A stretch of 64,000 nucleotides of DNA. Source: Burkholderia lata (GTDB lineage: Bacteria; Pseudomonadota; Gammaproteobacteria; Burkholderiales; Burkholderiaceae). The DNA is taken from positions 2,542,001 through 2,606,000 of the forward strand of contig NC_007510.1 in NCBI RefSeq assembly GCF_000012945.1. The letters are read 5' to 3'. The position numbers and the translations under genes are program-made. Every line of letters begins with the position of its first letter. Position 1 is the stretch's first letter. A model generated the notes under the pieces. The model saw only the letters and a program-made list of their open reading frames with translations. It did no database searches and was not told the DNA's origin. Below are positions 1 through 64,000 of this stretch, piece by piece.

Positions 1-390
1 CTTCGAGGTCACGCCCGGCCACAGGTAGTCGAGGTTGAGGTTCGCGACGCCGTGCAGGCGCAGCCACGCCTGGAAGTTGTCGAACAGCGGCTGCAGCGCG
101 AAGAAGAAGAACAGCGAATAAATGCCGAGCTTCGCGATCGCCGTGTAGATCACGTCGACCCGCACGGCACGGCGATTCGTCCAGCGCTCGACGGGCAGCA
201 GCGCCTCGAGCGGGCGCAGCAGCACGAACATCAGGACCATCTGCAGCGCGCCGACGATCACCCAGTACAGCGCGTCGTAGGTGTCCTCGTCATAGTCCAT
301 CAGGTTGAACTTGAAGAGGAGCGGCTGCACGACGTCGACGTACAGCCAGGTCTGGATGTCCGATACGAATGCATCGATCAGGTGCAGCAT
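1..390 (-). CDS. Sterol desaturase / fatty acid hydroxylase family membrane protein (3' part cut by window edge)
   Basis: The first 130 codons of a minus-strand gene that runs off the left edge. The protein begins MLHLIDAFVSDIQTWLYVDV and has two long hydrophobic stretches (about residues 43-62 and 85-103), consistent with an integral membrane protein. The start and spacing resemble sterol-desaturase-family proteins, which are di-iron hydroxylases; the histidine clusters that would prove this lie beyond the window. GGGAG sits just upstream of the ATG. It starts 16 bp after the stop of the YncE-like gene and so is probably co-transcribed with it. The family call rests on overall appearance only. 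Confidence 0.6.
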   Translation of the reverse strand, partial: MLHLIDAFVSDIQTWLYVDVVQPLLFKFNLMDYDEDTYDALYWVIVGALQMVLMFVLLRPLEALLPVERWTNRRAVRVDVIYTAIAKLGIYSLFFFFALQPLFDNFQAWLRLHGVANLNLDYLWPGVTSK

Positions 391-406
391 CGTTCTCCCC
401 CGCCCG

Positions 407-1396
407 TCACGCGCCGTTCGCGGCGCGCCACGGCGCGCGGTCGTAGAAATAGATGCCGTGCGGCGAGCGGCCGACAGCGATCGTCTGCACCAGCTTGCGC
501 GACGCCAGGTCGATGATCCCGACCTTCTTCGCGAAGCGGAACGTCACCCACAGCGTCTTCTTGTCGGCGGACAGCTCCATGTCGTCCGGGCCCGGCAGCA
601 GGCCGGTGATGTCGCCGACGTTGGTGAGCGTGTTCTCGTCGATGATGCTGATCGTGTTCGCGACCCGGTTCGTCACCGCGACGTGCGTGCCGTCGGCGAG
701 CGAGCGGAAGTTGTGCGCGCCCTTGCCGGTGTAGATCTGCTTGACGACCTTCTGGTTGCGCCAGTCGACCACCGCGACGTAATCCGCGCCGGTCATCCCG
801 ACGAGCAGGTACTTGTCGTCCGGCGTGAGCCACAGGCCGGCCGGCACCTTGCCGACCTTCATCTTCCACTTGACCGTCTGCGTCGGCAGGTCGATCGCCG
901 CGATCTCGCCGGAGACTTGCAGCGACACGAGCAGCGTCTTGCTGTCCTTCGTGAACGCGAGGTGGCTCGGCATCACTTCGAGCGGCACGCGCTTCACGAG
1001 CTTCAGGTCGCGGCCGTCGTAGCCGTAGATGTCGACGCGGTCGAGGCGCAGGCCGGCCGCCGCGAACCACTTGCGGTCGGGCGAGAAGCCGAGCTGGTAA
1101 GGATCGTCGATCCCTTCGATGGTGCGCTGCAGCTTGCCCGTCTTCGGATCGAGGAACATCAGGCTGTTCGAGACCGAATTTGCAACGATCAGCGACGAAT
1201 TGTCGGGCGTCGCCATCAGGTGATGCGGTTCCTTGCCGGTCGGCATCGTGCCGACGACCTGGCGGGTCTGCTGATCGATCAGGGAAAGCGTCGCTTCGGC
1301 CGAATTGAGGATGATGACGTTATTCGCGTGTGCGGCGGGCGCCAGCACGGCGGCGGCCAGCGCAAGCGTGCGGCCGAGGGAAAGGAAAGTGCGCAT
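407..1396 (-). CDS. Secreted YncE-like beta-propeller repeat protein
   Basis: 329 residues with a Sec signal peptide (MRTFLSLGRTLALAAAVLAP, probable cleavage after AHA at about residue 24). The mature part is a chain of about 40-residue repeats of the type seen in YVTN/YncE seven-bladed propellers, for example VVGTMPTGKEPHHLMATPD, LLVSLQVSGEIAAIDLPTQ and LVQTIAVGRSPHGIYF. Such proteins are periplasmic and of poorly defined role; some bind DNA or accompany redox and membrane-modification systems. It is the upstream gene of a pair with the truncated desaturase-like gene. No enzymatic residues can be named. Confidence 0.85.
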   Translation of the reverse strand: MRTFLSLGRTLALAAAVLAPAAHANNVIILNSAEATLSLIDQQTRQVVGTMPTGKEPHHLMATPDNSSLIVANSVSNSLMFLDPKTGKLQRTIEGIDDPYQLGFSPDRKWFAAAGLRLDRVDIYGYDGRDLKLVKRVPLEVMPSHLAFTKDSKTLLVSLQVSGEIAAIDLPTQTVKWKMKVGKVPAGLWLTPDDKYLLVGMTGADYVAVVDWRNQKVVKQIYTGKGAHNFRSLADGTHVAVTNRVANTISIIDENTLTNVGDITGLLPGPDDMELSADKKTLWVTFRFAKKVGIIDLASRKLVQTIAVGRSPHGIYFYDRAPWRAANGA

Positions 1397-1576
1397 GAAG
1401 ACTCACGTCGAGGAACAACCGTCATTGTAAAACGTTCAACCGGCCCGGCCGGTTGACCGAAGCCGGCATTGCGCCACTTCGACGCACGCCGCGGCGGCCC
1501 GGTCGGCCGGCGCGGCAGGCGCCGCGCGGCCGGCCGGGGCCGGCCGCCGGTGCGAGCCCGGGAAACCGATGTTGCG

Positions 1577-4500
1577 CTAGCGCTGCATCGACTCCCAGAC
1601 CTTGTGCAGACGCTTGACAGAGACAGGCATCGGCGTGCGCAGTTCCTGCGCGAACAGCGAAATCCGCAGTTCCTCGAGCAGCCAGCGGAATTCCGCGAGC
1701 CGCGAATCGGCGACGCCGCCGCGCTGCGACACCGCGCGCTGGTACTGCTGGGCGAGCGGCAGCAGGTCGGCCGACTGCTTCGCGTCGCGCGCCGGATCGG
1801 CCTTCAGCTTGTCGATCCGCAGCGCGATGCCCTTCAGGTAGCGCGGGAAGTGCGCCAGTTGCGCGTACGGCGTATCGATCACGAAGCGCTTGCCGACCAG
1901 CGCGCCGAGCTGCTGCTGCAGGTCCGCGTGGGCCTGCGCGAACGGCTTCGCCTGCGCGAGCTTCTTCACGAGCCCCGCGTATTCGGCCAGGATCTGCCCG
2001 ACCAGCCGCGCGATTTCCTGCGCGAGCAGGTTCAGGCGGCTCCGGCCCTCGTCGCGGCGCGCGTGGAAGCTTGCGTCGTCGTCGGGCAGCGGGTCCTGCA
2101 GGCACGCGCGGTCGAGCGCCGTGTCGATCAGCTGGTCGCGCAGCTCGTCCTGCGTGCCGAGCGACATGTACTGCATCGCCATCTCGCGCAGGCCCGGCAG
2201 GTTCTTCTCGAGGAACTTGATCGGCTCCTTCAGCTGCAGCGCGAACAGCCGCCGCAGGCCGGCCCGGTGGATGCGCGCGGCCTCCTCCGGCGAATCGAAC
2301 ACTTCGACGTCGCAATGCGTGCCGCGATCGACGAGTGCCGGGTAGCCGTACAGCGTCTGGCCGCGCCGGCGGATCTCCAGCAGCTCGGGCAGCTTGCCGA
2401 AATTCCACGTCGTCAGGTTCTCGTACAGCGCGGTCGCGCCGGCTTCCGCCGGAGCGGCCGTCTGCGGCGCCGCGCCCTTGCCGGCCTTCGCGTTGCGGCC
2501 GGCGGCACCGGTCGTGGCAGCCGTCGCCGGCGCCTGGCCGATGGGCTGGCCGTCATCGGCATCGCCGCCCGCGGCGATCGTCGACGCCGCCGCGATCTTC
2601 TGGAACTGCTGCTGCGCCTGCGCCCCCAGCTCCTGGCGAAGCTGCGCGAGATTGCGCCCCATCGCGAGCTGGCGGCCGTGCTCGTCGATCACCTTGAAAT
2701 TCATGAACAGGTGCGCGGGCAGCGTCTCGAGCTTGAAGTCGGCCGTTTTCATCGCGATTTGCGTTTCACCACGCACGTCGGCGATCAGCGCCTCGACGAG
2801 CCCGCCCGCGCCGAAGCGCTCGCGGCCCATCCGCTCGACGAAGCCGGCCGCGTACTCGGGCAGCGGCACGCAATGCCGGCGCAGCTTCTGCGGCAACGAC
2901 TTCAGCAGCAACTGCACCTTTTCCTTCAGCATCCCCGGCACGAGCCACTCGCAGCGGCGCGCGTCGACCTGGTTCAGCGCATACAGCGGCACCGCGAGCG
3001 TCACGCCGTCGCGCGGCGTGCCGGGCTCGAAGTGATACGTGAGCGCCATCTCGACGCCGGCCATCGTCGCGCGCTTCGGGAACAGCTCGGTCGTCACGCC
3101 GGCCGCCTCGTGGCGCATCAGGTCGTCGCGCGACAGATACAGCAGCCGCAGCTTGTCCTCGGGCTGGCCGCCCTTCTTCACTTCGTCGCGATACCAGCGC
3201 TCGAACGCGGCGCCCGTGTGAATGCCTTCCGGAATCGCCTGGTCGTAGTACGCGTAGATCAGCTCGTCGTCGACCAGCACGTCCTGCCGGCGCGACTTGT
3301 GCTCGAGCTGCTCGATGTCGGCGAGCAGCTTGCGGTTGTGCGCGAAGAACGCGAGCTTCGTGTCGAACTCGCCCTCGACCAGCGCGCCGCGGATGAACAG
3401 CTCGCGCGCCCGCGACGGATCCTGCTTGCCGAACGCGACGCGCCGGCGGTGGTAGATCGGCAGCCCGTACAGCGTCGCGCGCTCGTATGCGCTGACCTGC
3501 GCCGGGCGCTTTTCCCAGTGCGGCTCCGACAGTGACTTCTTCAGCAGGTGCGCGCCGACCTTCTCGACCCATTCGGGCTCGATCTTCGCGAGGCAGCGCG
3601 CATACAGCCGGCTCGTCTCGACGAGCTCGGCCGCCATCACCCAGCGGCCGGCCTTCTTCGCGAGCACGGAGCCTGGCCACAGGTAGAACTTGATCCCGCG
3701 CGCGCCGAGATAGTGCGGATCGTCGTCGGCCTTCAGGCCGAGGTTGCCGAGCAGGCCGGTCAACAGGGCCAGATGGATCTGTTCGTAGGTCGCCTCGACT
3801 TCGTTCAGCCGCCAGCCGTGCTCGCGCACAACCGTCAGCAGTTGCGAATGGACGTCGCGCCACTCGCGCAGCCGCAGGTGCGACAGGAAGTTCTGCCGGC
3901 ACGCATCGATCAGCTGGCGGTTCGACTTCTTGTGCGCGACGGCCTCTTCGAACCACGCCCAGATCTTCAGCCACTGCAGGAATTCGGAACGCTCGTCGGC
4001 AAACCGGCGGTGCGCCTGGTCGGCCTGCTCCTGCGCTTCGATCGGGCGGTCGCGCGGATCCTGCACGGACAGCGCGCTCGCGATGATCAGCACCTCGCGC
4101 AGCGACTGCTGGTCGCGCGCGGCGAGAATCATCCGGCCGACGCGCGGGTCGAGCGGCAGCCGCGCGAGTTCGCGGCCGAGCGGCGTCAGCGCGTTGTCGT
4201 CGTCGACCGCGCCAAGCTCGTTGAGCAGCTGGTAGCCGTCCGCGATCGCGCGGCCGGGCGGCGGCTCGAGGAACGGGAACGATTCGATCGCCGTCAGGTG
4301 CAGCGATTTCATCCGCAGAATCACCGACGCGAGCGACGAGCGCAGGATTTCCGGATCGGTGAAGCGCGCGCGCGCCTGATAGTCGCTTTCCTCGTACAAG
4401 CGGATGCAGACGCCATCGGCCACGCGGCCGCAACGGCCCGCGCGCTGGTTCGCGGCCGCCTGCGAGATCGACTCGACCTGCAGCTGCTCGACCTTGTTCC

Positions 4501-5785
4501 GGTACGAATAGCGCTTCACGCGCGCGAGGCCGGTATCGACGACGTAGCGGATGCCCGGCACCGTCAGCGAGGTTTCGGCCACGTTGGTCGCGAGCACGAT
4601 CCGGCGCGCATTCGACGCCTTGAACACCTTGTCCTGGTCGGCCGCCGAGAGCCGCGCGAACAGCGGCAGGATCTCGGTATGCGGCGGGTGGTGCTTGCGC
4701 AGCGCCTCGGCCGCTTCGCGGATCTCGCGCTCGCCGGGCAGGAACACCAGCACGTCGCCGGGGCCTTCGCGGCACAGCTCGTCGACTGCGTCGACGATCG
4801 CGTCCATCAGGTCGCGCTCGGCTTCGCGCGCGGTCTTCACGCGGTCGCGGCCGCCCGTGCCTTCGGCGTTCTTCACGGCCGGGCGATCCTCCGCCACGGG
4901 CCGGTAGCGCATCTCGACCGGATACAGCCGCCCGCTCACCTCGATCACGGGCGCGGGGCGCTCGTCGGAGCCGAAATGGCGCGCGAAGCGATCGGCGTCG
5001 ATCGTCGCGGACGTGACGATCAGCTTCAGGTCCGGCCGCCTCGGCAGGATTTCCTTCAGGTAGCCGAGCAGGAAGTCGATGTTCAGGCTGCGCTCGTGCG
5101 CCTCGTCGATGATCAGCGTGTCGTACGCCTTCAGCAGCGGGTCGGTCTGCGTCTCGGCGAGCAGGATCCCGTCCGTCATCAGCTTCACGGACGCGCCCGG
5201 CGCGAGATTGTCGGTGAAGCGCACCTTGTAGCCGACCACTTCGCCGAACGGCGTGCCGAGTTCCTCGGCGATCCGGCGACCGGTGGACGACGCGGCGAGG
5301 CGGCGCGGCTGCGTATGGCCGATCAGGCCCGTGCCGCCGGCGCCGAGGCCGCGGCCGAGATCGAGACAGATCTTCGGCAACTGCGTGGTCTTGCCCGAGC
5401 CGGTTTCGCCGCAGACGATGACAACCTGATGACCGGCGATCGCGCGCGCGATTTCGTCGCGCTTGCCCGACACGGGCAGGCTTTCGGGGTACGTGATCGG
5501 CGGGACCGGGTTCGGCGCGACGACCGCGCGCGGCGGACGCTCGCGGCGCGGCGGACGCTCGCCCGTTGCCTGCGGTGCGCCCTTTGCGGCCGGCTGGCGC
5601 GCATCGCTGCGCCGTTCGTCGCCGCGCGGCCCGCGCGGCGCGTGTGCCGGCGTGCCCGCCGGCTTGTCCTGCTGCTGGCGAGGTGGCTGGCCCTGCTGCT
5701 CGCGTGCATCGGCCGCACCATCCGGGTGCCGGGCCGACGGCGTATTGGCCCGCGTCGGCGCGGGACTTTTAGAAACATTCGACAT
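1577..5785 (-). CDS. hrpA: ATP-dependent RNA helicase HrpA (DEAH box)
   Basis: 1402 residues, slightly longer than the roughly 1300 of Escherichia coli HrpA because of a Pro/Gln/Arg-rich, probably disordered N-terminus (residues 1-95). Walker A GETGSGKTT is at 126-134 and the DEAH box IIDEAHERS at about 225-233, followed by the SAT motif VTSATID and motif VI QRAGRCGR. After the helicase core come the winged-helix/ratchet region and the long C-terminal extension (DUF3418-type) typical of HrpA. HrpA is a cytoplasmic 3'-5' helicase involved in mRNA processing and in rescue of stalled translation complexes. The start lies 23 bp from divergent argA. There is no Shine-Dalgarno sequence, but a TATAAT lies 8 bp upstream of the ATG, suggesting a leaderless or near-leaderless mRNA. 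Confidence 0.96.
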   Translation of the reverse strand: MSNVSKSPAPTRANTPSARHPDGAADAREQQGQPPRQQQDKPAGTPAHAPRGPRGDERRSDARQPAAKGAPQATGERPPRRERPPRAVVAPNPVPPITYPESLPVSGKRDEIARAIAGHQVVIVCGETGSGKTTQLPKICLDLGRGLGAGGTGLIGHTQPRRLAASSTGRRIAEELGTPFGEVVGYKVRFTDNLAPGASVKLMTDGILLAETQTDPLLKAYDTLIIDEAHERSLNIDFLLGYLKEILPRRPDLKLIVTSATIDADRFARHFGSDERPAPVIEVSGRLYPVEMRYRPVAEDRPAVKNAEGTGGRDRVKTAREAERDLMDAIVDAVDELCREGPGDVLVFLPGEREIREAAEALRKHHPPHTEILPLFARLSAADQDKVFKASNARRIVLATNVAETSLTVPGIRYVVDTGLARVKRYSYRNKVEQLQVESISQAAANQRAGRCGRVADGVCIRLYEESDYQARARFTDPEILRSSLASVILRMKSLHLTAIESFPFLEPPPGRAIADGYQLLNELGAVDDDNALTPLGRELARLPLDPRVGRMILAARDQQSLREVLIIASALSVQDPRDRPIEAQEQADQAHRRFADERSEFLQWLKIWAWFEEAVAHKKSNRQLIDACRQNFLSHLRLREWRDVHSQLLTVVREHGWRLNEVEATYEQIHLALLTGLLGNLGLKADDDPHYLGARGIKFYLWPGSVLAKKAGRWVMAAELVETSRLYARCLAKIEPEWVEKVGAHLLKKSLSEPHWEKRPAQVSAYERATLYGLPIYHRRRVAFGKQDPSRARELFIRGALVEGEFDTKLAFFAHNRKLLADIEQLEHKSRRQDVLVDDELIYAYYDQAIPEGIHTGAAFERWYRDEVKKGGQPEDKLRLLYLSRDDLMRHEAAGVTTELFPKRATMAGVEMALTYHFEPGTPRDGVTLAVPLYALNQVDARRCEWLVPGMLKEKVQLLLKSLPQKLRRHCVPLPEYAAGFVERMGRERFGAGGLVEALIADVRGETQIAMKTADFKLETLPAHLFMNFKVIDEHGRQLAMGRNLAQLRQELGAQAQQQFQKIAAASTIAAGGDADDGQPIGQAPATAATTGAAGRNAKAGKGAAPQTAAPAEAGATALYENLTTWNFGKLPELLEIRRRGQTLYGYPALVDRGTHCDVEVFDSPEEAARIHRAGLRRLFALQLKEPIKFLEKNLPGLREMAMQYMSLGTQDELRDQLIDTALDRACLQDPLPDDDASFHARRDEGRSRLNLLAQEIARLVGQILAEYAGLVKKLAQAKPFAQAHADLQQQLGALVGKRFVIDTPYAQLAHFPRYLKGIALRIDKLKADPARDAKQSADLLPLAQQYQRAVSQRGGVADSRLAEFRWLLEELRISLFAQELRTPMPVSVKRLHKVWESMQR

Positions 5786-5793
5786 GGGGGCGC

Positions 5794-5801
5794 ATTATAA
5801 T
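5794..5801. promoter_or_regulatory. Shared symmetric -10 element between hrpA and argA
   Basis: The 23-bp gap between the divergent start codons contains the palindrome ATTATAAT, which reads TATAAT on both strands. On the plus strand TATAAT ends 7 bp before the argA ATG; on the minus strand it ends 8 bp before the hrpA ATG. Neither gene has room for a ribosome binding site. Initiation 6-8 bp downstream of the -10 would place the 5' end at or next to each start codon. No good -35 is visible on either side. The promoter assignment is inference from position and sequence. Confidence 0.55.
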
Positions 5802-5808
5802 CCCGCCC

Positions 5809-7188
5809 ATGAATTCCCAAACCGACCTCCCCCCCGCCCAGACCGGCGCCACGACGCCGCCGGCTGCCGACGACTCGGCCGCCAGTCACGCGCAGTTCGT
5901 CGACTGGATGCGCTCCGTCGCGCCCTATATCCACAAGTTCCGCAACAGCACGTTCGTCGTGGGGTTTGGCGGCGAGGTGGTGCAGCAGGGGCTGCTGAAT
6001 GCGCTCGTGTCCGACATCGCGCTGCTGCAGGCGATGGGTATCCAGATCGTGCTGGTGCACGGCTCGCGCCCGCAGGTCGAGGAGCAGCTGAGCCTGCATG
6101 GTGTCGAATCCGAGTTTTCGCACGGGCTGCGCATCACCGATGCGCGCGCGCTCGAATCCGCGAAGGAAGCGGCCGGTGAAGTGCGTCTCGACATCGAGGC
6201 CGCGATCAGCCAGGGTCTGCCGAACTCGCCGATGGCGCACGCGCACATCAGCGTCGTGTCGGGCAACTTCGTGACCGCGCGGCCGGTGGGGATTCTCGAC
6301 GGGGTCGATTTCGCGCATACGGGCATCGTGCGCAAGATCGACGCCGAATCGATCCGTCATTCGCTCTCGAGCCGCAAGCTCGTGCTGCTGTCGCCGCTCG
6401 GGTTCTCGCCGACCGGCGAAGCGTTCAACCTGTCGATGGAAGACGTGGCGTCGGCCGCCGCGATCGCGCTGCGCGCCGACAAGATCGTGTTCCTGACCGA
6501 AGGCCCCGGCATCGTCGACGACGAAGGCGAGCTGATCCGCGAAATGTCGCTCGACGCGGCGGCCGAGCTGCTCGATTCCGGCAACGTCCAGGGCGACGAC
6601 GCGTTCTTCCTGAAGCATTCGATCCGCGCGTGCCGCGGCGGCGTGACCCGGGCGCACCTGATCCCGCAATCGCTCGACGGCAGCATGCTGCTCGAACTGT
6701 TCCTGCACGACGGCGTCGGCACGATGATCTCGTACGAGAACCTCGAGAGCCTGCGCGAAGCGACGCCGGACGACGTCGGCGGCATCCTGTCGCTGATCGA
6801 GCCGCTCGAGTCGGACGGCACGCTGGTGCGACGCGGCCGCCACCAGATCGAACGCGACATCGACCACTTCTCGGTGATCGAGCACGATGGCGTGCTGTTC
6901 GGCTGCGCGGCGCTGTATCCGTACCAGCAGGAAAAGATCGGCGAGATGGCGTGCCTGACGGTCGCGCCGGAAGCGCAGGGCTCGGGCGACGGCGAACGCC
7001 TGCTCAAGCGGATCGAGCAGCGCGCCCGCGCGCGCGGCCTCACGCATATCTTCGTGCTCACGACGCGCACCGAGCACTGGTTCCTCAAGCGCGGCTTCGT
7101 CAAGGTCAGCGTCGACGACCTGCCGGAAGACCGCCGCAAACTCTATAACTGGCAGCGCAAGTCGCTCGTGCTGATGAAACAGCTCTGA
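5809..7188 (+). CDS. argA: Amino-acid N-acetyltransferase (N-acetylglutamate synthase)
   Basis: 459 residues with the classical ArgA layout. An amino-acid-kinase-like domain (about 30-300: [43 protein letters not shown]) probably binds arginine for feedback control. A C-terminal GNAT acetyltransferase domain (about 310-459) carries the acetyl-CoA loop [12 protein letters not shown] and ends at the typical [15 protein letters not shown] region. It catalyses acetyl-CoA + glutamate to N-acetylglutamate, the first step of arginine synthesis, in the cytoplasm. The ATG follows a -10 element too closely for a ribosome binding site. The next gene, yggX, follows after 49 bp in the same direction and has its own ribosome binding site. 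Confidence 0.96.
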
Positions 7189-7237
7189 GCGCAGGCACGA
7201 CTGCCCTCCCCCAGACCGATTACAGGAGAAGTACACG

Positions 7238-7513
7238 ATGGCTCGAATGATCCAATGCGCGAAGCTCGGCAAGGAAGCCGAAGGCCTCGATTTCCCGCCG
7301 CTGCCGGGCGAACTCGGCAAGCGCATTTACGAGAGCGTCTCGAAGGAAGCGTGGCAAGGCTGGCTGAAGCAGCAGACGATGCTGATCAACGAAAACCGCC
7401 TGAACATGGCCGACCCGCGTGCGCGCCAGTACCTGATGAAGCAGACCGAGAAATACTTCTTCGGCGACGGCGCGGACCAGGCGTCCGGCTACGTGCCGCC
7501 GACGGAAGGCTGA
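7238..7513 (+). CDS. yggX: Fe(2+)-trafficking / oxidative damage protection protein YggX
   Basis: 91 residues, the usual family size. It opens [20 protein letters not shown] with the single conserved cysteine at residue 7 and retains the conserved [22 protein letters not shown] and YFFGDG segments. YggX proteins are small cytoplasmic factors proposed to limit labile iron and protect Fe-S proteins during oxidative stress. Translation is supported by GGAGAA 8 bp before the ATG. The gene lies behind argA in the same orientation and is closed by a strong terminator about 55 bp downstream. Confidence 0.95.
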
Positions 7514-7566
7514 AGACGCGCTGCCGCGCGGCCGGCGCAAGTTGCCGGCCACGCGCTCCGGGAAAG

Positions 7567-7600
7567 ACGGCACCGTGTTTCGCACGGTGCCGTTTTCTTT
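7567..7600 (+). terminator. Rho-independent terminator after yggX
   Basis: A perfect 11-bp stem (ACGGCACCGTG / CACGGTGCCGT) with loop TTTCG is followed by TTTTCTTTT on the plus strand. It lies 54 bp after the yggX stop and ends the argA-yggX transcript. The converging MHS permease gene stops at 7632. Confidence 0.93.
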
Positions 7601-7631
7601 TGGGAACGCGCGAGGCGGTATGCCGCTCCGC

Positions 7632-9047
7632 TCAACCGGCCGGCTTCAGCGCGCCGCCCTCGCCTGGCTGCGTGTTCCCGTCGACCGCGGGCTCCACGCC
7701 GCCGCCTTCGGTGCCCCATTCGGCCGCGTCGCTGCGTTCGGCCGTCGACAGTTCGTCCGCGCGATATCCGGTGCGATTCAGCAGCGCCAGCATGCAGACG
7801 AGCGACACGAACGCGTAAAGCCCCGACGCAACCGCGACACCGACGATGCTGCCGGTCGAATTGAGGATCGCCTGCGCGAGCACGGGCGTGCCGCCGCCGA
7901 CGACGAGCGCGCTCAGCTGATACGCGAGCGACAGGCCCGTATAGCGGATGTTCGCCGGGAACACGCGTGCGAGCACGCCGCCGACCGCGCCATAGAACAT
8001 CGCCGATGGAATCGTCGAGATGCACATGCCCGCGACGGCCACCCAGTACGACCGTGTCGCGAGCGCGTGAAACATCACGGGCATCAGCACGATTTCCGGA
8101 ATCAGGATCCAGCACATCGCGCGGCGCATGTCGACCTTCGACACGAACCACGCGCCGACCGGCTGCATCAGGAACTGCACGACGAGCGAGATCGACAGGA
8201 TGCCGAGGAACGTACCCTGCGCGTAGCCGAGCTCCTTGGTCGCCCACGACAGCGCGAACGTGCTGCGGAAGTACGTGACGTTGATCACCGGCAGCGTGCC
8301 GGCCGCGAGCAGCACGACGACCCAGTGATCGCGCACGACGTCGCGCAGCGGCAGCTTCACGGTGCGCTTGCGCGCGAGCACGCGCTGCATGTCGGCCGAC
8401 TCCTCGAGCTTCAGCCGGATCACCATGCCGATGATCACGAGCACGGCCGACAGCAGGAACGGAATCCGCCAGCCCCACATCAGGAACGACGGCGTCGGCA
8501 GCGCGCTCAGCGCGAAGAACGCGGCAGTCGCGAGCAGGTTGCCGGTGGGCGAGCCCTGCTGCGCGAACGCCGCATACAGGATGCTGCGATGCTTCGGCGC
8601 GTTCTCGCTCGCGATCAGCACCGCGCCGCCCCACTCGCCGCCGACCGCGATGCCCTGCAGCACGCGCAGCACGACGAGGCCGGCCGGCGCCCAGACGCCG
8701 ATCTGCGCATAACCGGGCAACAGGCCGATGCCGGTCGTGGCCAGCCCCATCATCACCAGCGTGATCACGAGCGCGGTCTTGCGGCCGACACGATCGCCGA
8801 GATGCCCGAACACGATGCCGCCGAGCGGTCGCGCGGCAAAGCCGGCCCAGAACGTAACGAACGCCAGCAGCGTCGCAACGCCGGGATCCATTGTGCTCGC
8901 AAAGAACACCTTGCCGAACACGAGCGCCGCGGCCGTGCCGTAGATGTAGAAGTCGTACCACTCGATCGTGGTGCCGACGAACGCCGCGAAGGCGGCGCGG
9001 CCGGGCCGCGGTTGCGGTGCGGTAGTCGGGGATTGCTGACGGCTCAT
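7632..9047 (-). CDS. MFS transporter, metabolite:H+ symporter (MHS) family
   Basis: 471 residues, 12 predicted hydrophobic segments. The first segment carries the MHS-type signature FVGTTIEWYDFYIYG, followed by FFASTMDPGVATLLAFVTF and the inter-helix motif GHLGDRVGRKTALV. Members import organic acids, shikimate, proline/betaine or related solutes with protons. I chose the ATG at 9047 over the one at 9059 because GGAGACATCG gives it a well-spaced ribosome binding site. It is the most downstream gene of a minus-strand set after the CoA-transferase and acyl-CoA dehydrogenase, so it may import the acid those enzymes degrade. The substrate cannot be read from sequence. Confidence 0.88.
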   Translation of the reverse strand: MSRQQSPTTAPQPRPGRAAFAAFVGTTIEWYDFYIYGTAAALVFGKVFFASTMDPGVATLLAFVTFWAGFAARPLGGIVFGHLGDRVGRKTALVITLVMMGLATTGIGLLPGYAQIGVWAPAGLVVLRVLQGIAVGGEWGGAVLIASENAPKHRSILYAAFAQQGSPTGNLLATAAFFALSALPTPSFLMWGWRIPFLLSAVLVIIGMVIRLKLEESADMQRVLARKRTVKLPLRDVVRDHWVVVLLAAGTLPVINVTYFRSTFALSWATKELGYAQGTFLGILSISLVVQFLMQPVGAWFVSKVDMRRAMCWILIPEIVLMPVMFHALATRSYWVAVAGMCISTIPSAMFYGAVGGVLARVFPANIRYTGLSLAYQLSALVVGGGTPVLAQAILNSTGSIVGVAVASGLYAFVSLVCMLALLNRTGYRADELSTAERSDAAEWGTEGGGVEPAVDGNTQPGEGGALKPAG

Positions 9048-9150
9048 CGATGTCTCCATGTTTGCGTGTCGGGGGCGCGACTGTCGCGCGCCTTTCCCGG
9101 GTGGCCGGCATCGCGCCGCCGGCCGGCGGCGTCGTGCCGGTCGGCGGCGC

Positions 9151-10347
9151 CTAGCCGGGGGCTTCCCTCAGCACGCCGGCGTCGAGCAGTTGCTGCTGGA
9201 GCGCGGGATCGACGCCGAGGCGATCGAGCACCGCGCGCGTGTCGCCGCCCAGTGCAGGCGGCGGCGAACGATAGGTGGCCGGCGTGCGCGACAGCTTCAC
9301 CGGCGACGCCGTGCCGCGATACGCACCGATTTCGACGAACAGGTTGCGGTGCAGCGCATGCGGATCGTGCGCGACGTCGGCGACCGTTCGCACCGGCCCG
9401 CACGGCACGCCGGCCGCCATCAGGTCGCGCGCGAGCGGCTCGCATGCATGCGCGGCGAGCCGTGCTTCCAGTTCGGCCTTCAGCTCGGGCCGATGCGCGC
9501 AGCGGCTACGGTTGTCGACGAAACGCGGATCGCTTGCGAGCGCCGGCACGCCGAGATGCGCGACGAGCCGCGCGAACTGCCGGTCGTTGCCGATCGCGAG
9601 GAAGATCGGCACGGTCGCCGTGCGATAGCTGTCGTACGGCGCGATGTTCGGATGCGCGTTGCCGCTGCGCTCCGGCACGCGCCCCGAACCGAAGAAGTTC
9701 GGCAGGTGCGGATGCAGCAGCGACACGCCGCAGTCGTACAGTGCGATGTCGATCGACTGGCCCTGCCCGCTCTTCTCGCGCTCCGCGAGCGCCAGCAGGA
9801 TGCCCGCGAGCGCATTGAGTCCCGTGACCATGTCGACGATCGGCAGACCGATACGCGTCGCATCGCCGTCGCGCTCGCCGTTGACGCTCATCAGCCCCGC
9901 CATCGCCTGGATCACCGCGTCGTAGCCGGGCAGCCCGCCGAGCGGGCCGTCTTCGCCGAAGCCCGTCACCGCGCAGTGGATCAGGCGCGGGAAACGCGGC
10001 TGCAGGTCGCGCGCGTAATCCATCCCCCAGCGCGCGAGCGTGCCGGGCTTGAAGTTCTCGACGAGCACGTCGGCCTCTTCGAGCAGACGCCACAGGATTG
10101 CGCGCCCTTCGGCGCGAGACAGGTCGAGCGCGAGCCCTTCCTTGTTGCGGTTCACGCCCATGAAATACCAGGCCGTATCGCCGAGGAATGGCGGCCCCCA
10201 GCCGCGCGTCTCGTCGCCGTCCGGCGGCTCGATCTTGACCACCGTCGCACCGTGGTCGGCGAGCGCCTGCGTGCAGTACGGGCCGCCGAGCACACGGCTC
10301 AGGTCGACGACCTTCAGGCCGTCCAGAGCACCACGCGTCAGGCTCAT
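9151..10347 (-). CDS. CaiB/BaiF family CoA-transferase (family III)
   Basis: 398 residues. It has the family III hallmarks: LKVVDLSRVLGGPYCTQ at the N-terminus, VKIEPPDGDETR, the NRNKEGLALDL segment, and the active-site region GLPGYDAVIQAMAGLMS, preceded by the conserved aspartate in IEPPDGD. These enzymes move CoA from one acyl-CoA to a free carboxylic acid, often activating dicarboxylates or aromatic acids. The ATG overlaps the stop of the upstream acyl-CoA dehydrogenase by 4 bp (ATGA), so the two are translationally coupled. With the dehydrogenase and MHS permease it forms a plausible uptake-activation-oxidation path for an unidentified acid. Confidence 0.92.
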   Translation of the reverse strand: MSLTRGALDGLKVVDLSRVLGGPYCTQALADHGATVVKIEPPDGDETRGWGPPFLGDTAWYFMGVNRNKEGLALDLSRAEGRAILWRLLEEADVLVENFKPGTLARWGMDYARDLQPRFPRLIHCAVTGFGEDGPLGGLPGYDAVIQAMAGLMSVNGERDGDATRIGLPIVDMVTGLNALAGILLALAEREKSGQGQSIDIALYDCGVSLLHPHLPNFFGSGRVPERSGNAHPNIAPYDSYRTATVPIFLAIGNDRQFARLVAHLGVPALASDPRFVDNRSRCAHRPELKAELEARLAAHACEPLARDLMAAGVPCGPVRTVADVAHDPHALHRNLFVEIGAYRGTASPVKLSRTPATYRSPPPALGGDTRAVLDRLGVDPALQQQLLDAGVLREAPG

Positions 10348-12095
10348 CGTTCGACCTCCGGCAGCAGATCGAGCGCGGTATCGAGTGCGATCGGCGTGCC
10401 GCGCAGCAGTGCGTCGTACGCGGCCGATTCGTCGTCGCGCGATGCCGGCGCGAGCGGATCGATCGGCAGTAGCTTGTGGCGCACAACCAGGTGCGCGAGC
10501 GCGAGCCGCCGGAAATCCGGCGCGAGCCGCACGCCTTCGCACGCCATCAGCACGGCCGCGCTCGCGTAGTACAGCGCGGATGCGGCCTGGCGCACGCGAG
10601 CGTCGTCGCCTTCGGCCGCGACCCGCATAAGCGCGTCGCAGGCGCGCGCGAGAATGCGCCGCAGCGCCGCGCGGCTCGCATCGGGCAGCGGCGCCGCGCC
10701 GAGGCGGTCGCCGAGGAACGCGCGCAGCGCATCGAGCGCCTGCTCACGCTGCGCGGCCCGCGCGACGTCGAGCGCGACGATGTTGCTCGTGCCCTCCCAG
10801 ATCGAGCCGAGATGCGCATCGCGCACGACGCGCGCGTCGCTCCATTCCTCGATGTAGCCGGTGCCGCCGCGCACTTCCATCGCATCGCCGGTCACGCGCC
10901 GCGCATCGCGGCACGCGCGGAACTTGATCAGCGGTGTCAGGATCCGCACGCAGCGCGCGGCCTGCTCGTCGCCCGCATCGGCCTGCGGCAACAGCAGCGC
11001 GATCTGCATGAACATCGCGCGCGCGGCTTCGGCCGGCAGCAGCATCTTCAGCAACTGGCGCTGCATCAGCGGCATCTCGATCAGCTTGCGGCCGAAGGCC
11101 TCGCGATGCGCGGCGACATGCAGCGCTTCGTTCAGCGCGCGCCGCATCAGCCCCGCCGCGCGCACGCCGTTCGACAGCCGCGACATGTTGATCATGTCGG
11201 CCATCTGGTGAAAACCGCGGCCGATCTCGCCGATCAGGTACGCCTGCGCGCCTTCGAGCGCGATCTCGCCGCTCGCCATCGAACGGCTGCCGAGCTTGTC
11301 CTTCAGGCGCACGATCCGGTAGCGGTTGCGCGTGCCGTCCGGCAGCGTCTTCGGCAGCAGGAACAGCGCGAGGCCCTTGATGCCGTCCGGCGCGCCGTCG
11401 GGCCGCGCGAGCACCATCGCAAGATCGGCGTCCGCGTTCGAGCAGAACCACTTGTCGCCAGTCAGGCGCCAGACGGTCTCGCCGAGCGCGTCCGTCTCGC
11501 GCGTCGCCCGCGTCGCGATCCGGGCGACGTCGGAGCCCGCCGCCTGCTCGGTCATGAACATCGCGCCCTGGTACAGCGTGTCGAAATCGCGCGACGCAAG
11601 CATCGGCAGGTAGCGCGCGACGAGCGCCGGATCGCCGAAGCGGCGCAGCGTGCGCGTCAGCGAATCGGTCATGCTGACCGGGCAGCACAGCCCGAATTCC
11701 GCCTGCACGAACAGGAACGTCAGCGCGTACTTGACGAGCGGCGGCACCGATTCGGACCCGTGGCTCAGCGACGCGAGCCCGAGTTCGGCATACGCGACGC
11801 GTTCGAGCGCGACATACGCGGGATCCTTGTCGATCCGCTGCACGGCCTCGCCGCGCCGGTTGCGGTGCTCGAGCACGGGCGGGTGCTTGTCCGCGCGCGA
11901 TGCCCATTCGTCGAGCTCGCCCGACACGCGTGCGCCGAGCGCGCGCAGCCGCGGCTCCAGCTCGGCATAGTGCGCATCGCCGAGATGCAGCTTCAGCAAC
12001 GCGCCGAGGTCGGGATCGACGGTGAAGAAATTGATGCCCCGGCTGTCGGGGATGTTGGATGCGCCGGCGTCCGGCGTGCGAGCGGTGTCGTTCAT
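10344..12095 (-). CDS. Acyl-CoA dehydrogenase family flavoprotein
   Basis: 583 residues, of the long ACAD type. It contains GAMFMTEQAAGSDVA and WRLTGDKWFCSNADADLA (ACAD signature regions that contact FAD and substrate), LSNGVRAAGLMRRALNEAL, and the C-terminal MEVRGGTGYIEEWSDARVVRDAH, where the glutamates lie in the region that supplies the catalytic base in this superfamily. It oxidises an acyl-CoA to the 2,3-enoyl-CoA, passing electrons to ETF. It starts the minus-strand set and is transcribed away from the LysR regulator at 12269. The exact acyl substrate is unknown. Confidence 0.92.
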   Translation of the reverse strand: MNDTARTPDAGASNIPDSRGINFFTVDPDLGALLKLHLGDAHYAELEPRLRALGARVSGELDEWASRADKHPPVLEHRNRRGEAVQRIDKDPAYVALERVAYAELGLASLSHGSESVPPLVKYALTFLFVQAEFGLCCPVSMTDSLTRTLRRFGDPALVARYLPMLASRDFDTLYQGAMFMTEQAAGSDVARIATRATRETDALGETVWRLTGDKWFCSNADADLAMVLARPDGAPDGIKGLALFLLPKTLPDGTRNRYRIVRLKDKLGSRSMASGEIALEGAQAYLIGEIGRGFHQMADMINMSRLSNGVRAAGLMRRALNEALHVAAHREAFGRKLIEMPLMQRQLLKMLLPAEAARAMFMQIALLLPQADAGDEQAARCVRILTPLIKFRACRDARRVTGDAMEVRGGTGYIEEWSDARVVRDAHLGSIWEGTSNIVALDVARAAQREQALDALRAFLGDRLGAAPLPDASRAALRRILARACDALMRVAAEGDDARVRQAASALYYASAAVLMACEGVRLAPDFRRLALAHLVVRHKLLPIDPLAPASRDDESAAYDALLRGTPIALDTALDLLPEVER

Positions 12096-12191
12096 GCGTG
12101 CGTCTCCTGGGTTGCCTGCACGTCGGCTGGAAGCGGCGCCGCAGCGCCCGGCCAGTCCCGTGCAAAGCCTTCCGCAGAGCGTAGGCGCGCG

Positions 12192-12246
12192 ATCGATAAG
12201 CGTCCAATACAGGATTTATCCGGTACGATAGATATCGCTTATCGAT
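12192..12246. promoter_or_regulatory. Long inverted repeat between acyl-CoA dehydrogenase and lysR
   Basis: Perfect 11-bp arms ATCGATAAGCG (12192-12202) and CGCTTATCGAT (12236-12246) enclose 33 bp in the 173-bp divergent promoter region. The right arm ends 23 bp before the lysR ATG. LysR regulators commonly bind paired sites in such gaps and repress their own gene, so this is a likely operator. It is too widely spaced and lacks a T tract to be a terminator. Confidence 0.6.
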
Positions 12247-12268
12247 GCCGACGCCGCGAGGAGACACG

Positions 12269-13171
12269 ATGGAACTGAGGCAGTTGCGCTACTTCGTGGC
12301 GGTCGCCGAGGAGCTGCATTTCGGGCGCGCGGCGAAGCGCCTGTTCATCTCGCAGCCGGCGCTGAGTTTCGACATCCGCAAGTTCGAGGACGCGCTTGGC
12401 GTGCAGCTGTTCTCGCGCACCAACAAGACCGTCGCACTGACCAACGCGGGCGAGGTGCTGCTCGGCGAAGCGCGCCGGCTGCTGCTGCAGGCGGCCGAGG
12501 CCGAACGCCTGACGGTGCGCTCCGCCTCCGGTCTCGCGGGCCGGCTGCGGATCGGCTTCGTTCATTCGATGCTGTATCGCGGGCTGCCCGATGCCGTGCG
12601 GCGCTTCGAGGCCGACTACCCCGGTGTCGAAGTCGTGCTGAGCGAAATGAACACGCAGGCGCAGGTACAGGCGATCCAGCGCGGCCAGATCGATCTCGGC
12701 TATGCGCACTGGGGCCACTTCCCGCCCGAAGTCGAATCGACGCCCGTCTATGCGGAGCCGTTCGTGTGCTGCCTGCCGGCCGCGCATCCGCTCGCGAAGC
12801 GCAAGCAGGTCGCGCTCGCCGCGCTGGCCTCGGAGCCGTTCATCCTGTTTCCGCGCGAAGCGGCGCCCCACTATCACGACCTGATCATCGCGCAGTGCGT
12901 GAATGCCGGCTTCAGCCCGCTGATCCGCCACGAGGCACGGCTGTGGCAGACGATCCTGTCGATGATCGAGTTCGGGATGGGTATCGCGCTCGTGCCGCGC
13001 GTGCTGCAGCAGGTGAAGAGCGAGCGGCTCGCGTTCCGGTCGCTGAAGGATGCGTCGCTCGAATCGCGCACGCTCGCGCTGAAGCGCAGCGGCACCACTG
13101 AGCCCGTGGCGCTGCGCTTCGCGGATTACGTCCGCGCGTCGATCGACGCACTGCCCGCGCTGGCAGGCTGA
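12269..13171 (+). CDS. LysR family transcriptional regulator
   Basis: 300 residues. The N-terminal winged helix reads MELRQLRYFVAVAEELHFGR..AKRLFISQPALSFDIRKFED, the classic LTTR DNA-binding domain, followed by a linker helix and a periplasmic-binding-protein-like effector domain (about 90-295). The start at 12269 is preferred over the in-frame ATG at 12245 because GAGGAG lies 5 bp upstream and LTTRs begin with this MELRQLRYF block. It is divergent from the acyl-CoA dehydrogenase / CoA-transferase / permease genes and is the obvious candidate to control them in response to the imported acid or its CoA ester. Confidence 0.94.
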   Translation: MELRQLRYFVAVAEELHFGRAAKRLFISQPALSFDIRKFEDALGVQLFSRTNKTVALTNAGEVLLGEARRLLLQAAEAERLTVRSASGLAGRLRIGFVHSMLYRGLPDAVRRFEADYPGVEVVLSEMNTQAQVQAIQRGQIDLGYAHWGHFPPEVESTPVYAEPFVCCLPAAHPLAKRKQVALAALASEPFILFPREAAPHYHDLIIAQCVNAGFSPLIRHEARLWQTILSMIEFGMGIALVPRVLQQVKSERLAFRSLKDASLESRTLALKRSGTTEPVALRFADYVRASIDALPALAG

Positions 13172-13228
13172 GCTGGCCGACGGCCAATGGGTCTTGCGCG
13201 GGGGCGTGAAAAAAATTGCAGAAAGGGC

Positions 13229-13257
13229 TTTACAGACCCCAAAAGCTCTGACATAAT
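13229..13257 (+). promoter_or_regulatory. Sigma-70 promoter of tRNA-Val
   Basis: TTTACA at 13229-13234 and CATAAT at 13252-13257 are separated by exactly 17 bp and sit 12 bp before the mature tRNA 5' end. Both hexamers are close to consensus, as expected for a strong stable-RNA promoter. Confidence 0.8.
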
Positions 13258-13269
13258 CTTTTCTTCTTT

Positions 13270-13344
13270 GGGCGGTTAGCTCAGCGGTAGAGCACTGCCT
13301 TCACACGGCAGGGGTCACTGGTTCGATCCCAGTACCGCCCACCA
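13270..13344 (+). tRNA. tRNA-Val (anticodon CAC)
   Basis: A 75-nt cloverleaf with the CCA end encoded. The acceptor stem GGGCGGT pairs with ACCGCCC. The D arm is GCTC-AGCGGTA-GAGC, and the anticodon stem-loop CTGCC-TTCACAC-GGCAG gives anticodon CAC. The T arm is CACTG-GTTCGAT-CCCAGT-like, with the invariant GTTCGATCC. It decodes GUG, a frequent valine codon in this GC-rich genome. The gene stands alone with its own promoter and terminator. Confidence 0.97.
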
Positions 13345-13352
13345 AAGAATTC

Positions 13353-13390
13353 AAGGCCCTGCGTCTCACGACGCAGGGCCTTTTCGTTTT
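13353..13390 (+). terminator. Rho-independent terminator after tRNA-Val
   Basis: A perfect 13-bp stem, AAGGCCCTGCGTC (13353-13365) with GACGCAGGGCCTT (13370-13382) and loop TCAC, runs into TTCGTTTTT on the plus strand. It starts 8 bp after the tRNA CCA. Confidence 0.95.
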
Positions 13391-13992
13391 TGGCACGCCG
13401 AATTCACGGCCCACCCGTGCAGACTCACGTGAACCGGCAGTCATCGCCTCCTCCACGAATCCGCCATCTCGATTTCGATCGCCCCCTTCGTTTTCGGCGC
13501 GTTGATTTACGCCCGCAGGAAATCAATGTCGATCCGGCCAACTTGCTGGACGCTGTGCGATTTTCCAACAGTAACGCCACACTACCGATCGGGAGCCGGT
13601 GCAGGGGCATGGTCCTCAAACGCTGCCCGACCATTGACGCGTCTCGATTCGCCAAACACCATTAGCTCGTATCGGTCGATGGAAATCCGGCAAATCCGCT
13701 ATCAGCGGCAAAATCTACGATTTCTTCGCGCATCATGCCCCGTCGGGTCAACACCGCCTCCCGGTCGAGCGTACGAACAAAGTTCAGACATTTCATTTAC
13801 GTCATACAAAATCTTTCAACACGAAAGAATGAAAATTGCTAGTGTAATTTTTGGTAATTCTTCTGTAACATTTGTAGAAATCCGGATGCATAGAATCCTT
13901 ACACCAAATAACAGCCAGCCGAATCGGCATCGCATTTAGGCGCGAGATCATGACTTGCGATGATGAGAGTTGGCGATAGAGATTGCACACCC
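13391..13992. other. Gene-free, lower-GC stretch between tRNA-Val and orphan cysC
   Basis: About 600 bp with no convincing gene. Short open frames here have no recognisable product and poor coding character. Base composition falls markedly, most clearly around 13780-13910, where runs such as GTAATTTTTGGTAATTC occur, unlike the rest of the window. It probably carries the promoter of the downstream APS kinase gene and may be the edge of acquired DNA next to a tRNA gene. No integrase or duplicated tRNA 3' end was seen within the window. Confidence 0.5.
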
Positions 13993-14535
13993 ATGTCCCA
14001 AGAGAAGAACGACTACACCTTGTGGCTTACCGGTCTGAGCGGCGCCGGCAAGTCAACCCTCTCGCGCGAAATTGCGGCGCAGTTGCGCGCACGCAAAATT
14101 CCGACATGCATCCTTGACGGCGATGAATTGCGGGCAGGCGTTTCTCCTGATCTCGGTTTCTCGCGGGAAGATCGCACCGAAAACTGCCGACGCACCGCCG
14201 AGATCGCCAAGTTGCTCAATAGCCAGGGCTTCATGGTGATCGTCGCGCTGATCTCGCCTTATGAAGCCGACCGGCAGCGGGCACGACAGATCGTCGGCGT
14301 GGACCACTTCGTCGAGGTCTACCTGAAAACCGATATCGCCACTTGCTCGGCACGTGATCCGAAGCAGCTTTACGCAAAGGCGATCACCGGCCAGACAACG
14401 CAATTCACCGGCATTTCGGATCCATACGAAGTACCGACCACGCCTGATCTCGTCGTCGAAACGGGATCGATGGATATTGCCTCGTCGGTCGCGCTCATCA
14501 TGAATTTCGAGCGGCAGCGATTCACGCACGCGTAA
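13993..14535 (+). CDS. cysC: Orphan adenylylsulfate (APS) kinase, CysC-like
   Basis: 180 residues, about the size of stand-alone CysC (about 175-200). It has Walker [10 protein letters not shown] (14-22), the APS-contact block LDGDELRAGVSPDLGFSRED (41-60), the CysC segment ISPYEADRQRAR, and FTGISDPYEVP near the C-terminus. It would phosphorylate APS to PAPS in the cytoplasm. The usual DGDNVRHG is DGDELRAG here, differing at two positions near the substrate, so activity or specificity may differ. Codon use is less GC3-extreme than in its neighbours and the upstream DNA is AT-rich, hinting at transfer. No sulfotransferase lies next to it. A second APS kinase domain occurs in the CysN-CysC fusion at 41203. 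Confidence 0.88.
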   Translation: MSQEKNDYTLWLTGLSGAGKSTLSREIAAQLRARKIPTCILDGDELRAGVSPDLGFSREDRTENCRRTAEIAKLLNSQGFMVIVALISPYEADRQRARQIVGVDHFVEVYLKTDIATCSARDPKQLYAKAITGQTTQFTGISDPYEVPTTPDLVVETGSMDIASSVALIMNFERQRFTHA

Positions 14536-14768
14536 TCTCGCCCCTTCGTTACCACGCATCCGAACAGCAACGCACCGCGCTCCGTCAATCGTGCCGCATC
14601 AAAAGTCGACACGATTAACGGACACGCTCTGTGCTGGGTAACGTCCAGCCCTGTCGCAAGAAAACCGCTCGCCAGTCCGGTCACGCGCGTCAAATCCCGA
14701 TCGGGACAAATTCCACATGCGTCTCGCGTAATGGCATCCGCACGAACGCTGGGCGACGTGTCGCGCGA

Positions 14769-16154
14769 CTACCCCACCCGCTCCGCCGTCGCATCGAACG
14801 CGCGCTTCGCCTTGTCGACGATCTCGTCAACTTCCGCCTCGCGAATCACGAGCGGCGGCGACAGCAGCATCCGGTCGCCGGTCGCACGCATGATCAGGTT
14901 GCCGTTGAAGCAGAAGTCGCGGCAGATCGTGCCGATATCGACGCTCGCACCGAACCGCTCGCGCCGGTCCCGGTCGCGCGCAAGCTGAACGCCCGCGACC
15001 AGCCCCGCTCCCGCAATCTCTCCGACGATCGGATGATCGCCCAGCGCATCGCGCAGCCGGCGCTGGAAGTACGGCCCGATGTCGTTCTTCACGCGCTCGA
15101 CGATCCCTTCGTCGCGCAGCAGCTTCAGGTTCGCGACCGCGACGGCCGCCGCAACCGGGTGGCCCGAGTACGTGAGGCCGTGGTTGAATTCGCCGTTGTC
15201 GATGATCGGTCGCGCCACGCGCTCGTGAATGCCGACGGCGCCCATCGGCACGTAACCCGACGTGAGGCCCTTCGCCATCGTGATGAGGTCAGGCTCGAAG
15301 CCGAAATGCTGGTGTGCGAACCATTCGCCAGTACGGCCGAAGCCGCCGATCACTTCGTCGGCCGCGAGCAGGATGTCGTACTTGCGGCAGATCCGCTGGA
15401 TTTCCGGCCAGTACGTCGACGGCGGGAAGATCACGCCGCCCGCGCCCTGGAACGGCTCGCCGATGAACGCGGCGACGTTCTCCGCGCCGAGTTCGAGGAT
15501 CTTCGCTTCGAGCTGCTGCGCGCGGGCAAGGCCGAACGCTTCCGGCGTTTCACCGGCTGCCGCTTCGCCGAAGAAATACGGCTGGTCGATGTGCACGATG
15601 TTCTCGACCTTCGACGGCATCTGCTCGTGCATGTAGCCCATCCCGCCGAGCGTACCGCCCGCGATCGTCGAGCCGTGATAGCCGTTCTTGCGCGAGATCA
15701 CATACTTCTTCTGCGGCTGGCCCTGCACGCGCCAGTACTGGTGCACGAGGCGCAGCACGGTGTCGTTGCCTTCCGAGCCGCTGTTGCAGTAGAAGAAGTG
15801 GTTGAAGCCCTTCGGCGACACTTCCGCGAGCATCGCGGACAGTTCGATCACCGGCGGGTGCGTGGTCTTGAAGAACGTGTTGTAGAACGGCAGTTCCTGG
15901 ATCTGGCGATACGCGGCGTCGGCGAGTGCCTTGCAGCCGTAGCCGACGCTCACGCACCAGAGGCCGGCCATCCCGTCGATGATCTTGTTGCCGTCCGAGT
16001 CCCACAGGTAGACGCCGTCGGCTTTCACGATCACGCGGCTGCCCGCGCGGTTCAGCGCGCCCATGTCAGAGAACGGGTGGATGTGGTGTGCGGCGTCGAG
16101 CGCGCGATAGTCCGCGGTCGAATGCGGTGGGACAGCTTCGTTTCGATCGGTCAT
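14769..16154 (-). CDS. Class III aminotransferase, putrescine/omega-amino acid:pyruvate type (SpuC-like)
   Basis: 461 residues. PLP-fold landmarks are FFYCNSGSEGNDTVLRLVHQY (phosphate cup), the YHGSTIAGGTLGG segment, the class III signature DILLAADEVIGGFGRTGEWF, and the lysine of ITMAKGLTSGYVPMGAV that forms the Schiff base. Close relatives transaminate putrescine or other omega-amines with pyruvate. It is the last gene of a minus-strand operon after a PuuD-type hydrolase and a gamma-glutamylpolyamine-synthetase-like protein (28-bp gap), which supports a role in polyamine breakdown. Confidence 0.9.
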   Translation of the reverse strand: MTDRNEAVPPHSTADYRALDAAHHIHPFSDMGALNRAGSRVIVKADGVYLWDSDGNKIIDGMAGLWCVSVGYGCKALADAAYRQIQELPFYNTFFKTTHPPVIELSAMLAEVSPKGFNHFFYCNSGSEGNDTVLRLVHQYWRVQGQPQKKYVISRKNGYHGSTIAGGTLGGMGYMHEQMPSKVENIVHIDQPYFFGEAAAGETPEAFGLARAQQLEAKILELGAENVAAFIGEPFQGAGGVIFPPSTYWPEIQRICRKYDILLAADEVIGGFGRTGEWFAHQHFGFEPDLITMAKGLTSGYVPMGAVGIHERVARPIIDNGEFNHGLTYSGHPVAAAVAVANLKLLRDEGIVERVKNDIGPYFQRRLRDALGDHPIVGEIAGAGLVAGVQLARDRDRRERFGASVDIGTICRDFCFNGNLIMRATGDRMLLSPPLVIREAEVDEIVDKAKRAFDATAERVG

Positions 16155-16182
16155 GTTTCCTCCGGATAACAGTGCCGCACGC

Positions 16183-17520
16183 TCACACGTGCAGCAGCAG
16201 ATGCCTGCGTTCCCACGAGCTGATCACGCGGAAAAACGCCTCGTATTCGGTGTCCTTCAGCGCCAGGTACGCTTTCACGAACTTGTCGCCGAGAATGCCG
16301 GCCAGCGGCGTGCAGGCCGCCATCAGCGAGATGCCCTCCTCGAGATTGCGCGGCAGCTGGTACGGCAGCTTGTAGCCGTCCGACGCAATCGGCTCGGTCG
16401 GTGCGAGCTGCTGGGTCAAGCCGAGATAGCCGGCCGCGAGCGTCGCGGCGAAGGCGAGATACGGATTGCAGTCGACGCCCGGGATCCGGTTCTCGATGCG
16501 GCGGGCCGATGCGCCCGACTGCGGAATGCGGAAACCGACCGTGCGGTTGTCGTAACCCCACTGCACGTTGATCGGCGCCGCCATGAAGCGCGACAGGCGG
16601 CGATACGAGTTGATGTACGGCGCAAAGATCGGCATCAACGCGGGCGTGTACTTCTGCAGCCCCGCGAGATAGCTGTGGAACATCGGCGACACGGCACCGT
16701 CCTCGCTGGAGAACAGGTTGCGCCCCGTGCGCGCGTCGGCCAGGCTCTGGTGGATGTGCATCGCGGAGCCGGGCTCGTCCTGCATCGGCTTCGCCATGAA
16801 GGTCGCGTACATGTTGTGGCGCAGCGCCGCCTCGCGCACGGTGCGCTTGAACAGGAACACCTGGTCGGCGAGCGACAGCGCATCGCCGTGCACGAAGTTG
16901 ATCTCCATCTGCGCGGCACCGACCTCGTGGATCAGCGTCTCGATATCGAGCCCCTGCATCTCGCAATATTCGTAGATATCCTCGAACAGCGAATCGAACT
17001 CGTTCACGGCCTCGATCGAATACGACTGCCGGCCGGTCTCCGCACGCCCGGTGCGGCCGACCGGCGGACGCAGCGGCAGGTCGGGATCGGCATTCATGTC
17101 GACGAGATAGAACTCGAGCTCGGGCGCGACGACCGGCTGCCAGCCCTTCTCCTTGTAAAGATCGAGTACGCGTCGCAACACATAGCGCGGCGAGATCTCG
17201 ACCGGCGAGCCGTCGAAGTGCACGCAGTCGTGGATCACCTGCGCGGTCGGGTCGACGGCCCACGGAATCAGGCAGATCGTCGACGGATCGGGCACGCACA
17301 CCATGTCGGGGTCGGTCACGCCGGTCAGCGTGCCGTCCTCCGGATAGTCGCCGGTGACGGTCTGCACCATCACGGCCTGCGGCAGGCGCATCGATTCGCC
17401 GGATTCGAACTTGTTGCGCGGAATGATCTTGCCGCGCGCAATGCCGGCCATGTCGGGAATGATCGCCTCGACCTCGGTGATGCGGTGCTGTCGCAGGAAT
17501 TCGCTCAGTTCGGGTTGCAT
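16183..17520 (-). CDS. Glutamine synthetase family protein, gamma-glutamylputrescine synthetase type (PuuA/SpuB-like)
   Basis: 445 residues, glutamine synthetase fold. Metal and nucleotide motifs are visible: VAPELEFYLVDMN, EVGAAQMEINF, GSAMHIHQSL, NSYRRLSRFMAAPINVQWG and RIENRIPGVDCNPYLAFAA. The protein lacks the C-terminal adenylylation region typical of GlnA and sits between a PuuD-like hydrolase gene and a polyamine transaminase gene. This favours ATP-dependent gamma-glutamylation of putrescine or another amine rather than ammonia assimilation. It is co-directional with 12- and 28-bp gaps, so one operon. Confidence 0.9.
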   Translation of the reverse strand: MQPELSEFLRQHRITEVEAIIPDMAGIARGKIIPRNKFESGESMRLPQAVMVQTVTGDYPEDGTLTGVTDPDMVCVPDPSTICLIPWAVDPTAQVIHDCVHFDGSPVEISPRYVLRRVLDLYKEKGWQPVVAPELEFYLVDMNADPDLPLRPPVGRTGRAETGRQSYSIEAVNEFDSLFEDIYEYCEMQGLDIETLIHEVGAAQMEINFVHGDALSLADQVFLFKRTVREAALRHNMYATFMAKPMQDEPGSAMHIHQSLADARTGRNLFSSEDGAVSPMFHSYLAGLQKYTPALMPIFAPYINSYRRLSRFMAAPINVQWGYDNRTVGFRIPQSGASARRIENRIPGVDCNPYLAFAATLAAGYLGLTQQLAPTEPIASDGYKLPYQLPRNLEEGISLMAACTPLAGILGDKFVKAYLALKDTEYEAFFRVISSWERRHLLLHV

Positions 17521-17532
17521 GATCGGCCTCTA

Positions 17533-18339
17533 TCAGTCGACGTCGGATGCAGCCGGCGACGCCATCGCGCCGCCGGCTGCATGAATGCGATGCGTCATGC
17601 GCGCGCGGCACGCCGCGCCAAATGCCGCGAAGATGTCGCGCGACAGCGACTGTTCCGCGTAGCGCCATTCGGGATGCCACTGCACGCCGAGCGCGAACGC
17701 GCGCGCGCCGCGCACGCTGACGGCCTCGACCAGCCCGTCGGGCGCACTGGCTTCGACGACGAGCCCCGCGCCGAGCTGCGCGATGCCCTGATCGTGCAGC
17801 GAATTGACCGTCGCCGCCTGCGCGCCGCGCGCGACCCGCTGCAGCAGGCCGCCCGGCGCGAACTGCACGACGTGCGCGGGGCCGTACTGCCGTTCGAGCG
17901 GATCGGCGGGCCGCTCGCGGTGATCGTCGAAGCCGGTCGTCGCGTGCAGCCTCTGGTGCAGCGTGCCGCCGTACGCGACGTTCAGCTCCTGCATGCCGCG
18001 ACAGATCGCGAGCACGGGCACGCCCGCGTCGATCGCCGCGCGGATCAGCGGCAGCGCGGTCGCATCGCGCGCGGGGTCGTGCAGCGTGTCGGGCGCGCTC
18101 GCGGTGCCGCCATAGTGATGCGGCTCGACGTTCGAATAGCTGCCGGTCAACAGCAACCCGTCGATCGCCGCGACGATCGCGTCGGCCGGCTGGCGCGCGC
18201 CGAGCGCGGGCAGCACGAATGCAAGCGCGCCGGCGCCGTCGACGAGCGCGGCCAGGTACTTCTCCCCCGCGGTGTGGTTCGGATGCGCACCGCGCAGGAT
18301 GCGGTCGGCGGTGACGGCTACGATCGGGCGCGCACGCAT
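17533..18339 (-). CDS. puuD: Gamma-glutamyl-GABA hydrolase, class I glutamine amidotransferase fold (PuuD-like)
   Basis: 268 residues. The nucleophile elbow VLAICRGMQELNVAYGGTL places Cys at 113, and the catalytic histidine follows in FALGVQWHPEWR, then Glu. The N-terminal half carries the oxyanion loop DGLLLTGSYSNVEPHHYGG. The family cleaves gamma-glutamyl-GABA to glutamate and GABA, the final release step of the Puu path. It is the first gene of the minus-strand putrescine operon, 12 bp ahead of the synthetase. An upstream dyad at 18914-18941 could belong to its control region, although it is about 575 bp away. Confidence 0.9.
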   Translation of the reverse strand: MRARPIVAVTADRILRGAHPNHTAGEKYLAALVDGAGALAFVLPALGARQPADAIVAAIDGLLLTGSYSNVEPHHYGGTASAPDTLHDPARDATALPLIRAAIDAGVPVLAICRGMQELNVAYGGTLHQRLHATTGFDDHRERPADPLERQYGPAHVVQFAPGGLLQRVARGAQAATVNSLHDQGIAQLGAGLVVEASAPDGLVEAVSVRGARAFALGVQWHPEWRYAEQSLSRDIFAAFGAACRARMTHRIHAAGGAMASPAASDVD

Positions 18340-18913
18340 GGGGGTCTCTCCGGTAATCGCGCGCGATACGGTCGCACGCGGAACAGTGAAGGCGGTTCGC
18401 GCCGGCGCCGCACACGCACACCACGACGCGGCGCATGCCCATGCGCGATCCTGCCGCGCGGATGATGCGGCAACAGGCGGTGCGACCCGGAACGGAAGCG
18501 GAAAACGACGCTAGGGCAACAACGATGCGCTGCCGTCGCACTGCACCGCGCTGAACACGAGCGCGGTCACGAGATTGAAGCGGCGCAGGCCGCGATGGGA
18601 AATGGCGAAGAAACGAGGCTCGCGTAAAGAGGCGGCACGCGTGCCGCGATCAGCATGCCGGATCGGCCCGGCCTGAGGCGGCGCGCCCGCCGACGGACTT
18701 CGCGTCCGGCGTATCGAAGGGCTGGCGGCTTTCACGATCGTACTCGACTGACTGATGGATGCAGGACACGTGTCGCGATGAAGCGCATGCGGCAATGCCG
18801 CGCGGCGACACGTCGGCAAGGTGTCTCGCAGCACATTCCGGCGCAGTGCGGCCACGATCGATGGCCCCGCCGCAAGTGCACGCGTGACGACTTCCTGACA
18901 TTCAGCTTATATC

Positions 18914-18941
18914 ACCTAAAAATTGCGTCAAATTTTCAGGT
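18914..18941. promoter_or_regulatory. AT-rich dyad upstream of the putrescine operon
   Basis: ACCTAAAAATT (18914-18924) and AATTTTCAGGT (18931-18941) form an inverted repeat with one mismatch and a 6-bp spacer. It stands out in otherwise GC-rich DNA and looks like an operator. Which gene it serves is uncertain: the nearest minus-strand gene is puuD, about 575 bp away. Confidence 0.4.
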
Positions 18942-18976
18942 ACCGATGACGACATCGGTCAGACGAAAGCTGCACG

Positions 18977-19012
18977 AAAAAAAACGGCATCGATCCCGTG
19001 GATCGATGCCGT
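18977..19012 (-). terminator. Rho-independent terminator ending the hut operon
   Basis: A 12-bp perfect stem CGGCATCGATCC (18985-18996) / GGATCGATGCCG (19000-19011), extended by one further A-T pair, with a 3-nt loop. On the minus strand it is followed by a run of eight T residues. It lies about 90 bp beyond the hutG stop codon. Confidence 0.9.
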
Positions 19013-19101
19013 GTTGTGCATTGCATCGGTGCGACAAGCTGCGTGCCGGCGGGCTGTGACACGCCTGCTCCACCGCGCTGCCGCATCCGTGCGGCCCGCG
19101 C

Positions 19102-19899
19102 TCAACGATGCGCGAGCGCGGTTTCGACGAGCGTCTGCAATAGCGGCACAATCCGCGCTGCACGCGTTTCGTCATACGCGTAAGGACGCGTCTCTTCCAT
19201 GTAGGTGATCTGCGAGAGCTCGAGCTGCACGGCCTCGACGCCGGTATCGGGCACGCCATAGTGACGCGTGATGTAGCCGCCCTTGAAGCGCCCGTTCGCG
19301 ACGGCCGTATAGCCGCCCTGTTCGAGCACGCGTGCGGCCAGCGCTTCTGCCAGGCCAGGCGCGGCACTCGCACCGCTCGACGTGCCGAAGTTGAAGTCCG
19401 GCAGGCGGCCGTCGAAGAAGCGCGGCACGTGCGAGCGGATCGAATGCGCTTCCCACACGAGCACACGGCCGTGCTCGCGCTTCAGGCGTGCCACCTCGCC
19501 TTGCAACGCCTCGTGATACGGCAGCCAGTAGCGGTCGCGGCGACGCATGATCTCGTCGTTGCCGGGCAGCGCATTCGCCGGATACAGCGGCGCCTTGTCG
19601 AACGTATCGACCGGCACGAGCCCCGTCGTGTCCTGCCCCGGGTACAGGTTCTCGTTGTCGGGCGGACGGTTCAGGTCGACGACGTAACGCGCATGGGACG
19701 GTACGAGGATCGATGCGCCGAGGTCGGCCGCGAATCCATACAGCCGTTCGAGATGCCAGTCGCAATCGTCGACGAAGCGCGCGTCGGCCGTCATCGTCGC
19801 GGCGATGTCGTCGGGGATGTGCGTGCCTGCGTGCGGAATCGAGATCAGCAGCGGCAGCGTGCCCTGCTTCAGCGTGAATACAGCCGGTTGTTCAGTCAT
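19102..19899 (-). CDS. hutG: N-formylglutamate amidohydrolase
   Basis: 265 residues. Family landmarks include LPLLISIPHAGTHIPDDIA near the N-terminus, the metal-site-like segments DDCDWHLERLY and VLVWEAHSIRSHVPRFFDG, and the VDLNRPPDNENLYPGQ segment. It hydrolyses N-formylglutamate to formate and glutamate. Its partner HutF is encoded immediately upstream (59-bp gap), so this genome uses the five-step hut route through formylglutamate. It is the last gene of the minus-strand hut operon and is followed by a terminator. Confidence 0.94.
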   Translation of the reverse strand: MTEQPAVFTLKQGTLPLLISIPHAGTHIPDDIAATMTADARFVDDCDWHLERLYGFAADLGASILVPSHARYVVDLNRPPDNENLYPGQDTTGLVPVDTFDKAPLYPANALPGNDEIMRRRDRYWLPYHEALQGEVARLKREHGRVLVWEAHSIRSHVPRFFDGRLPDFNFGTSSGASAAPGLAEALAARVLEQGGYTAVANGRFKGGYITRHYGVPDTGVEAVQLELSQITYMEETRPYAYDETRAARIVPLLQTLVETALAHR

Positions 19900-19958
19900 G
19901 TCGCATCACCGTAGGAGGTCTGCCGGCGCACGCTTGCGGCGTGCGCCGGTTGCGCGCG

Positions 19959-21335
19959 TCAGCGCAGCAGTTGCGCCAGCGCGGCGCGGTAGTCGGCATA
20001 CGCGACGGCTTCGTCGCGATGACGGCGGCCGCTCACGACGCGCTCGCCGCCCGTGTAGACGTCGAGCACCGGCGTCTCGCCGTGCTCCGCGAACACGATA
20101 CCCGACAACCACGACGTGCTGTCGTGTTCGGCGATCGCCGGATGATCGGGATCGAGCACGAGCCAGTCGGCGCGGCACCCTTCGCGCAGCGCACCGACAT
20201 GCCGCCCGCTGGCCTGTGCACCGCCCGCAAGCGAAGCGTCGAACAGGCGATCGGCGACGTGCGCCTGCGTGTCGCTCGCCAGCACGTTGCGCGCGCGATG
20301 CACGAGCCGCTGCCCGTATTCGAGCAGGCGCAATTCCGAGCGCCAGTCGACCGACGCGTGGCTGTCCGAGCCGACACCGATCACACCACCCTGCGCGAGA
20401 TAGTCGACGGCCGGGAACACGCCGTCGCCGAGATTTGCTTCGGTCGTCAGGCACAGGCCGGCGACCGCGCGACGCTTGGCGAGCGCTGCCGTTTCGGCCG
20501 CGTCGACGTGCGTCGCGTGCACCAGGCACCAGCGCGCATCGACGTCGAAGCGATCGAGCAGCCATTGCACGGGGCGCGCACCGTAGGCACGCACGCAGTC
20601 GTCGACTTCGGCCGTCTGCTCGGCGATATGGATGTGCACGGGCGCATCGCCGGGCAACCCTTCGAGCAGCACGCGCAACCCGTTCTCGGATACCGCCCGC
20701 AGCGAGTGCGGCGCAACGCCGTAGCGCAGCCCGCCGTGCTCCGGCGCCACGCGACGCATCGCGTCGAGCAGCTCGAGCAGGCCGTCGGGCGTATTGATGA
20801 AACGGCGCTGGTCGTCGCGCGGCGGCTTGTCGCCGAAGCCGGCGAACTGGTACGACACCGGCAGCATCGTGATGCCGATGCCGGCCGCGCGTGCGGCGTC
20901 GATCACGCGCGTGCCGAGCTCGGCGATCTGCGGATAGCGCGAGCCGTCCTGCGTGTGGTGCACGTAGTGGAATTCGCACACCGACGTGTAGCCGCACTTG
21001 AGCATCTCGACATACAGCCAGCGCGCGATTGCCGCGAGCGCGTCGGGCGTGATCTTCAGCGCGAAGCGGTACATCAGGTCGCGCCAGCTCCAGAAGCTGT
21101 CGGACGGATTCGCGCGGTATTCGGTGAGCCCCGCCATCGCGCGCTGGAACGCGTGCGAATGCAGGTTCGGCATACCGGGCATCACGGGCCCGGCCGCGCG
21201 CGCGACGCCAGCGGGTGCGTCGGTGTCGGGCGTCACGCCGGTCAGCGTGCCGGCCGCGTCCCAGCGCAGCAGCACGTTACGGCGCCAGCCTTCGGGCAGG
21301 TACGCATGGTCTGCGAACAACAGGGTGTCGGTCAT
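19959..21335 (-). CDS. hutF: Formimidoylglutamate deiminase
   Basis: 458 residues, amidohydrolase superfamily. MPGMPNLHSHAFQRAMAGLTE carries the metal-binding HxH. Further ligands appear in VCEFHYVHH, VHIHIAEQ and the GVGSDSHASVDW aspartate region. It converts N-formimidoyl-glutamate to N-formylglutamate and ammonia, feeding HutG. I prefer the ATG at 21335 (MTDTLLFADHA); an in-frame ATG at 21347 would overlap hutI by 8 bp. Both possibilities keep the gene directly abutting hutI, consistent with translational coupling. Confidence 0.94.
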   Translation of the reverse strand: MTDTLLFADHAYLPEGWRRNVLLRWDAAGTLTGVTPDTDAPAGVARAAGPVMPGMPNLHSHAFQRAMAGLTEYRANPSDSFWSWRDLMYRFALKITPDALAAIARWLYVEMLKCGYTSVCEFHYVHHTQDGSRYPQIAELGTRVIDAARAAGIGITMLPVSYQFAGFGDKPPRDDQRRFINTPDGLLELLDAMRRVAPEHGGLRYGVAPHSLRAVSENGLRVLLEGLPGDAPVHIHIAEQTAEVDDCVRAYGARPVQWLLDRFDVDARWCLVHATHVDAAETAALAKRRAVAGLCLTTEANLGDGVFPAVDYLAQGGVIGVGSDSHASVDWRSELRLLEYGQRLVHRARNVLASDTQAHVADRLFDASLAGGAQASGRHVGALREGCRADWLVLDPDHPAIAEHDSTSWLSGIVFAEHGETPVLDVYTGGERVVSGRRHRDEAVAYADYRAALAQLLR

Positions 21336-21339
21336 GAGG

Positions 21340-22563
21340 CTATCCATTCATCCGGCGAAACACGGTCGTGCCGCCGCGTACGACCTGCTCGCACAGCGGC
21401 CGGCCGATCCAGTAGGCGAGCTCCGCCAGCGAGCCGACCGACCACGCGGCGAAGTCGGCTTGTCGACCGACCTCGAGCGCGCCGTGGCGATCCGCGCGGC
21501 CGAGCGCCGCGGCCGCATGGCGCGTGACGCCCTGCAGCACTTCGGGCACCGTCATGCGGAACAGCGTGCAGCCCATGTTCAACGTCAGCAGCAGCGATTC
21601 GAGCGGCGACGTGCCGGGGTTGTGATCGGTCGCGAGCGCGATCGGCACGCCGTGCTTGCGCAGCAGCTCGATCGGCGGCAGTTGCGTCTCGCGGATGAAG
21701 TAGTACGCGCCGGGCAGCAGCACGGCAACCGTACCGGCTGCCTTCATCGCCTCGATGCCGGCTTCATCGAGAAATTCGAGGTGATCGGCGGACAGTGCGC
21801 GATAACGCGCGGCCAGCGCCGTGCCGCCCGCATTCGACAGTTGCTCCGCATGCAGCTTCACGGGCAGCCCGCGCCGCGTGGCGGCCTCGAACACGCGCTC
21901 GGTCTGCGCGAGCGAAAAGCCGATGCGTTCGCAGAACACGTCGACCGCGTCGACGAGCCCTTCGTCGGCCAGTGCCGGCAGCATCCGGTCGCACACTTCG
22001 TCGATGTACGCATCCGCGCGGCCCGCATATTCGGGCGGCAGCGCGTGTGCGCCGAGGAAGGTCGTGTAGACGGTGACCGGGAAGCGCTCGCCGAGCTGAC
22101 GCGCGACGCGCAGCATCTTTCGTTCGCTCGCGAGGTCGAGCCCGTAGCCCGACTTGATCTCGATCGCGGTCACGCCTTCGGCGAGCAGCGGCTGCAGGCG
22201 TGCGGCGGCCTGCACGAACAGCGTCGTCTCGTCGGCCGCGCGCGTCGCGCGCACCGTCGACACGATCCCGCCGCCCTGCCGCGCGATTTCCTCGTAGCTG
22301 ACGCCCGCGAGGCGCTGCGCGAATTCGTCGGCACGCGTGCCGCCGTACACGAGGTGCGTGTGGCAGTCGACGAGGCCTGGCGTCACCCACGCGCCGTGCA
22401 GATCCTCGCGTTGCCAGTGGGCATAACCGTGCGGCAGCGCGGACATCGCGCCGAGCCAGACGATCGTGCCGGTTTCGTCGACGGCGATCGCCGCGTCGTC
22501 GATCGTCTCGTCAGGATGGCCGTGCGGACACAGCCTCAGGTGATGCCAGACAGTCGGTTTCAT
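21340..22563 (-). CDS. hutI: Imidazolonepropionase
   Basis: 407 residues. [19 protein letters not shown] supplies the metal-binding histidines. Other typical blocks are [37 protein letters not shown], the histidine of [12 protein letters not shown], and [16 protein letters not shown]. It opens the imidazolone ring to give N-formimidoyl-glutamate, step three of histidine breakdown. It starts 4 bp after hutD stops and runs directly into hutF. Confidence 0.96.
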
Positions 22564-22567
22564 GCGT

Positions 22568-23179
22568 TCAGTCTCGTTCGCCGATGGCGAGCGACACGGC
22601 CAGCAACGCGCCGCTCCCGCTCACGACGACGTCAAACGCACGCCGCGGCCCGTCGAGCCGCAACGTGTCCATTTCTTCCAGGGTGTAGCGCGTGCCGTCG
22701 ATTTCAACGGCGGCTTCGCCGGCCGCGCAATACAGCAGCACGGTATCGGCATGCTCGATGCGGTGCGCGCCTGCGCGCCATACGTCGAGCGCACCGCGCG
22801 CGGCCGAACGGCGCGTCATCAGGTTGAAGTCGCGCGTCGCGCCGTCGTGCAGCGTCGCGTCGATCGCCGCCTCGCCCGCAAAATCCGCGCGGTCCAGCGG
22901 CGCGTCGAGCACGTGGCGTGCGCCGCCTTCCTCGGCGAGCGTCATGCCTGCGCCGGACAGCAGCACGAGCGTGCGGTCGATCCCGTCGAAACGCGAGAAC
23001 GGGCCGGCCGTGCCGACGTCCGCGACGCTCACGCGCCACGCGAACGCGTCGAGCGCAGCGCCCGGCGGGAACGCACCGATTTCGCGCGTCACGCCGCCGC
23101 CGTTCTTCCATGGCGACGCGACGAGATCCGCTGCGCGGATCATCGTCGCGTTCACCGGCGCCTGGTGGAGCGCCGTCAT
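22568..23179 (-). CDS. hutD: HutD family protein
   Basis: 203 residues; a small double-stranded beta-barrel (cupin-like) protein with the HutD signatures [14 protein letters not shown] at the N-terminus, [18 protein letters not shown], and DFNLMTRR in the middle. HutD is conserved in proteobacterial hut clusters and has been proposed to limit overexpression of the pathway, perhaps by binding formylglutamate. The start at 23179 lies 2 bp after the hutU stop. Longer upstream readings are Arg-rich and run into hutU, so they were discarded. Confidence 0.92.
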
Positions 23180-23181
23180 GC

Positions 23182-24870
23182 TCAGCGGCCGAGCATCGGC
23201 AGCTTCAGGCCGGCTTCGCGGGCCGTCTGCTGCGCGAGTTCGTAGCCGGCATCCGCATGGCGCATCACGCCCGTCGCCGGGTCGTTCAGCAGCACGCGGC
23301 CGAGACGCTCGTGCGCTTCGGCGGTACCGTCGGCGACGATCACGACGCCCGAGTGCTGCGAGAAGCCCATGCCGACACCACCGCCATGGTGCAGCGACAC
23401 CCACGAAGCGCCGCCTGCGGTGTTCAGCAGTGCGTTCAGCAGCGGCCAGTCGCTCACGGCGTCCGAACCGTCCTTCATCGATTCCGTCTCGCGGTTCGGG
23501 CTGGCAACCGAGCCGGTGTCCAGGTGGTCGCGGCCGATCACGATCGGGGCCTTCAGTTCGCCGTTCTTGACCATCTCGTTGAACGCCTGGCCGAGGCGAT
23601 AGCGATCCTTCACGCCGACCCAGCAGATCCGTGCCGGCAGGCCCTGGAACGCAATGCGCTCACGTGCCATGTCGAGCCAGTTGTGCAGGTGCGGATCGTC
23701 GGGGATCAGCTCCTTCACCTTCTGGTCGGTCTTGTAGATGTCTTCCGGATCGCCCGACAGCGCGACCCAGCGGAACGGGCCCTTGCCTTCGCAGAACAGC
23801 GGGCGGATGTACGCCGGCACGAAGCCCGGGAAGTCGAATGCGTTCTCGACACCCATTTCCAGCGCCATCTGGCGGATGTTGTTGCCGTAGTCGAGCGTCG
23901 CCGCACCGCGTTCCTGCAGCGCCAGCATTGCGCGCACCTGGACGGCCATCGACTGCTTCGCGACCTTCACGATGCTCTGCGGATCGACCTTCTGCGCTTC
24001 GCGCCATTGCGCGACGGTCCAGCCTTGCGGCAGGTAGCCGTTGATCGGGTCGTGCGCGCTCGTCTGGTCGGTCACGCAATCCGGCGTGATGCCGCGCGTG
24101 ACGAGTTCCGCGAACACGTCGGCCGCGTTGCCGAGCAGGCCGATCGACACCGGCTTGCCGTCGCGCTTCGCTTCCTCGATCATGCCGAGCGCTTCGTCGA
24201 GCGTCGTTGCCTTCTTGTCGACGTAGCGCGTCTTCAGGCGGAAGTCGATGCGGGTCTCGTCGCATTCGACCGCGATCATCGAGAAACCGGCCATCGTCGC
24301 GGCCAGCGGCTGCGCGCCGCCCATGCCGCCGAGGCCGCCCGTCAGGATCCAGCGGCCCGACGGATCGCCGTTGAAGTGCTGGTTCGCGACCGAGAAGAAC
24401 GTTTCATAGGTGCCCTGAACGATGCCCTGGCTGCCGATGTAGATCCAGCTGCCGGCCGTCATCTGGCCGTACATCATCAGGCCCTTGCGGTCGAGCTCGT
24501 GGAAGTGATCCCAGTTCGCCCAGTGCGGCACCAGGTTCGAGTTCGCGAGCAGCACGCGCGGCGCATCCTTGTGCGTGCGGAACACACCGACCGGCTTGCC
24601 CGACTGGATCAGCAGCGTCTCGTTCTCTTCGAGATCCTTCAGCGACGCGAGGATCTGGTCGTAGCATTCCCAGTTGCGTGCCGCGCGGCCGATGCCGCCG
24701 TACACGACGAGCGCATGCGGATGCTCGGCGACTTCCGGGTCGAGGTTGTTCTGGATCATCCGGTAGGCCGCTTCGGCCAGCCAGGTCTTGCAGACTTTCT
24801 CGCTGCCGCGCGGCGCACGGATCGTGCGGGTCGGATCGAGACGGGGATCGATGTGTTTCGGATGGTTCAT
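23182..24870 (-). CDS. hutU: Urocanate hydratase
   Basis: 562 residues, the usual size. It begins with [20 protein letters not shown] and contains the NAD-binding region with [31 protein letters not shown] and [16 protein letters not shown], plus [16 protein letters not shown] and the C-terminal [19 protein letters not shown]. It hydrates urocanate to 4-imidazolone-5-propionate using NAD+ as an electrophile. GGGAG precedes the ATG. The gene lies between hutC (39-bp gap) and hutD. Confidence 0.97.
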
Positions 24871-24909
24871 GACGACTGCTCCCGAAGGAAAATGAATATC
24901 AAATAGGAA

Positions 24910-25605
24910 TCAGAAATGCCCGGTGAAGCGGTATCGGCTGCCGGGATGCCACAGATTCGCCACCGAGGCGACGACGCCCTGCGACCAGGTGCGTCGATGT
25001 AAAACCAGACACGGCTCGACGTCGTCCATCCGCAGCTGCTCGCGCCGCTCCGGCGCCGGGGCCGCCGCTTCGATCCGGTACTCGACGCGCTGCAGCGGAG
25101 CCGCGCGCATCAGGTACAGGTTCGGCGTCGTGTTCGTGAAATCCTGCTCGGCGTAATCCGGCGCGACCGCCGGATTCACCCATCGTTCTTCAAGCTGCAC
25201 GGGCTCGTCATTCTCGAAGTGCAGCACCTGCGAATGAAACAGCTTCGTGCGCACGGCGACCTGCATCTCGTCGGCGAGCGCCTCGTCGGCGCGGATCGTG
25301 TCGAGGCCGAGGACGCTGGCGTGATACGCATGCCCGCGTGCACCGACTTCCTCCGAGATGCTGCGGATCGCCACCAGCGTCGATTCGTACTTCGGCCGCG
25401 CGACGTAGGTGCCCGCCCCCTTCATGCGGGTGAGCACCTGCTCGGCCGTCAACTCGCGCAACGCGCGGTTGACGGTCATGCGCGCCACCTTGAATTCGCG
25501 CGCCAACTCGTTCTCGGACGGCACCTGATCGCCCTCCTCCCACTCGCCTGCGTGGATGCGGCCCAGGATGAAATCCTTGATCTCCTGGTAGACCGGCGCG
25601 CTCAT
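24910..25605 (-). CDS. hutC: Histidine utilisation repressor (GntR/HutC family)
   Basis: 231 residues. The N-terminal GntR winged helix (VYQEIKDFILGRIHAGEWEEG, DQVPSENELAREFKVARMT) is followed by a UTRA effector domain (about 85-230, ending GSRYRFTGHF). HutC represses hut genes until urocanate binds. The start at 25605 is 4 bp after the hutH stop, so the repressor is made from the operon it controls. Its probable operators are the two TGTCTAGACA palindromes ahead of hutH. Confidence 0.95.
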   Translation of the reverse strand: MSAPVYQEIKDFILGRIHAGEWEEGDQVPSENELAREFKVARMTVNRALRELTAEQVLTRMKGAGTYVARPKYESTLVAIRSISEEVGARGHAYHASVLGLDTIRADEALADEMQVAVRTKLFHSQVLHFENDEPVQLEERWVNPAVAPDYAEQDFTNTTPNLYLMRAAPLQRVEYRIEAAAPAPERREQLRMDDVEPCLVLHRRTWSQGVVASVANLWHPGSRYRFTGHF

Positions 25606-25609
25606 GGGC

Positions 25610-27133
25610 TTACTGTTCCGACGCGAACGAGAACGGCGCGACCTTCGCGAACGCACGCTCGCCGACCAGCTTCGCGATCACCGCGATATCCGGTGCGAAG
25701 TAGTGGTCGAGTTCGTAGTGCGCGACCTTGCCGCGGATCGTTTCCATCACGGGCGCCAGCTTCGGGCTCGTGTGGTACGGCGCGCGCAGGTCGACGCCTT
25801 GCGCGGCTGCCAGCAGTTCGATCGCGAGGATGTGCTTCGTGTTGTCCGCGATGTCGGCGAGCTTGCGCGCGGCGAACGTCGCCATCGACACGTGGTCTTC
25901 CTGGTTCGCGGAAGTCGGCAGCGAGTCGACCGACGCCGGGTGCGCGAGCGTCTTGTTTTCCGATGCGAGTGCAGCCGCCGTCACGTGGGCGATCATGAAG
26001 CCCGAGTTCACGCCGCCGTCCCGCACGAGGAACGGGGGCAGGCCCGACAGCGTCGCGTCGATCAGCAGCGCGATGCGGCGTTCGGCCAGTGCGCCGATTT
26101 CCGATGCGGCGAGCGCGAGGTTGTCGGCCGCGAACGCGACGGGTTCGGCGTGGAAGTTGCCGCCCGACAGCACTTCGCCGGTATCCGGGAAGATCAGCGG
26201 GTTGTCCGACACGGCGTTCGCTTCGACCAGCAGCACGTCGGCTGCATGGCGCATCTGGTCCAGACACGCGCCCATCACCTGCGGCTGGCAGCGCAGGCTG
26301 TACGGGTCCTGCACCTTGTCGCAGTCGAGGTGCGACTGGTTGATCGGCGAGCCTGCGAGCAGGTCGCGATACGACGCAGCTGCGTCGATCTGGCCCTGGT
26401 GGCCGCGCAGTTCATGAATGCGTGCGTCGAACGGCTTCACCGAACCGGCAGCCGCGTCGACCGACAGCGCGCCCGCGACGAGCGCGGTGCGGTACAGGTC
26501 TTCGATCGAGAACATGTTGTCGAGCGCCAGCGCGGTCGATGCCTGCGTGCCGTTCAGCAGCGCGAGGCCTTCCTTCGCCTGCAGCGTCAGCGGCGCGAGG
26601 CCGGCAACGCGCAGACCGTCGAGTGCGCTTGCACGCTCGCCGCGGATGAACACTTCGCCGACGCCCAGCAGCACGGCCGACATGTGCGCGAGCGGTGCCA
26701 GGTCGCCCGATGCGCCGACCGAGCCCTTCACCGGGATCAGCGGCAGCACGTCCGCGTTGAACAGCTTGATCAGCGCGTCCATCACTTCGCGACGGATGCC
26801 CGAGTGGCCGCGGCCGAGGCTCGACAGCTTCAGTGCCATCAGCAGGCGCACCGACGAGCGTGCCATCGGCTCGCCCACGCCGACCGCGTGCGACAGCACG
26901 AGGTTCTTCTGCAGCAGTTCGAGCTGGTCGTGCGGGATGTGCGTGCTGGCCAGGCGGCCGAAACCGGTGTTGATGCCGTAGGCCGGCTCGCCCTTCGCGG
27001 CGATGTCGGCGACGGCCTTCGCGCCGGCGTCGATCTTCGCGAAGCTGGCCGGATCGAGCGTCAGTTGCACGGATTCGCGTGCGATCTGGCGCAGTTGCGG
27101 GAGGGTCAGGTGGCCGGGGGTCAACGTAATCAT
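25610..27133 (-). CDS. hutH: Histidine ammonia-lyase
   Basis: 507 residues. The Ala-Ser-Gly triad that forms the MIO cofactor is visible in [17 protein letters not shown] (about residues 140-156). Other family blocks are [26 protein letters not shown] and [16 protein letters not shown]. It deaminates histidine to urocanate and ammonia, the first step. It is the promoter-proximal gene of the operon; the ATG at 27133 is chosen because the longer reading would run through the operator sequences. Confidence 0.97.
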
Positions 27134-27144
27134 GTGAGCAATCC

Positions 27145-27154
27145 TGTCTAGACA
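27145..27154. promoter_or_regulatory. Proximal HutC-type operator, TGTCTAGACA
   Basis: A perfect 10-bp palindrome 12 bp upstream of the hutH start codon, identical in its core to the distal site at 27189-27200. Position and pairing fit a GntR/HutC operator overlapping the hut promoter or leader. Confidence 0.75.
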
Positions 27155-27188
27155 AGTTCGGAATGGATTGAAGTGTAGCCACGCCAAC

Positions 27189-27200
27189 TTGTCTAGACAA
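27189..27200. promoter_or_regulatory. Distal HutC-type operator, TTGTCTAGACAA
   Basis: A perfect 12-bp palindrome centred 45 bp from the proximal site. It is 56 bp before hutH and 147 bp before the divergent binding-protein gene, so it may affect both. The sequence resembles the TTGT-N4-ACAA pattern of HutC sites known from other proteobacteria. Confidence 0.75.
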
Positions 27201-27346
27201 CCCGTATTTCACCGATTTCGACTCAGGAGTTTCCCTGATGCCCGGCGCGGCCCGCCGAATCGGCCCGCACGATCCGACGCTTAACAGTTGTTGCAATTAT
27301 TTTGTCTTTGGCAACATACGGATCATCATTCGCCACGGAGACCGCC

Positions 27347-28267
27347 ATGCCCTTCCCGCCACGATTCGCCGCCCGATTCGTCCGCCCTCTGCTGTTCGCC
27401 GCGTGCGCACTCGCATGCGGCGCGTCGCTCGCCGCGGAGCCGCTGTCGGGCACGCTCGATAAGATCCGGCAGAGCAACCTGATCTCGATCGGCCACCGCG
27501 AAACGTCGGTGCCGTTCTCCTACGCCGACGCGAACGGCAAGGTCATCGGCTTCTCGCAGGACCTGTGCGACCGCGTGATCGCCGCCGTGAAAGCGCGCAC
27601 CGGCAAGCCCGACCTGCAGGTGCGCTTCATCCCCGTCACGTCGCAGAACCGCATTCCGCTCGTGCAGAACGGCACCGTCGATCTCGAATGCGGCGTCACC
27701 ACGAACCTCGCCGCGCGACACGCGCAGGTCGCGTTCTCGACCACCTTCTTCGTCGCGACGACGCGCCTGCTCACGCGCACGAACTCCGGCATCCGCGACT
27801 TCCCCGATCTCGCCGGCAAGACGGTCGTGACGAACCAGGGCACGACGTCCGAGCGCCTGCTGCGCAAGATGAACGAGGAAAAGAAGATGAACATGCGGAT
27901 CATCAGCGCGAAGGACTATGGCGAAGGACGCCTCACGCTCGAATCGGGCCGTGCGGCCGCGTACATGATGGACGACGTGCTGCTCGCGGGCGTGCGCCAG
28001 CTCGCGGCGAAGCCGGCCGACTGGCAGATCGTCGGCACGCCGCAATCGTCGGAAGCCTACGGGTTCATGCTGCGCAAGGACGATCCGCAGTTCAAGGCGC
28101 TCGTCGACGGCGTGCTCGTGCAGTTGATGAAGCGCGGCGAGATCGACACGCTGTACGACAAGTGGTTCACGAAGCCGGTGCCGCCGAAGGGGCTGTCGTT
28201 CGACTTCGCGATGAGCGACGTGATCAAGGCGCGCTATGCGGCGCCGAACGACGCGCCGCTCGAATGA
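27347..28267 (+). CDS. Periplasmic amino-acid-binding protein of an ABC transporter (GltI-like)
   Basis: 306 residues with a signal peptide (MPFPPRFAARFVRPLLFAAC...SLAAEP, cleavage near residue 31). The mature part is a type II solute-binding protein of the glutamate/aspartate class: GHRETSVPFSYADANGKVIGF, FIPVTSQNRIPLVQNGTVDLE, GKTVVTNQGTTSERLL and MLRKDDPQFKALVDG. GGAGA precedes the ATG at 27347. No permease or ATPase gene follows, so it is an orphan. It faces hutH across a 213-bp gap with two HutC-type operators, suggesting uptake of histidine, urocanate or product glutamate; this role is inference. Confidence 0.9.
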   Translation: MPFPPRFAARFVRPLLFAACALACGASLAAEPLSGTLDKIRQSNLISIGHRETSVPFSYADANGKVIGFSQDLCDRVIAAVKARTGKPDLQVRFIPVTSQNRIPLVQNGTVDLECGVTTNLAARHAQVAFSTTFFVATTRLLTRTNSGIRDFPDLAGKTVVTNQGTTSERLLRKMNEEKKMNMRIISAKDYGEGRLTLESGRAAAYMMDDVLLAGVRQLAAKPADWQIVGTPQSSEAYGFMLRKDDPQFKALVDGVLVQLMKRGEIDTLYDKWFTKPVPPKGLSFDFAMSDVIKARYAAPNDAPLE

Positions 28268-28288
28268 GCGTCGCGCGCGGATCCCGGC

Positions 28289-29044
28289 TCACGCACGCGT
28301 CCACGCGACGCACGCCGCGTAGCCGGGCGCCGCGTCGAGCCACGCCGCCTCGAACGCCGCGACGCCGGCGGCGGGCGCGGCCGGCTCGACGATCGTCGTC
28401 GCCGGGGTCGTGACATCGCGCGGCGGCATGACCGCGAACGCGCTCAGCCCGCCGACGATGCCCGTGCCGAGCGCCTTGAGCAGCGCCTCCTTCGCACACC
28501 AGACGCGCATGAATTCGCCGGCGCGCGCGGCAAGCGGCACGCTGTCGAGATAGGCGGCCTCGGCGGGCGCGCAGACTTCGCGCGTCAGCGCGCGCCAGTC
28601 GGCCGCGCGATTGCAGCACTCGATATCGACACCGACGCGGCCCGCGGGTACCCACGCAAGCAGCGCATGGTCGCCCGCATGCGACACGTTGAAGTCGAGC
28701 GATGCGCGATGCGCGCCGTCCAGCGACGGTCGCCCCGATGCATCGACGACGATCGCCACCGCCTGCGGCGCAATGCCGAGGGCCGTGCCGAGCACGTCGC
28801 GAAGCGCGGCACGCGTCGCGGCGCTGCGCACCGCATCCTCATGCCGCATGAAGCGTGCGGCCCGCGCGCGCTCGTCATCGCTGAGTGCCGCATACGCGGG
28901 CGACGCAAGCGGTACGCGCCAGTCGAAATCGACACGCGCAACCTGCACGCCGGCGCGGGACGCGGCGGGCGGCGCGTCGAGCCGCTGCATGCGCCACGCG
29001 CGGGGGATGTCGGACGGGGAAGCGGAATCGGGCGGGACGAGCAT
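28289..29044 (-). CDS. 4'-phosphopantetheinyl transferase family protein (Sfp-like)
   Basis: 251 residues with the three Sfp-type motifs: FNVSHAGDHALLAW, the magnesium-binding VGVDIE, and FMRVWCAKEALLKALG. It would load the phosphopantetheine arm of CoA onto carrier proteins of fatty acid, polyketide or nonribosomal peptide synthases. The two-domain length of about 250 suggests the broad-specificity Sfp type rather than AcpS (about 125 residues). No synthase gene lies in the window, so it may serve a cluster elsewhere. It converges on the binding-protein gene with a 21-bp gap. Confidence 0.92.
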   Translation of the reverse strand: MLVPPDSASPSDIPRAWRMQRLDAPPAASRAGVQVARVDFDWRVPLASPAYAALSDDERARAARFMRHEDAVRSAATRAALRDVLGTALGIAPQAVAIVVDASGRPSLDGAHRASLDFNVSHAGDHALLAWVPAGRVGVDIECCNRAADWRALTREVCAPAEAAYLDSVPLAARAGEFMRVWCAKEALLKALGTGIVGGLSAFAVMPPRDVTTPATTIVEPAAPAAGVAAFEAAWLDAAPGYAACVAWTRA

Positions 29045-29201
29045 CGACGTGCGGCGGCCTGTGGAATGAAACGTCCGATGTTAATCGATCAGGCGGTACG
29101 GCGAGCCGTTGCGGCCCGTCGGTGGCAATGCTGCCGGCACTGGGCGCCGCGCTGACGCTTGTTGTCCTCGCGGCAGGCACCCGCGTGACGCGGCCGCCCT
29201 G

Positions 29202-30242
29202 TCACCCGTTCGCGGCAACGCCCGGCACACCGCTGCCGGGCCCACGTCTGCGCGATGCCGGGTGGATCGCATGTACTTTGCCCGGCGCATCGGCCGGCAG
29301 CACGCCGTGTTGCAGCCAGTGGAGCGCCAGCGGCCACAGTGTTTCGGTGAAGCGACTGTGGAAAAACGCGAAATGGCCGATCGCGTCGACGCCGATGTCG
29401 GCCGGCGCGATCCGCAGGTGCGTGACGTCGCTGCCCGTGTAGTAGCCGACCAGCCGCTCGATCGCCTCGACCGTGCCGAACCCGTCGTCGTCGAGACCGA
29501 TCGCGAGCATCGGCGCCGATAGCGCTGCGAAGCGGGCGGGCAACGCGGCGCGGCTCGCGGCGGGTTCGGCGAGCAGGCCGCTCGTATAGCTGTCCTCGAA
29601 GCGCGCCTGCGAGCGCACCCACGACAACGCGACGCCGCGCGGCGTGTCCTCCATCCAGCCGAGCCGCTTCGCTGGCACGTAACCGAACACGGCCGCGAGC
29701 ACCGGCATCGCGACGTGCCACTTCCACCACATGCGCCGCCGTTCGGCCGGCATGTAATCGCGCCAGTACGCATACTGCGCGCCGACCGTCACCGCATGCC
29801 GCACGTGGACGTTCGATGCGGCGAGCCCGAGCGCAACCCCGCCGACGCTGTGCGCGACGACGTCGATCGGCTGGCCCGGAAACGCGTCGTGTGCGTATTG
29901 CAGCGCGGCTTCGCAATCGAGCCGCCCCCAGTCGAGCCAGTTCGCGCGCAGCTTCGCGAGCTGCGCCGGGCGCGACCCGCCGATGCCGCGATAGTCGTAG
30001 ACGAGCACGTCGCGCCCCTGGGCAAACAGCCAGGCCGCGAAACGAAAGTAGTAGTCGCAACGCACCGACGTCGCGCAATTGATGACCGTTACGGGGCGAG
30101 CGCCACTGCCGCCGCGATGGCGCCATACGTGGCCGCGCAATGCATAGCCGTCGGCCGCGCGCAGCGTCACGGGTTCGGGGGGCAATGCGTCTGCCGCGCG
30201 GGTGCCCTGCTTCATTCCGTTGCCTTCGTTCGAAATTGTCAT
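29202..30242 (-). CDS. Alpha/beta hydrolase family protein
   Basis: 346 residues. VLVYDYRGIGGSR and the nucleophile elbow VVAHSVGGVALGLAA give an A-H-S-V-G elbow; a late histidine in DAIGHFAFFHSRF is a candidate catalytic base, with aspartates of AIGLDDDGFGTVE before it. There is no signal peptide. Family members are mostly uncharacterised esterases or lipases. CAGGAGACA precedes the ATG. Its upstream region contains the tandem hairpin repeats. Substrate unknown. Confidence 0.87.
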   Translation of the reverse strand: MTISNEGNGMKQGTRAADALPPEPVTLRAADGYALRGHVWRHRGGSGARPVTVINCATSVRCDYYFRFAAWLFAQGRDVLVYDYRGIGGSRPAQLAKLRANWLDWGRLDCEAALQYAHDAFPGQPIDVVAHSVGGVALGLAASNVHVRHAVTVGAQYAYWRDYMPAERRRMWWKWHVAMPVLAAVFGYVPAKRLGWMEDTPRGVALSWVRSQARFEDSYTSGLLAEPAASRAALPARFAALSAPMLAIGLDDDGFGTVEAIERLVGYYTGSDVTHLRIAPADIGVDAIGHFAFFHSRFTETLWPLALHWLQHGVLPADAPGKVHAIHPASRRRGPGSGVPGVAANG

Positions 30243-30618
30243 CTTGTCTCCTGTCGGTCCGAGTTGGCGCTTCAGCGCTTACTCGGACCCCATGGCGTGG
30301 ATGGGTGGAGTTAGCGCTTCAGCGCTTACTCCACCCCCACGGCGGTCGGCCGGAGTTAGCGCTTTAGCGCTTACTCCACCCCCACGGCGGTCGGTCCGAG
30401 TTAGCGCTTCAGCGCTTACTCGGCCCCCCCTCCTTCGTGATCCGTCCGGGTTATCGCCTCGGTGCCTGCTCGTGCTCACGCTTCGCGGCCGGCCAACGCG
30501 TCAACAGACGAGCGCCCGCTCCCGCCCCATCCTTCGCCTTCCACACCAGCCTCCATTGAACTTGACGCGCCCGGCGTTCTCAACCAATCTTGCTGCTCCG
30601 TTCGCATGAGTCACGCGC
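30243..30618. other. 376-bp divergent intergenic region dominated by hairpin repeats
   Basis: This lies between the alpha/beta hydrolase and a LysR gene. Its left half is an array of four near-identical hairpin units plus a degenerate fifth (30259-30475). The right half has no gene; the lysR promoter is presumably there. Short frames through the repeats encode reiterated VSAxALTPP-like peptides and are not credible genes. Confidence 0.7.
30259..30475. repeat. Tandem hairpin repeat array (about 45-bp period, 4 copies plus 1 degenerate)
   Basis: The core GAGTTAGCGCTTCAGCGCTTACTC recurs with GAGT at 30262, 30308, 30353 and 30398 (spacings 46, 45, 45). A decayed copy starts near 30448 (18 of 25 positions match). 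Each core is itself a near-perfect hairpin (GAGTtAGCGCT / AGCGCTtACTC). The outer stems differ between copies but remain paired: TCCGAGT/ACTCGGA in copy 1, GGGTGGAGT/ACTCCACCC in copy 2, and CCGAGT/ACTCGG in copy 4. Copy 3 keeps only GGAGT/ACTCC. Function unknown; possibilities are transcript ends, RNA structure or protein binding. Confidence 0.85.
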
Positions 30619-31560
30619 ATGTCAACGCCGCTCGTCCGTCTCCCGTCGCTCGACCTCGTCCGCGGTTTCGTCGCCGTCGGCCGCCGCATGAGCATCACGC
30701 TCGCCGCGCAGGACCTGTGCGTCACGCAATCGGCGGTCAGCCGCCAGGTGCACGCACTCGAAGCGCATCTCGGTGTCGCGCTGCTGCAGCGCGGCTACCG
30801 GAAGATCGCGTTCACACCCGAAGGCGAGCGGCTGTTTCGTGTCGCGGATGCGGCACTGCACGGGCTGCAGGACACCGTCGCGTCGCTCGCCGCCGCGCGC
30901 GAGCGCCAGCCCGTCACGATCACCGCGAGCATCGGCGTCACCGCGCTGTGGCTGCTGCCGCGGCTCGGGCGGCTGCAGGCGCGCCTGCCGGAGATCGACT
31001 TACGCGTCGCCGCGAACGACAAGGTACTCGATTTGCGCGCCGAAGGCATCGACCTCGGGATCCGCTATTGTCCGCGCGACCGCGCGCCGGCCGGCGCGCT
31101 GCGGCTGTTCGACGAAATCGTCGTGCCGGTCGCGCATCCGGCGCTCGCCGCGCGGCCCGTCACGAACGCGGCCGCGATCGCCGACCACGTGCTGCTCGAA
31201 TTCGACGGGCCGCCGCAGCCGCAGTTGCAGTGGCGCGCACACCTGCACGCGGCCGGGCTCGGCGACGCGCGCCCGAAAGGCGTGCTGCGTTTCAACCAGT
31301 ACGACCAGGTGATCCAGGCCGCGATCGCGGGCCAGGGCGTCGCGCTCGGCCGCCTCGCGCTCGTCGCGCCGATGCTCGCGGACGGGCGGCTCGCGGTGCT
31401 CGGCCCACACACGCAGGCGCTGTCGGATGCGTACGGCTACTGGCTGTTCCAGCACGATCCGGCCCCGCGCCGCGAAGTTGCCGACGTCCGCGACTGGATG
31501 CTCGCCGAAGCGGCCGAATGCGATGCCGCGATGCGTGCGCACGGCCCGACTTCGGCGTAA
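30619..31560 (+). CDS. LysR family transcriptional regulator (GcvA-like)
   Basis: 313 residues. The HTH region RLPSLDLVRGFVAVGRRMSI, then CVTQSAVSRQVHALEAHLG, is followed by an effector domain with the GcvA/AmpR-type pattern DLGIRYCPRDRAP. It probably controls itself and a neighbouring gene: either the divergent hydrolase at 30242 or the MFS carrier 185 bp downstream in the same direction. The inducer is unknown. Confidence 0.92.
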   Translation: MSTPLVRLPSLDLVRGFVAVGRRMSITLAAQDLCVTQSAVSRQVHALEAHLGVALLQRGYRKIAFTPEGERLFRVADAALHGLQDTVASLAAARERQPVTITASIGVTALWLLPRLGRLQARLPEIDLRVAANDKVLDLRAEGIDLGIRYCPRDRAPAGALRLFDEIVVPVAHPALAARPVTNAAAIADHVLLEFDGPPQPQLQWRAHLHAAGLGDARPKGVLRFNQYDQVIQAAIAGQGVALGRLALVAPMLADGRLAVLGPHTQALSDAYGYWLFQHDPAPRREVADVRDWMLAEAAECDAAMRAHGPTSA

Positions 31561-31745
31561 GCCGGCGCAACGGTGACAAACGAAGCTGACCGTTGCCGGG
31601 CGCTCCCGCCCCACTCCGCACGCCCCGCGTCGCATTCCCTGCACGCATGCCAACCTGACCGAATGATCGCTTGAGCGACGGCGAGCCCGATCGTCTAATC
31701 GGATCGAGCGCGGCCGTCTTGCCGCGCCTTCATCCGGAGACACGC

Positions 31746-32978
31746 ATGACCCCGATCGAGCAGGAAGTCCGCCGCCGCTGGCTGCCCGTACTGGCCGGCG
31801 GCTTGATCATGGGCGCCGCGCTCGGCATCCGCCACGTGCAGGGCCTGTTCCTCGCACCGGTGTCGCTCGACCACGGCTGGTCGCGCGAGGCGTTCGGCCT
31901 CGCCCTGGCGCTGCAGAACCTGATCTGGGGCGTCGCGCAGCCGTTCACGGGGATGGTCGCCGATCGCTTCGGCTCGCTGCGCGTGATCGTCGCCGGGATG
32001 CTGCTTTACGCGGCCGGGCTCGTCACGATGGCGCACGCGGCGACGACCGGCATGTTCACGATCGGCGCCGGGCTCGTGATCGGCGTTGCGCTGTCAGGCT
32101 CGGCGTTCGCGTCGATCTATGGCGCGCTGAGCCGCCTGTTTCCGCCCGACCGGCGCGGCTGGGCGCTCGGCGTCGCAGGTGCGATCGGCGGGCTCGGCCA
32201 GTTCTGCATGGTGCCCGTCGCGCAAGAGCTGATCGGCGGCATCGGCTGGCGGCATGCGTTCATCGCGCTGGCGCTCGTCGCGGCGCTGCTCGCACCGCTC
32301 GCCGTGTTGTTGCGCGACCGGCCCGCGCAGGCGGCCGGCGTAGCCGCCGGCCCCGACCAGTCGATCGGCGAAGCCGTGCGCGAGGCGTTCGCGCATCGCG
32401 GCTTCTGGCTGCTGAACGCGGGCTTCTTCGCGTGCGGCTTCCAGCTCGCGTTCATCGCGACGCATCTTCCCGCGTACCTGCTCGACCACGGGCTGCCGGC
32501 ACGCCACGCGAGCGTCGCGCTCGCGCTGATCGCGCTGACCAACGTGGCCGGCACCTATGCGTGCGGCCATCTCGGCGGGCTGCTGCGGCGCAAGTACGTG
32601 CTGTCGGTGCTGTACCTCGTGCGGGCGCTCACGATGGCCGTGTTCGTCGCCGCGCCGCTGTCGCCCGCGAGCGTCTACGTGTTCGCAGCCGTGATGGGGT
32701 TCACGTGGCTCGGCACCGTGCCGCTGACGAACGGCGTGATCTCGCAGGTGTTCGGCGTGCGCTACATCGCGACGCTGTTCGGCTTCGTGTTCTTCGGGCA
32801 CCAGCTCGGCAGCTTCTTCGGCGTCTGGCTCGGCGCGGTGGTGTACGACGCGACGCATTCGTACATGCCGCTGTGGATCGGCTCGATCGCGCTCGGCGTA
32901 CTCGCGGCGTTGCTGCACCTGCCGATCAACGACGCGCGCGTCGCGCGTCCCGCATCGGGCAACGCGGCATGGGCATGA
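31746..32978 (+). CDS. MFS transporter, monocarboxylate/oxalate-formate-like
   Basis: 410 residues with 12 hydrophobic helices. The N-terminal helix GGLIMGAALGIRHVQGLFLA and loop AQPFTGMVADRFGSLRVIV resemble the MCT/OFA branch of the major facilitator superfamily, which carries small carboxylates. The start at 31746 has GGAG 8 bp upstream; a longer in-frame reading from 31671 is soluble and Arg/Asp-rich and is not part of the family. The stop overlaps the start of a 38-residue membrane peptide (ATGA). Confidence 0.88.
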   Translation: MTPIEQEVRRRWLPVLAGGLIMGAALGIRHVQGLFLAPVSLDHGWSREAFGLALALQNLIWGVAQPFTGMVADRFGSLRVIVAGMLLYAAGLVTMAHAATTGMFTIGAGLVIGVALSGSAFASIYGALSRLFPPDRRGWALGVAGAIGGLGQFCMVPVAQELIGGIGWRHAFIALALVAALLAPLAVLLRDRPAQAAGVAAGPDQSIGEAVREAFAHRGFWLLNAGFFACGFQLAFIATHLPAYLLDHGLPARHASVALALIALTNVAGTYACGHLGGLLRRKYVLSVLYLVRALTMAVFVAAPLSPASVYVFAAVMGFTWLGTVPLTNGVISQVFGVRYIATLFGFVFFGHQLGSFFGVWLGAVVYDATHSYMPLWIGSIALGVLAALLHLPINDARVARPASGNAAWA

Positions 32979-33091
32979 TCCGCGCGGCGCTGGCCGCCGG
33001 CACGCTCGCGTTCGTCGCATGGTGCGGCGCGGCCTATTTCAGTTCGGGCGTCGCGTACGCGCTGCTCGAACACGTCGCGTTCTGCAATTGA
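32975..33091 (+). CDS. Small single-pass membrane peptide coupled to the MFS gene
   Basis: 38 residues: MIRAALAAGTLAFVAWCGAA, then YFSSGVAYALLEHVAFCN. One hydrophobic helix covers most of the chain. Its ATG overlaps the TGA of the upstream transporter gene (ATGA), the arrangement of translationally coupled genes. An in-frame ATG 6 bp earlier is also possible. It could be a small partner or stabiliser of the transporter; I do not recognise a family. It ends 22 bp before the converging photolyase stop codon. Confidence 0.5.
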   Translation: MIRAALAAGTLAFVAWCGAAYFSSGVAYALLEHVAFCN

Positions 33092-33113
33092 TGCGACAGC
33101 CCGGAGCGTGCGG

Positions 33114-34592
33114 TCAGCGGCGCTTCGGCAATGCCGCCAACGCATCGAGCGCACGGGCACGCGCGGCCGCATGCTCGACGAGCGGTGCCGGATAGTCGAC
33201 GCCGAGCCGCACGCCGGCCGCGTCGAGTTCCAGCGGCGATGCTTCCCACGGCGCGTGGATCGATGCGTTGTCGAGGCCGGCAAGCTCGGGCACCCAGCGC
33301 CGCACGTACGCACCGTCCGGATCGAACTTCTGCCCCTGTGCGACCGGATTGAAGATGCGGAAATACGGCGCGGCGTCGGCACCGCAACCGGCCACCCACT
33401 GCCAGCTCGCCGCGTTGTTCGCGGGATCGGCGTCGACCAGCGTGTCCCAGAACCACGCTTCGCCCGCGCGCCAGTCGATCAGCAAATGCTTGATCAGGAA
33501 CGACGCGACGACCATCCGCACGCGGTTGTGCATCCAGCCGGTCGTCCACAGTTCGCGCAGGCCCGCATCGACGAGCGGATAGCCGGTCCGCCCGCGCTGC
33601 CATGCACGCAGCGCGGCGGGATCGTCGCGCCACGGCATCGCATCGAATTGCGCGCGGAAGTTGTCGCTGGCGAGCGCCGGGAAGTGATACAGCAGCGTGT
33701 AGCTGAACTCGCGCCAGCCGAGCTCGCTCAGGAATTTGTCGGCGTCCGCGGCCACCGCCGCGCCGCCTGCGTTCGCGGCACCCTGCACCGCATGCCACAC
33801 CTGTCGCGGCGACAGGTTGCCAAAGCGCAGGAACGGCGACAGCCGGCTCGTCGCGGGACGGTCGGGAAGGTCGCGCGCATCCGCATAGCCGGCGAGCGAT
33901 GCCGTCAGGAATGCGTCGAGCCGGGCGTGCGCGCCAGCTTCGTCGGGCGCGGGCCACGCGTCGCGCAGGCCGCCGGCCCAATCCGGCACCGGCGGACGCA
34001 AAGCAAGCACGTCGAGCGCCAGCGCGCAGTCACGCACGGCTTTCGGCCACGGATGAAACGCGATCCGCTCGGGTTCCGGCAGCGGCACGGCGACCGTGCG
34101 GTCGCGACGCGCCGCACGCCAGTAGGCCGTGAACACCTGATACGGGCCGCCGCTGCCTGTCAGCACTTCCCAGGGCTCGTTCAGCAGGCTGCCGTTGCTG
34201 CTCTCGACCGTCACACCACGCGCCTTGAGCGACGCCTTCAGCGCCGCATCGGCGTCGCGCTGCGGTTGCGCATAGCGGCGGTTCCAGTACACGGCTTCCG
34301 CGCCCGTGTCGTGCACGACGCGCTCGATCTCGCGCTGCGCGTCGCCACGCAACAGCAGCAGGCGCCCGCCATGACGCGCGAGCGCCGCATCGAGCCCCGC
34401 CAGCGACCCGTGCAGCCACCAGCGCGCCGCGCCGCCGAGCGCTCGCCCCGCGCCGTCGCCCGTGTCGTCGACGAATACGCACACGAGCGGCCGGCCCGAT
34501 TCCACCGCGCGCGTCAGCGCGGGCTGGTCGGTCACGCGCAGATCGTCGCGGAACCAGACGATCGCGGGAGCAACGGACGACTTGGCGGGCAC
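33114..34592 (-). CDS. phrB: Deoxyribodipyrimidine photolyase
   Basis: About 492 residues. The antenna-binding N-terminal domain starts IVWFRDDLRVTDQPALTRAV, and the FAD domain contains TSRLSPFLRFGNLSPRQVWH, FSYTLLYHFPALASDNFRAQ, GYPLVDAGLRELWTTGWMHN and the C-terminal region NNAASWQWVAGCGADAAPYF with conserved tryptophans. It repairs cyclobutane pyrimidine dimers using blue light. The start is uncertain: I favour the GTG at 34592, close to the conserved domain, but an ATG at 34670 is in frame. It is divergent from the SRPBCC gene. Confidence 0.93.
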   Translation of the reverse strand: MPAKSSVAPAIVWFRDDLRVTDQPALTRAVESGRPLVCVFVDDTGDGAGRALGGAARWWLHGSLAGLDAALARHGGRLLLLRGDAQREIERVVHDTGAEAVYWNRRYAQPQRDADAALKASLKARGVTVESSNGSLLNEPWEVLTGSGGPYQVFTAYWRAARRDRTVAVPLPEPERIAFHPWPKAVRDCALALDVLALRPPVPDWAGGLRDAWPAPDEAGAHARLDAFLTASLAGYADARDLPDRPATSRLSPFLRFGNLSPRQVWHAVQGAANAGGAAVAADADKFLSELGWREFSYTLLYHFPALASDNFRAQFDAMPWRDDPAALRAWQRGRTGYPLVDAGLRELWTTGWMHNRVRMVVASFLIKHLLIDWRAGEAWFWDTLVDADPANNAASWQWVAGCGADAAPYFRIFNPVAQGQKFDPDGAYVRRWVPELAGLDNASIHAPWEASPLELDAAGVRLGVDYPAPLVEHAAARARALDALAALPKRR

Positions 34593-34949
34593 AGGCACCT
34601 CGATGACGAAAGCGGAAAGAGACACGTATTGTCGCGGCTGCGCTGCGTGGTGTCGACGTGCGACGCACACGGCGCGCCGGCGCGCCCATGCCGCCGGCCG
34701 TCACGGCAATCGCACCGCCCTGCTGCCCCGGTGAAACGCCTTAGTCCATTCCGACGATTCTTCGCCGCGTGCGCGGGCCTACGCTCGATGTCGGGTGCGC
34801 CGCACTGCGCGGCACGTGCGGGCGGCGAACGCCCCGCAGGTCCCGATCCGCACCCGTCACGCGCGCCGACCGATATCGGCGCGGCTCCTTCCGACCGCCG
34901 CGACGCTTCCCGCCACCCGGGCACGCGCGGCTTCATCCGATACGCCGCC
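34593..34949. other. Divergent intergenic region between phrB and the SRPBCC gene
   Basis: 357 bp without a convincing gene. It holds a copy of the dyad motif found twice between the sulfotransferase and cysD arms (34741-34757). Part of it would be coding if the photolyase starts at the upstream ATG (34670). Confidence 0.55.
34741..34757. promoter_or_regulatory. Third copy of the sulfonation-locus dyad, TTAGTCCATTCCGACGA
   Basis: It matches the perfect site TTAGTCCACCCGGACGA (40198-40214) at 14 of 17 positions, keeping TTAGTCC and CGACGA-type flanks around a 4-bp centre. It lies 193 bp before the SRPBCC start. This ties the SRPBCC/SnoaL pair to the sulfotransferase and cysD arms as one possible regulon. 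Assignment is inference. Confidence 0.5.
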
Positions 34950-35429
34950 ATGACCAAACCCTCGAATCTCGTCACCTCGATCACCGTCGACATCGACGCA
35001 CCGGCCTCCGTCGTCTGGGAAGTGCTGACCGACTTCCCGCGCTACGGCGAATGGAACACGTTCTGCGTCGGCTTCGAAACGACCGGCAAACTCGGTGATT
35101 TCGTGCACATGCAGGTGCGCATCCCGGGCACGGAGACCGTGATTCCCGTCAACGAGATCCTCGTCGCGTACGAACCCGAACGCCTGCTGTCGTGGGAGCA
35201 GCGCCCGACCGACGACAACAAGGACGCCGCGCGCCGCGACCAGTACATCGATGCGATCGGCGCGGAGCGCTGCCGCTATTTCACGACCGACCAGTTCCTC
35301 GGCCTCAACGCAGACACGATCATGCAGAACCACGGCGGGTGGGTGAAACAGGGCTTCGACCAGTGCGCGCGCGACGTGAAGCAGCGTGCCGAAGCGCTCC
35401 ACGCGGCACGCCGGCGCAACAACGCGTGA
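34950..35429 (+). CDS. SRPBCC (START/polyketide cyclase-like) domain protein
   Basis: 159 residues. The N-terminal strand and helix VTSITVDIDAPASVVWEVLT, then DFPRYGEWNTFC, is the standard SRPBCC opening, with VHMQVRIPGTETVIPVNEI and the long C-terminal helix WVKQGFDQCARDVKQRAEAL. The fold makes a deep hydrophobic pocket for lipids, sterols or polyketides; some members are cyclases or hydratases, others only bind. The ATG at 34950 begins the domain. The SnoaL-like gene follows 13 bp later, so the two form a unit. Confidence 0.88.
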   Translation: MTKPSNLVTSITVDIDAPASVVWEVLTDFPRYGEWNTFCVGFETTGKLGDFVHMQVRIPGTETVIPVNEILVAYEPERLLSWEQRPTDDNKDAARRDQYIDAIGAERCRYFTTDQFLGLNADTIMQNHGGWVKQGFDQCARDVKQRAEALHAARRRNNA

Positions 35430-35442
35430 CCGGGAGCCGCCG

Positions 35443-35895
35443 ATGCCCGATCTGCAAACACTGTCCGACCATCACGACATCCGCGAGCTGATCGTCGCGT
35501 ATTCGACTGCGATCGACACGCGCGACTTCGACGCGCTCGACGCGGTGTTCACACCGGATGCCGCAATCGACTATCGCGCGATGGGCGGCATCGCCGGCCG
35601 CTATCCGGAGGTAAAGGCGTGGCTGCGCACCGTGCTGCCGCAGTTTCCGCAGTACCAGCACATGGTCGGCAACCTGTCGATCCGGCTCGAAGGCGATACC
35701 GCGCGCGGCCGCACGATCTGCTTCAATCCGATGGAGGTCGCGCTGCCGGACGGCAGCACGCAGGTGATGTTTCTCGGGCTGTGGTACGTCGACCGGTTCA
35801 TGCGCACCGCGCAGGGCTGGCGCATCGCCGAGCGCGTCGAAGAGCGCTGCTACGGCCACAACGTGCCGGCCGTGCTCGCGGGCGCGACCGGTTGA
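35443..35895 (+). CDS. SnoaL/NTF2-like domain protein
   Basis: 150 residues forming one NTF2-like cone (helix DIRELIVAYSTAIDTRDFDA, LDAVFTPDAAIDYRAMGG, and the strand region VMFLGLWYVDRFMRTAQGW). Such proteins include ketosteroid isomerase, SnoaL cyclase and many dehydratase-like enzymes; catalytic residues differ and cannot be assigned here. GGGAG precedes the ATG at 35443. It is co-directional with the SRPBCC gene (13-bp gap) and converges on the DHH gene. Confidence 0.85.
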   Translation: MPDLQTLSDHHDIRELIVAYSTAIDTRDFDALDAVFTPDAAIDYRAMGGIAGRYPEVKAWLRTVLPQFPQYQHMVGNLSIRLEGDTARGRTICFNPMEVALPDGSTQVMFLGLWYVDRFMRTAQGWRIAERVEERCYGHNVPAVLAGATG

Positions 35896-35960
35896 TCCAT
35901 GCGCGACGCGCGCGCCGTGCGAAAGCTGCACGGCGCGCGCATCCTGGACCATCGCGTCGA

Positions 35961-36941
35961 TCAATCGAGCCGGAACGCGGCCTCGAATCGCTCGGCGAAC
36001 GCGTCGAACTCGGTTTCCGGCAGATGGTTGATGCCGCCCGCGCGCTTGCGCCCGCCGCCGGTCGGGAAGCCGCGACAGAACTCGTCGGCGCCGAGCGGCC
36101 GGCCATCGGGCACGCGCACGCTGACGACGAGCCCGCCGTCCGCGCGCGGCGACAGCACCGCGAGCGCCGCATGCGGCGCGTTGCGTATCCGCTCGTTCGC
36201 GAGCATGCCCGTCGCGCGCCGTGCCCACGGATGATCAGGCATCCGGACCAGCGTCGCACCGGGCACCTCGCGCAGCGGCGCGAGTGCGCACGCGTGCGCC
36301 ATGTCGTCGCGGTAGCCGTCGCGCAGCGCGGCGAATACGGCCGTCTCGCGCACGAAATCGAGCGGGTCGACGCACGGCAGCATCGCGTCGGCGAGCGCGG
36401 CCGGATCGAAATGCAGATCGCCGACACACTCGCCGTACGCGTTGTAGTTCAGGTAGAGCCCGAGTTCGGCGAGCGTGTCGCGCTCGGCGTCGCCAATCCC
36501 GTGCTCGCGCGCGAGCGCGTGGCCGAGCGCCGGCAACTCGTCGCCGAACGCCGCGACGATCGCCCAGCGCACGTGCCGGCCGCCGAGATAGCGGTTCACG
36601 ATTGCGCTCGTGCAGACGTCGGCTGCCGTGTCGATATGCGCGTCGAAGCGCGGCTCGTCAGGCAGCTCGCCCGCGAAGTGATGGTCGAAATAGCGGACCG
36701 TCGCGCCGTCGCGCAGCAGCCGCGCGCACGCGTCGCGATTCTGGTCGTGCGACACGTCGAGCACGGTGACGATGTCGCCTGCCCGCGCGTCGATCCGCTC
36801 GAGCAGCTTGATGTCGCGCTTCACGCCGGTCACGAGCGTGCCGTGCACGCCCTCCGCCAGCCGCAGTTGCTGAAGTGCGCACAGCCCGTCCGCGTCGCCG
36901 TTGAACGCAAAGAAATGTTGTGTTTCGTGGTTGTCCTGCAT
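35961..36941 (-). CDS. DHH/DHHA1 family phosphoesterase
   Basis: 326 residues. The DHH-superfamily metal motifs are visible: FNGDADGLCAL (13-23), VLDVSHDQNRD (60-70) and FDHHFAGELP (85-94); the C-terminal GGGRKRAGGINHLPE is the DHHA1 substrate clamp. Relatives hydrolyse phosphodiesters or phosphomonoesters, including the NrnA class that removes the 3'-phosphate of pAp. It is the last gene of the operon DUF1214-sulfotransferase-SDR-DHH. Because sulfotransferases release PAP, a PAP phosphatase role is attractive but inferred. I chose the ATG at 36941 (GGAG upstream); another in-frame ATG lies at 36956. Confidence 0.85.
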   Translation of the reverse strand: MQDNHETQHFFAFNGDADGLCALQQLRLAEGVHGTLVTGVKRDIKLLERIDARAGDIVTVLDVSHDQNRDACARLLRDGATVRYFDHHFAGELPDEPRFDAHIDTAADVCTSAIVNRYLGGRHVRWAIVAAFGDELPALGHALAREHGIGDAERDTLAELGLYLNYNAYGECVGDLHFDPAALADAMLPCVDPLDFVRETAVFAALRDGYRDDMAHACALAPLREVPGATLVRMPDHPWARRATGMLANERIRNAPHAALAVLSPRADGGLVVSVRVPDGRPLGADEFCRGFPTGGGRKRAGGINHLPETEFDAFAERFEAAFRLD

Positions 36942-36958
36942 GTTCCCTTGCTCCATCG

Positions 36959-37750
36959 TCAGGGCATGAAATCGCCGCCATTCGCGTCGAGCGTCGCGCC
37001 CGTCACCGCGTTCGCGTAGTCCGACGCGAGGAACAGTGCGGCACGCGCGCAGTCATCGTCGGTCGGCAGCTTCGCGAGCGCGATGTTCGACGCGATCGGC
37101 GCGATGATCTGCTCTTCCGTCATCCCGTACTCGGCGGCCGCCTGCCGGAAATACGTCTGGGTCGGCACGCCCCACATCCACCCCATGTGGATGCTGTTCG
37201 CGCGAATGCCGTGCACGCCGAGTTCTCGCGCCAGGTATTTTGCCGCAACCGCGAGCGCGCCCTTCGATACAGCGTAACCGCCTTCCCCTGCAAACGGCTT
37301 GCGGGTCGCCTGCGTGTTGATCATCACGATCGCGCCGCGCTTCTGTCGCTTCATGTGCGGCACGACTTCCTGCGTGAGCGCCATCGTACCGAACACGTTG
37401 GTGTCGAACACCGCGCGCCAGCCATCGAGATCGGCCTCCTCCACCGGTTCCGGGAACGTGCCGTGCACGAATGCGCTGTTCACGAGCGCGTCGATCCGGC
37501 CGAAGCGCTCGACGGCCTGCGTCGCGAGCTGCCGGCATTGTGCGCGGTCGGTGATGTCGGTCTTCACCTTCAGCACATCGCAATCGACGCCGAGTGCTTG
37601 GATTCGCGCTTCGGCGTCGTCGAGCTTTTCCATCGTGCGCGCGGCGACGACCACGCCGCGCGCGCCCTCGCGTGCAGCTTCGACAGCGAGCTTCACGCCG
37701 AGCCCCGGCCCGATCCCTGAAATCACGACGATCTTGTCCTTCAGCAACAT
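36959..37750 (-). CDS. Short-chain dehydrogenase/reductase (SDR) family oxidoreductase
   Basis: 263 residues, a classical SDR. The cofactor motif is SGIGPGLG (11-18), the NAG equivalent is NSAF (91-94), and the active-site pair is YAVSK (Tyr159, Lys163). The position of the usual catalytic serine, 13 residues before the tyrosine, is Thr146 (MINTQATRKPF). The C-terminus GATLDANGGDFMP is typical. It is encoded 42 bp after the sulfotransferase gene and 17 bp before the DHH gene, so it probably oxidises or reduces the molecule handled by the sulfotransferase. Confidence 0.92.
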   Translation of the reverse strand: MLLKDKIVVISGIGPGLGVKLAVEAAREGARGVVVAARTMEKLDDAEARIQALGVDCDVLKVKTDITDRAQCRQLATQAVERFGRIDALVNSAFVHGTFPEPVEEADLDGWRAVFDTNVFGTMALTQEVVPHMKRQKRGAIVMINTQATRKPFAGEGGYAVSKGALAVAAKYLARELGVHGIRANSIHMGWMWGVPTQTYFRQAAAEYGMTEEQIIAPIASNIALAKLPTDDDCARAALFLASDYANAVTGATLDANGGDFMP

Positions 37751-37792
37751 GGGTTGTCTCCTGGTTGTCGTTGATCTAGCGAGCAATGGCCG

Positions 37793-38986
37793 TCAGCCTG
37801 CCGCCCGCAGGTGCCGCGCGCGATACGCGGCGAAGTCGCGCGCGAGCTGCGCATCGGTGAAGCCGAAGCGCGCGATCGAATAGTCGTGTGCGGCGCGCTT
37901 GTCACGGCCGTTGCGCGCCATCCAGTCCGTCATCGCCGTGCGCTGCCGCGCATCGAGCGGCATCCCCGCAAACGCGTACACGGCCTCGGCCACGCCAAGC
38001 GGATTCGACACCGTATCCTCGAAGCGCACGTCGAGGAACCGGTCGGCCGGCAGCGCGTCGCGCGCGGCCATCGCCGCACCGATCGCGCGCGCCATCCCCG
38101 CGTTCCACTGCGCGCCGACGGCAAGCGGATCAGGATCGTCCGCATACATCTGCCACAACGTGTGCGCCATGCTCGCCATCGACGGAATCGTCTGCGCCGG
38201 ATCGCGGTGCGTGAGCACGACCTGCGCGCGCGGAAACACCCGGCACAGCACGTCGAGCGCGTGCAGGTGCTGCGGCGTCTTCAGCAGCCAGCGCGCGGCC
38301 GGCGCGACGCCGCGTTGCGCCTTCTGCCACTGCAGGAACTGCAGCATCCGCTTCAGGTACGTATAGACCGGCGTGAGATCCTGCCGCGCGAGCCACGCCG
38401 TATAGCGAGGCACGTTCGCGTACGAATCCATCGCGCACACGAACGAATGCTCCATCAGCATGAACTCCTCGTCGGCGAGCATCGCATCGAGCGGGTGGAT
38501 CGTCAGGATCTGCGGGATGCAGTCGATCATCGTCGCGACCTCGGCCTGCGCACGCGCGATGCGCACCGCCGGTTCGGCAAGCGTCTCGCCCGCGAGCGGC
38601 GCCGGGTAGCGGGTTTCCCACCACGCGGCCGTATGGAAGCGCGGGTCGACGGCCAGCAGGCGCTGCAGCAGCGTCGTCCCCGTGCGCGGCAGGCCGACGA
38701 TCACGAGCGGATCGTCGATCTCGACGTCCGCGATCTCCGGATGACGCCGGAAGTAATCCTCGATAACGAGCCGGTTCACGAGTTGGCCGACGAGCTTCTC
38801 GCGCATCATCTCCGCGCCGCGCGCGGACAGCTTCGCGTCGTCGATCAGCGACGCGCACATCACGTCGAGCGCCTCGCGATACGGCCCGTCACCGAACGCG
38901 GTCAGTCCGCCCGTGCGCGACACGGCTTCGGCGATCAACCCGTCGGCCGCGAGCAGCGTGCGGACCCGGTCAAGCGGCGCGTTCAT
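37793..38986 (-). CDS. PAPS-dependent sulfotransferase family protein
   Basis: 397 residues. The 5'-phosphosulfate loop is LVIVGLPRTGTTLLQRLL (GLPRTGTT at 98-105), the 3'-phosphate-binding segment is VVLTHRDPAQTIPSMASM (Arg261, Ser269), and LLKTPQHLHALD precedes it. The layout matches the Sulfotransfer_3-like bacterial family, larger than the cytosolic sterol sulfotransferases. It should move sulfonate from PAPS to an alcohol of a small molecule, releasing PAP. Its ATG overlaps the stop of the DUF1214 gene (ATGA). Genes for PAPS synthesis (cysD, cysN-cysC) diverge from the same operon. Acceptor unknown. Confidence 0.9.
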   Translation of the reverse strand: MNAPLDRVRTLLAADGLIAEAVSRTGGLTAFGDGPYREALDVMCASLIDDAKLSARGAEMMREKLVGQLVNRLVIEDYFRRHPEIADVEIDDPLVIVGLPRTGTTLLQRLLAVDPRFHTAAWWETRYPAPLAGETLAEPAVRIARAQAEVATMIDCIPQILTIHPLDAMLADEEFMLMEHSFVCAMDSYANVPRYTAWLARQDLTPVYTYLKRMLQFLQWQKAQRGVAPAARWLLKTPQHLHALDVLCRVFPRAQVVLTHRDPAQTIPSMASMAHTLWQMYADDPDPLAVGAQWNAGMARAIGAAMAARDALPADRFLDVRFEDTVSNPLGVAEAVYAFAGMPLDARQRTAMTDWMARNGRDKRAAHDYSIARFGFTDAQLARDFAAYRARHLRAAG

Positions 38987-40092
38987 GCGGCCTCCTTCAG
39001 CGTCGCGAGCTTCACCACCCGCGTGCGCGGATGCACCGGCTGCGCGGCGCCCACCCAGCGCCAGCAGATCGTGCCGGTGCGATGGCCGGCCGTATCGAGC
39101 CAGTTCGCGTCACCCGGCCGCGCGGCCGCGACGACCACCGTCACGCCGCCGTCCGCGTTCAGCCGTGCGCTGTGCTTGTTCACGCAGATATCGAAGTGCC
39201 GGTAATCGAGCGACTCCATCCAGTAGTTGTTGAGCTGCACGTTCCAGAAGTCGCAATCGGGCACCGTGTCGACGTCGATCACGAGCGCTTCATCGTCGGC
39301 CAGCGCCCAGCATGAGTGGTAGTAATAAATGTTCGGATCGCCGCCGACCGACTGGCACAGCGCCTGGTCGGCAGGCGGCAGCGCGTTCACGTGCGACCGG
39401 TAGCTCGCGGCCCAGTCCGCGAACAGCTTCGACGTCTGCTCGACGAACTGCGCGGCGCGCGTGAGGCCGCCCTGCAGCACGAGCGGGTCGAGCGGCGCCG
39501 GGCGATCGTCGGCGCCGATGCGCTCGATCTTCAGCTGCGCCGGCGTTTCCGCACGACGGTCGAGGAAGGTCTGGCGCACCAGCAACGCGTTGGTGCCCGG
39601 CTCCATGCGCACCCAGTTGCCCGCACGCGGCGTTTCGCTCAGCACGATCTCGAAGCTGCCGTCCGGCGCGATCTCGAGCTGCTTCGCATCGAGAAAGCCC
39701 GTCTGCAGCATCTTGCCGTCGGTCTCGTAGCCGCCCTTCTGCGTGCCGAAGCTCAGGTAGGCCACCGTGCCGCGCCGCCCCGTCACGCGGTATTCGCAGC
39801 GGCCGTCGAGACGCGCGTACTGGTACAGGTTGTCGGGATTGTCGGCGCCGATCTTCGCGGTCTCGTGCGACGGCGAGAAAAAGCCCGGCCATGCGCCGTC
39901 CGCGAACTCGACGTGCATTTCGAGCGCGATGCGCATCAGCCGGCTCAGGTAGCGGAATCCTTCCGCGCGCGTCAGCGGATCGTCCGGCGCCTCGGCGCGC
40001 AGGATCTGTTGTCCGCTGCGTTTCAGGGTGTCGCAGAAATCGGCCCAGGTCTGGCCCGAAAGCAATTGCGTGGCACGTGTGTCGTCCGTCAT
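38983..40092 (-). CDS. DUF1214 domain protein
   Basis: 369 residues. The C-terminal region, DCDFWNVQLNNYWMESLDYR...SARLNADGGVTVVVAAARPG, NWLDTAGHRTGTICWRW, is the DUF1214 pattern, following a partly conserved N-terminal helical part (RAEGFRYLSRLMRIALEMHV). No signal peptide is seen. DUF1214 proteins have no settled biochemical role but often neighbour lipid, steroid or cytochrome P450-type metabolism. It is the first gene of the minus-strand arm, controlled from the region with the 19-bp inverted repeat, and is translationally coupled to the sulfotransferase gene. Confidence 0.85.
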   Translation of the reverse strand: MTDDTRATQLLSGQTWADFCDTLKRSGQQILRAEAPDDPLTRAEGFRYLSRLMRIALEMHVEFADGAWPGFFSPSHETAKIGADNPDNLYQYARLDGRCEYRVTGRRGTVAYLSFGTQKGGYETDGKMLQTGFLDAKQLEIAPDGSFEIVLSETPRAGNWVRMEPGTNALLVRQTFLDRRAETPAQLKIERIGADDRPAPLDPLVLQGGLTRAAQFVEQTSKLFADWAASYRSHVNALPPADQALCQSVGGDPNIYYYHSCWALADDEALVIDVDTVPDCDFWNVQLNNYWMESLDYRHFDICVNKHSARLNADGGVTVVVAAARPGDANWLDTAGHRTGTICWRWVGAAQPVHPRTRVVKLATLKEAA

Positions 40093-40147
40093 GTGTTCTC
40101 TCCGCCGATGGTCGAGCGCTCACCTTAAGCGCCGCCGCCGCGCGCCA

Positions 40148-40216
40148 CTTCGTCCGGGTGGACTAAGGAAAGATCCGCTCCACCGCCATGCCGCGATTTA
40201 GTCCACCCGGACGAAG
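40148..40216. promoter_or_regulatory. Perfect 19-bp inverted repeat between the sulfotransferase arm and cysD
   Basis: CTTCGTCCGGGTGGACTAA (40148-40166) and TTAGTCCACCCGGACGAAG (40198-40216) are exact reverse complements, 31 bp apart. Each arm is itself a dyad (GTCC-N4-GGAC), centred 49 bp apart, close to five helical turns. The left arm is 56 bp before the DUF1214 start; the right arm is 91 bp before cysD. This looks like two inverted operator sites for one dimeric or tetrameric regulator governing both arms. Confidence 0.8.
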
Positions 40217-40306
40217 ATCGGCATGCCGCTCGCTCGATACCGTCGGTGTCATGCACGAAACGCCGCACATGTCGCGCGGCACCGGCATGAAACAAGGAGA
40301 CGAACG

Positions 40307-41203
40307 ATGTTGACCCACTTGGAGCGGCTGGAGGCCGAAAGCATCCACATCATGCGCGAGGTGGTCGCCGAGAGCGAAAACCCGGTGATGCTGTATTCGA
40401 TCGGCAAGGACAGCTCGGTCATGCTGCATCTCGCGATGAAGGCGTTCTACCCGGCGAAGCCGCCCTTTCCGCTGCTGCACGTCGATACGACCTGGAAATT
40501 CCGCGAGATGATCGCGTTTCGCGACGAGACGGCCGCGCGCCTCGGCCTCGACCTGCGCGTGCACATCAACCCCGACGGCGTCGCGAACGGCATCGATCCG
40601 TTCACGCACGGCTCGGCCGTGCACACCGACGTGTGGAAGACGCAAGGGCTCAAGCAGGCGCTCGATCACTACGGCTTCGACGCCGCGTTCGGCGGCGCCC
40701 GCCGCGACGAGGAAAAATCGCGCGCGAAGGAGCGCATCGTGTCGCTGCGCTCGGAACAGCACCGCTGGGACCCGAAGCGCCAGCGCCCCGAGCTCTGGTC
40801 GCTGTACAACGCGCGCAAGCGCAAGGGCGAAAGCCTGCGCGTGTTCCCGATCTCGAACTGGACCGAGCTCGACATCTGGCAGTACATCCAGCTTCACGAC
40901 ATCCCGATCGTCCCGCTCTACTTCGCGAAGGAACGGCCCGTGGTCGAACGCGACGGCGCGCTGATCATGGTCGACGACGAGCGCCTGCCGCTGCGCGAAG
41001 GCGAAGTGCCGCAGATGCGCAAGGTGCGCTTTCGCACGCTCGGCTGCTATCCGCTGACGGGTGCGATCGACAGCGACGCGACGTCGCTCGACGACATCCT
41101 GCAGGAGATGCGCGAGACGCGCACGTCCGAACGGCAAGGACGACTGATCGACAGCGATTCGGCCGGTTCGATGGAAAAGAAGAAACAGGAGGGATATTTC
41201 TGA
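40307..41203 (+). CDS. cysD: Sulfate adenylyltransferase subunit 2 (ATP sulfurylase small subunit)
   Basis: 298 residues. The PP-loop [12 protein letters not shown] (31-42) binds [38 protein letters not shown], and [11 protein letters not shown] near residue 150 are characteristic of CysD. With the GTPase CysN it makes APS from sulfate and ATP. It begins the plus-strand arm; AAGGAG precedes the ATG at 40307. Its stop overlaps the start of the CysN-CysC gene (TGATG). The pairing with a CysN-CysC fusion and a divergent sulfotransferase suggests sulfate activation for sulfonation rather than cysteine synthesis. Confidence 0.97.
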
Positions 41204-43125
41204 TGGCACACGTTCTCACCGCGCCCGAGGCGCTCGCGCACCATGCACCCGATTCACACGCTGCCGACGAAGCGGACACGCCAACCCAGGACCTGTTGCG
41301 CTTCATCACGTGCGGCAGTGTCGACGACGGCAAGAGCACGCTGATCGGCCGCCTGCTCTACGAATCGAACATGCTGTTCGACGACCAGCTCACGCAGCTC
41401 GAGGCCGATTCGAAGAAGGTCGGCACGCAGGGCGGCGAACTCGATTTCGCACTGCTCGTCGACGGCCTGTCGGCCGAACGCGAGCAAGGGATCACGATCG
41501 ACGTCGCGTACCGTTTCTTCGCCACCGCGCGGCGCAAGTTCATCGTCGCCGATACGCCCGGCCACGAGCAGTACACGCGCAACATGATCACCGGCGCGTC
41601 GACTGCCGATCTCGCCGTGATCCTGATCGACGCGCGCAAGGGCGTGCTCACGCAGACGCGCCGCCACAGCCATCTCGTCGCGCTGATCGGCATCAAGCGC
41701 GTGGTGCTCGCGATCAACAAGATGGACCTGGTCGACTACGACCAGGCCGTGTTCGATCGCATCGACGCCGACTATCGCGCGTTCGCGGCCGAGCTCGGGC
41801 TGGCGGAGATCGTCAGCATCCCGATGTCAGCGCTGCGCGGCGACAACGTGATCGTGCCGAGCGCGCGGATGCCGTGGTACGCGGGCCTGACGCTGATGCA
41901 GCATCTCGACACCTTGCCGCTCGCCGCACGCGTGACTAGCGACGAGCCGTTCCGGCTGCCGGTGCAGTGGGTCAACCGCCCGCACCTGAATTTCCGCGGC
42001 TACGCGGGCAGCATCGCATCGGGCGAGATCCGCGTCGGCGAGCGCGTGCGCGTGCTGCCGTCCGGCAAGGAGAGCCGCGTCGCGTCGGTGATCACGCAAG
42101 GCGGCGAAAGCGACATCGCGCGCGCCGGCGACGCGGTGACGCTCACGCTCGCCGACGAGATCGATATCAGCCGCGGCGACATGATCGCGCGCGCGGATGC
42201 GCCGCCCGAGGTGGCCGACCAGTTCGAGGCGACGCTCGTGTGGATGCACGACGCGCCGCTGCTGCCCGGGCGCCCGTATCTCGTGAAGCTCGGCACGCAG
42301 ACGGTCGGCGCGACCTGCGCGACGCCGAAGTACAAGATCGACGTGAACACGCGCGAGCATCTCGCGGCGCGCACGCTCGCGCTCAACGAGATCGGCGTGT
42401 GCAACCTGAGCTTCGACCGGCCCGTTGCGTTCGATCCGTACGACCGCAATCGCCACACCGGCGGCTTCATCGTGATCGACCGCGTCACCAACGACACGGT
42501 CGGTGCCGGGATGCTGCACTTCGCGCTGCGCCGCGCGCACAACGTGCACTGGCAGGCCGTCGACGTCGATCGCGCCGCGCGTGCCGCACTGAAGGCGCAG
42601 ACGCCGCGCATCGTGTGGCTGACGGGGCTGTCGGGCGCCGGCAAGTCGACGATTGCGAATCTCGTCGAGAAGCGGCTGCACGCGCTCGGCAAGCACACGT
42701 ACCTGCTCGACGGCGACAACGTGCGGCACGGGCTCAATCGCGATCTCGGCTTCACCGAGGCCGATCGTGTGGAGAACATCCGGCGTGTCGCCGAAGTCGC
42801 GCGGCTGATGCTCGACGCGGGGCTCATCACGCTCGTGTCGTTCATCTCGCCGTTCCGCGCGGAGCGCGACATGGCGCGCGCGCTGGTCGGGGCCGACGAG
42901 TTCGTCGAAGTGTTCGTCGACACGCCGCTCGCGGTTGCCGAGGAACGCGATCCGAAGGGCCTGTACAAGAAGGCGCGACGCGGCGAGCTGAAGCACTTCA
43001 CGGGCATCGATTCGCCGTACGAACCGCCCGCGCAGGCCGAACTGCGTGTCGACACGGTCGCCGAGTCGCCGGAAGAAGCGGCCGATCGCATCGTCGCGTA
43101 CCTGCTGCGCGAGCGCGCGGCGTAA
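41203..43125 (+). CDS. cysNC: Bifunctional sulfate adenylyltransferase subunit 1 / APS kinase (CysN-CysC fusion)
   Basis: 640 residues. The N-terminal GTPase (about 30-460) has P-loop [10 protein letters not shown] (37-46), [11 protein letters not shown] (G3) and NKMDLVDYD (G4). After the elongation-factor-like barrels, the C-terminal APS kinase (about 465-640) has GLSGAGKST (475-483) and the standard [15 protein letters not shown] (503-517). The fusion makes APS and converts it at once to PAPS, as in NodQ and mycobacterial CysNC. PAPS is the donor needed by the sulfotransferase on the divergent arm. The ATG overlaps the cysD stop by one base. Confidence 0.97.
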
Positions 43126-43172
43126 GTGCCGCGAGTGGGCCGCCCGGCGGCGGCCCGCTCGCCCGCGTCGCC

Positions 43173-43188
43173 TACTCCGTTCGGATGA
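43173..43188. promoter_or_regulatory. Weak dyad copy upstream of the LuxR-type regulator
   Basis: TACTCCGTTCGGATGA matches TAGTCC-N4-GGACGA at 11 of 16 positions overall and at 10 of the 12 non-spacer positions. It lies 67 bp before the regulator's ATG and could be an autoregulatory site of the same family. On its own it would not be noticed. Confidence 0.3.
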
Positions 43189-43254
43189 CGCGGGCCGCCA
43201 GCCGGCCGGTATGCTGGTCCGGGAATCCTTCATCCCGACCAGGAGAACACAAGC

Positions 43255-44442
43255 ATGCCCATCGCGCTGGCGCCCGGCGACCCGGCCGCGCACGACGGTT
43301 TCGACGACGCCGCATGGACGGCGCGCGAACTCAGCGCGTGGCTCGGGCTCGTCTATCAGGGCCCGTCGGAACCGACCCCGTGGGGCGGCTTCCTCGAAGC
43401 GGTCCGCGCGCGGCTCGACGCGAGCTTCACGACCCTGGTGCTGCGCAATCCGGGCAGCGCACGGCACGGGCTCATCATCAATGCATCGGCGCAGGGCCCG
43501 CTGCTGCCCGGCGAACCGTCGTACAGCGAGCAGTTCTACGCGCTGTGCCCGTTTCTCGACCAGCCCCCCGGCCAGGTCTTCACGGCCGACCGGCTGTTCG
43601 GCGAAACCGCGTGGTGCGCGCACGATTTCTACCGGCAGTACCTGCAGCCGCTCGACCTGCGCTACATCCTCGGCGCGAACCTGCGCGGCGAACGCGGCGT
43701 CGAATGCGCGTTCTTCGTGAGCCGCGCGCACGGCGGCCGCGATTTCGATGCGGCCGAGCGCGCGCAGGTCGCGACGCTGCTGCCGCACCTGCAGCGGGCG
43801 GTCGAACTGCACGCGGCCTTCGACGTGCTCGATGCCGAACGCGCGCTGTACGCGGGCACCGTCGACCGGCTCGACGTCGGCACAGCGATCGTCGACGAGG
43901 ACGGCCGCGTGATCAAGCGCAACCGCATCGCCGAGCGGCTGATCGAGCAGCAGGACGGGCTGTGCGTGCGCCAGGAGCGGCTCCACGCGTCGTGTCCGCT
44001 CGATGAGCGCCGGCTGCAGAAGGCGCTGCAGGCCGCGCTCGAGCATTTCCGCGCGGGCGCGCTCGCCCGCATCGAAGCCACCACGCTGTCGCGCCCCGGC
44101 GGCGCGATGCCGTTGAGTGTGCTGCTGCGCCCGCTCGCGCCCTACCGCGGTGCGGAGGACCGCCAGCACCGGCCGGCCGTCGCGGTGTTCGTCCGCGATC
44201 CGGCGTCGTCGCCGCAGACGTCGCGCGACATGCTGCACCGGTTGTTCCGGCTCACGCCGATGGAAACCGAAATCGCGCTGCTGCTCGTCGACGGGCTGAC
44301 GCTCGACGAGGCGGCCGCCGCGACCGGCATCACGAAGAACACCGCGCGCGCGCACCTGCGCGGCATCTTCGCGAAAACGGGCGCGACGCGGCAGGCCGTG
44401 CTCGTGAAGACGCTGCTCAACAGCGTCGTGTCGATGGCATAG
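43255..44442 (+). CDS. LuxR-family HTH transcriptional regulator
   Basis: 395 residues. The C-terminal LuxR/GerE-type HTH (about 325-390) reads FRLTPMETEIALLLVDGL, then TLDEAAAATGITKNTARAHL and RGIFAKTGATRQAVL. The N-terminal 300 residues have no two-component receiver; they contain a possible sensor fold (PAS-like: AIVDEDGRVIKRNRIAERLI). CAGGAGAA precedes the ATG. It lies 129 bp downstream of cysNC in the same direction and is the likely regulator of the sulfonation genes through the paired dyads; the link is by position only. Confidence 0.88.
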   Translation: MPIALAPGDPAAHDGFDDAAWTARELSAWLGLVYQGPSEPTPWGGFLEAVRARLDASFTTLVLRNPGSARHGLIINASAQGPLLPGEPSYSEQFYALCPFLDQPPGQVFTADRLFGETAWCAHDFYRQYLQPLDLRYILGANLRGERGVECAFFVSRAHGGRDFDAAERAQVATLLPHLQRAVELHAAFDVLDAERALYAGTVDRLDVGTAIVDEDGRVIKRNRIAERLIEQQDGLCVRQERLHASCPLDERRLQKALQAALEHFRAGALARIEATTLSRPGGAMPLSVLLRPLAPYRGAEDRQHRPAVAVFVRDPASSPQTSRDMLHRLFRLTPMETEIALLLVDGLTLDEAAAATGITKNTARAHLRGIFAKTGATRQAVLVKTLLNSVVSMA

Positions 44443-44533
44443 CAACCGCACCGGCAGCCTCGCGACGGGCTGCCCGGTCGATGCATCGCGCGCGGGTCGC
44501 GACCGAAACCACGAAAATCGGCTCGCACTCATT

Positions 44534-44558
44534 TCATGTCATACGTCATCAGACATGA
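44534..44558. promoter_or_regulatory. GntR-like operator 1, TCATGTC-N11-GACATGA
   Basis: Perfect 7-bp arms. It shares CATGTCATACG with the second site 113 bp downstream. The ATGTC/GACAT half-sites resemble those of FadR-type GntR repressors of sugar-acid genes. No GntR gene is in the window near it. Confidence 0.5.
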
Positions 44559-44648
44559 ATGAATCATCGAAGCGTCTCATCAAATTCCCCAATATCTGAG
44601 CAATTCACGGGTAAACCCGCGACCTCATCATCGGCACTCAGGCGTACC

Positions 44649-44665
44649 ATGTCATACGACGACAT
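44649..44665. promoter_or_regulatory. GntR-like operator 2, ATGTC-N7-GACAT
   Basis: ATGTCATACGACGACAT, a 17-bp dyad 73 bp before the MFS start codon. It repeats the CATGTCATACG block of operator 1 as a direct copy. Confidence 0.5.
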
Positions 44666-44737
44666 ACTACACAGACTGCCACCCAGACGCTGACGCGAGC
44701 ACCCGCCCCGTCCGCCGCCGCCCGACCGGAGACACGC

Positions 44738-46105
44738 TTGAACCCGCCCTCGCCCGCTCTGCCCGGACGCGACCCGCTCGCGTCCGCCGTCTCGAAAGTG
44801 AAGTGGCACGTGCTGCCGCTCGTGCTGATCATGTTCATCGCGAACTACATCGACCGCGTGAACGTCGGCTTCGTCGATCGTCACCTCGAAGCGTCGATCG
44901 GCATCGGCGCGGCCGCGTACGGGCTCGGCGCCGGGCTGTTCTTCGTCGGCTACGCGCTGTTCGAAGTGCCGTCGAACCTGCTGATGCAGCGCTACGGCGC
45001 ACGCGTGTGGCTCGCCCGGATCATGGCGACGTGGGGCATCGTCGCGGCCGCGATGGCGTTCGTGTGGAACGACACGTCGTTCTACACGCTGCGCTTCCTG
45101 CTCGGCGTGGCCGAGGCCGGCTTCTTCCCCGGCGTCGTGCTGTACCTGTCGCAATGGCTGCCGCCGCAGGAGCGCGGCAAGGCGATGGCGATCTTCCTCG
45201 GCGGCTCCGCGTTCGCGTCGGTACTGTCCGGGCCCGTTACGGGCGCGCTGCTGTCGATTCGCGGCTTCGGCCTCGAAGGCTGGCAATGGATGTTCCTGAT
45301 CGAAGGGCTGTTCTCGGTCGCGCTGTGCGGCGCGAGCTGGCTGCTGCTGAAATCGCATATCCGCGACGCGACGTGGCTCACGGCCGAAGAACGCACGGCG
45401 CTCCAGAACGCGCTCGACGAGGAGCGCGCGACGCGCGACGTCCGCTCGAACGTGCCGGTGCGCGCCACCGCGCTGCTGCGCGACCCGCAGATCATGCTGT
45501 TCTGCTTCCTGTATTTCTCGATCCAGCTGACGATCTACGCGGCCACGTTCTGGCTGCCGACGATCATCCGCAAGATGGGCGGCCTCACCGATTTCCAGGT
45601 CGGCCTGTACAACACGATTCCGTGGATGATCGCGATCGGCGCGATGTACGGCTTCGCGGTGCTGTCGTCGAAGTGGAAGCATCCGCAGCGCTGGCTCTCA
45701 GTCGCGCTCGTGCTCGCCGCATGCGGGCTGTTCGCGTCGACGTCGCACGATCCGGTATGGTCGTTCGCGTCGATCTGCTTCGCCGCGCTCGGCTTCAAGG
45801 CCGCGTCGTCGCTGTTCTGGCCGATCCCGCAGGGCTATCTCGACACGCGCGTGGCCGCGGCCGTGATCGCGCTGATCAACTCGGTCGGCAACCTCGGCGG
45901 CTTCGTCGCGCCGACGGCGTTCGGCTATCTGAAGCAACATACGGGTTCGATCACGGGCGGGCTGTATGCGCTCGCGATCGCTTCGCTCGTCGCCGCGGTC
46001 GCCGCGCTGTTCGCGCGCACGCACCGGCGTAGCGATCCGCCGCGCGGCCTGCCGGCCGACGAATCCTTCACGAACGCTTCGATGCTCCGCCATGCCGAAC
46101 ACTGA
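44738..46105 (+). CDS. MFS transporter, anion:cation symporter (ACS) family
   Basis: 455 residues, 12 hydrophobic segments. The N-terminal LIMFIANYIDRVNVGFVDRH is the ACS-family signature of tartrate, glucarate and phthalate permeases, followed by the LFFVGYALFEVPSNLLMQRY block. It uses a TTG start with CGGAGA just upstream. It overlaps the lactonase-like gene by 14 bp. The pairing with a sugar-lactonase-like propeller and GntR-like operators suggests uptake of a sugar acid or its lactone; substrate unproven. Confidence 0.9.
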   Translation: MNPPSPALPGRDPLASAVSKVKWHVLPLVLIMFIANYIDRVNVGFVDRHLEASIGIGAAAYGLGAGLFFVGYALFEVPSNLLMQRYGARVWLARIMATWGIVAAAMAFVWNDTSFYTLRFLLGVAEAGFFPGVVLYLSQWLPPQERGKAMAIFLGGSAFASVLSGPVTGALLSIRGFGLEGWQWMFLIEGLFSVALCGASWLLLKSHIRDATWLTAEERTALQNALDEERATRDVRSNVPVRATALLRDPQIMLFCFLYFSIQLTIYAATFWLPTIIRKMGGLTDFQVGLYNTIPWMIAIGAMYGFAVLSSKWKHPQRWLSVALVLAACGLFASTSHDPVWSFASICFAALGFKAASSLFWPIPQGYLDTRVAAAVIALINSVGNLGGFVAPTAFGYLKQHTGSITGGLYALAIASLVAAVAALFARTHRRSDPPRGLPADESFTNASMLRHAEH

Positions 46106-47141
46106 CCGCCCGACCGTCGTCGTCTCGAATGCCGCAGACGGCGATCTCTCCACCTTCTCGCTCGCGGCCGACGGCACGCTTGCGCCGCTCGCCCGCTATC
46201 CCGCAGCCGACGTCGCGATGCCGATCGCCGTGCAGGCCGACCGGGCTCGCCTCTACGTCGCGACGCGCGGTGAACAACCGACGATCGTCGCGTTCCGCGT
46301 CGTGCCGGCCACCGGCGCGCTCGTGCGCATCGGCACGACCGCGATCGACGCGAGCCATGCGTACCTGTCGCTCGACCGCAGCGGCCGCTGGCTGCTCGGC
46401 GCGTCTTACGGCGGGAACTCGCTGAGTCTCTACGACGCCGCGCACGTGCGCGACGGCGACGGCACGCCGTTGCAAGTCGCGAGCGGCATCGCGAACGCGC
46501 ACTCGGTGATCGTGTCGCCGGACAACCGTTTCGCGTACGTCAGTTCACTCGGCTCGGATCGCGTGTTCAGCTTCGCGCTCGTCGAAGACGCGGCCGGCCT
46601 GCGCGCGCTCGAACACGGCGAAACGCGCGTGCCGACCGGGTTCGGCCCGCGTCACCTGCAATTTGCTGATGACGGCCGTGCGCTCGTCGTCGTCAGCGAA
46701 TTCGAGGCCACGCTCGCGACGTTCACGCGCGATCCCGACACCGGCCGGCTCGGCGATGCGCATGTCAGCGCGCGCCATCCCGCCGTCGCCGAACTCGCGC
46801 AAGGCCATGCGCGGCCGCCCGCGCCCACCGAACCGTCCGTCTGGGCCGCCGACCTGCACCTGACGCCCGACGAGCGTTTCGCCTATGTCAGCGAACGCAC
46901 GTCAAGCCGCCTGCTCTGCTATCGCCGCGGCGAAGACGGCACGTTCGAACCCGCGCACGCGACCGCCACCGAGACGCAGCCGCGCGGGTTCGCCATCGAC
47001 CCGTCGGGGCGCTGGCTCGTCGCCTGCGGCGAACAGTCGGAATACGTATCGGTGTATGCGATCGCGCCGGACGACGGCGCGCTGTCGCCGCACGCGCGCG
47101 TGCCGGGCGGACGCGGTGCGAACTGGGTCGCGATCGTCTGA
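46092..47141 (+). CDS. Lactonase family beta-propeller protein (6-phosphogluconolactonase-like)
   Basis: 349 residues, seven-bladed propeller of the Pgl/YbhE family. Repeated elements: VQADRARLYVATRGEQPTIV, LDRSGRWLLGASYGGNSLSL, VSPDNRFAYVSSLGSDRVFS and LTPDERFAYVSERTSSRLLC, with the family's GPRHLQFADDGR motif. There is no signal peptide. It probably opens a sugar lactone in the cytoplasm. Its start lies 14 bp inside the transporter gene, so both are made from one transcript. Confidence 0.88.
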   Translation: MPNTDRPTVVVSNAADGDLSTFSLAADGTLAPLARYPAADVAMPIAVQADRARLYVATRGEQPTIVAFRVVPATGALVRIGTTAIDASHAYLSLDRSGRWLLGASYGGNSLSLYDAAHVRDGDGTPLQVASGIANAHSVIVSPDNRFAYVSSLGSDRVFSFALVEDAAGLRALEHGETRVPTGFGPRHLQFADDGRALVVVSEFEATLATFTRDPDTGRLGDAHVSARHPAVAELAQGHARPPAPTEPSVWAADLHLTPDERFAYVSERTSSRLLCYRRGEDGTFEPAHATATETQPRGFAIDPSGRWLVACGEQSEYVSVYAIAPDDGALSPHARVPGGRGANWVAIV

Positions 47142-47205
47142 TGAAGTCGTGGCGCACGGAACCTGACTCGGCAGGCCCGCCATGCAGGCCGGTGCGGCCC
47201 CGCGT

Positions 47206-48243
47206 TCAGCGCCGCTCGCTCGGCGCGACGCCCGTCCAGCGCTTGAACGCGCGCGTGAAATTGGCGCGATCCGTATAGCCGACGCGCGCGGCGATCTCGT
47301 CGACCGGCAGCCGTGTCCCCTCGAGCAGCCGCAGCGCGTCGCGCAGCCGAATCTCGTCGAGCAGCGCCGAATAGGTCGCGCCGTACTCGGCGAGCTTGCG
47401 CTTGAGCGTCCGCGCCGACACATGCAGTTCGCGCGCGACGTCGTCGACCGACGGATAGCCGCCCTCGCCGCAAATCAGCAGGTTGCGCACGCGCTCGACG
47501 ATGCTTTCCGCATAGCCGAGCCGCGCGAGTTCGGCCTCGCACTGCTGCACGATCATCTGCGCGGTGTGCGCATTCGCGGTACCGATCGGCTCGTCGAGCA
47601 GCGCGGCGTCGCAGCGGATGCGGTTGGCGCTCGCGTCGAAGTGACAGCGCGGCAGTCGCGCGCGATAACGCTCGAACCACGGCGGCTCCGGCCATTCGAA
47701 ATGGAGTTCGGCACGCGACTGCAGCGTGCGCCCTGGCACCGGATACAGCAGCGAATTGAACAGGATCGCCGTCTCGACCAGGAAGTTCTCGACCGCAAAC
47801 TGCCGCAACCGGCCGAGCGGAAACGCCTCGAGCACGTCGATATCGACGATCCCGTCGAGCTGCGCGAGCCGCACCGAGAAGAACGGCACGCGTGTCGGCA
47901 GGTAGCGGATGCCGAGCGAGATCGCCTCGCCGAGCGTCGCGCAGCTCATCAGCCCGAAGCCGATCAGTCCCGCTTTCGTCAGGCTGCTGCGCAGGCCGAT
48001 CTCGATCGCGATCGACGGATCGTCGGTCGCGTCGAGCAGGTTGAACACGATCGCCGCCTGCTGCAGCGGCGTGATGCGCGCATCGGGCTGCGCGAGCCGG
48101 TCGCGCTCGACGCCCGAGCCGGCAAGCACGCGGTCGCCGTCGATGCCGCGCTCCTCGGCCAGCATCAGCATGAACAGCGCATACGCGGACGATACCGTCG
48201 CCTTGTTCAGCTGGCGCGCGGCATCCGGGACGGACAGGACCAT
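47206..48243 (-). CDS. AraC family transcriptional regulator
   Basis: 345 residues. The N-terminal part (about 20-215, the arabinose-binding-domain-like region of the OruR/ArgR-type AraC proteins) includes ITPLQQAAIVFNLLDATDDP and AGLIGFGLMSCATLGEAISL. The C-terminal double HTH includes VARELHVSARTLKRKLAEYG and IAARVGYTDRANFTRAFKRW, then TGVAPSE. It is divergent from the desaturase gene across a 205-bp gap containing an 18-bp direct repeat, so it probably controls that gene. I chose the start at 48243; an ATG at 48300 would overlap the repeat. Confidence 0.92.
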   Translation of the reverse strand: MVLSVPDAARQLNKATVSSAYALFMLMLAEERGIDGDRVLAGSGVERDRLAQPDARITPLQQAAIVFNLLDATDDPSIAIEIGLRSSLTKAGLIGFGLMSCATLGEAISLGIRYLPTRVPFFSVRLAQLDGIVDIDVLEAFPLGRLRQFAVENFLVETAILFNSLLYPVPGRTLQSRAELHFEWPEPPWFERYRARLPRCHFDASANRIRCDAALLDEPIGTANAHTAQMIVQQCEAELARLGYAESIVERVRNLLICGEGGYPSVDDVARELHVSARTLKRKLAEYGATYSALLDEIRLRDALRLLEGTRLPVDEIAARVGYTDRANFTRAFKRWTGVAPSERR

Positions 48244-48284
48244 GCGGCGGACTCCGAAGCGGTTTCGGCGGATTGTAGCGTCGC

Positions 48285-48353
48285 TGGCCCGCAATGACAC
48301 CGGGGCAAGACTCTAGCCGCGCCGGCCGGCCATCGTGGCCCGAAATGACACCG
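48285..48353. promoter_or_regulatory. Direct repeat between the AraC gene and the desaturase gene
   Basis: TGGCCCGCAATGACACCG (48285-48302) recurs as TGGCCCGAAATGACACCG (48336-48353), 17 of 18 bases identical and 51 bp apart, about five helical turns in the same orientation. AraC proteins typically bind such direct repeats. The right copy is 95 bp before the desaturase ATG. Confidence 0.7.
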
Positions 48354-48448
48354 CCATTGGCACCCACGGCCCTCGCGTGCGGTCCGGCGCGCGCCTATGC
48401 TTGTCACATCGGCATTGCGCCCCACCCTTTCCGCAGGAATCCCGGTCG

Positions 48449-49558
48449 ATGAGCCAACCCGCACGAACCGCCTTTCGCAACGACGCGGACAAGGTCGCGT
48501 ACGTCCGCCGCGAGGTCAACGCCGCGAGCGACGCGATCCGCGCGCGCTTTCCGCTGCTCGACAACCAGAACCTCGTCGGCGCGACCGTGATGGCCGTCTC
48601 GGTGAGCGCGATGCTCGCGATCGCCTGGCTGTATGCGCGCGGCGCGATCGCATGGTACGTCGCACTCCCGCTCGCCGCGTTCGTCACGTCGCTGATCCAC
48701 GAGCTCGAGCACGACCTGATCCACCTGATGTACTTCAAGAAGACGCCGTGGGCCTACCACCTGATGATGGCGCTGTGCTGGCTCACGCGGCCCGGCACGA
48801 TCAACCCGTGGACGCGGCGGCGCATGCACCTGCATCACCACAAGGTGTCGGGCGGCGAATCGGATCTCGAGGAATTCGGCATCACCAACGGCGAGCGCTG
48901 GGGCGTGAAACGGCTGCTGATGATCGCGGACGGCATGCTCGCCGTCGTGCTGCGCCCCACCGCGATGCGCCGCAAGGTGAAGCAGTATGTGGCCGCGCAG
49001 CCGGTGCAGGATCCGTCCGAGCGCCTGCAGCTGCGCGTCGAGCAGGTGTCGTCGTACATGCCGGTCGGTCACGTGTATTACGTGCTGTGGCACGCGTTCA
49101 TCGTCTATCACGTCGGCCTGTTCGCGCTGCATGCGTTCGGCTTCCCGGTGACGGTGCCGGCCGTCGTCGAACGCGTGATGAGCGTCGTCGATTTCCTGGC
49201 CGTGGTATGGCTCGGGCCGAACTTCGTGCGCAGCTTCTGCATCAACTTCGTCAGCTCGAACATGCATTACTTCGGCGACATCGATTCGCGCAACGTGATC
49301 CAGCAGACGCAGGTGCTCAACCCGTGGTGGATGCTGCCGTTCCAGCTGTTCTGCTTCAATTTCGGCAGCACGCACGCGATCCATCACTTCGTGGTGCGCG
49401 ACCCGTTCTACATCCGCCAGCTGACCGCGCGCACCGCGCATGCGGCGCTGCGTGAAGTCGGCGTGCGCTTCAACGACGTCGGCACGTTCGCGCGGGCGAA
49501 TCGCTGGAGCGGTTATCGCCCGTCGCGTGGTACGCGCCAGGCTCAGGCCGACGCGTAA
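48449..49558 (+). CDS. Fatty acid desaturase family membrane protein
   Basis: 369 residues. The three histidine boxes that bind the di-iron centre are visible: HELEHD (84-89), HLHHHK (127-132) and HAIHHF (about 308-313). Hydrophobic segments flank them (about 43-80, 210-235). The family introduces double bonds or hydroxyls into lipids at the inner membrane. The ATG at 48449 begins the family-like sequence. The divergent AraC regulator likely controls it. The acyl substrate is unknown. Confidence 0.9.
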   Translation: MSQPARTAFRNDADKVAYVRREVNAASDAIRARFPLLDNQNLVGATVMAVSVSAMLAIAWLYARGAIAWYVALPLAAFVTSLIHELEHDLIHLMYFKKTPWAYHLMMALCWLTRPGTINPWTRRRMHLHHHKVSGGESDLEEFGITNGERWGVKRLLMIADGMLAVVLRPTAMRRKVKQYVAAQPVQDPSERLQLRVEQVSSYMPVGHVYYVLWHAFIVYHVGLFALHAFGFPVTVPAVVERVMSVVDFLAVVWLGPNFVRSFCINFVSSNMHYFGDIDSRNVIQQTQVLNPWWMLPFQLFCFNFGSTHAIHHFVVRDPFYIRQLTARTAHAALREVGVRFNDVGTFARANRWSGYRPSRGTRQAQADA

Positions 49559-49566
49559 CGCCCCCC

Positions 49567-50187
49567 TCAGCCGCCGATCGGCGGCATCGGCCCTTGCCCG
49601 CGGATCCACGACCAGTTCGCGAGCTCGGCCATTTCCTTATCGCCGCGGCTGTCGCCGTACGCGAACAATTGTTTCGGCGGCCGGTTGCCCCACCACCCGC
49701 GCAGCCGCACGACCTTCTGCGGCCCCCAGCAGTTTTCGCCGTCGAGCCGCCCGGCGAAGCTGCCGCGCTCGAACGCCAGCCGCGTCGCGAGCACCGCATC
49801 GAAGCCGGCCGTCTTCGCCCACTTCTCCAGATACAGCGACGGCGACGCGCTCACCAGTACGACTTCGTGCCCGCGTGCCCGATGCTCGCGGATGCGTTCG
49901 AGCATTTCCGGACGCACGAGGCTCGGCAGATAGCTGTCGACGAACGTGCGCGCCTGCGCATCGAGCGCGTCCTCGCGCACCGGCCCGAATGCGAACGACG
50001 CAAATTTCGCTTTCGCGTCGCCACGCGATATCAGCCCGGCCTTCATCGCGATAATCCACGGCAGCGCGCGCAATCCGGCCCACGCGAAGCGCGGCGTGCC
50101 GACCGCATAGCGGACGAAATGGCGAAAGCTGTCGGTGGTCGTGATGGTGCCGTCGAAATCGAATGCGGCAACGATGCGGTCAGTCAT
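49567..50187 (-). CDS. HAD-IB family hydrolase (phosphoserine phosphatase-like)
   Basis: 206 residues. HAD motif I is DFDGTIT (10-16), motif II is VVLVSASPSLYLEKW, and motif IV is AYGDSRGDKEMAEL. The helical cap between motifs I and II is of the IB type, as in SerB and histidinol-phosphatase-like proteins. It would hydrolyse a phosphomonoester in the cytoplasm. It converges on the desaturase gene with an 8-bp gap. Substrate not predictable. Confidence 0.9.
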   Translation of the reverse strand: MTDRIVAAFDFDGTITTTDSFRHFVRYAVGTPRFAWAGLRALPWIIAMKAGLISRGDAKAKFASFAFGPVREDALDAQARTFVDSYLPSLVRPEMLERIREHRARGHEVVLVSASPSLYLEKWAKTAGFDAVLATRLAFERGSFAGRLDGENCWGPQKVVRLRGWWGNRPPKQLFAYGDSRGDKEMAELANWSWIRGQGPMPPIGG

Positions 50188-50329
50188 GGAGAATCGGCGG
50201 GAAAGCGATGAGATGCCCGGGAAGATAGCAGACTCGCGCCGGTGCACGTGAAATGAAGTGATGCGGCGCGGCCCGCACAGCGAACGCGCGCGCCGCCGCG
50301 CACGCGTTCGTGCCCTTCGTGCCGTGCGC

Positions 50330-51202
50330 TCAGCGTTGCGGCCGCGCCGCCAATGCCGCCGGCAGCACGACATTCATCAGGTGATCGGCGCGCGACAGCA
50401 GATCGGTCACGCGCTCGTCGAGCCCGCGCAATTGCGCAGGCTGCATGCGGATCTGCTGCACCGCCTGCCCGACGATGTTGCGGCGGTCGAACAGCGTGCG
50501 CTCGACGCCCGCATCGTCCGGCGCGCGCACGACGTCCGACACCGCGCTCAGCGCCGCGAGCACGACCACGAGGTTTTCTTCCGCATGACGGACCTTCGCG
50601 GCAAGGTCCTCGGTACGACGGGGGAAGAACCCGAGCGACTGCTTGAGTGCCCCGATCGCCGCACGATAGTCGACATGGCCCGTCGCCGTGCCGAACCAGC
50701 GTTCGAACATGCCGGCCTTGCGGGTCGCCTGTGCGAGCATCCCGGCCATCATGTCGGCCGCGCCGAGTTCGTTGAATTCGCGCGTCGTGGCCGCGACGGC
50801 TTCGACGAGGTTGCCCGCCGTTTCCAGCGCGCCGTCGCCGATCGTCGCGACCGTCGCGAGCTTCAGCGGTACCAGTTGCCGGATGTGCCGCTCGATGCGC
50901 GGCGCGAAGTCGGGATAGAGATTCGGGAAACTGGCCTGCGCGGCGCGGAAGCACGCCTCGAGCTGCGGATGGTTCGATTCGCCGAACACCGCGCGGCCGA
51001 CCGCCTCGGCCGGCGCTGCGCGCACCGCCTTGTCAGACGCGGGCGCCGGCTCGAAGTCGAGCGCCTGCGGCGTCGGCCGCTCGGGTCCACGCGCAACCGG
51101 CGCCGCGGCCGCGGGCGGCGCGTCGAACGCAAGACGCCCGGGCGTGCGCTCGGGCGTCGTATCGAACTCGAGCCGCTTCGGCTCGTCGGACGGATTCGTC
51201 AT
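50330..51202 (-). CDS. Uncharacterised protein of the Ter/Tel cluster
   Basis: 290 residues of no family I recognise. The N-terminal 65 residues are Pro/Ala-rich and contain three short L-x-F-[DE] motifs (LEFD, LAFD, LDFE) about 12-23 residues apart. The rest is mainly helical (VPLKLATVATIGDGALETAG, LAAKVRHAEENLVVVLAALS). It is the last gene of the minus-strand operon with telA, a VWA protein, DUF475 and terD, 51 bp after terD. It probably acts with them as an adaptor; the repeated motif may dock a partner. No membrane segment or signal peptide. Confidence 0.75.
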   Translation of the reverse strand: MTNPSDEPKRLEFDTTPERTPGRLAFDAPPAAAAPVARGPERPTPQALDFEPAPASDKAVRAAPAEAVGRAVFGESNHPQLEACFRAAQASFPNLYPDFAPRIERHIRQLVPLKLATVATIGDGALETAGNLVEAVAATTREFNELGAADMMAGMLAQATRKAGMFERWFGTATGHVDYRAAIGALKQSLGFFPRRTEDLAAKVRHAEENLVVVLAALSAVSDVVRAPDDAGVERTLFDRRNIVGQAVQQIRMQPAQLRGLDERVTDLLSRADHLMNVVLPAALAARPQR

Positions 51203-51253
51203 CGCTGCTTCCTGCCCGGTGCGGCGGTATCCCGCCGGCCGGGCTGCCGCCAG

Positions 51254-51910
51254 TCAGACCGCGCCGCCATAAGCGCGCACGAAATCGCCCAGGCCGCGGT
51301 TGTAGCCGGCGCCGACTGCCTTGAACATGAAGTGGCCGTCGCGGCGATAGAAGCTGCCGACCTGCACCGACGTCTCCATCGAGAAGTCTTCCTCGAGCGC
51401 GTACTTCGCGATCACCGCGCCCGACACCTCGTCGGCGATCTGGATGTAGCTGTTGCGCACCTGGCCGAAATTCTGGCGACGCGCTTCGGCCTGGTCGATC
51501 GTCACGACCACCGAGATTTCCTCGATGTCCGCGGCAAGCTTCGTCATGTCGATGAAGATCACCTCGTCGTCGCCGTCGCCGCTGCCCGTGCGGTTGTCGC
51601 CGCTATGCACGACACCCAGGCACTTCGACGCGGGCATCCCGCGCTTCGGGAAATCGTCGCCCGGCTGGATGAAGGTGTCCTTGCGCTCCATCGTGCGCAC
51701 TTCGCTGTTGTAGAACACGAAGTGCTGATCCGAGATCAGCTTCGGATTGCTCTGCGGGTCGTACTTGCACAGGAACACCGACACGTCGAGATCGAAATCC
51801 GTACCCGTGTCGGTCGAGTTCGCATCCCAACCGAGACCGATGCGGAACTTCTGCGTGCCGGGCGCTTCCTTCGACAGGTTGACGCGACCGCCTTTCGACA
51901 AATTGATCAT
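51254..51910 (-). CDS. terD: TerD family tellurium resistance / stress protein
   Basis: 218 residues. The TerD core contains FRIGLGWDANSTDTGTDFDL, DVSVFLC, then GDDEVIFIDMTKL and the C-terminal SMETSVQVGSFYRRDGHFMF. The clustered aspartates form the known calcium-binding sites. TerD proteins are cytoplasmic or membrane-associated and part of a general stress complex linked to tellurite and phage resistance. It is in the operon with telA, the VWA protein and the DUF475 membrane protein. Confidence 0.94.
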   Translation of the reverse strand: MINLSKGGRVNLSKEAPGTQKFRIGLGWDANSTDTGTDFDLDVSVFLCKYDPQSNPKLISDQHFVFYNSEVRTMERKDTFIQPGDDFPKRGMPASKCLGVVHSGDNRTGSGDGDDEVIFIDMTKLAADIEEISVVVTIDQAEARRQNFGQVRNSYIQIADEVSGAVIAKYALEEDFSMETSVQVGSFYRRDGHFMFKAVGAGYNRGLGDFVRAYGGAV

Positions 51911-52010
51911 CTGAACCTCTTCTGCTGGAACCGCCGTGGTGCCGGCGGCAATGCCGGGCCGCCCTGCGCGGCCCCTCGTTGATGGTGTTCGCCCCGCGCG
52001 TGACGCGCGA

Positions 52011-53027
52011 TTACTCGCCCGCCACGGCCGTCCGGTCTTCCTTGCGTTGCACGATGATCGACGACCATACGGCCGCCGCGATCATCGCTGCGCCGACCAG
52101 GCCCGTGATGACCTCGGGCACCTCGAACTTCACGCCGAGGAACATGATCGTTGCGAGCGCACCGATTGCCCAGAACGCGCCGTGTTCGAGATAACGGTAT
52201 TGCGCGAGCGTGCCCTTCTTCAGCAGCACCAGCGTCATCTCCCGGATATAGGCCGCGCCGACGCCAAGGCCGAGCGCGATCAGGAAGATGTTGTTCGACA
52301 GCGCGAATGCACCGATCACGCCGTCGAAGCTGAACGACGAATCGAGCACTTCGAGATACATGAAACCCGCGACGCCTTCGCGCACCACGCGCGTACCCGT
52401 CTCCTCGCCGCCGATCAGGTCGCCGATGCCGTGCGCGATCACGAAGCTGATCACGCCGAATGCACCCGCGAGCAGGAAGGCCACCTGCTCGGCTGCCGGC
52501 ACGTAGAGCGACGCAATGATGATGATCGCGAGCGTCAGCGCCACTTCCAGCGCCGTGATGCGGCCGAGGTGGCTCATCGGGCCTTCCAGGAAGCCGATCC
52601 AGTGCTCGTCCTTCTCGGTGTCGAGCATGAACTTGAAGAACACCATCAGCAGGAATGCGCCGCCGAATGCGGATACCTGGTGATGCGCGGACGTGAGGAT
52701 CGACGCGTACTGCTCCGGCGACTCGATCGCGAGCTTCAGCGCGTCCCACATGCCGATGTGGCCGATCACCGCGACGATCAGCAGCGGGAACACGAGCCGC
52801 ATGCCGAACACGGCGACCGGCAGGCCGAACACCATGAAGCGGTTGCGCCACTTCTCCGACCAGTTCTTGAGCACCGATGCGTTGACGACCGCGTTGTCGA
52901 GCGACAGCGAGATTTCGAGCACCGACAGGACCGCGACGATCAGCATGTCCTTCACGCCGCCGAGGAAATAGGCCGCGACGAGCGCGAGCACCGTGAGCGA
53001 CAACGGGATCTTGAAGTCTTTCAACAT
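52011..53027 (-). CDS. TerC-like DUF475 integral membrane protein
   Basis: 338 residues with about 8 hydrophobic helices. The opening LTVLALVAAYFLGGVKDMLI and the conserved EISLSLDNAVVNASVLKNWS, with paired acidic residues in the membrane, are the TerC/DUF475 hallmarks; a second charged pair appears in VLDSSFSFDGVIGAFALSNN. It is thought to bind or move metal ions and to anchor the Ter complex. The ATG at 53027 begins the first helix. Gaps to terD (100 bp) and the VWA gene (44 bp) fit one operon. Confidence 0.92.
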   Translation of the reverse strand: MLKDFKIPLSLTVLALVAAYFLGGVKDMLIVAVLSVLEISLSLDNAVVNASVLKNWSEKWRNRFMVFGLPVAVFGMRLVFPLLIVAVIGHIGMWDALKLAIESPEQYASILTSAHHQVSAFGGAFLLMVFFKFMLDTEKDEHWIGFLEGPMSHLGRITALEVALTLAIIIIASLYVPAAEQVAFLLAGAFGVISFVIAHGIGDLIGGEETGTRVVREGVAGFMYLEVLDSSFSFDGVIGAFALSNNIFLIALGLGVGAAYIREMTLVLLKKGTLAQYRYLEHGAFWAIGALATIMFLGVKFEVPEVITGLVGAAMIAAAVWSSIIVQRKEDRTAVAGE

Positions 53028-53071
53028 GATGGGGGTATTCGAGTTCTGGATAAAAGGCGTACGGGCTGCGC

Positions 53072-53818
53072 TTACTTCGCGCGCACCCATTCGCAGAATT
53101 CCTGCGTGATCAGCTGTTCGTAGATCTGTTCGTCGCTGAGGTCGAGCGATTCGAGATGCAGGAAGCCGACGTTCGGCATCTCGTCCGCGACTTCCGCGAG
53201 GAAGCCGAATTCGCTCGGATCGCCGACGCCGACGAGCGACCAGTACAGCGGGTAGTGCTGCGACTCGGCCAGCAACTGGCGCACGCGCTTGCGGTCGTTC
53301 TTCGGGTTCTGGCCGTCGGTGACGAACAGCACCCATGCGGGCAGATGGCCGTTCACCGGCGCGGAAGCGGCCGGCGCGGGCGTCTCGTCCGCCCCGCCGA
53401 ACAGCCGGCTCAGGAAGCCGCGCTTCTCTTCGCGCTTCGGCGACGGCTCCGGCGCGCGGAAGAAGAAGTCGACGATGTCGTTCATTACCGGCGCGTACTG
53501 CGTGCCGCCCCACTTGTCGATCCGCGCCTCGAGCACGTGGTCGGAAATGTACGAGCCGTAGTTGTCCGGCGTGGCGGTCGGCAGGCGGTCGTAGCCTTCG
53601 GTGAAGGTCCACGTGTCGACTTCGCCGTTGTCGTCGAACTTCAGTGCAATGCCGAGGATCCGGTCATGCGTCTCCTGGATCACGCCCGACTGGTACAGCG
53701 GCTTCGCGGAGCCGGAGATGTCGAGCGCCGCGCCCACGCGCACGACGGGCGGCTTCAGGATCTGGCGTTTTTCGAGGACGATCGCGACCTTCGCCGCGCG
53801 TTTCTCAAGCGTAATCAT
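53072..53818 (-). CDS. VWA-domain protein of the tellurium resistance cluster (TerF/TerY-like)
   Basis: 248 residues. A von Willebrand A fold is shown by the MIDAS motif VGAALDISGSAKP (Asp-x-Ser-x-Ser, about 27-39), FDDNGEVDTWTF, and WVLFVTDGQNPKNDRKRV. An insertion rich in Pro/Arg (APEPSPKREEKRGFLSRLFG) interrupts the domain. VWA proteins of ter loci bind metal ions and partner proteins such as TerD. It is between telA and the DUF475 gene on the minus strand. Confidence 0.9.
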   Translation of the reverse strand: MITLEKRAAKVAIVLEKRQILKPPVVRVGAALDISGSAKPLYQSGVIQETHDRILGIALKFDDNGEVDTWTFTEGYDRLPTATPDNYGSYISDHVLEARIDKWGGTQYAPVMNDIVDFFFRAPEPSPKREEKRGFLSRLFGGADETPAPAASAPVNGHLPAWVLFVTDGQNPKNDRKRVRQLLAESQHYPLYWSLVGVGDPSEFGFLAEVADEMPNVGFLHLESLDLSDEQIYEQLITQEFCEWVRAK

Positions 53819-53838
53819 GCGGTGTTCTCTCAGTTCTC

Positions 53839-54930
53839 TCAGTTGTGCTTCGGAGCGAATCGGGTGATCAGGTCCTGTTCGAGCTGGCGCAGGCGCGGCG
53901 CGTCCTGCTCGCGCTGGCGCTTGCCGTCGGCGATGATCTGCGTGACGTCGTCGAATGCGCCGAACAGCTGCTGCTGCGCGTATTCGAACGTATCGGTCGA
54001 GATCACCGGGCGCTGGCCGAGCTTCGCGACTTCCTGCGCGTTCTGGCGGTTCAGGTCGGCCTGCGCGCGGATCGCCTCGTCGGCTGCGTCGTACGTCGCG
54101 TTCGCGAGTGCCGCCGCGCGTTTCGTGCTGAGCTGCTCGAGGTAGAGCGCGAACGCGTTGGTCCACGCGGGGATCAGCACGGTCTTGATCGTCATGAACT
54201 TCGACGTCAGCGTGCGTTTCTGGTCCTGCTCCATCCGGATTTGCGGCGCGAGCTGCTTCGACATCAGCATCGCGCGATCGAGGTCGTCGAGCTTGCTTTC
54301 GAGCGCGTCGACCTTGCGCTTCACGTCGAGCAGGCGCTGTGCGGCGAACGCATCGTCCGCCGGCTGCTGGCCGGCCGCGAGATGCGCGCGCAGCGTCGCG
54401 AGCGCCGTTTCGCCGTGCGCCTTCGACTGCGCGAGCTCCTGGTGCAGCGCGTAGTTGTCGTTGTACATCCGCTCGAGCTCGTCGATGCCGGCCTTCTGGC
54501 GCTGCGCATGGTTCTCGAGTTCGACGACGAGCGTGTCCATCCGCTTGCTCACCGACTCGTATTGCGACAGCAGCTTCTCCTTGGTCGAGCGGAACAGCCG
54601 CGTGACCTGCGTGAGCAACCCGCCCTTGTCGGCGCCGCGCGGGTCGAGCCCCTTCGCGGTCGAGATCAGTTCGTTGAGCTTGTCGCCGAACTGGTCGGCA
54701 TCCGACGCACGGACGCTTGCGAGAATCTGCTGGGAGAAGGCCGCGATCCGCGTGCCCTGCGTCGCGCCGAGCTGGTCGATCTCGTCGACGGTGATCAGGC
54801 GGACATTCTCCGCCGGGCGTGCTGCCGGCACGGCAACGGCGGCGGCAGGCATGACGACGGGTGACGAAGACGGGGTGGAAGGACGATCGCTGACCGCATC
54901 GGAGTTCTTGTCATCGAATAGCGGCTTCAT
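53839..54930 (-). CDS. telA: Toxic anion resistance protein TelA/KlaA family
   Basis: 363 residues. The long helical TelA core includes EKLLSQYESVSKRMDTLVVE, LENHAQRQKAGIDELERMYN and MEQDQKRTLTSKFMTIKTVL, IPAWTNAF, a very conserved TelA segment. The first 50 residues are low-complexity. TelA proteins accompany Ter systems and confer tolerance to tellurite and other stresses through an unknown mechanism. It is the first gene of the minus-strand operon, with the VWA gene 20 bp behind. The ATG at 54930 is preferred over the longer basic N-terminal extension starting at 54975. Confidence 0.93.
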   Translation of the reverse strand: MKPLFDDKNSDAVSDRPSTPSSSPVVMPAAAVAVPAARPAENVRLITVDEIDQLGATQGTRIAAFSQQILASVRASDADQFGDKLNELISTAKGLDPRGADKGGLLTQVTRLFRSTKEKLLSQYESVSKRMDTLVVELENHAQRQKAGIDELERMYNDNYALHQELAQSKAHGETALATLRAHLAAGQQPADDAFAAQRLLDVKRKVDALESKLDDLDRAMLMSKQLAPQIRMEQDQKRTLTSKFMTIKTVLIPAWTNAFALYLEQLSTKRAAALANATYDAADEAIRAQADLNRQNAQEVAKLGQRPVISTDTFEYAQQQLFGAFDDVTQIIADGKRQREQDAPRLRQLEQDLITRFAPKHN

Positions 54931-55365
54931 GTGGCTACCACGTTTCCTTTTCTGCTTTCTGCTGCGTGTTGTCATGCGCGCGAGGCGCGCATCCGCGATT
55001 GCCGCCGTGCTCTCTCACGGGCGGCAGACGGACAATAAAGGGCGACGACGCGGTGCGTCAAGGGATGCGAATCTTTCATTTTCCATACGCTTTGTAATGT
55101 ATGAGATGGAAATCTCGATACGGCTCCGGGTGACGTGAGGACACATGCCTTGATGGAGCGTGAATCCGGATTTCTCGGGAAACGTGGGCAGCGAATAATA
55201 GAAAGTGTTTTGAAAGAATTAGTCTTTTGTTATTCCGCTGATTGTTACAGATTGCTTAATACGGTGAGCGCCATTGTCGCGACGCATCACGCGGCGGTGA
55301 ATGTGTCAAAGCCCGTCATGCAGGCTTGCGATGTTCTCTCTCCCGCAATCGTCCTGTGGCGGGTT
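54931..55365. other. 435-bp intergenic region between telA and the T6SS effector cassette
   Basis: No convincing gene. It includes AT-richer DNA around 55180-55260 and presumably carries the promoter of the telA operon on its left side. The frame at 55135-55692 on the plus strand overlaps the effector-cassette gene and is not credible. I see no terminator with a clear stem here. Confidence 0.55.
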
Positions 55366-56703
55366 CTACTCCGAATAGCCCTGCGACGTCGGACCTGCAT
55401 CATGACGACGGCCCCACCACGGCAAGTACGCGTTGTTTCCACCGCGCGCGCGGAACCAGTTCTTGCTGGTGTCGATCGGTGTCAGCTTCGACGGTGCGAC
55501 CACCACCACTGCCGTCGGATGCTCGGTGTCGGTCGTTCCCGCCACGAGCACGTTTCCGCCGAGGTGCTTCGCTCGGCCGATCGCCAACGCGACATCGGTC
55601 AACGCCGCGCCGGCACCCATGTCACCGAGCAATGCCGACGTATTGAAGGTCTGTGCGTGGAGGTCGTATTCCGGCAGCACTTCGGTCAGTGATTGCGATA
55701 GCGCGGCGGCCCTTGCCGACGCAGCATCGCTGCCCTTGCCTGCGTCGTGAATGACGTAGTTCAGTGACGAGACCGTGACGCCGGCATTGCTCGCCGCTGC
55801 GTCGATCGTCGATGCCCATGCCCGCACCACGCGGCTCGCGCCTTGCTTCGCCTCGAAATCGTCGACGTTGCTTCGTGCAGCCTTGCCGATCCACGCCAGC
55901 GGTTCGCGCTCGGTCTTCAAATTCGGGCCGGCGAGGAACAGCAGCACCATGTTCTCGTTGATCTGTTCGTCCTGCGGCGGAAAGCTTGGCGCGTCCCAGT
56001 TCATCACCCAGACGCTTTTGTCGGGGTGTACGGCCAGATAGTCCAGTGCAGCGTTCAGCGACGTGAAACCGGCGTTTCCTTGACCTGACGTCACGTGCAC
56101 ATCGGGCGGCGTATCGCGGCTCCATAGATTTTTTGCAGACGGGTTGCCGATTTCGAAGATGGTGACAGCGCGATCCTGCAAATAAGCCGCTGCCAGTTCA
56201 GGGTTCAACCGATCGCTGGGAACAGCCAACTCGACATGAATGCCGGCCAGCTCTCGCCAGTTCCACCGCCAGCGCGGGCTGACGGTATAGAAGTAGTCGC
56301 CGTTCAAAAAATAGCGTGTGCGAAACAGCACCAGGAGTTTGTCGACATACTTTTCATAGAACCCGGAAAACGACTCACTGCCCCGATTACCATCTGCAAC
56401 GATGGATATCGGTTGCAAGGTCGTGTATTTCGCGGGTTTGGTCCGCACCATATCGTCGTTGCTGTTCGGCTTGACCAATCCGAGCGTCCACAGCAATTGC
56501 CACTCGGTCGGATAATCTCGACGCTGCAGCGGATTAAGCCATTCCAGCCCCACAACCTGCGCAACGAAGGGCGCGTCAGACGCACCTACGGCAGTTTGCG
56601 CCGATATAGCGCTCGCCTCCGCCCGCACCGGCAAGGCCGACAGGATTACCGCCGCCGCACTCACAACGAATCCGACGTGCCTGACAAGAGTGAAGCGGTA
56701 CAT
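55366..56703 (-). CDS. DUF2875-like T6SS effector-associated protein, copy 1 (exported)
   Basis: 445 residues. The N-terminus MYRFTLVRHVGFVVSAAAVI, LSALPVRAEASA, is a probable signal peptide, so the protein should reach the periplasm. The rest shares about 90% identity over its C-terminal 260 residues with copy 2 at 57104, including a 44-residue identical block (NPSAKNLWSRD...HPDKS). The Tle3-type lipase gene and VgrG lie upstream in the cassette. DUF2875-type proteins accompany Tle3 in Pseudomonas, where cassette partners serve as adaptor and immunity proteins; which role this copy has cannot be told. CAGGAA precedes the ATG. Confidence 0.75.
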   Translation of the reverse strand: MYRFTLVRHVGFVVSAAAVILSALPVRAEASAISAQTAVGASDAPFVAQVVGLEWLNPLQRRDYPTEWQLLWTLGLVKPNSNDDMVRTKPAKYTTLQPISIVADGNRGSESFSGFYEKYVDKLLVLFRTRYFLNGDYFYTVSPRWRWNWRELAGIHVELAVPSDRLNPELAAAYLQDRAVTIFEIGNPSAKNLWSRDTPPDVHVTSGQGNAGFTSLNAALDYLAVHPDKSVWVMNWDAPSFPPQDEQINENMVLLFLAGPNLKTEREPLAWIGKAARSNVDDFEAKQGASRVVRAWASTIDAAASNAGVTVSSLNYVIHDAGKGSDAASARAAALSQSLTEVLPEYDLHAQTFNTSALLGDMGAGAALTDVALAIGRAKHLGGNVLVAGTTDTEHPTAVVVVAPSKLTPIDTSKNWFRARGGNNAYLPWWGRRHDAGPTSQGYSE

Positions 56704-56830
56704 GAGTATTCCTGACCTAGTCGGTCGATAACCCGTTGAACGCCGACCAGCCCGCATCGGAGCCCGGTCGAAACCGGAACCCCAACTCCATTCCCAATGA
56801 TGAGTTCGTCGCGGTAGCCGGCCCAACGAC

Positions 56831-57094
56831 TCATTCCCGCCCTGACGACGCCAGACTCGAAATCAGCGTCGCGCCACACGAAGTCTTGTGACCATCGAAC
56901 GCCGCGGGTTTTCCGTCGACGATCACCTGCGGATCGCCTTCGGCGATAAAGCAAGCCTGATGCCCCGAGATCGGGCAGACGCACGTGTCACCGAGCCGGG
57001 CAACCGGCCGCCCCATCACTTCACTGACCGCGCTGCCCGTCACGACCTGGCCGCCGTGGCTCGTCGCGTCGCCGACCCGAATGATTCCGCGCAT
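56831..57094 (-). CDS. PAAR domain T6SS spike-tip protein
   Basis: 87 residues, almost all PAAR: MRGIIRVGDATSHGGQVVTG, VARLGDTCVCPISGH and AEGDPQVIVDGKPAAFDGHK. The conserved His and Cys residues that bind the tip zinc ion are present (HGG, CVCPISGHQAC, DGHKTSC). PAAR proteins cap the VgrG trimer and help load effectors. AAGGAG lies 5 bp before the ATG. It sits between the two DUF2875-like genes, 9 bp after the first transcribed one. Confidence 0.93.
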   Translation of the reverse strand: MRGIIRVGDATSHGGQVVTGSAVSEVMGRPVARLGDTCVCPISGHQACFIAEGDPQVIVDGKPAAFDGHKTSCGATLISSLASSGRE

Positions 57095-57103
57095 GCGGGC
57101 TCC

Positions 57104-58585
57104 TTATTCCGAATAGCCTTGCGATGCCTGACGCGCATCGTGACGGCGGCCCCACCACGGCAAGTACGCGTTGTTTTCACCGCGTGCGCGAAACCAGTTC
57201 TTGCCCGCGTCGATCGGCGTCAGCTTCGACGGTGCGACCACCACCACTGCCGTCGGATGCTCGGTGTCGGTCGTTCCGGCTACGAGCACATTTCCGCCGA
57301 GGTGATTCGCTCGGCCGATCGCCAGAACCACATCAGTCAATGCCGCGCCGGCACCCATGTCACCTAGCAGCGCTGCCGTATTGAAGGTTTGCGTACGGAA
57401 GTCGTATTCCGGCAGCACTTCCGTCAGCGTTTGCGACAGTGAGGCAATCCGCGTCGATGCGGCGTCGCTGCCCTTGCCTGCGTCGTGCACGACGTAGTTC
57501 AACGATGACACGGGTACGCCCGCATTGCTCGCCGCCGTATCGATCGTCGATTTCCAAGCCTGTACCGCGCGGCTCGCGCCTTGTTTCGCCTCGAAATCCT
57601 TGACGTTGCTTCGTGCAGCCTTGCCAATCCAGGCAAGCGGCTCACGCTCGGTCTTCAGATCCGGGCCGGCGAGGAACAGCACCGCCATGTTCTCGTTGAT
57701 CTGTTCGTCCTGCGGCGGAAAGCTCGGCGCGTCCCAGTTCATCACCCATGCGCTTTTGTCCGGATGCACGGCCAGATAGTCGAGTGCCGCGTTCAGCGAC
57801 GTGAAGCCGGCGTTGCCTTGACCTGACGTCACGTGCACATCGGGCGGCGTATCACGGCTCCAGAGATTTTTTGCGGACGGATTCCCAATTTCGAAAATAT
57901 TAACAATCTGGCCTCGCAAATGTGAGGCCGCAAACGCAGGGTTGAGTCGACCAGCGGGAATGGCCAGCTCAACATGCATTCCAGCCAACTCCCGCCACTT
58001 CCTCTGATCATCTGAGCTAACCGTATAAAAATAATCCTGATTCGTAAAATATCGCGTACGAAAAAGTATCAGCAGCTCATTGACGTATTTTTTATAGAAT
58101 CCGGAAAAAGATTCACGCCCCCAACGACCGTCAGCCACGATGGAAATCGGCTGTAACGTAGAATATTTTTTCGGATTGGTCCGAACCATGTCATCGTTGA
58201 CATTCGGCTTTACCAAGCCCAGCGTCCACAATATCTGCCACTCCGTGGGGTAATCCCTGCGCTGCAGCGGGTTCATCCAGCCAAGCCCGACGACCTGGGC
58301 AACGAACGGTCTGGACGCCTCTGCTCCGACAACTGGAATCGCCTTTTCCGCCGATGAGGCAGCAACTGCACGCGGCCCTGCAATCAGCGTTGCGAATGCA
58401 AATACCATGATTGCCACAAGCCCTGGAACCAATACCAAACGCTTCATCAGAGTTCCCATACTTAACGATGCTCCTGTCGCCCCATCAGACGAAACCAATA
58501 TCAAAAATGATGCTCCCAACGCGAGAAGCAACGCAGCGACTGCAATTCCAAATCGGCGCGGCCAGGTAGCGATGACCGACCTCAT
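57104..58585 (-). CDS. DUF2875-like T6SS effector-associated protein, copy 2 (membrane-anchored)
   Basis: 493 residues, about 48 longer than copy 1 because of two N-terminal hydrophobic segments (about 12-32 and 52-70), suggesting membrane anchoring rather than simple export. The body resembles copy 1 throughout and is nearly identical after residue 225. Its ATG overlaps the stop of the Tle3-like lipase gene (ATGA), so the two are translated together, the usual arrangement of effector with cognate adaptor or immunity protein. Confidence 0.78.
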   Translation of the reverse strand: MRSVIATWPRRFGIAVAALLLALGASFLILVSSDGATGASLSMGTLMKRLVLVPGLVAIMVFAFATLIAGPRAVAASSAEKAIPVVGAEASRPFVAQVVGLGWMNPLQRRDYPTEWQILWTLGLVKPNVNDDMVRTNPKKYSTLQPISIVADGRWGRESFSGFYKKYVNELLILFRTRYFTNQDYFYTVSSDDQRKWRELAGMHVELAIPAGRLNPAFAASHLRGQIVNIFEIGNPSAKNLWSRDTPPDVHVTSGQGNAGFTSLNAALDYLAVHPDKSAWVMNWDAPSFPPQDEQINENMAVLFLAGPDLKTEREPLAWIGKAARSNVKDFEAKQGASRAVQAWKSTIDTAASNAGVPVSSLNYVVHDAGKGSDAASTRIASLSQTLTEVLPEYDFRTQTFNTAALLGDMGAGAALTDVVLAIGRANHLGGNVLVAGTTDTEHPTAVVVVAPSKLTPIDAGKNWFRARGENNAYLPWWGRRHDARQASQGYSE

Positions 58586-60933
58586 AAAATGCCCCCGATC
58601 TTCAGGAAAAGTCCGCCATCTCTTTCATCATGTATCTTGGGCGGCATTTTTGCGTACTCTTCCGTATCAATCCAGTCCCGCAAAAACAATCTATTACACT
58701 TTCCGGTTGAAATATATTCCGCCATCTGACCGTTTGGATTGCTACCATCACCGCCATCGTCGACATCAGCACTGCCATCGTCGACATCAGCACTGCCATC
58801 ACCGCCATCACCGCCACCATCTTCGGCATCATCACCCAGGCCCTTTACGAACCTCCAATCAGCCTGGATTCTGAATTCCTCCAAATCAGCCGCAGTCAAA
58901 TAGCAAAGTCCAATGGCCACATCGTAAGCCAACGCCTTTTCAGCATGGTCCTTGTTGGTCATGATGGTCGAATGATTGGTGGGATTATTCTTGTCCCCGC
59001 CGTTCAGAATCTCGAAGATCTCCTTGTTCCGCCATTCGGTATAGTCAGCGCTCGCTGCGTCCGGATCGTCCTCTCCGACCACCTTTCCGTCCTTGTCGAC
59101 CCAGCTGCGATTCCCTGATCTCCGCGCCTCCATCCGCAGAATGGAGTGATCCTCGTATCGCTGCGCAGCCTCGGATAATGCGTCACCCTTTGCTTTCAGC
59201 GGGTCGCCCGCGGGCGTCGCAAATTTTTCTGACTTTGTGTCGAAGTTGTCGTACGGATCGTCATCCCGCTTGTCCTTCTTACCGGCATCGCGTCCGGCGG
59301 ACGGGGGATCGTAACCCTCGTTGAAGTCTGCTCCTTTGAGCAGATTCCCATCCGCATCGCATGCGCCCGATGCCTTGCCGTAGCGCAACGCCTTTGGAAA
59401 GAAGCGAGTTTCCTTGTCAAGCATCGGTGCCGTAATCGGGATTTCCCATTTTTCCGGCGGCAGGGCATTGACCTCCATGTGCGACAAGTTGAACAGGTAG
59501 AGGGCTGGGCTCGTTACAAACGTGACAAACTTCGCGAGCCAACCTTCATTGGAATGCATGCCTCGCGCAAAACCGTACCGCGCGGGCGGTGACGGCGGAT
59601 ACCAAAACCCCTCCTCCTTGTTCGTGCTGCTACGCCAGTCATTCTCCCAATACTGGTATTTCTTGTTGTCACCGCCGACCTCGAAATTCGACGCGAATAC
59701 GCGTTGCGAGAAAACACCCCATGCGTTCGTCGCACTGATCTCTTCGATGCTCATGCCGCGCCAGCCGATCCCTTGAACGGGCAGCGCGGAAATAACCTGA
59801 TCATGCGGGCAGCAATACAGTGTCACTCTCCCGTAGGTGTTCTTCTGGTACAACCCGTGCGCCTCCCGGTCCTTGGCTGCGCTATACGGTTTACCGCCGT
59901 TCTTCGACGGTCTTGCGTTTTCCATCGCGCGATCAAGATCTTCCGCAGGCATCTCCAGATCGGCTCGAGCGCGCAGGATATCGAAGTACTCCCTCAGCGT
60001 TTCCGTGCGCGCGACATAGGTCTCGCGCCCCACATGCCCGTTCTTGTCGCGTACCCCGCGCTGTGCCCAGGTATCGGTGAAGTTGCTCTCCACGAGGCTG
60101 TACGGCGGATTGGCGAGAACATAAGTGTCCGCGACGCAGCGTCCTTTCTTGCCCAACCGGTCCTTCACCTCGGGCAACCGGTCGCCGAGGAATGCAGCGG
60201 CGAGACCGATCATGTTGCCCTGGCTGTGGCACACGATCGTGATCGGCACGTCGGCCTGGCGCTTGCGGATCGACTCGACCAGGCGCGCAAGCCGCATTGC
60301 ACCCAGCACGCCGTAGGTACGCGGCGGCGTCGAATAGATCTTGCGATTGCCGACCGAGTTCATGTGCTGGACGGTCAGCCACAGAAAAAGCCGGTCATGC
60401 AGCCCGTCATTCCACAGATCCGGCAGGCTCGAACACCCACCCGCGAACGGCCCGCCACCCCAGTAGTTCTTCTCGTTGAGCATGATCTTGTCGCCATACT
60501 CTTTCAGCTCCTCGGCATTCGCGGCGTAACCCCACCGGAAATGAATGACGGGCGAAAAGGACGGATCGCGCTTGATGTACGTCTTCGACGACATTTCCGG
60601 ATTCAGAAATCCGTCAGACGTCAGGCTTTCGATATAGCTGACCGGCGACATCTGCCCGGCCACCGGCCCAAAATGGAACAGTTGATCGTCATACCGCCCC
60701 ATGCGCCGGTTCAATCCAGCGCACAGCCCTTCCTCGGCGTCCTTGAACCATTCGCCCTCCGAATTCACCCCGTGAACGAAAATGACGACACCCGGCAGCG
60801 GCATCTGCATCACGCACTGGAGGTCGTTGCGGTTGAACAGCGTCGTCCCCGCTCCACCACCCACCGACGTCTGCGACGGGTCGTCCGTCGACGGCTGTCC
60901 GCCCGGGTTCTGCGAAAAGTTGTAGTTGAACAT
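58582..60933 (-). CDS. Tle3-like T6SS phospholipase effector (DUF3274 family)
   Basis: 783 residues, alpha/beta hydrolase type. The N-terminal strand-loop GVVIFVHGVNSEGEWFKDAE (49-68) is the oxyanion region, and the nucleophile elbow ITIVCHSQGNMIGLAAAF places Ser at 237. The domain continues to the DUF3274-like region (EISATNAWGVFSQRVFAS). A low-complexity acidic Asp/Gly tract occupies 702-733. No signal peptide, as expected for a VgrG-delivered toxin that attacks membrane lipids of rival cells. It follows VgrG by 23 bp and overlaps the DUF2875-like gene by 4 bp. Confidence 0.88.
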   Translation of the reverse strand: MFNYNFSQNPGGQPSTDDPSQTSVGGGAGTTLFNRNDLQCVMQMPLPGVVIFVHGVNSEGEWFKDAEEGLCAGLNRRMGRYDDQLFHFGPVAGQMSPVSYIESLTSDGFLNPEMSSKTYIKRDPSFSPVIHFRWGYAANAEELKEYGDKIMLNEKNYWGGGPFAGGCSSLPDLWNDGLHDRLFLWLTVQHMNSVGNRKIYSTPPRTYGVLGAMRLARLVESIRKRQADVPITIVCHSQGNMIGLAAAFLGDRLPEVKDRLGKKGRCVADTYVLANPPYSLVESNFTDTWAQRGVRDKNGHVGRETYVARTETLREYFDILRARADLEMPAEDLDRAMENARPSKNGGKPYSAAKDREAHGLYQKNTYGRVTLYCCPHDQVISALPVQGIGWRGMSIEEISATNAWGVFSQRVFASNFEVGGDNKKYQYWENDWRSSTNKEEGFWYPPSPPARYGFARGMHSNEGWLAKFVTFVTSPALYLFNLSHMEVNALPPEKWEIPITAPMLDKETRFFPKALRYGKASGACDADGNLLKGADFNEGYDPPSAGRDAGKKDKRDDDPYDNFDTKSEKFATPAGDPLKAKGDALSEAAQRYEDHSILRMEARRSGNRSWVDKDGKVVGEDDPDAASADYTEWRNKEIFEILNGGDKNNPTNHSTIMTNKDHAEKALAYDVAIGLCYLTAADLEEFRIQADWRFVKGLGDDAEDGGGDGGDGSADVDDGSADVDDGGDGSNPNGQMAEYISTGKCNRLFLRDWIDTEEYAKMPPKIHDERDGGLFLKIGGIL
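58756..58797 (-). repeat. 21-bp tandem repeat inside the lipase gene
   Basis: ATCGTCGACATCAGCACTGCC occurs twice in a row, followed by GCCATCACC-type runs. It encodes the acidic Asp/Gly/Ser tract (GSADVDD repeated) near residues 711-730. Such exact in-frame repeats expand or shrink by slippage, so the linker length may vary between strains. Confidence 0.8.
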
Positions 60934-60956
60934 GTTGTTTTTCTTGAAGACTCAGC

Positions 60957-63773
60957 TCAGGTTCTCGACTTGAAGAAGCGCACCGCCAATTGTTCGAACT
61001 GATCGCTGCTGACCGGCGCCAGCTTGCCTTCCGCGTCGGTCTTCCCCTTGATCAATTCGCCCGATGCCTTGCGCACCTCGGCTTCCATCCCTTCGACCGG
61101 CTGCCCGTCGGTCGCCCGGACCAGTTTCGGCACCCGTCCCAGCGAGCCCTGGTCGAACTTCGGGAAATCGGCGCTCATGCTCGCCGGCCCGGCCCACGTA
61201 TGCGACGCGGACTTGACGGTGAAACTCCCCGGACACCCGAGCTCGATATCCCCGCCCTGCAGCTTCAGATACGCGCCGCCCGACGTCACGAACACGACTT
61301 GCTCGCTGGCCATGCCCGCGAGCTTTCCGCCCCCCGCCGTCATCTGGATGTTTTTCGCCGAATCGATCTGCGTGTCGTCGTTCTGGCTCTGCAGCGTCAC
61401 CTTCCCCTGGTTGGCGATCGCCGAGACCCCTTCGCTGTGCGCGAACATCGCCACGCCATGGCCGGCCTGCAGGTTGATCCGCTGCCCGCTCGTGTACTGC
61501 AAATGGTTCTGCGCGACGATATCGACGTTGCCGCCCGCATGGGTCGCGACGGTCTTCGGCGTCGCGATGCTGATCCCGGCCGGCGCGGTGATGCCGATCG
61601 CCGCCATCGACGCGCCCGACGCCTCACCGCCACCGGCGGCTTCCCCGTTCGGCCAGCCTTTCACCGTGGTCATCAGCGCGTCGTGCGGCTGCGTATCGGG
61701 CACCACGCCCTGATGCTGGCCCGCATAGTCGCCGAGACTCTTGAACAGCTCGACGCATTCCTGCATCAGTTGCAGATACTCGTCCCGCGCCAGGTGGCCG
61801 TCGCTCGCGCGCAGCCGTTCCCAGGCCGAAATCAGCATCGCCTTGCCGCTGCGGATCGCCACATGCGCATCGCTGCGCAACTCGGCGCCCTCGCCACGCG
61901 CCGTGCCCTGGCCGTTGTCGCGCGGCTGCGTCAGATAACCGAGGTTCAGCTGGCTATGCGCATGCTCGCTCGCCAGCTGGCTGCTGATCTGCCCCGGCGT
62001 ATCGTCGAAGCGGATCTGGTTGTACCGCTGCCCCTTGATTTCCTTCGTCTTCGTGCCGGACAGGTAACGGTTGCCCGGCAGTGCGCCGGTGTGGCTGAAG
62101 GTCGCCGGCATGTTCGGCCCGTTGGCCAGCACGCCCATCACGACGAGCCGGTCCGGATCGCCGCCGATATGGCCGATCAGCACCTCCATGCCGACACGCG
62201 GCAAGGTATTCGCGCCGAAGCTCGGCCCGGCGAGTGCGCAGGCGACTCGCACCGGCGCGCTGTCGGTCGGCGTGCCGCTCGTGCCGGCGCCTTGCGCATG
62301 CGCGTGATCGTCCGCGTTCAGCCCCTGGATCTGCACCCGGATGCGGCCCATTTCATCGCAGAACACCTCTTCCCCGTCGGGTCCGACGACGACGGCCGTC
62401 ATCGGATGCACGGCCGGCAGGTCGACATGGGGATCGTAGGCCGGGGTCAGCGGCACGCCGCGTCGCACGCACGAGAACGTGTTCTCGTAGCGCCGGTCGT
62501 TTTCATCGCCTGGCTTGCTGTTCACGTCGGTCGGCACCGCGTTGAACAGCACGCGGCTTGCCGCGAACAGCGACTGCGCGCGCTCGTTCAGCTCCTTCGG
62601 CAGGTTGTTCCGTACCCGGTGATGAAGCGACGTGACGACGAACTGCCGCTGCTCGGCCGGCAATGTGTCGAGCTGCGGATGCTCGGCGAGCGCAAACCAG
62701 TGGCCGACGGCCAGATCGCGCACGTTGCTCACGCCGTCGACGGATTCCGCGCGCAGTTCGTGCGCAAGCATGCGGTCCTTGCCGATCCGGTCGAGATCGG
62801 ACGACGAATTTCCCGCGTGCGGAATATCGATGACGCTGTCGGCCAGCAAATGCCCGAGATCGTTGCCGCCGTCGCCCTGGTCGACGATCGTCGCCTGTTC
62901 GGTTTGCGACATCCGGCCGGTCTTGTAATCCCACGTCGGCCGGACGATCTTGCCCGGGATCAGGCTGCGGCTCGTCGCCCACAGTGTGATCGAGTCGCGC
63001 TCTTCGGTGGCGGCGTCGCGGTGATAGCGCACGGTACCGGCAAGCGTCTCGGGCAACTTCATCGAATCGTCGGCAAAGACCAGCGTATGAACCGGCGTGT
63101 CGTTCGCGTTGCCGTTCGCCCGCTCGCCGGCCTTGCCTGCCTTGACGAAGACGGTCGCACCGTCGCGCCGCAGCAGCCGCCGGATGAAGTGCGCGTCCGA
63201 CTCGTTGACCTGCCGCGTGAGTTCGCGCGCCGGGTAACGTTCGCCTTGCAGGCCGGACAGGTCGAACTCAAATGCGCCCGCCAGCGCCGAGCTGCGCTGG
63301 CGCCACTCCTGCAGCAGCACGCCGAGGATGTCGGGCAGGTTCTTGGTGCGGAACAGTCGCGAATTGATTCGCCGCTCCATGACCGACAGCACGTCGCGAA
63401 CCGTCAACTGGTAGCAGGTCAGTGAACCGTCCGACTGCCCGGTACGGACGTCGGTAACGATGCCGTTGATGGTATGGAGACGCCCGCGATCGGTCGTCAT
63501 CTCGACGGAAACCGGTAGCCCGATAAAGCTGCGGATCGGGAGATCGGCCCGCGCGGACACGCAGGTCAGATGTCCCTCGATGCCCGTCATCAACCCTTCG
63601 CGGATGTCCGCATACTGGAGCGCGAGCACCTGCTCGAGCGTTTTCTGAGCAGGCCCCCAGTTCATGCGAACCGGTCGATTGTTCTGATCGACCACCCCGG
63701 ACGCAAATGTGCGTAGCAATTCGGCTGTATTCACAGCATGACTCTCAGGATTTTGTTTTACTTCGTTGTTCAC
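60957..63773 (-). CDS. vgrG: Type VI secretion spike protein VgrG
   Basis: 938 residues. The gp27-like part is shown by SFIGLPVSVEMTTDRGRLHT, SDAHFIRRLLRRDGATVFVK and LTPAYDPHVDLPAVHPMTA; the gp5/OB part has VVGPDGEEVFCDEMGRIRVQ and ANTLPRVGMEVLIGHIGGDP. A long C-terminal extension with DUF2345-like beta-helix repeats (ISIATPKTVATHAGGNVDIV, KLQGGDIELGCPGSFTVKSA) would carry cargo. The protein forms the trimeric spike of the T6SS. It is the first gene of the effector cassette and is followed closely by the lipase gene, making that lipase its likely cargo. Confidence 0.96.
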   Translation of the reverse strand: MNNEVKQNPESHAVNTAELLRTFASGVVDQNNRPVRMNWGPAQKTLEQVLALQYADIREGLMTGIEGHLTCVSARADLPIRSFIGLPVSVEMTTDRGRLHTINGIVTDVRTGQSDGSLTCYQLTVRDVLSVMERRINSRLFRTKNLPDILGVLLQEWRQRSSALAGAFEFDLSGLQGERYPARELTRQVNESDAHFIRRLLRRDGATVFVKAGKAGERANGNANDTPVHTLVFADDSMKLPETLAGTVRYHRDAATEERDSITLWATSRSLIPGKIVRPTWDYKTGRMSQTEQATIVDQGDGGNDLGHLLADSVIDIPHAGNSSSDLDRIGKDRMLAHELRAESVDGVSNVRDLAVGHWFALAEHPQLDTLPAEQRQFVVTSLHHRVRNNLPKELNERAQSLFAASRVLFNAVPTDVNSKPGDENDRRYENTFSCVRRGVPLTPAYDPHVDLPAVHPMTAVVVGPDGEEVFCDEMGRIRVQIQGLNADDHAHAQGAGTSGTPTDSAPVRVACALAGPSFGANTLPRVGMEVLIGHIGGDPDRLVVMGVLANGPNMPATFSHTGALPGNRYLSGTKTKEIKGQRYNQIRFDDTPGQISSQLASEHAHSQLNLGYLTQPRDNGQGTARGEGAELRSDAHVAIRSGKAMLISAWERLRASDGHLARDEYLQLMQECVELFKSLGDYAGQHQGVVPDTQPHDALMTTVKGWPNGEAAGGGEASGASMAAIGITAPAGISIATPKTVATHAGGNVDIVAQNHLQYTSGQRINLQAGHGVAMFAHSEGVSAIANQGKVTLQSQNDDTQIDSAKNIQMTAGGGKLAGMASEQVVFVTSGGAYLKLQGGDIELGCPGSFTVKSASHTWAGPASMSADFPKFDQGSLGRVPKLVRATDGQPVEGMEAEVRKASGELIKGKTDAEGKLAPVSSDQFEQLAVRFFKSRT

Positions 63774-64000
63774 CGGGAAATCACGCCCGATGGTCCGTCC
63801 TGGGAGTGCTGCCCGCCTGGTTTTTTGGCGAGCATATCAAATTTGTCAGGCAGGTGACGAAATTTTGAAAGGATTTAGAGCGCTTTGTGTAATGCTCCTG
63901 ACCAGATTTAAAACTTCACAATCTTTCAAAGGGATAGCGCCTCGTCCGGCGGCACCCGATCGTCGTCATGGCGTCGCGCCGGCAGGCACTTGCCGCATAC
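63774..64000. other. Upstream region of vgrG at window edge
   Basis: 227 bp with no gene that I can recognise. A lower-GC patch (about 63830-63930) is where the vgrG promoter would be expected; I cannot place its -35 and -10 elements with confidence. Confidence 0.5.

Follow-up and report, generated by a model that had tools for sequence, protein, structure and literature searches.

Sulfotransferases with dedicated PAPS genes are known from rhizobia (nodPQ-nodH) and Xanthomonas (raxPQ-raxST), where they act on Nod factors and on a peptide, respectively. Both systems, likened here by description alone, have other neighbours than the locus of this study. In Bacteroides thetaiotaomicron, the cluster BT_0411-BT_0416 sulfonates cholesterol, and its transcription increases with cholesterol (PMC9417993). 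As at our locus, putative genes for PAPS synthesis accompany the sulfotransferase, which in that case acts on a steroid. However, the cluster belongs to another phylum, the excerpts of that report describe no DUF1214, SDR, SRPBCC, SnoaL or DHH protein and no tie to ring degradation, and BT_0416 is likened to our Sulfotransfer_3 enzyme by description alone.

Individual genes of the locus also have described counterparts. The DHH-type PAP phosphatase MtPAPP (8a8k) is encoded among the sulfate assimilation genes of Methanothermococcus thermolithotrophicus (PMC10322725). In both cases a DHH-DHHA1 protein lies beside ATP sulfurylase and APS kinase genes, and the fold, the metal-binding aspartates and the DHH motif are shared, although the identity is about 14%. 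On the other hand, M. thermolithotrophicus reduces PAPS for growth, and the sections of the source concerned report its genome as having no canonical sulfotransferase (PMC10322725). In Comamonas testosteroni, steroid catabolism is under the LuxR-type regulator TesR/TeiR (PMC6678751), and Hsh2 is a protein of bile-acid degraders (PMC8399759). The bile-acid 7alpha-dehydratase BaiE and Hsh2, the latter likened by description alone, are SnoaL_4/NTF2-type proteins like those discussed below.

The aerobic pathways by which proteobacteria degrade steroids are regarded as mostly mapped. A comparative study of such degraders in the genera concerned never mentions a sulfotransferase in its main text (PMC4810484). 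Steroid sulfonation in these degraders is not described in the open-licence PMC literature searched, where, among the steroid-catabolism papers listed, a gut review alone names a sulfotransferase. Neither 6ANS together with Burkholderia cenocepacia nor DUF1214 together with a sulfotransferase was found in open-licence PMC papers. Two steroid papers there mention a sulfotransferase and C. testosteroni together, one being on dye degradation and the other a gut review.

Gene content of the locus

The window is the whole 64,000-nucleotide stretch of Burkholderia lata DNA that was analysed. All nine genes named in the first-pass annotation were confirmed in it. They are given below with the operator copies, including an inverted pair of 18-bp dyads between the two arms, which that annotation had missed.

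34741..34758, + strand: weak operator copy with 2 mismatches, 5' of the SRPBCC-SnoaL pair
34950..35429, + strand: SRPBCC / START-like protein (Polyketide_cyc2), with relatives at 71 of 80 loci
35443..35895, + strand: SnoaL_4 (NTF2-fold) protein, remote relative of BaiE
35961..36941, - strand: DHH-DHHA1 phosphoesterase, putative phosphatase of PAP (3'-phosphoadenosine 5'-phosphate)
36959..37750, - strand: short-chain dehydrogenase (SDR), PRK07890 subfamily, in 78 of 80 loci
37793..38986, - strand: PAPS-dependent sulfotransferase, Sulfotransfer_3, 5'-loop GLPRTGTT
38983..40092, - strand: DUF1214 protein, 94% identity to the solved structure 6ans, in 80 of 80 loci
40149..40166, + strand: operator copy 1, TTCGTCCGGGTGGACTAA, between the arms
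40198..40215, + strand: operator copy 2, TTAGTCCACCCGGACGAA, inverse of copy 1, between the arms
40307..41203, + strand: cysD, ATP sulfurylase small subunit, the genome's second copy
41203..43125, + strand: cysNC, fusion of ATP sulfurylase large subunit and APS kinase
43255..44442, + strand: LuxR-type regulator, TesR/TeiR-like

The identification of a PAPS-type sulfotransferase was upheld by a Sulfotransfer_3 match of 145.6 bits (Pfam) and by the GLPRTGTT loop at residues 98-105, which is invariant in all 76 copies with letters there among 78 related copies. A conserved HR-TIPS-AS stretch is also present. Among solved structures, this enzyme matched 2zq5 and 2z6v, each annotated as "putative uncharacterized", and, weakly, three protein-tyrosine sulfotransferases. 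These matches gave no clue to the product, and neither did the same search with the SDR, SRPBCC and LuxR proteins. For the DUF1214 protein, the fold search returned, besides the protein's own structure, three entries from Vibrio representing two proteins (3vb9/2p3y and 3u07), with the remaining matches being weak.

The first-pass annotation would have been refuted by arms that are not conserved together. As far as the sequence can tell, this objection fails, since the two arms stay together across eight genera, namely Burkholderia, Pandoraea, Paraburkholderia, Cupriavidus, Collimonas, Comamonas, Pseudomonas and Halopseudomonas. The sulfotransferase and DUF1214 are present in all 80 related loci, and CysD and CysNC in 78 each. 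These counts were obtained with tblastn, since our gene caller, whose training set was Burkholderia codons, overlooks genes in Comamonas and other loci (e.g. L070). Two downstream genes were rejected as parts of the module: an MFS gene, which of the 80 loci is shared by 19 from Burkholderia and by L065 from Paraburkholderia, and a lactonase-like gene, which recurs in 19 Burkholderia loci only.

PAPS supply and probable PAP removal

Both CysD and the CysN-CysC fusion score above the curated NCBIfam cut-offs. A second cysD-cysN set lies with cysH and cysI elsewhere in the B. lata genome, and its CysH passes the APS-reductase model, not the PAPS-reductase equivalog. The separate assimilatory set that the first-pass annotation had proposed to look for therefore exists, the PAPS-making genes at the locus are distinct from it, and the objection that these might be the only ATP sulfurylase genes fails as far as the sequence can tell. 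Given this second set and its APS-type reductase, sulfonation is still preferred over assimilation as the role of CysNC. The sulfotransferase is present in 34 of 65 Burkholderia genomes, and precisely these carry the fusion at this locus. The PAPS-making genes are linked to the sulfotransferase, but the supply is not exclusive in B. lata because the genome has two further APS kinases.

In Pseudomonas, CysNC serves assimilation too. One could therefore suppose that CysD-CysNC works mainly in sulfate assimilation and neighbours the sulfotransferase only by chance. We consider this highly improbable, since B. lata has the separate cysD-cysN-cysH-cysI set, all 13 Pseudomonas genomes searched have a second, lower-scoring CysNC-sized gene, and the two arms have an operator in common between them. 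Together with the APS-type CysH, the first two of these points led us to set aside an assimilation role for CysNC.

The DHH protein matches no Pfam or NCBIfam model. Databases often label its family "acetyltransferase". Some of the 120 homologues listed carry DHHA1, and the structure model of the protein matches DHH-DHHA1 proteins; the first Foldseek match is the PAP phosphatase 8a8k, but RecJ is resembled equally well. The aspartates and DHH motif that bind manganese in DHH-type PAP phosphatases have counterparts here in the metal ligands D16, D18, D62, D86-H87-H88 and D134, which are invariant in 34/34 aligned sequences, while His6 of MtPAPP becomes Asn14 when the residues of the two proteins are matched by eye. 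Among the 80 loci, DHH is present in 60 and CysQ in 18, never both, and the only cases with neither are 2 short contigs. No CysQ above the cut-off was found in the B. lata genome. Because DHH and CysQ are mutually exclusive across the loci and the modelled fold is PAP-phosphatase-like, the DHH gene probably encodes a PAP phosphatase.

Operator and regulator

The 18-bp dyad stands between the arms, 5' of SRPBCC and 5' of an unlinked SnoaL gene. With at most 2 mismatches, it is present in all 60 loci with LuxR versus 2 of the 20 without LuxR, and exact sites are found in 34/34 locus-bearing versus 2/31 other Burkholderia. Upstream of SRPBCC, a site with 2 or 3 mismatches is found at all but one (L057) of the 20 other Burkholderia loci examined, 19 in number, and many loci of other genera have exact to 2-mismatch sites at this place. 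Genome-wide, 111 matches were obtained at 2 mismatches compared with 127 in the reversed control. Since 2-mismatch matches do not outnumber the control, only exact or conserved sites were used. Four 1-mismatch sites elsewhere in the B. lata genome were rejected, all being within predicted genes. A sigma-70 scan between the arms gave no promoter-like site.

The gene at the end of the arm had been called a LuxR-type regulator. This assignment stands through a full-length relative, the TesR-position gene of C. testosteroni ATCC 11996 (34% identity over 372 of 395 aa, E about 1e-66; taken as TeiR by position only), although the GerE match of 20.0 bits is below the Pfam cut-off of 23.5. The gene here adjoins sulfonation genes, whereas TesR/TeiR adjoins ring-degradation genes. 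We infer that the LuxR protein binds the 18-bp dyad.

The unlinked SnoaL gene is found only in locus-bearing Burkholderia (14/34 versus 0/31 without the locus). The operator lies 5' of 12/12 full-length copies, and in 3 Pseudomonas the orthologue is inside the cluster. A tree-based test does not support the tie of this gene to the locus (median p 0.125). This gene, the operator and the DHH protein as PAP phosphatase were not foreseen by the first-pass annotation.

Relation to steroid catabolism

A KshA match of at least 240 bits was called strong, a threshold chosen in this analysis. Strong KshA is present in 33 of the 34 locus-bearing and 3 of the 31 locus-free Burkholderia (p 6e-14); that is, 33 of the 36 genomes with strong KshA carry the locus. 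In other genera, KshA_C scores at least 192 bits in all 49 locus-bearing genomes searched. Locus and strong KshA agree in 61/65 Burkholderia, and this agreement extends over 12 or more supported changes. Of 12 tree-independent pairs on the pepA tree, 9.7 on average point the same way and 0 the opposite way (median p 0.002), by which an explanation of the KshA tie through a clade effect alone was rejected.

In B. lata, KshA_C (248 bits) lies within a steroid-ring catabolic cluster that was matched to the C. testosteroni block. The genes that we take to be HsaC-, IpdA-, IpdB-, EchA20- and IpdC-like were so named from sequence, and no NCBIfam model bearing one of these names was found for the cluster. 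By these assignments, the B. lata genome has the aerobic steroid-degradation set of KshA, HsaC and C/D-ring genes. In two Pseudomonas (L085 and L097), the locus adjoins HsaC-IpdA-IpdB-EchA20-like genes.

The active site of BaiE is Tyr-Asp-His-Asp. The SnoaL protein of the window has 25% identity to BaiE (4leh) and retains Tyr, Asp and His, as does nearly every SnoaL copy, with the last Asp replaced. Asn occupies this place in 23/23 members of its family, which thus lacks the complete BaiE active site. The family-11 SnoaL_4/NTF2-type proteins, from clusters mostly of a second architecture (with CysQ), have 31-38% identity to BaiE; the last Asp is present in 12 of these 30 proteins and missing in 18.

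Since nearly every locus-bearing bacterium also has a steroid-degradation gene, the locus probably sulfates a steroid or steroid breakdown product. The "lipid-, steroid- or polyketide-like alcohol" originally proposed can be narrowed to steroids because of the KshA co-occurrence, the steroid-ring genes adjacent to some of the loci, the TesR-like regulator and the BaiE-type SnoaL proteins. Alternatively, the locus may sulfonate a secondary metabolite, a lipid or a signal, with the steroid tie arising because both traits suit versatile soil bacteria and come and go together through ecology. Locus and KshA are indeed on different contigs in B. lata, no steroid-catabolism diagnostic gene lies within the stretch examined at 45 of 59 non-Burkholderia and all 21 Burkholderia loci, and the SDR, SRPBCC and SnoaL folds serve many pathways. 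Nevertheless, we regard this as quite unlikely in view of the agreement in 61/65 Burkholderia with no independent pair opposite, the KshA of all 49 genomes of other genera, the TesR-like regulator and the BaiE-type proteins in the clusters.

Proposed function

We have good confidence in the explanation that steroid-degrading proteobacteria possess in this locus a self-contained module for sulfonation, comprising a PAPS cycle, a sulfotransferase acting on a steroid-derived alcohol and a TesR-like regulator. PAPS would be made by CysD and CysNC from sulfate and ATP, and the Sulfotransfer_3 enzyme would move the sulfo group onto a hydroxyl of a steroid or steroid breakdown product. The by-product PAP would then lose its 3'-phosphate via the DHH protein or, in the second architecture, via CysQ. 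The DUF1214, SDR, SRPBCC and SnoaL proteins may prepare, carry or further alter the steroid, and the TesR/TeiR-like LuxR protein on the 18-bp dyad would switch both arms, the SRPBCC unit and, in some Burkholderia, the unlinked SnoaL gene. If the substrate is a steroid, bacteria in soil and water would have a route to steroid sulfates, the solved DUF1214 protein 6ans would gain a context, and a function could be given to the DHH family labelled "acetyltransferase". The operator and the KshA co-occurrence make the steroid-sulfonation idea directly testable.

The physiological role of such a module would presumably be detoxification, storage or activation for elimination. As a sub-case of the module explanation, sulfonation may detoxify or solubilise steroids or dead-end intermediates, or park them for export or storage. 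This is a possibility to be taken seriously, if somewhat doubtful. Genomes with KshA can do without the locus (3 exceptions), the module has its own regulator and operator apart from the ring-degradation cluster, and Bacteroides sulfonates cholesterol from a comparable cholesterol-responsive cluster (PMC9417993); however, the block has no transporter that stays with it from genus to genus (the MFS gene is in 20/80 loci, 19 Burkholderia and one Paraburkholderia), and SnoaL/BaiE-type enzymes suggest further chemistry. Such chemistry could be activation within aerobic steroid catabolism, in which a poor-leaving hydroxyl is converted to a sulfate ester and then undergoes SnoaL/BaiE-type elimination or isomerisation. 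We hold this to be unlikely; if true, DUF1214 would be a new enzyme or carrier, and PAPS would be spent on a branch absent from the accepted pathway.

Gene content and conservation of the locus

All nine genes of the first-pass annotation are present at 34950-44442, and its reading of them as a dedicated sulfonation system with a regulator is well supported; confidence in the regulon is high. A steroid or steroid-derived alcohol is the likely substrate, which the system may detoxify, store or activate. The genes are arranged as follows.

Minus strand: DUF1214, sulfotransferase, SDR and DHH genes, in this order
Plus strand: cysD, cysNC and LuxR genes, in this order
Plus strand: SRPBCC and SnoaL genes, pointing toward the end of the DHH gene

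A tRNA-Gly was also called by ARAGORN within cysD (40577-40673, minus strand), which is probably a false call.

Of 65 Burkholderia genomes, 34 have the sulfotransferase. Scanning named genomes yielded 196 relatives, and the best 80 of these 196 were analysed as loci, 21 from Burkholderia and 59 from Pandoraea, Paraburkholderia, Cupriavidus, Collimonas, Comamonas, Pseudomonas and Halopseudomonas. The table summarizes the presence of each gene.

Table. Gene presence in the 80 loci, at identity thresholds chosen by the analyst
DUF1214: 80/80
CysD: 78/80
CysNC: 78/80
SDR: 78/80
SRPBCC: 71/80
DHH: 60/80
LuxR: 60/80
SnoaL of the window's type: 22/80
CysQ: 18/80

Locus L063 lies on a short contig; within the fetched stretch L065 is without CysD and CysNC and L073 without CysNC, and both genomes have an APS kinase on the same contig, 1-4 kb past that stretch. 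Two architectures were found. The first is divergent and carries DHH, with LuxR in all loci except L114; the second is co-directional and carries CysQ and BaiE-like SnoaL proteins, with an EthD-like protein in 15 of 18 loci and no LuxR at 45% identity.

PAPS supply and proposed PAP removal

A separate assimilatory set, left by the first-pass annotation as a point to check, was found on the same contig as the locus. It consists of cysI, a small DUF934-like gene, cysH, cysD and cysN and adjoins a cysB-like regulator, the names being assigned from sequence except for the PF01507 matches. Its CysH has the motifs CCHIRK and CEPCT and passes the APS-reductase model (290 bits against a cut-off of 235) as well as a broad model named phosphoadenylyl-sulfate reductase, but falls under the PAPS-reductase equivalog cut-off (132 against 254 bits).

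In Burkholderia, the 34 top APS-kinase matches are the fused CysNC of the locus, one for each of the 34 genomes with the sulfotransferase. Among 24 named genomes of other genera, the locus CysNC is the only strong APS kinase in six (G069, G070, G071, G072, G074 and G085), while each of the 13 Pseudomonas carries, besides the locus copy at 226-236 bits, another CysNC-sized gene at 153-178 bits. The B. lata genome comprises 8.68 Mb in three contigs, with the window at C2:2542001-2606000. It has two further APS kinases, one in the window at about 13975-14535 and another on contig 3, and we therefore do not claim that the locus CysNC is the exclusive PAPS supply. The stand-alone gene at 13975-14535 lies 0.6 kb from a tRNA-Val (13270-13344), and no sulfotransferase was recognized among the neighbouring called genes. 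The number of stand-alone APS kinases differs among Burkholderia.

DHH and CysQ do not co-occur in any of the 80 loci; just two, L042 and L063, lack both, and these lie on contigs of 8.1 and 9.9 kb. Since the two architectures may reflect a single exchange, this mutual exclusion is suggestive of a PAP phosphatase role for DHH but is not independent evidence. The CysQ of L062 passes the CysQ equivalog model, and the B. lata genome has no CysQ over the cut-off (best 98.8 against 228.8 bits). The first structural match of the AlphaFold model of the DHH protein (pLDDT 94.5) is the Methanothermococcus DHH-type PAP phosphatase MtPAPP (8a8k; TM 0.72, 14% identity), level with RecJ-Cdc45 in VIA-align (26.5 vs 25.9). 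Counterparts of the manganese ligands named for MtPAPP in PMC10322725 are invariant in 34 of 34 aligned sequences. Databases often label the DHH-DHHA1 family of this gene (35961-36941) 'acetyltransferase', apparently a propagated misannotation.

Operator and regulon

The stretch between the arms contains an 18-bp dyad, TTMGTCC-N4-GGACKAA, in two copies inverted relative to each other. The exact dyad occurs in all 34 locus-bearing Burkholderia genomes compared with 2 of 31 others, where spacers and surrounding genes differ; the reversed pattern, used as a control, gave a single match in 9 of 65. In G024, where the match to the sulfotransferase comes in two neighbouring parts (G024:C13:37061-38217), a single exact operator is left. 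Among other genera 14 of 21 genomes have the exact dyad. Across the 80 named loci, a dyad with up to two mismatches is found in the 600 bases before DUF1214 in 60 of 60 loci with LuxR against 2 of 20 without (L105, L114). SRPBCC has a separate dyad in many loci, including those of Cupriavidus and Paraburkholderia where the gene is detached from the rest (for other genera, listed at up to two mismatches only).

Locus-bearing Burkholderia have nine further exact dyads away from the locus. In eight cases the dyad precedes the same SnoaL gene, situated on a different contig (L004:9383-9835 in B. lata); the ninth, in G003, does not. This unlinked gene is present in 14 of 65 Burkholderia genomes, every one locus-bearing. 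All 12 full-length copies have the dyad (8 exact, 3 with one mismatch, 1 with two), and the fragments L182 (G006) and L183 (G028) have none, as expected of decaying copies. The tie of the gene to the locus was not significant in a tree test. Three Pseudomonas have its orthologue inside the cluster (58-60% identity).

Association with steroid degradation

A strong KshA (KshA_C match of at least 240 bits) was found in 33 of 34 locus-bearing Burkholderia compared with 3 of 31 others (G011, G052, G060; Fisher p 6e-14), the sole locus-bearing exception, G057, being an 82% complete genome. Another 16 locus-free genomes have only weak matches (22-84 bits), which exceed the Pfam cut-off in 15 genomes, and no best match in the 65 genomes lies between 84 and 242 bits. 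A pepA tree of these genomes requires at least 12 changes of the locus on supported branches; over 12 independent pairs, KshA follows the locus in a mean of 9.7 and runs opposite to it in 0 (median p 0.002). In other genera, KshA_C reached at least 192 bits in 49 of 49 locus-bearing genomes searched (59 loci, 50 submitted), and none of 14 control genomes had a match over the cut-off.

The B. lata KshA, which has a Pfam KshA_C match, ends an extended cluster that includes acyl-CoA dehydrogenases, thiolases, MaoC, an MMPL/RND-type exporter and a block of genes named from sequence as HsaC-, IpdA-, IpdB-, EchA20- and IpdC-like; DUF1302, DUF1329 and an HsaD-like gene come after it. At least one relative, at 40% identity or more, of B. 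lata KshA, HsaC, HsaD, IpdA, IpdB, EchA20 or IpdC lies in the fetched stretch of 14 of 59 non-Burkholderia loci and of none of 21 Burkholderia loci. For any of 23 genes of the steroid region, the count is 24 of 59. In Comamonas testosteroni ATCC 11996 the HsaC-to-IpdC-like block ends with a LuxR gene, identified as tesR/teiR by position, to which the window LuxR is 34% identical over 372 aa. Cupriavidus loci have a second, more distant LuxR paralogue (e.g. L071:16268-17452; 46-47% identity to the window LuxR) adjoining luciferase-like and acyl-CoA-dehydrogenase-like genes.

As to which steroid, PMC4810484 describes Burkholderia, Ralstonia and Cupriavidus pathways without most cholate side-chain genes, and growth of C. 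necator and P. resinovorans on testosterone and not on cholate or cholesterol. This pattern suggests that in these genera the steroid is of the C19 type. The SnoaL proteins of family 11 form a counterpoint (30 proteins, encoded by 20 loci: L085, L100 and 18 that either have the CysQ type or are the short contig L063). All 30 match the bile-acid dehydratase BaiE at 31-38% identity. The Tyr, Asp and His of its active site are kept in 30 of 30, and the last Asp of that site in 12.

Elsewhere in the window, judged from its translations, 51254-63665 resembles a type VI secretion island, with TerD/TerC-like genes followed by two similar small genes next to one large alpha/beta-hydrolase-like gene and one VgrG-like gene.
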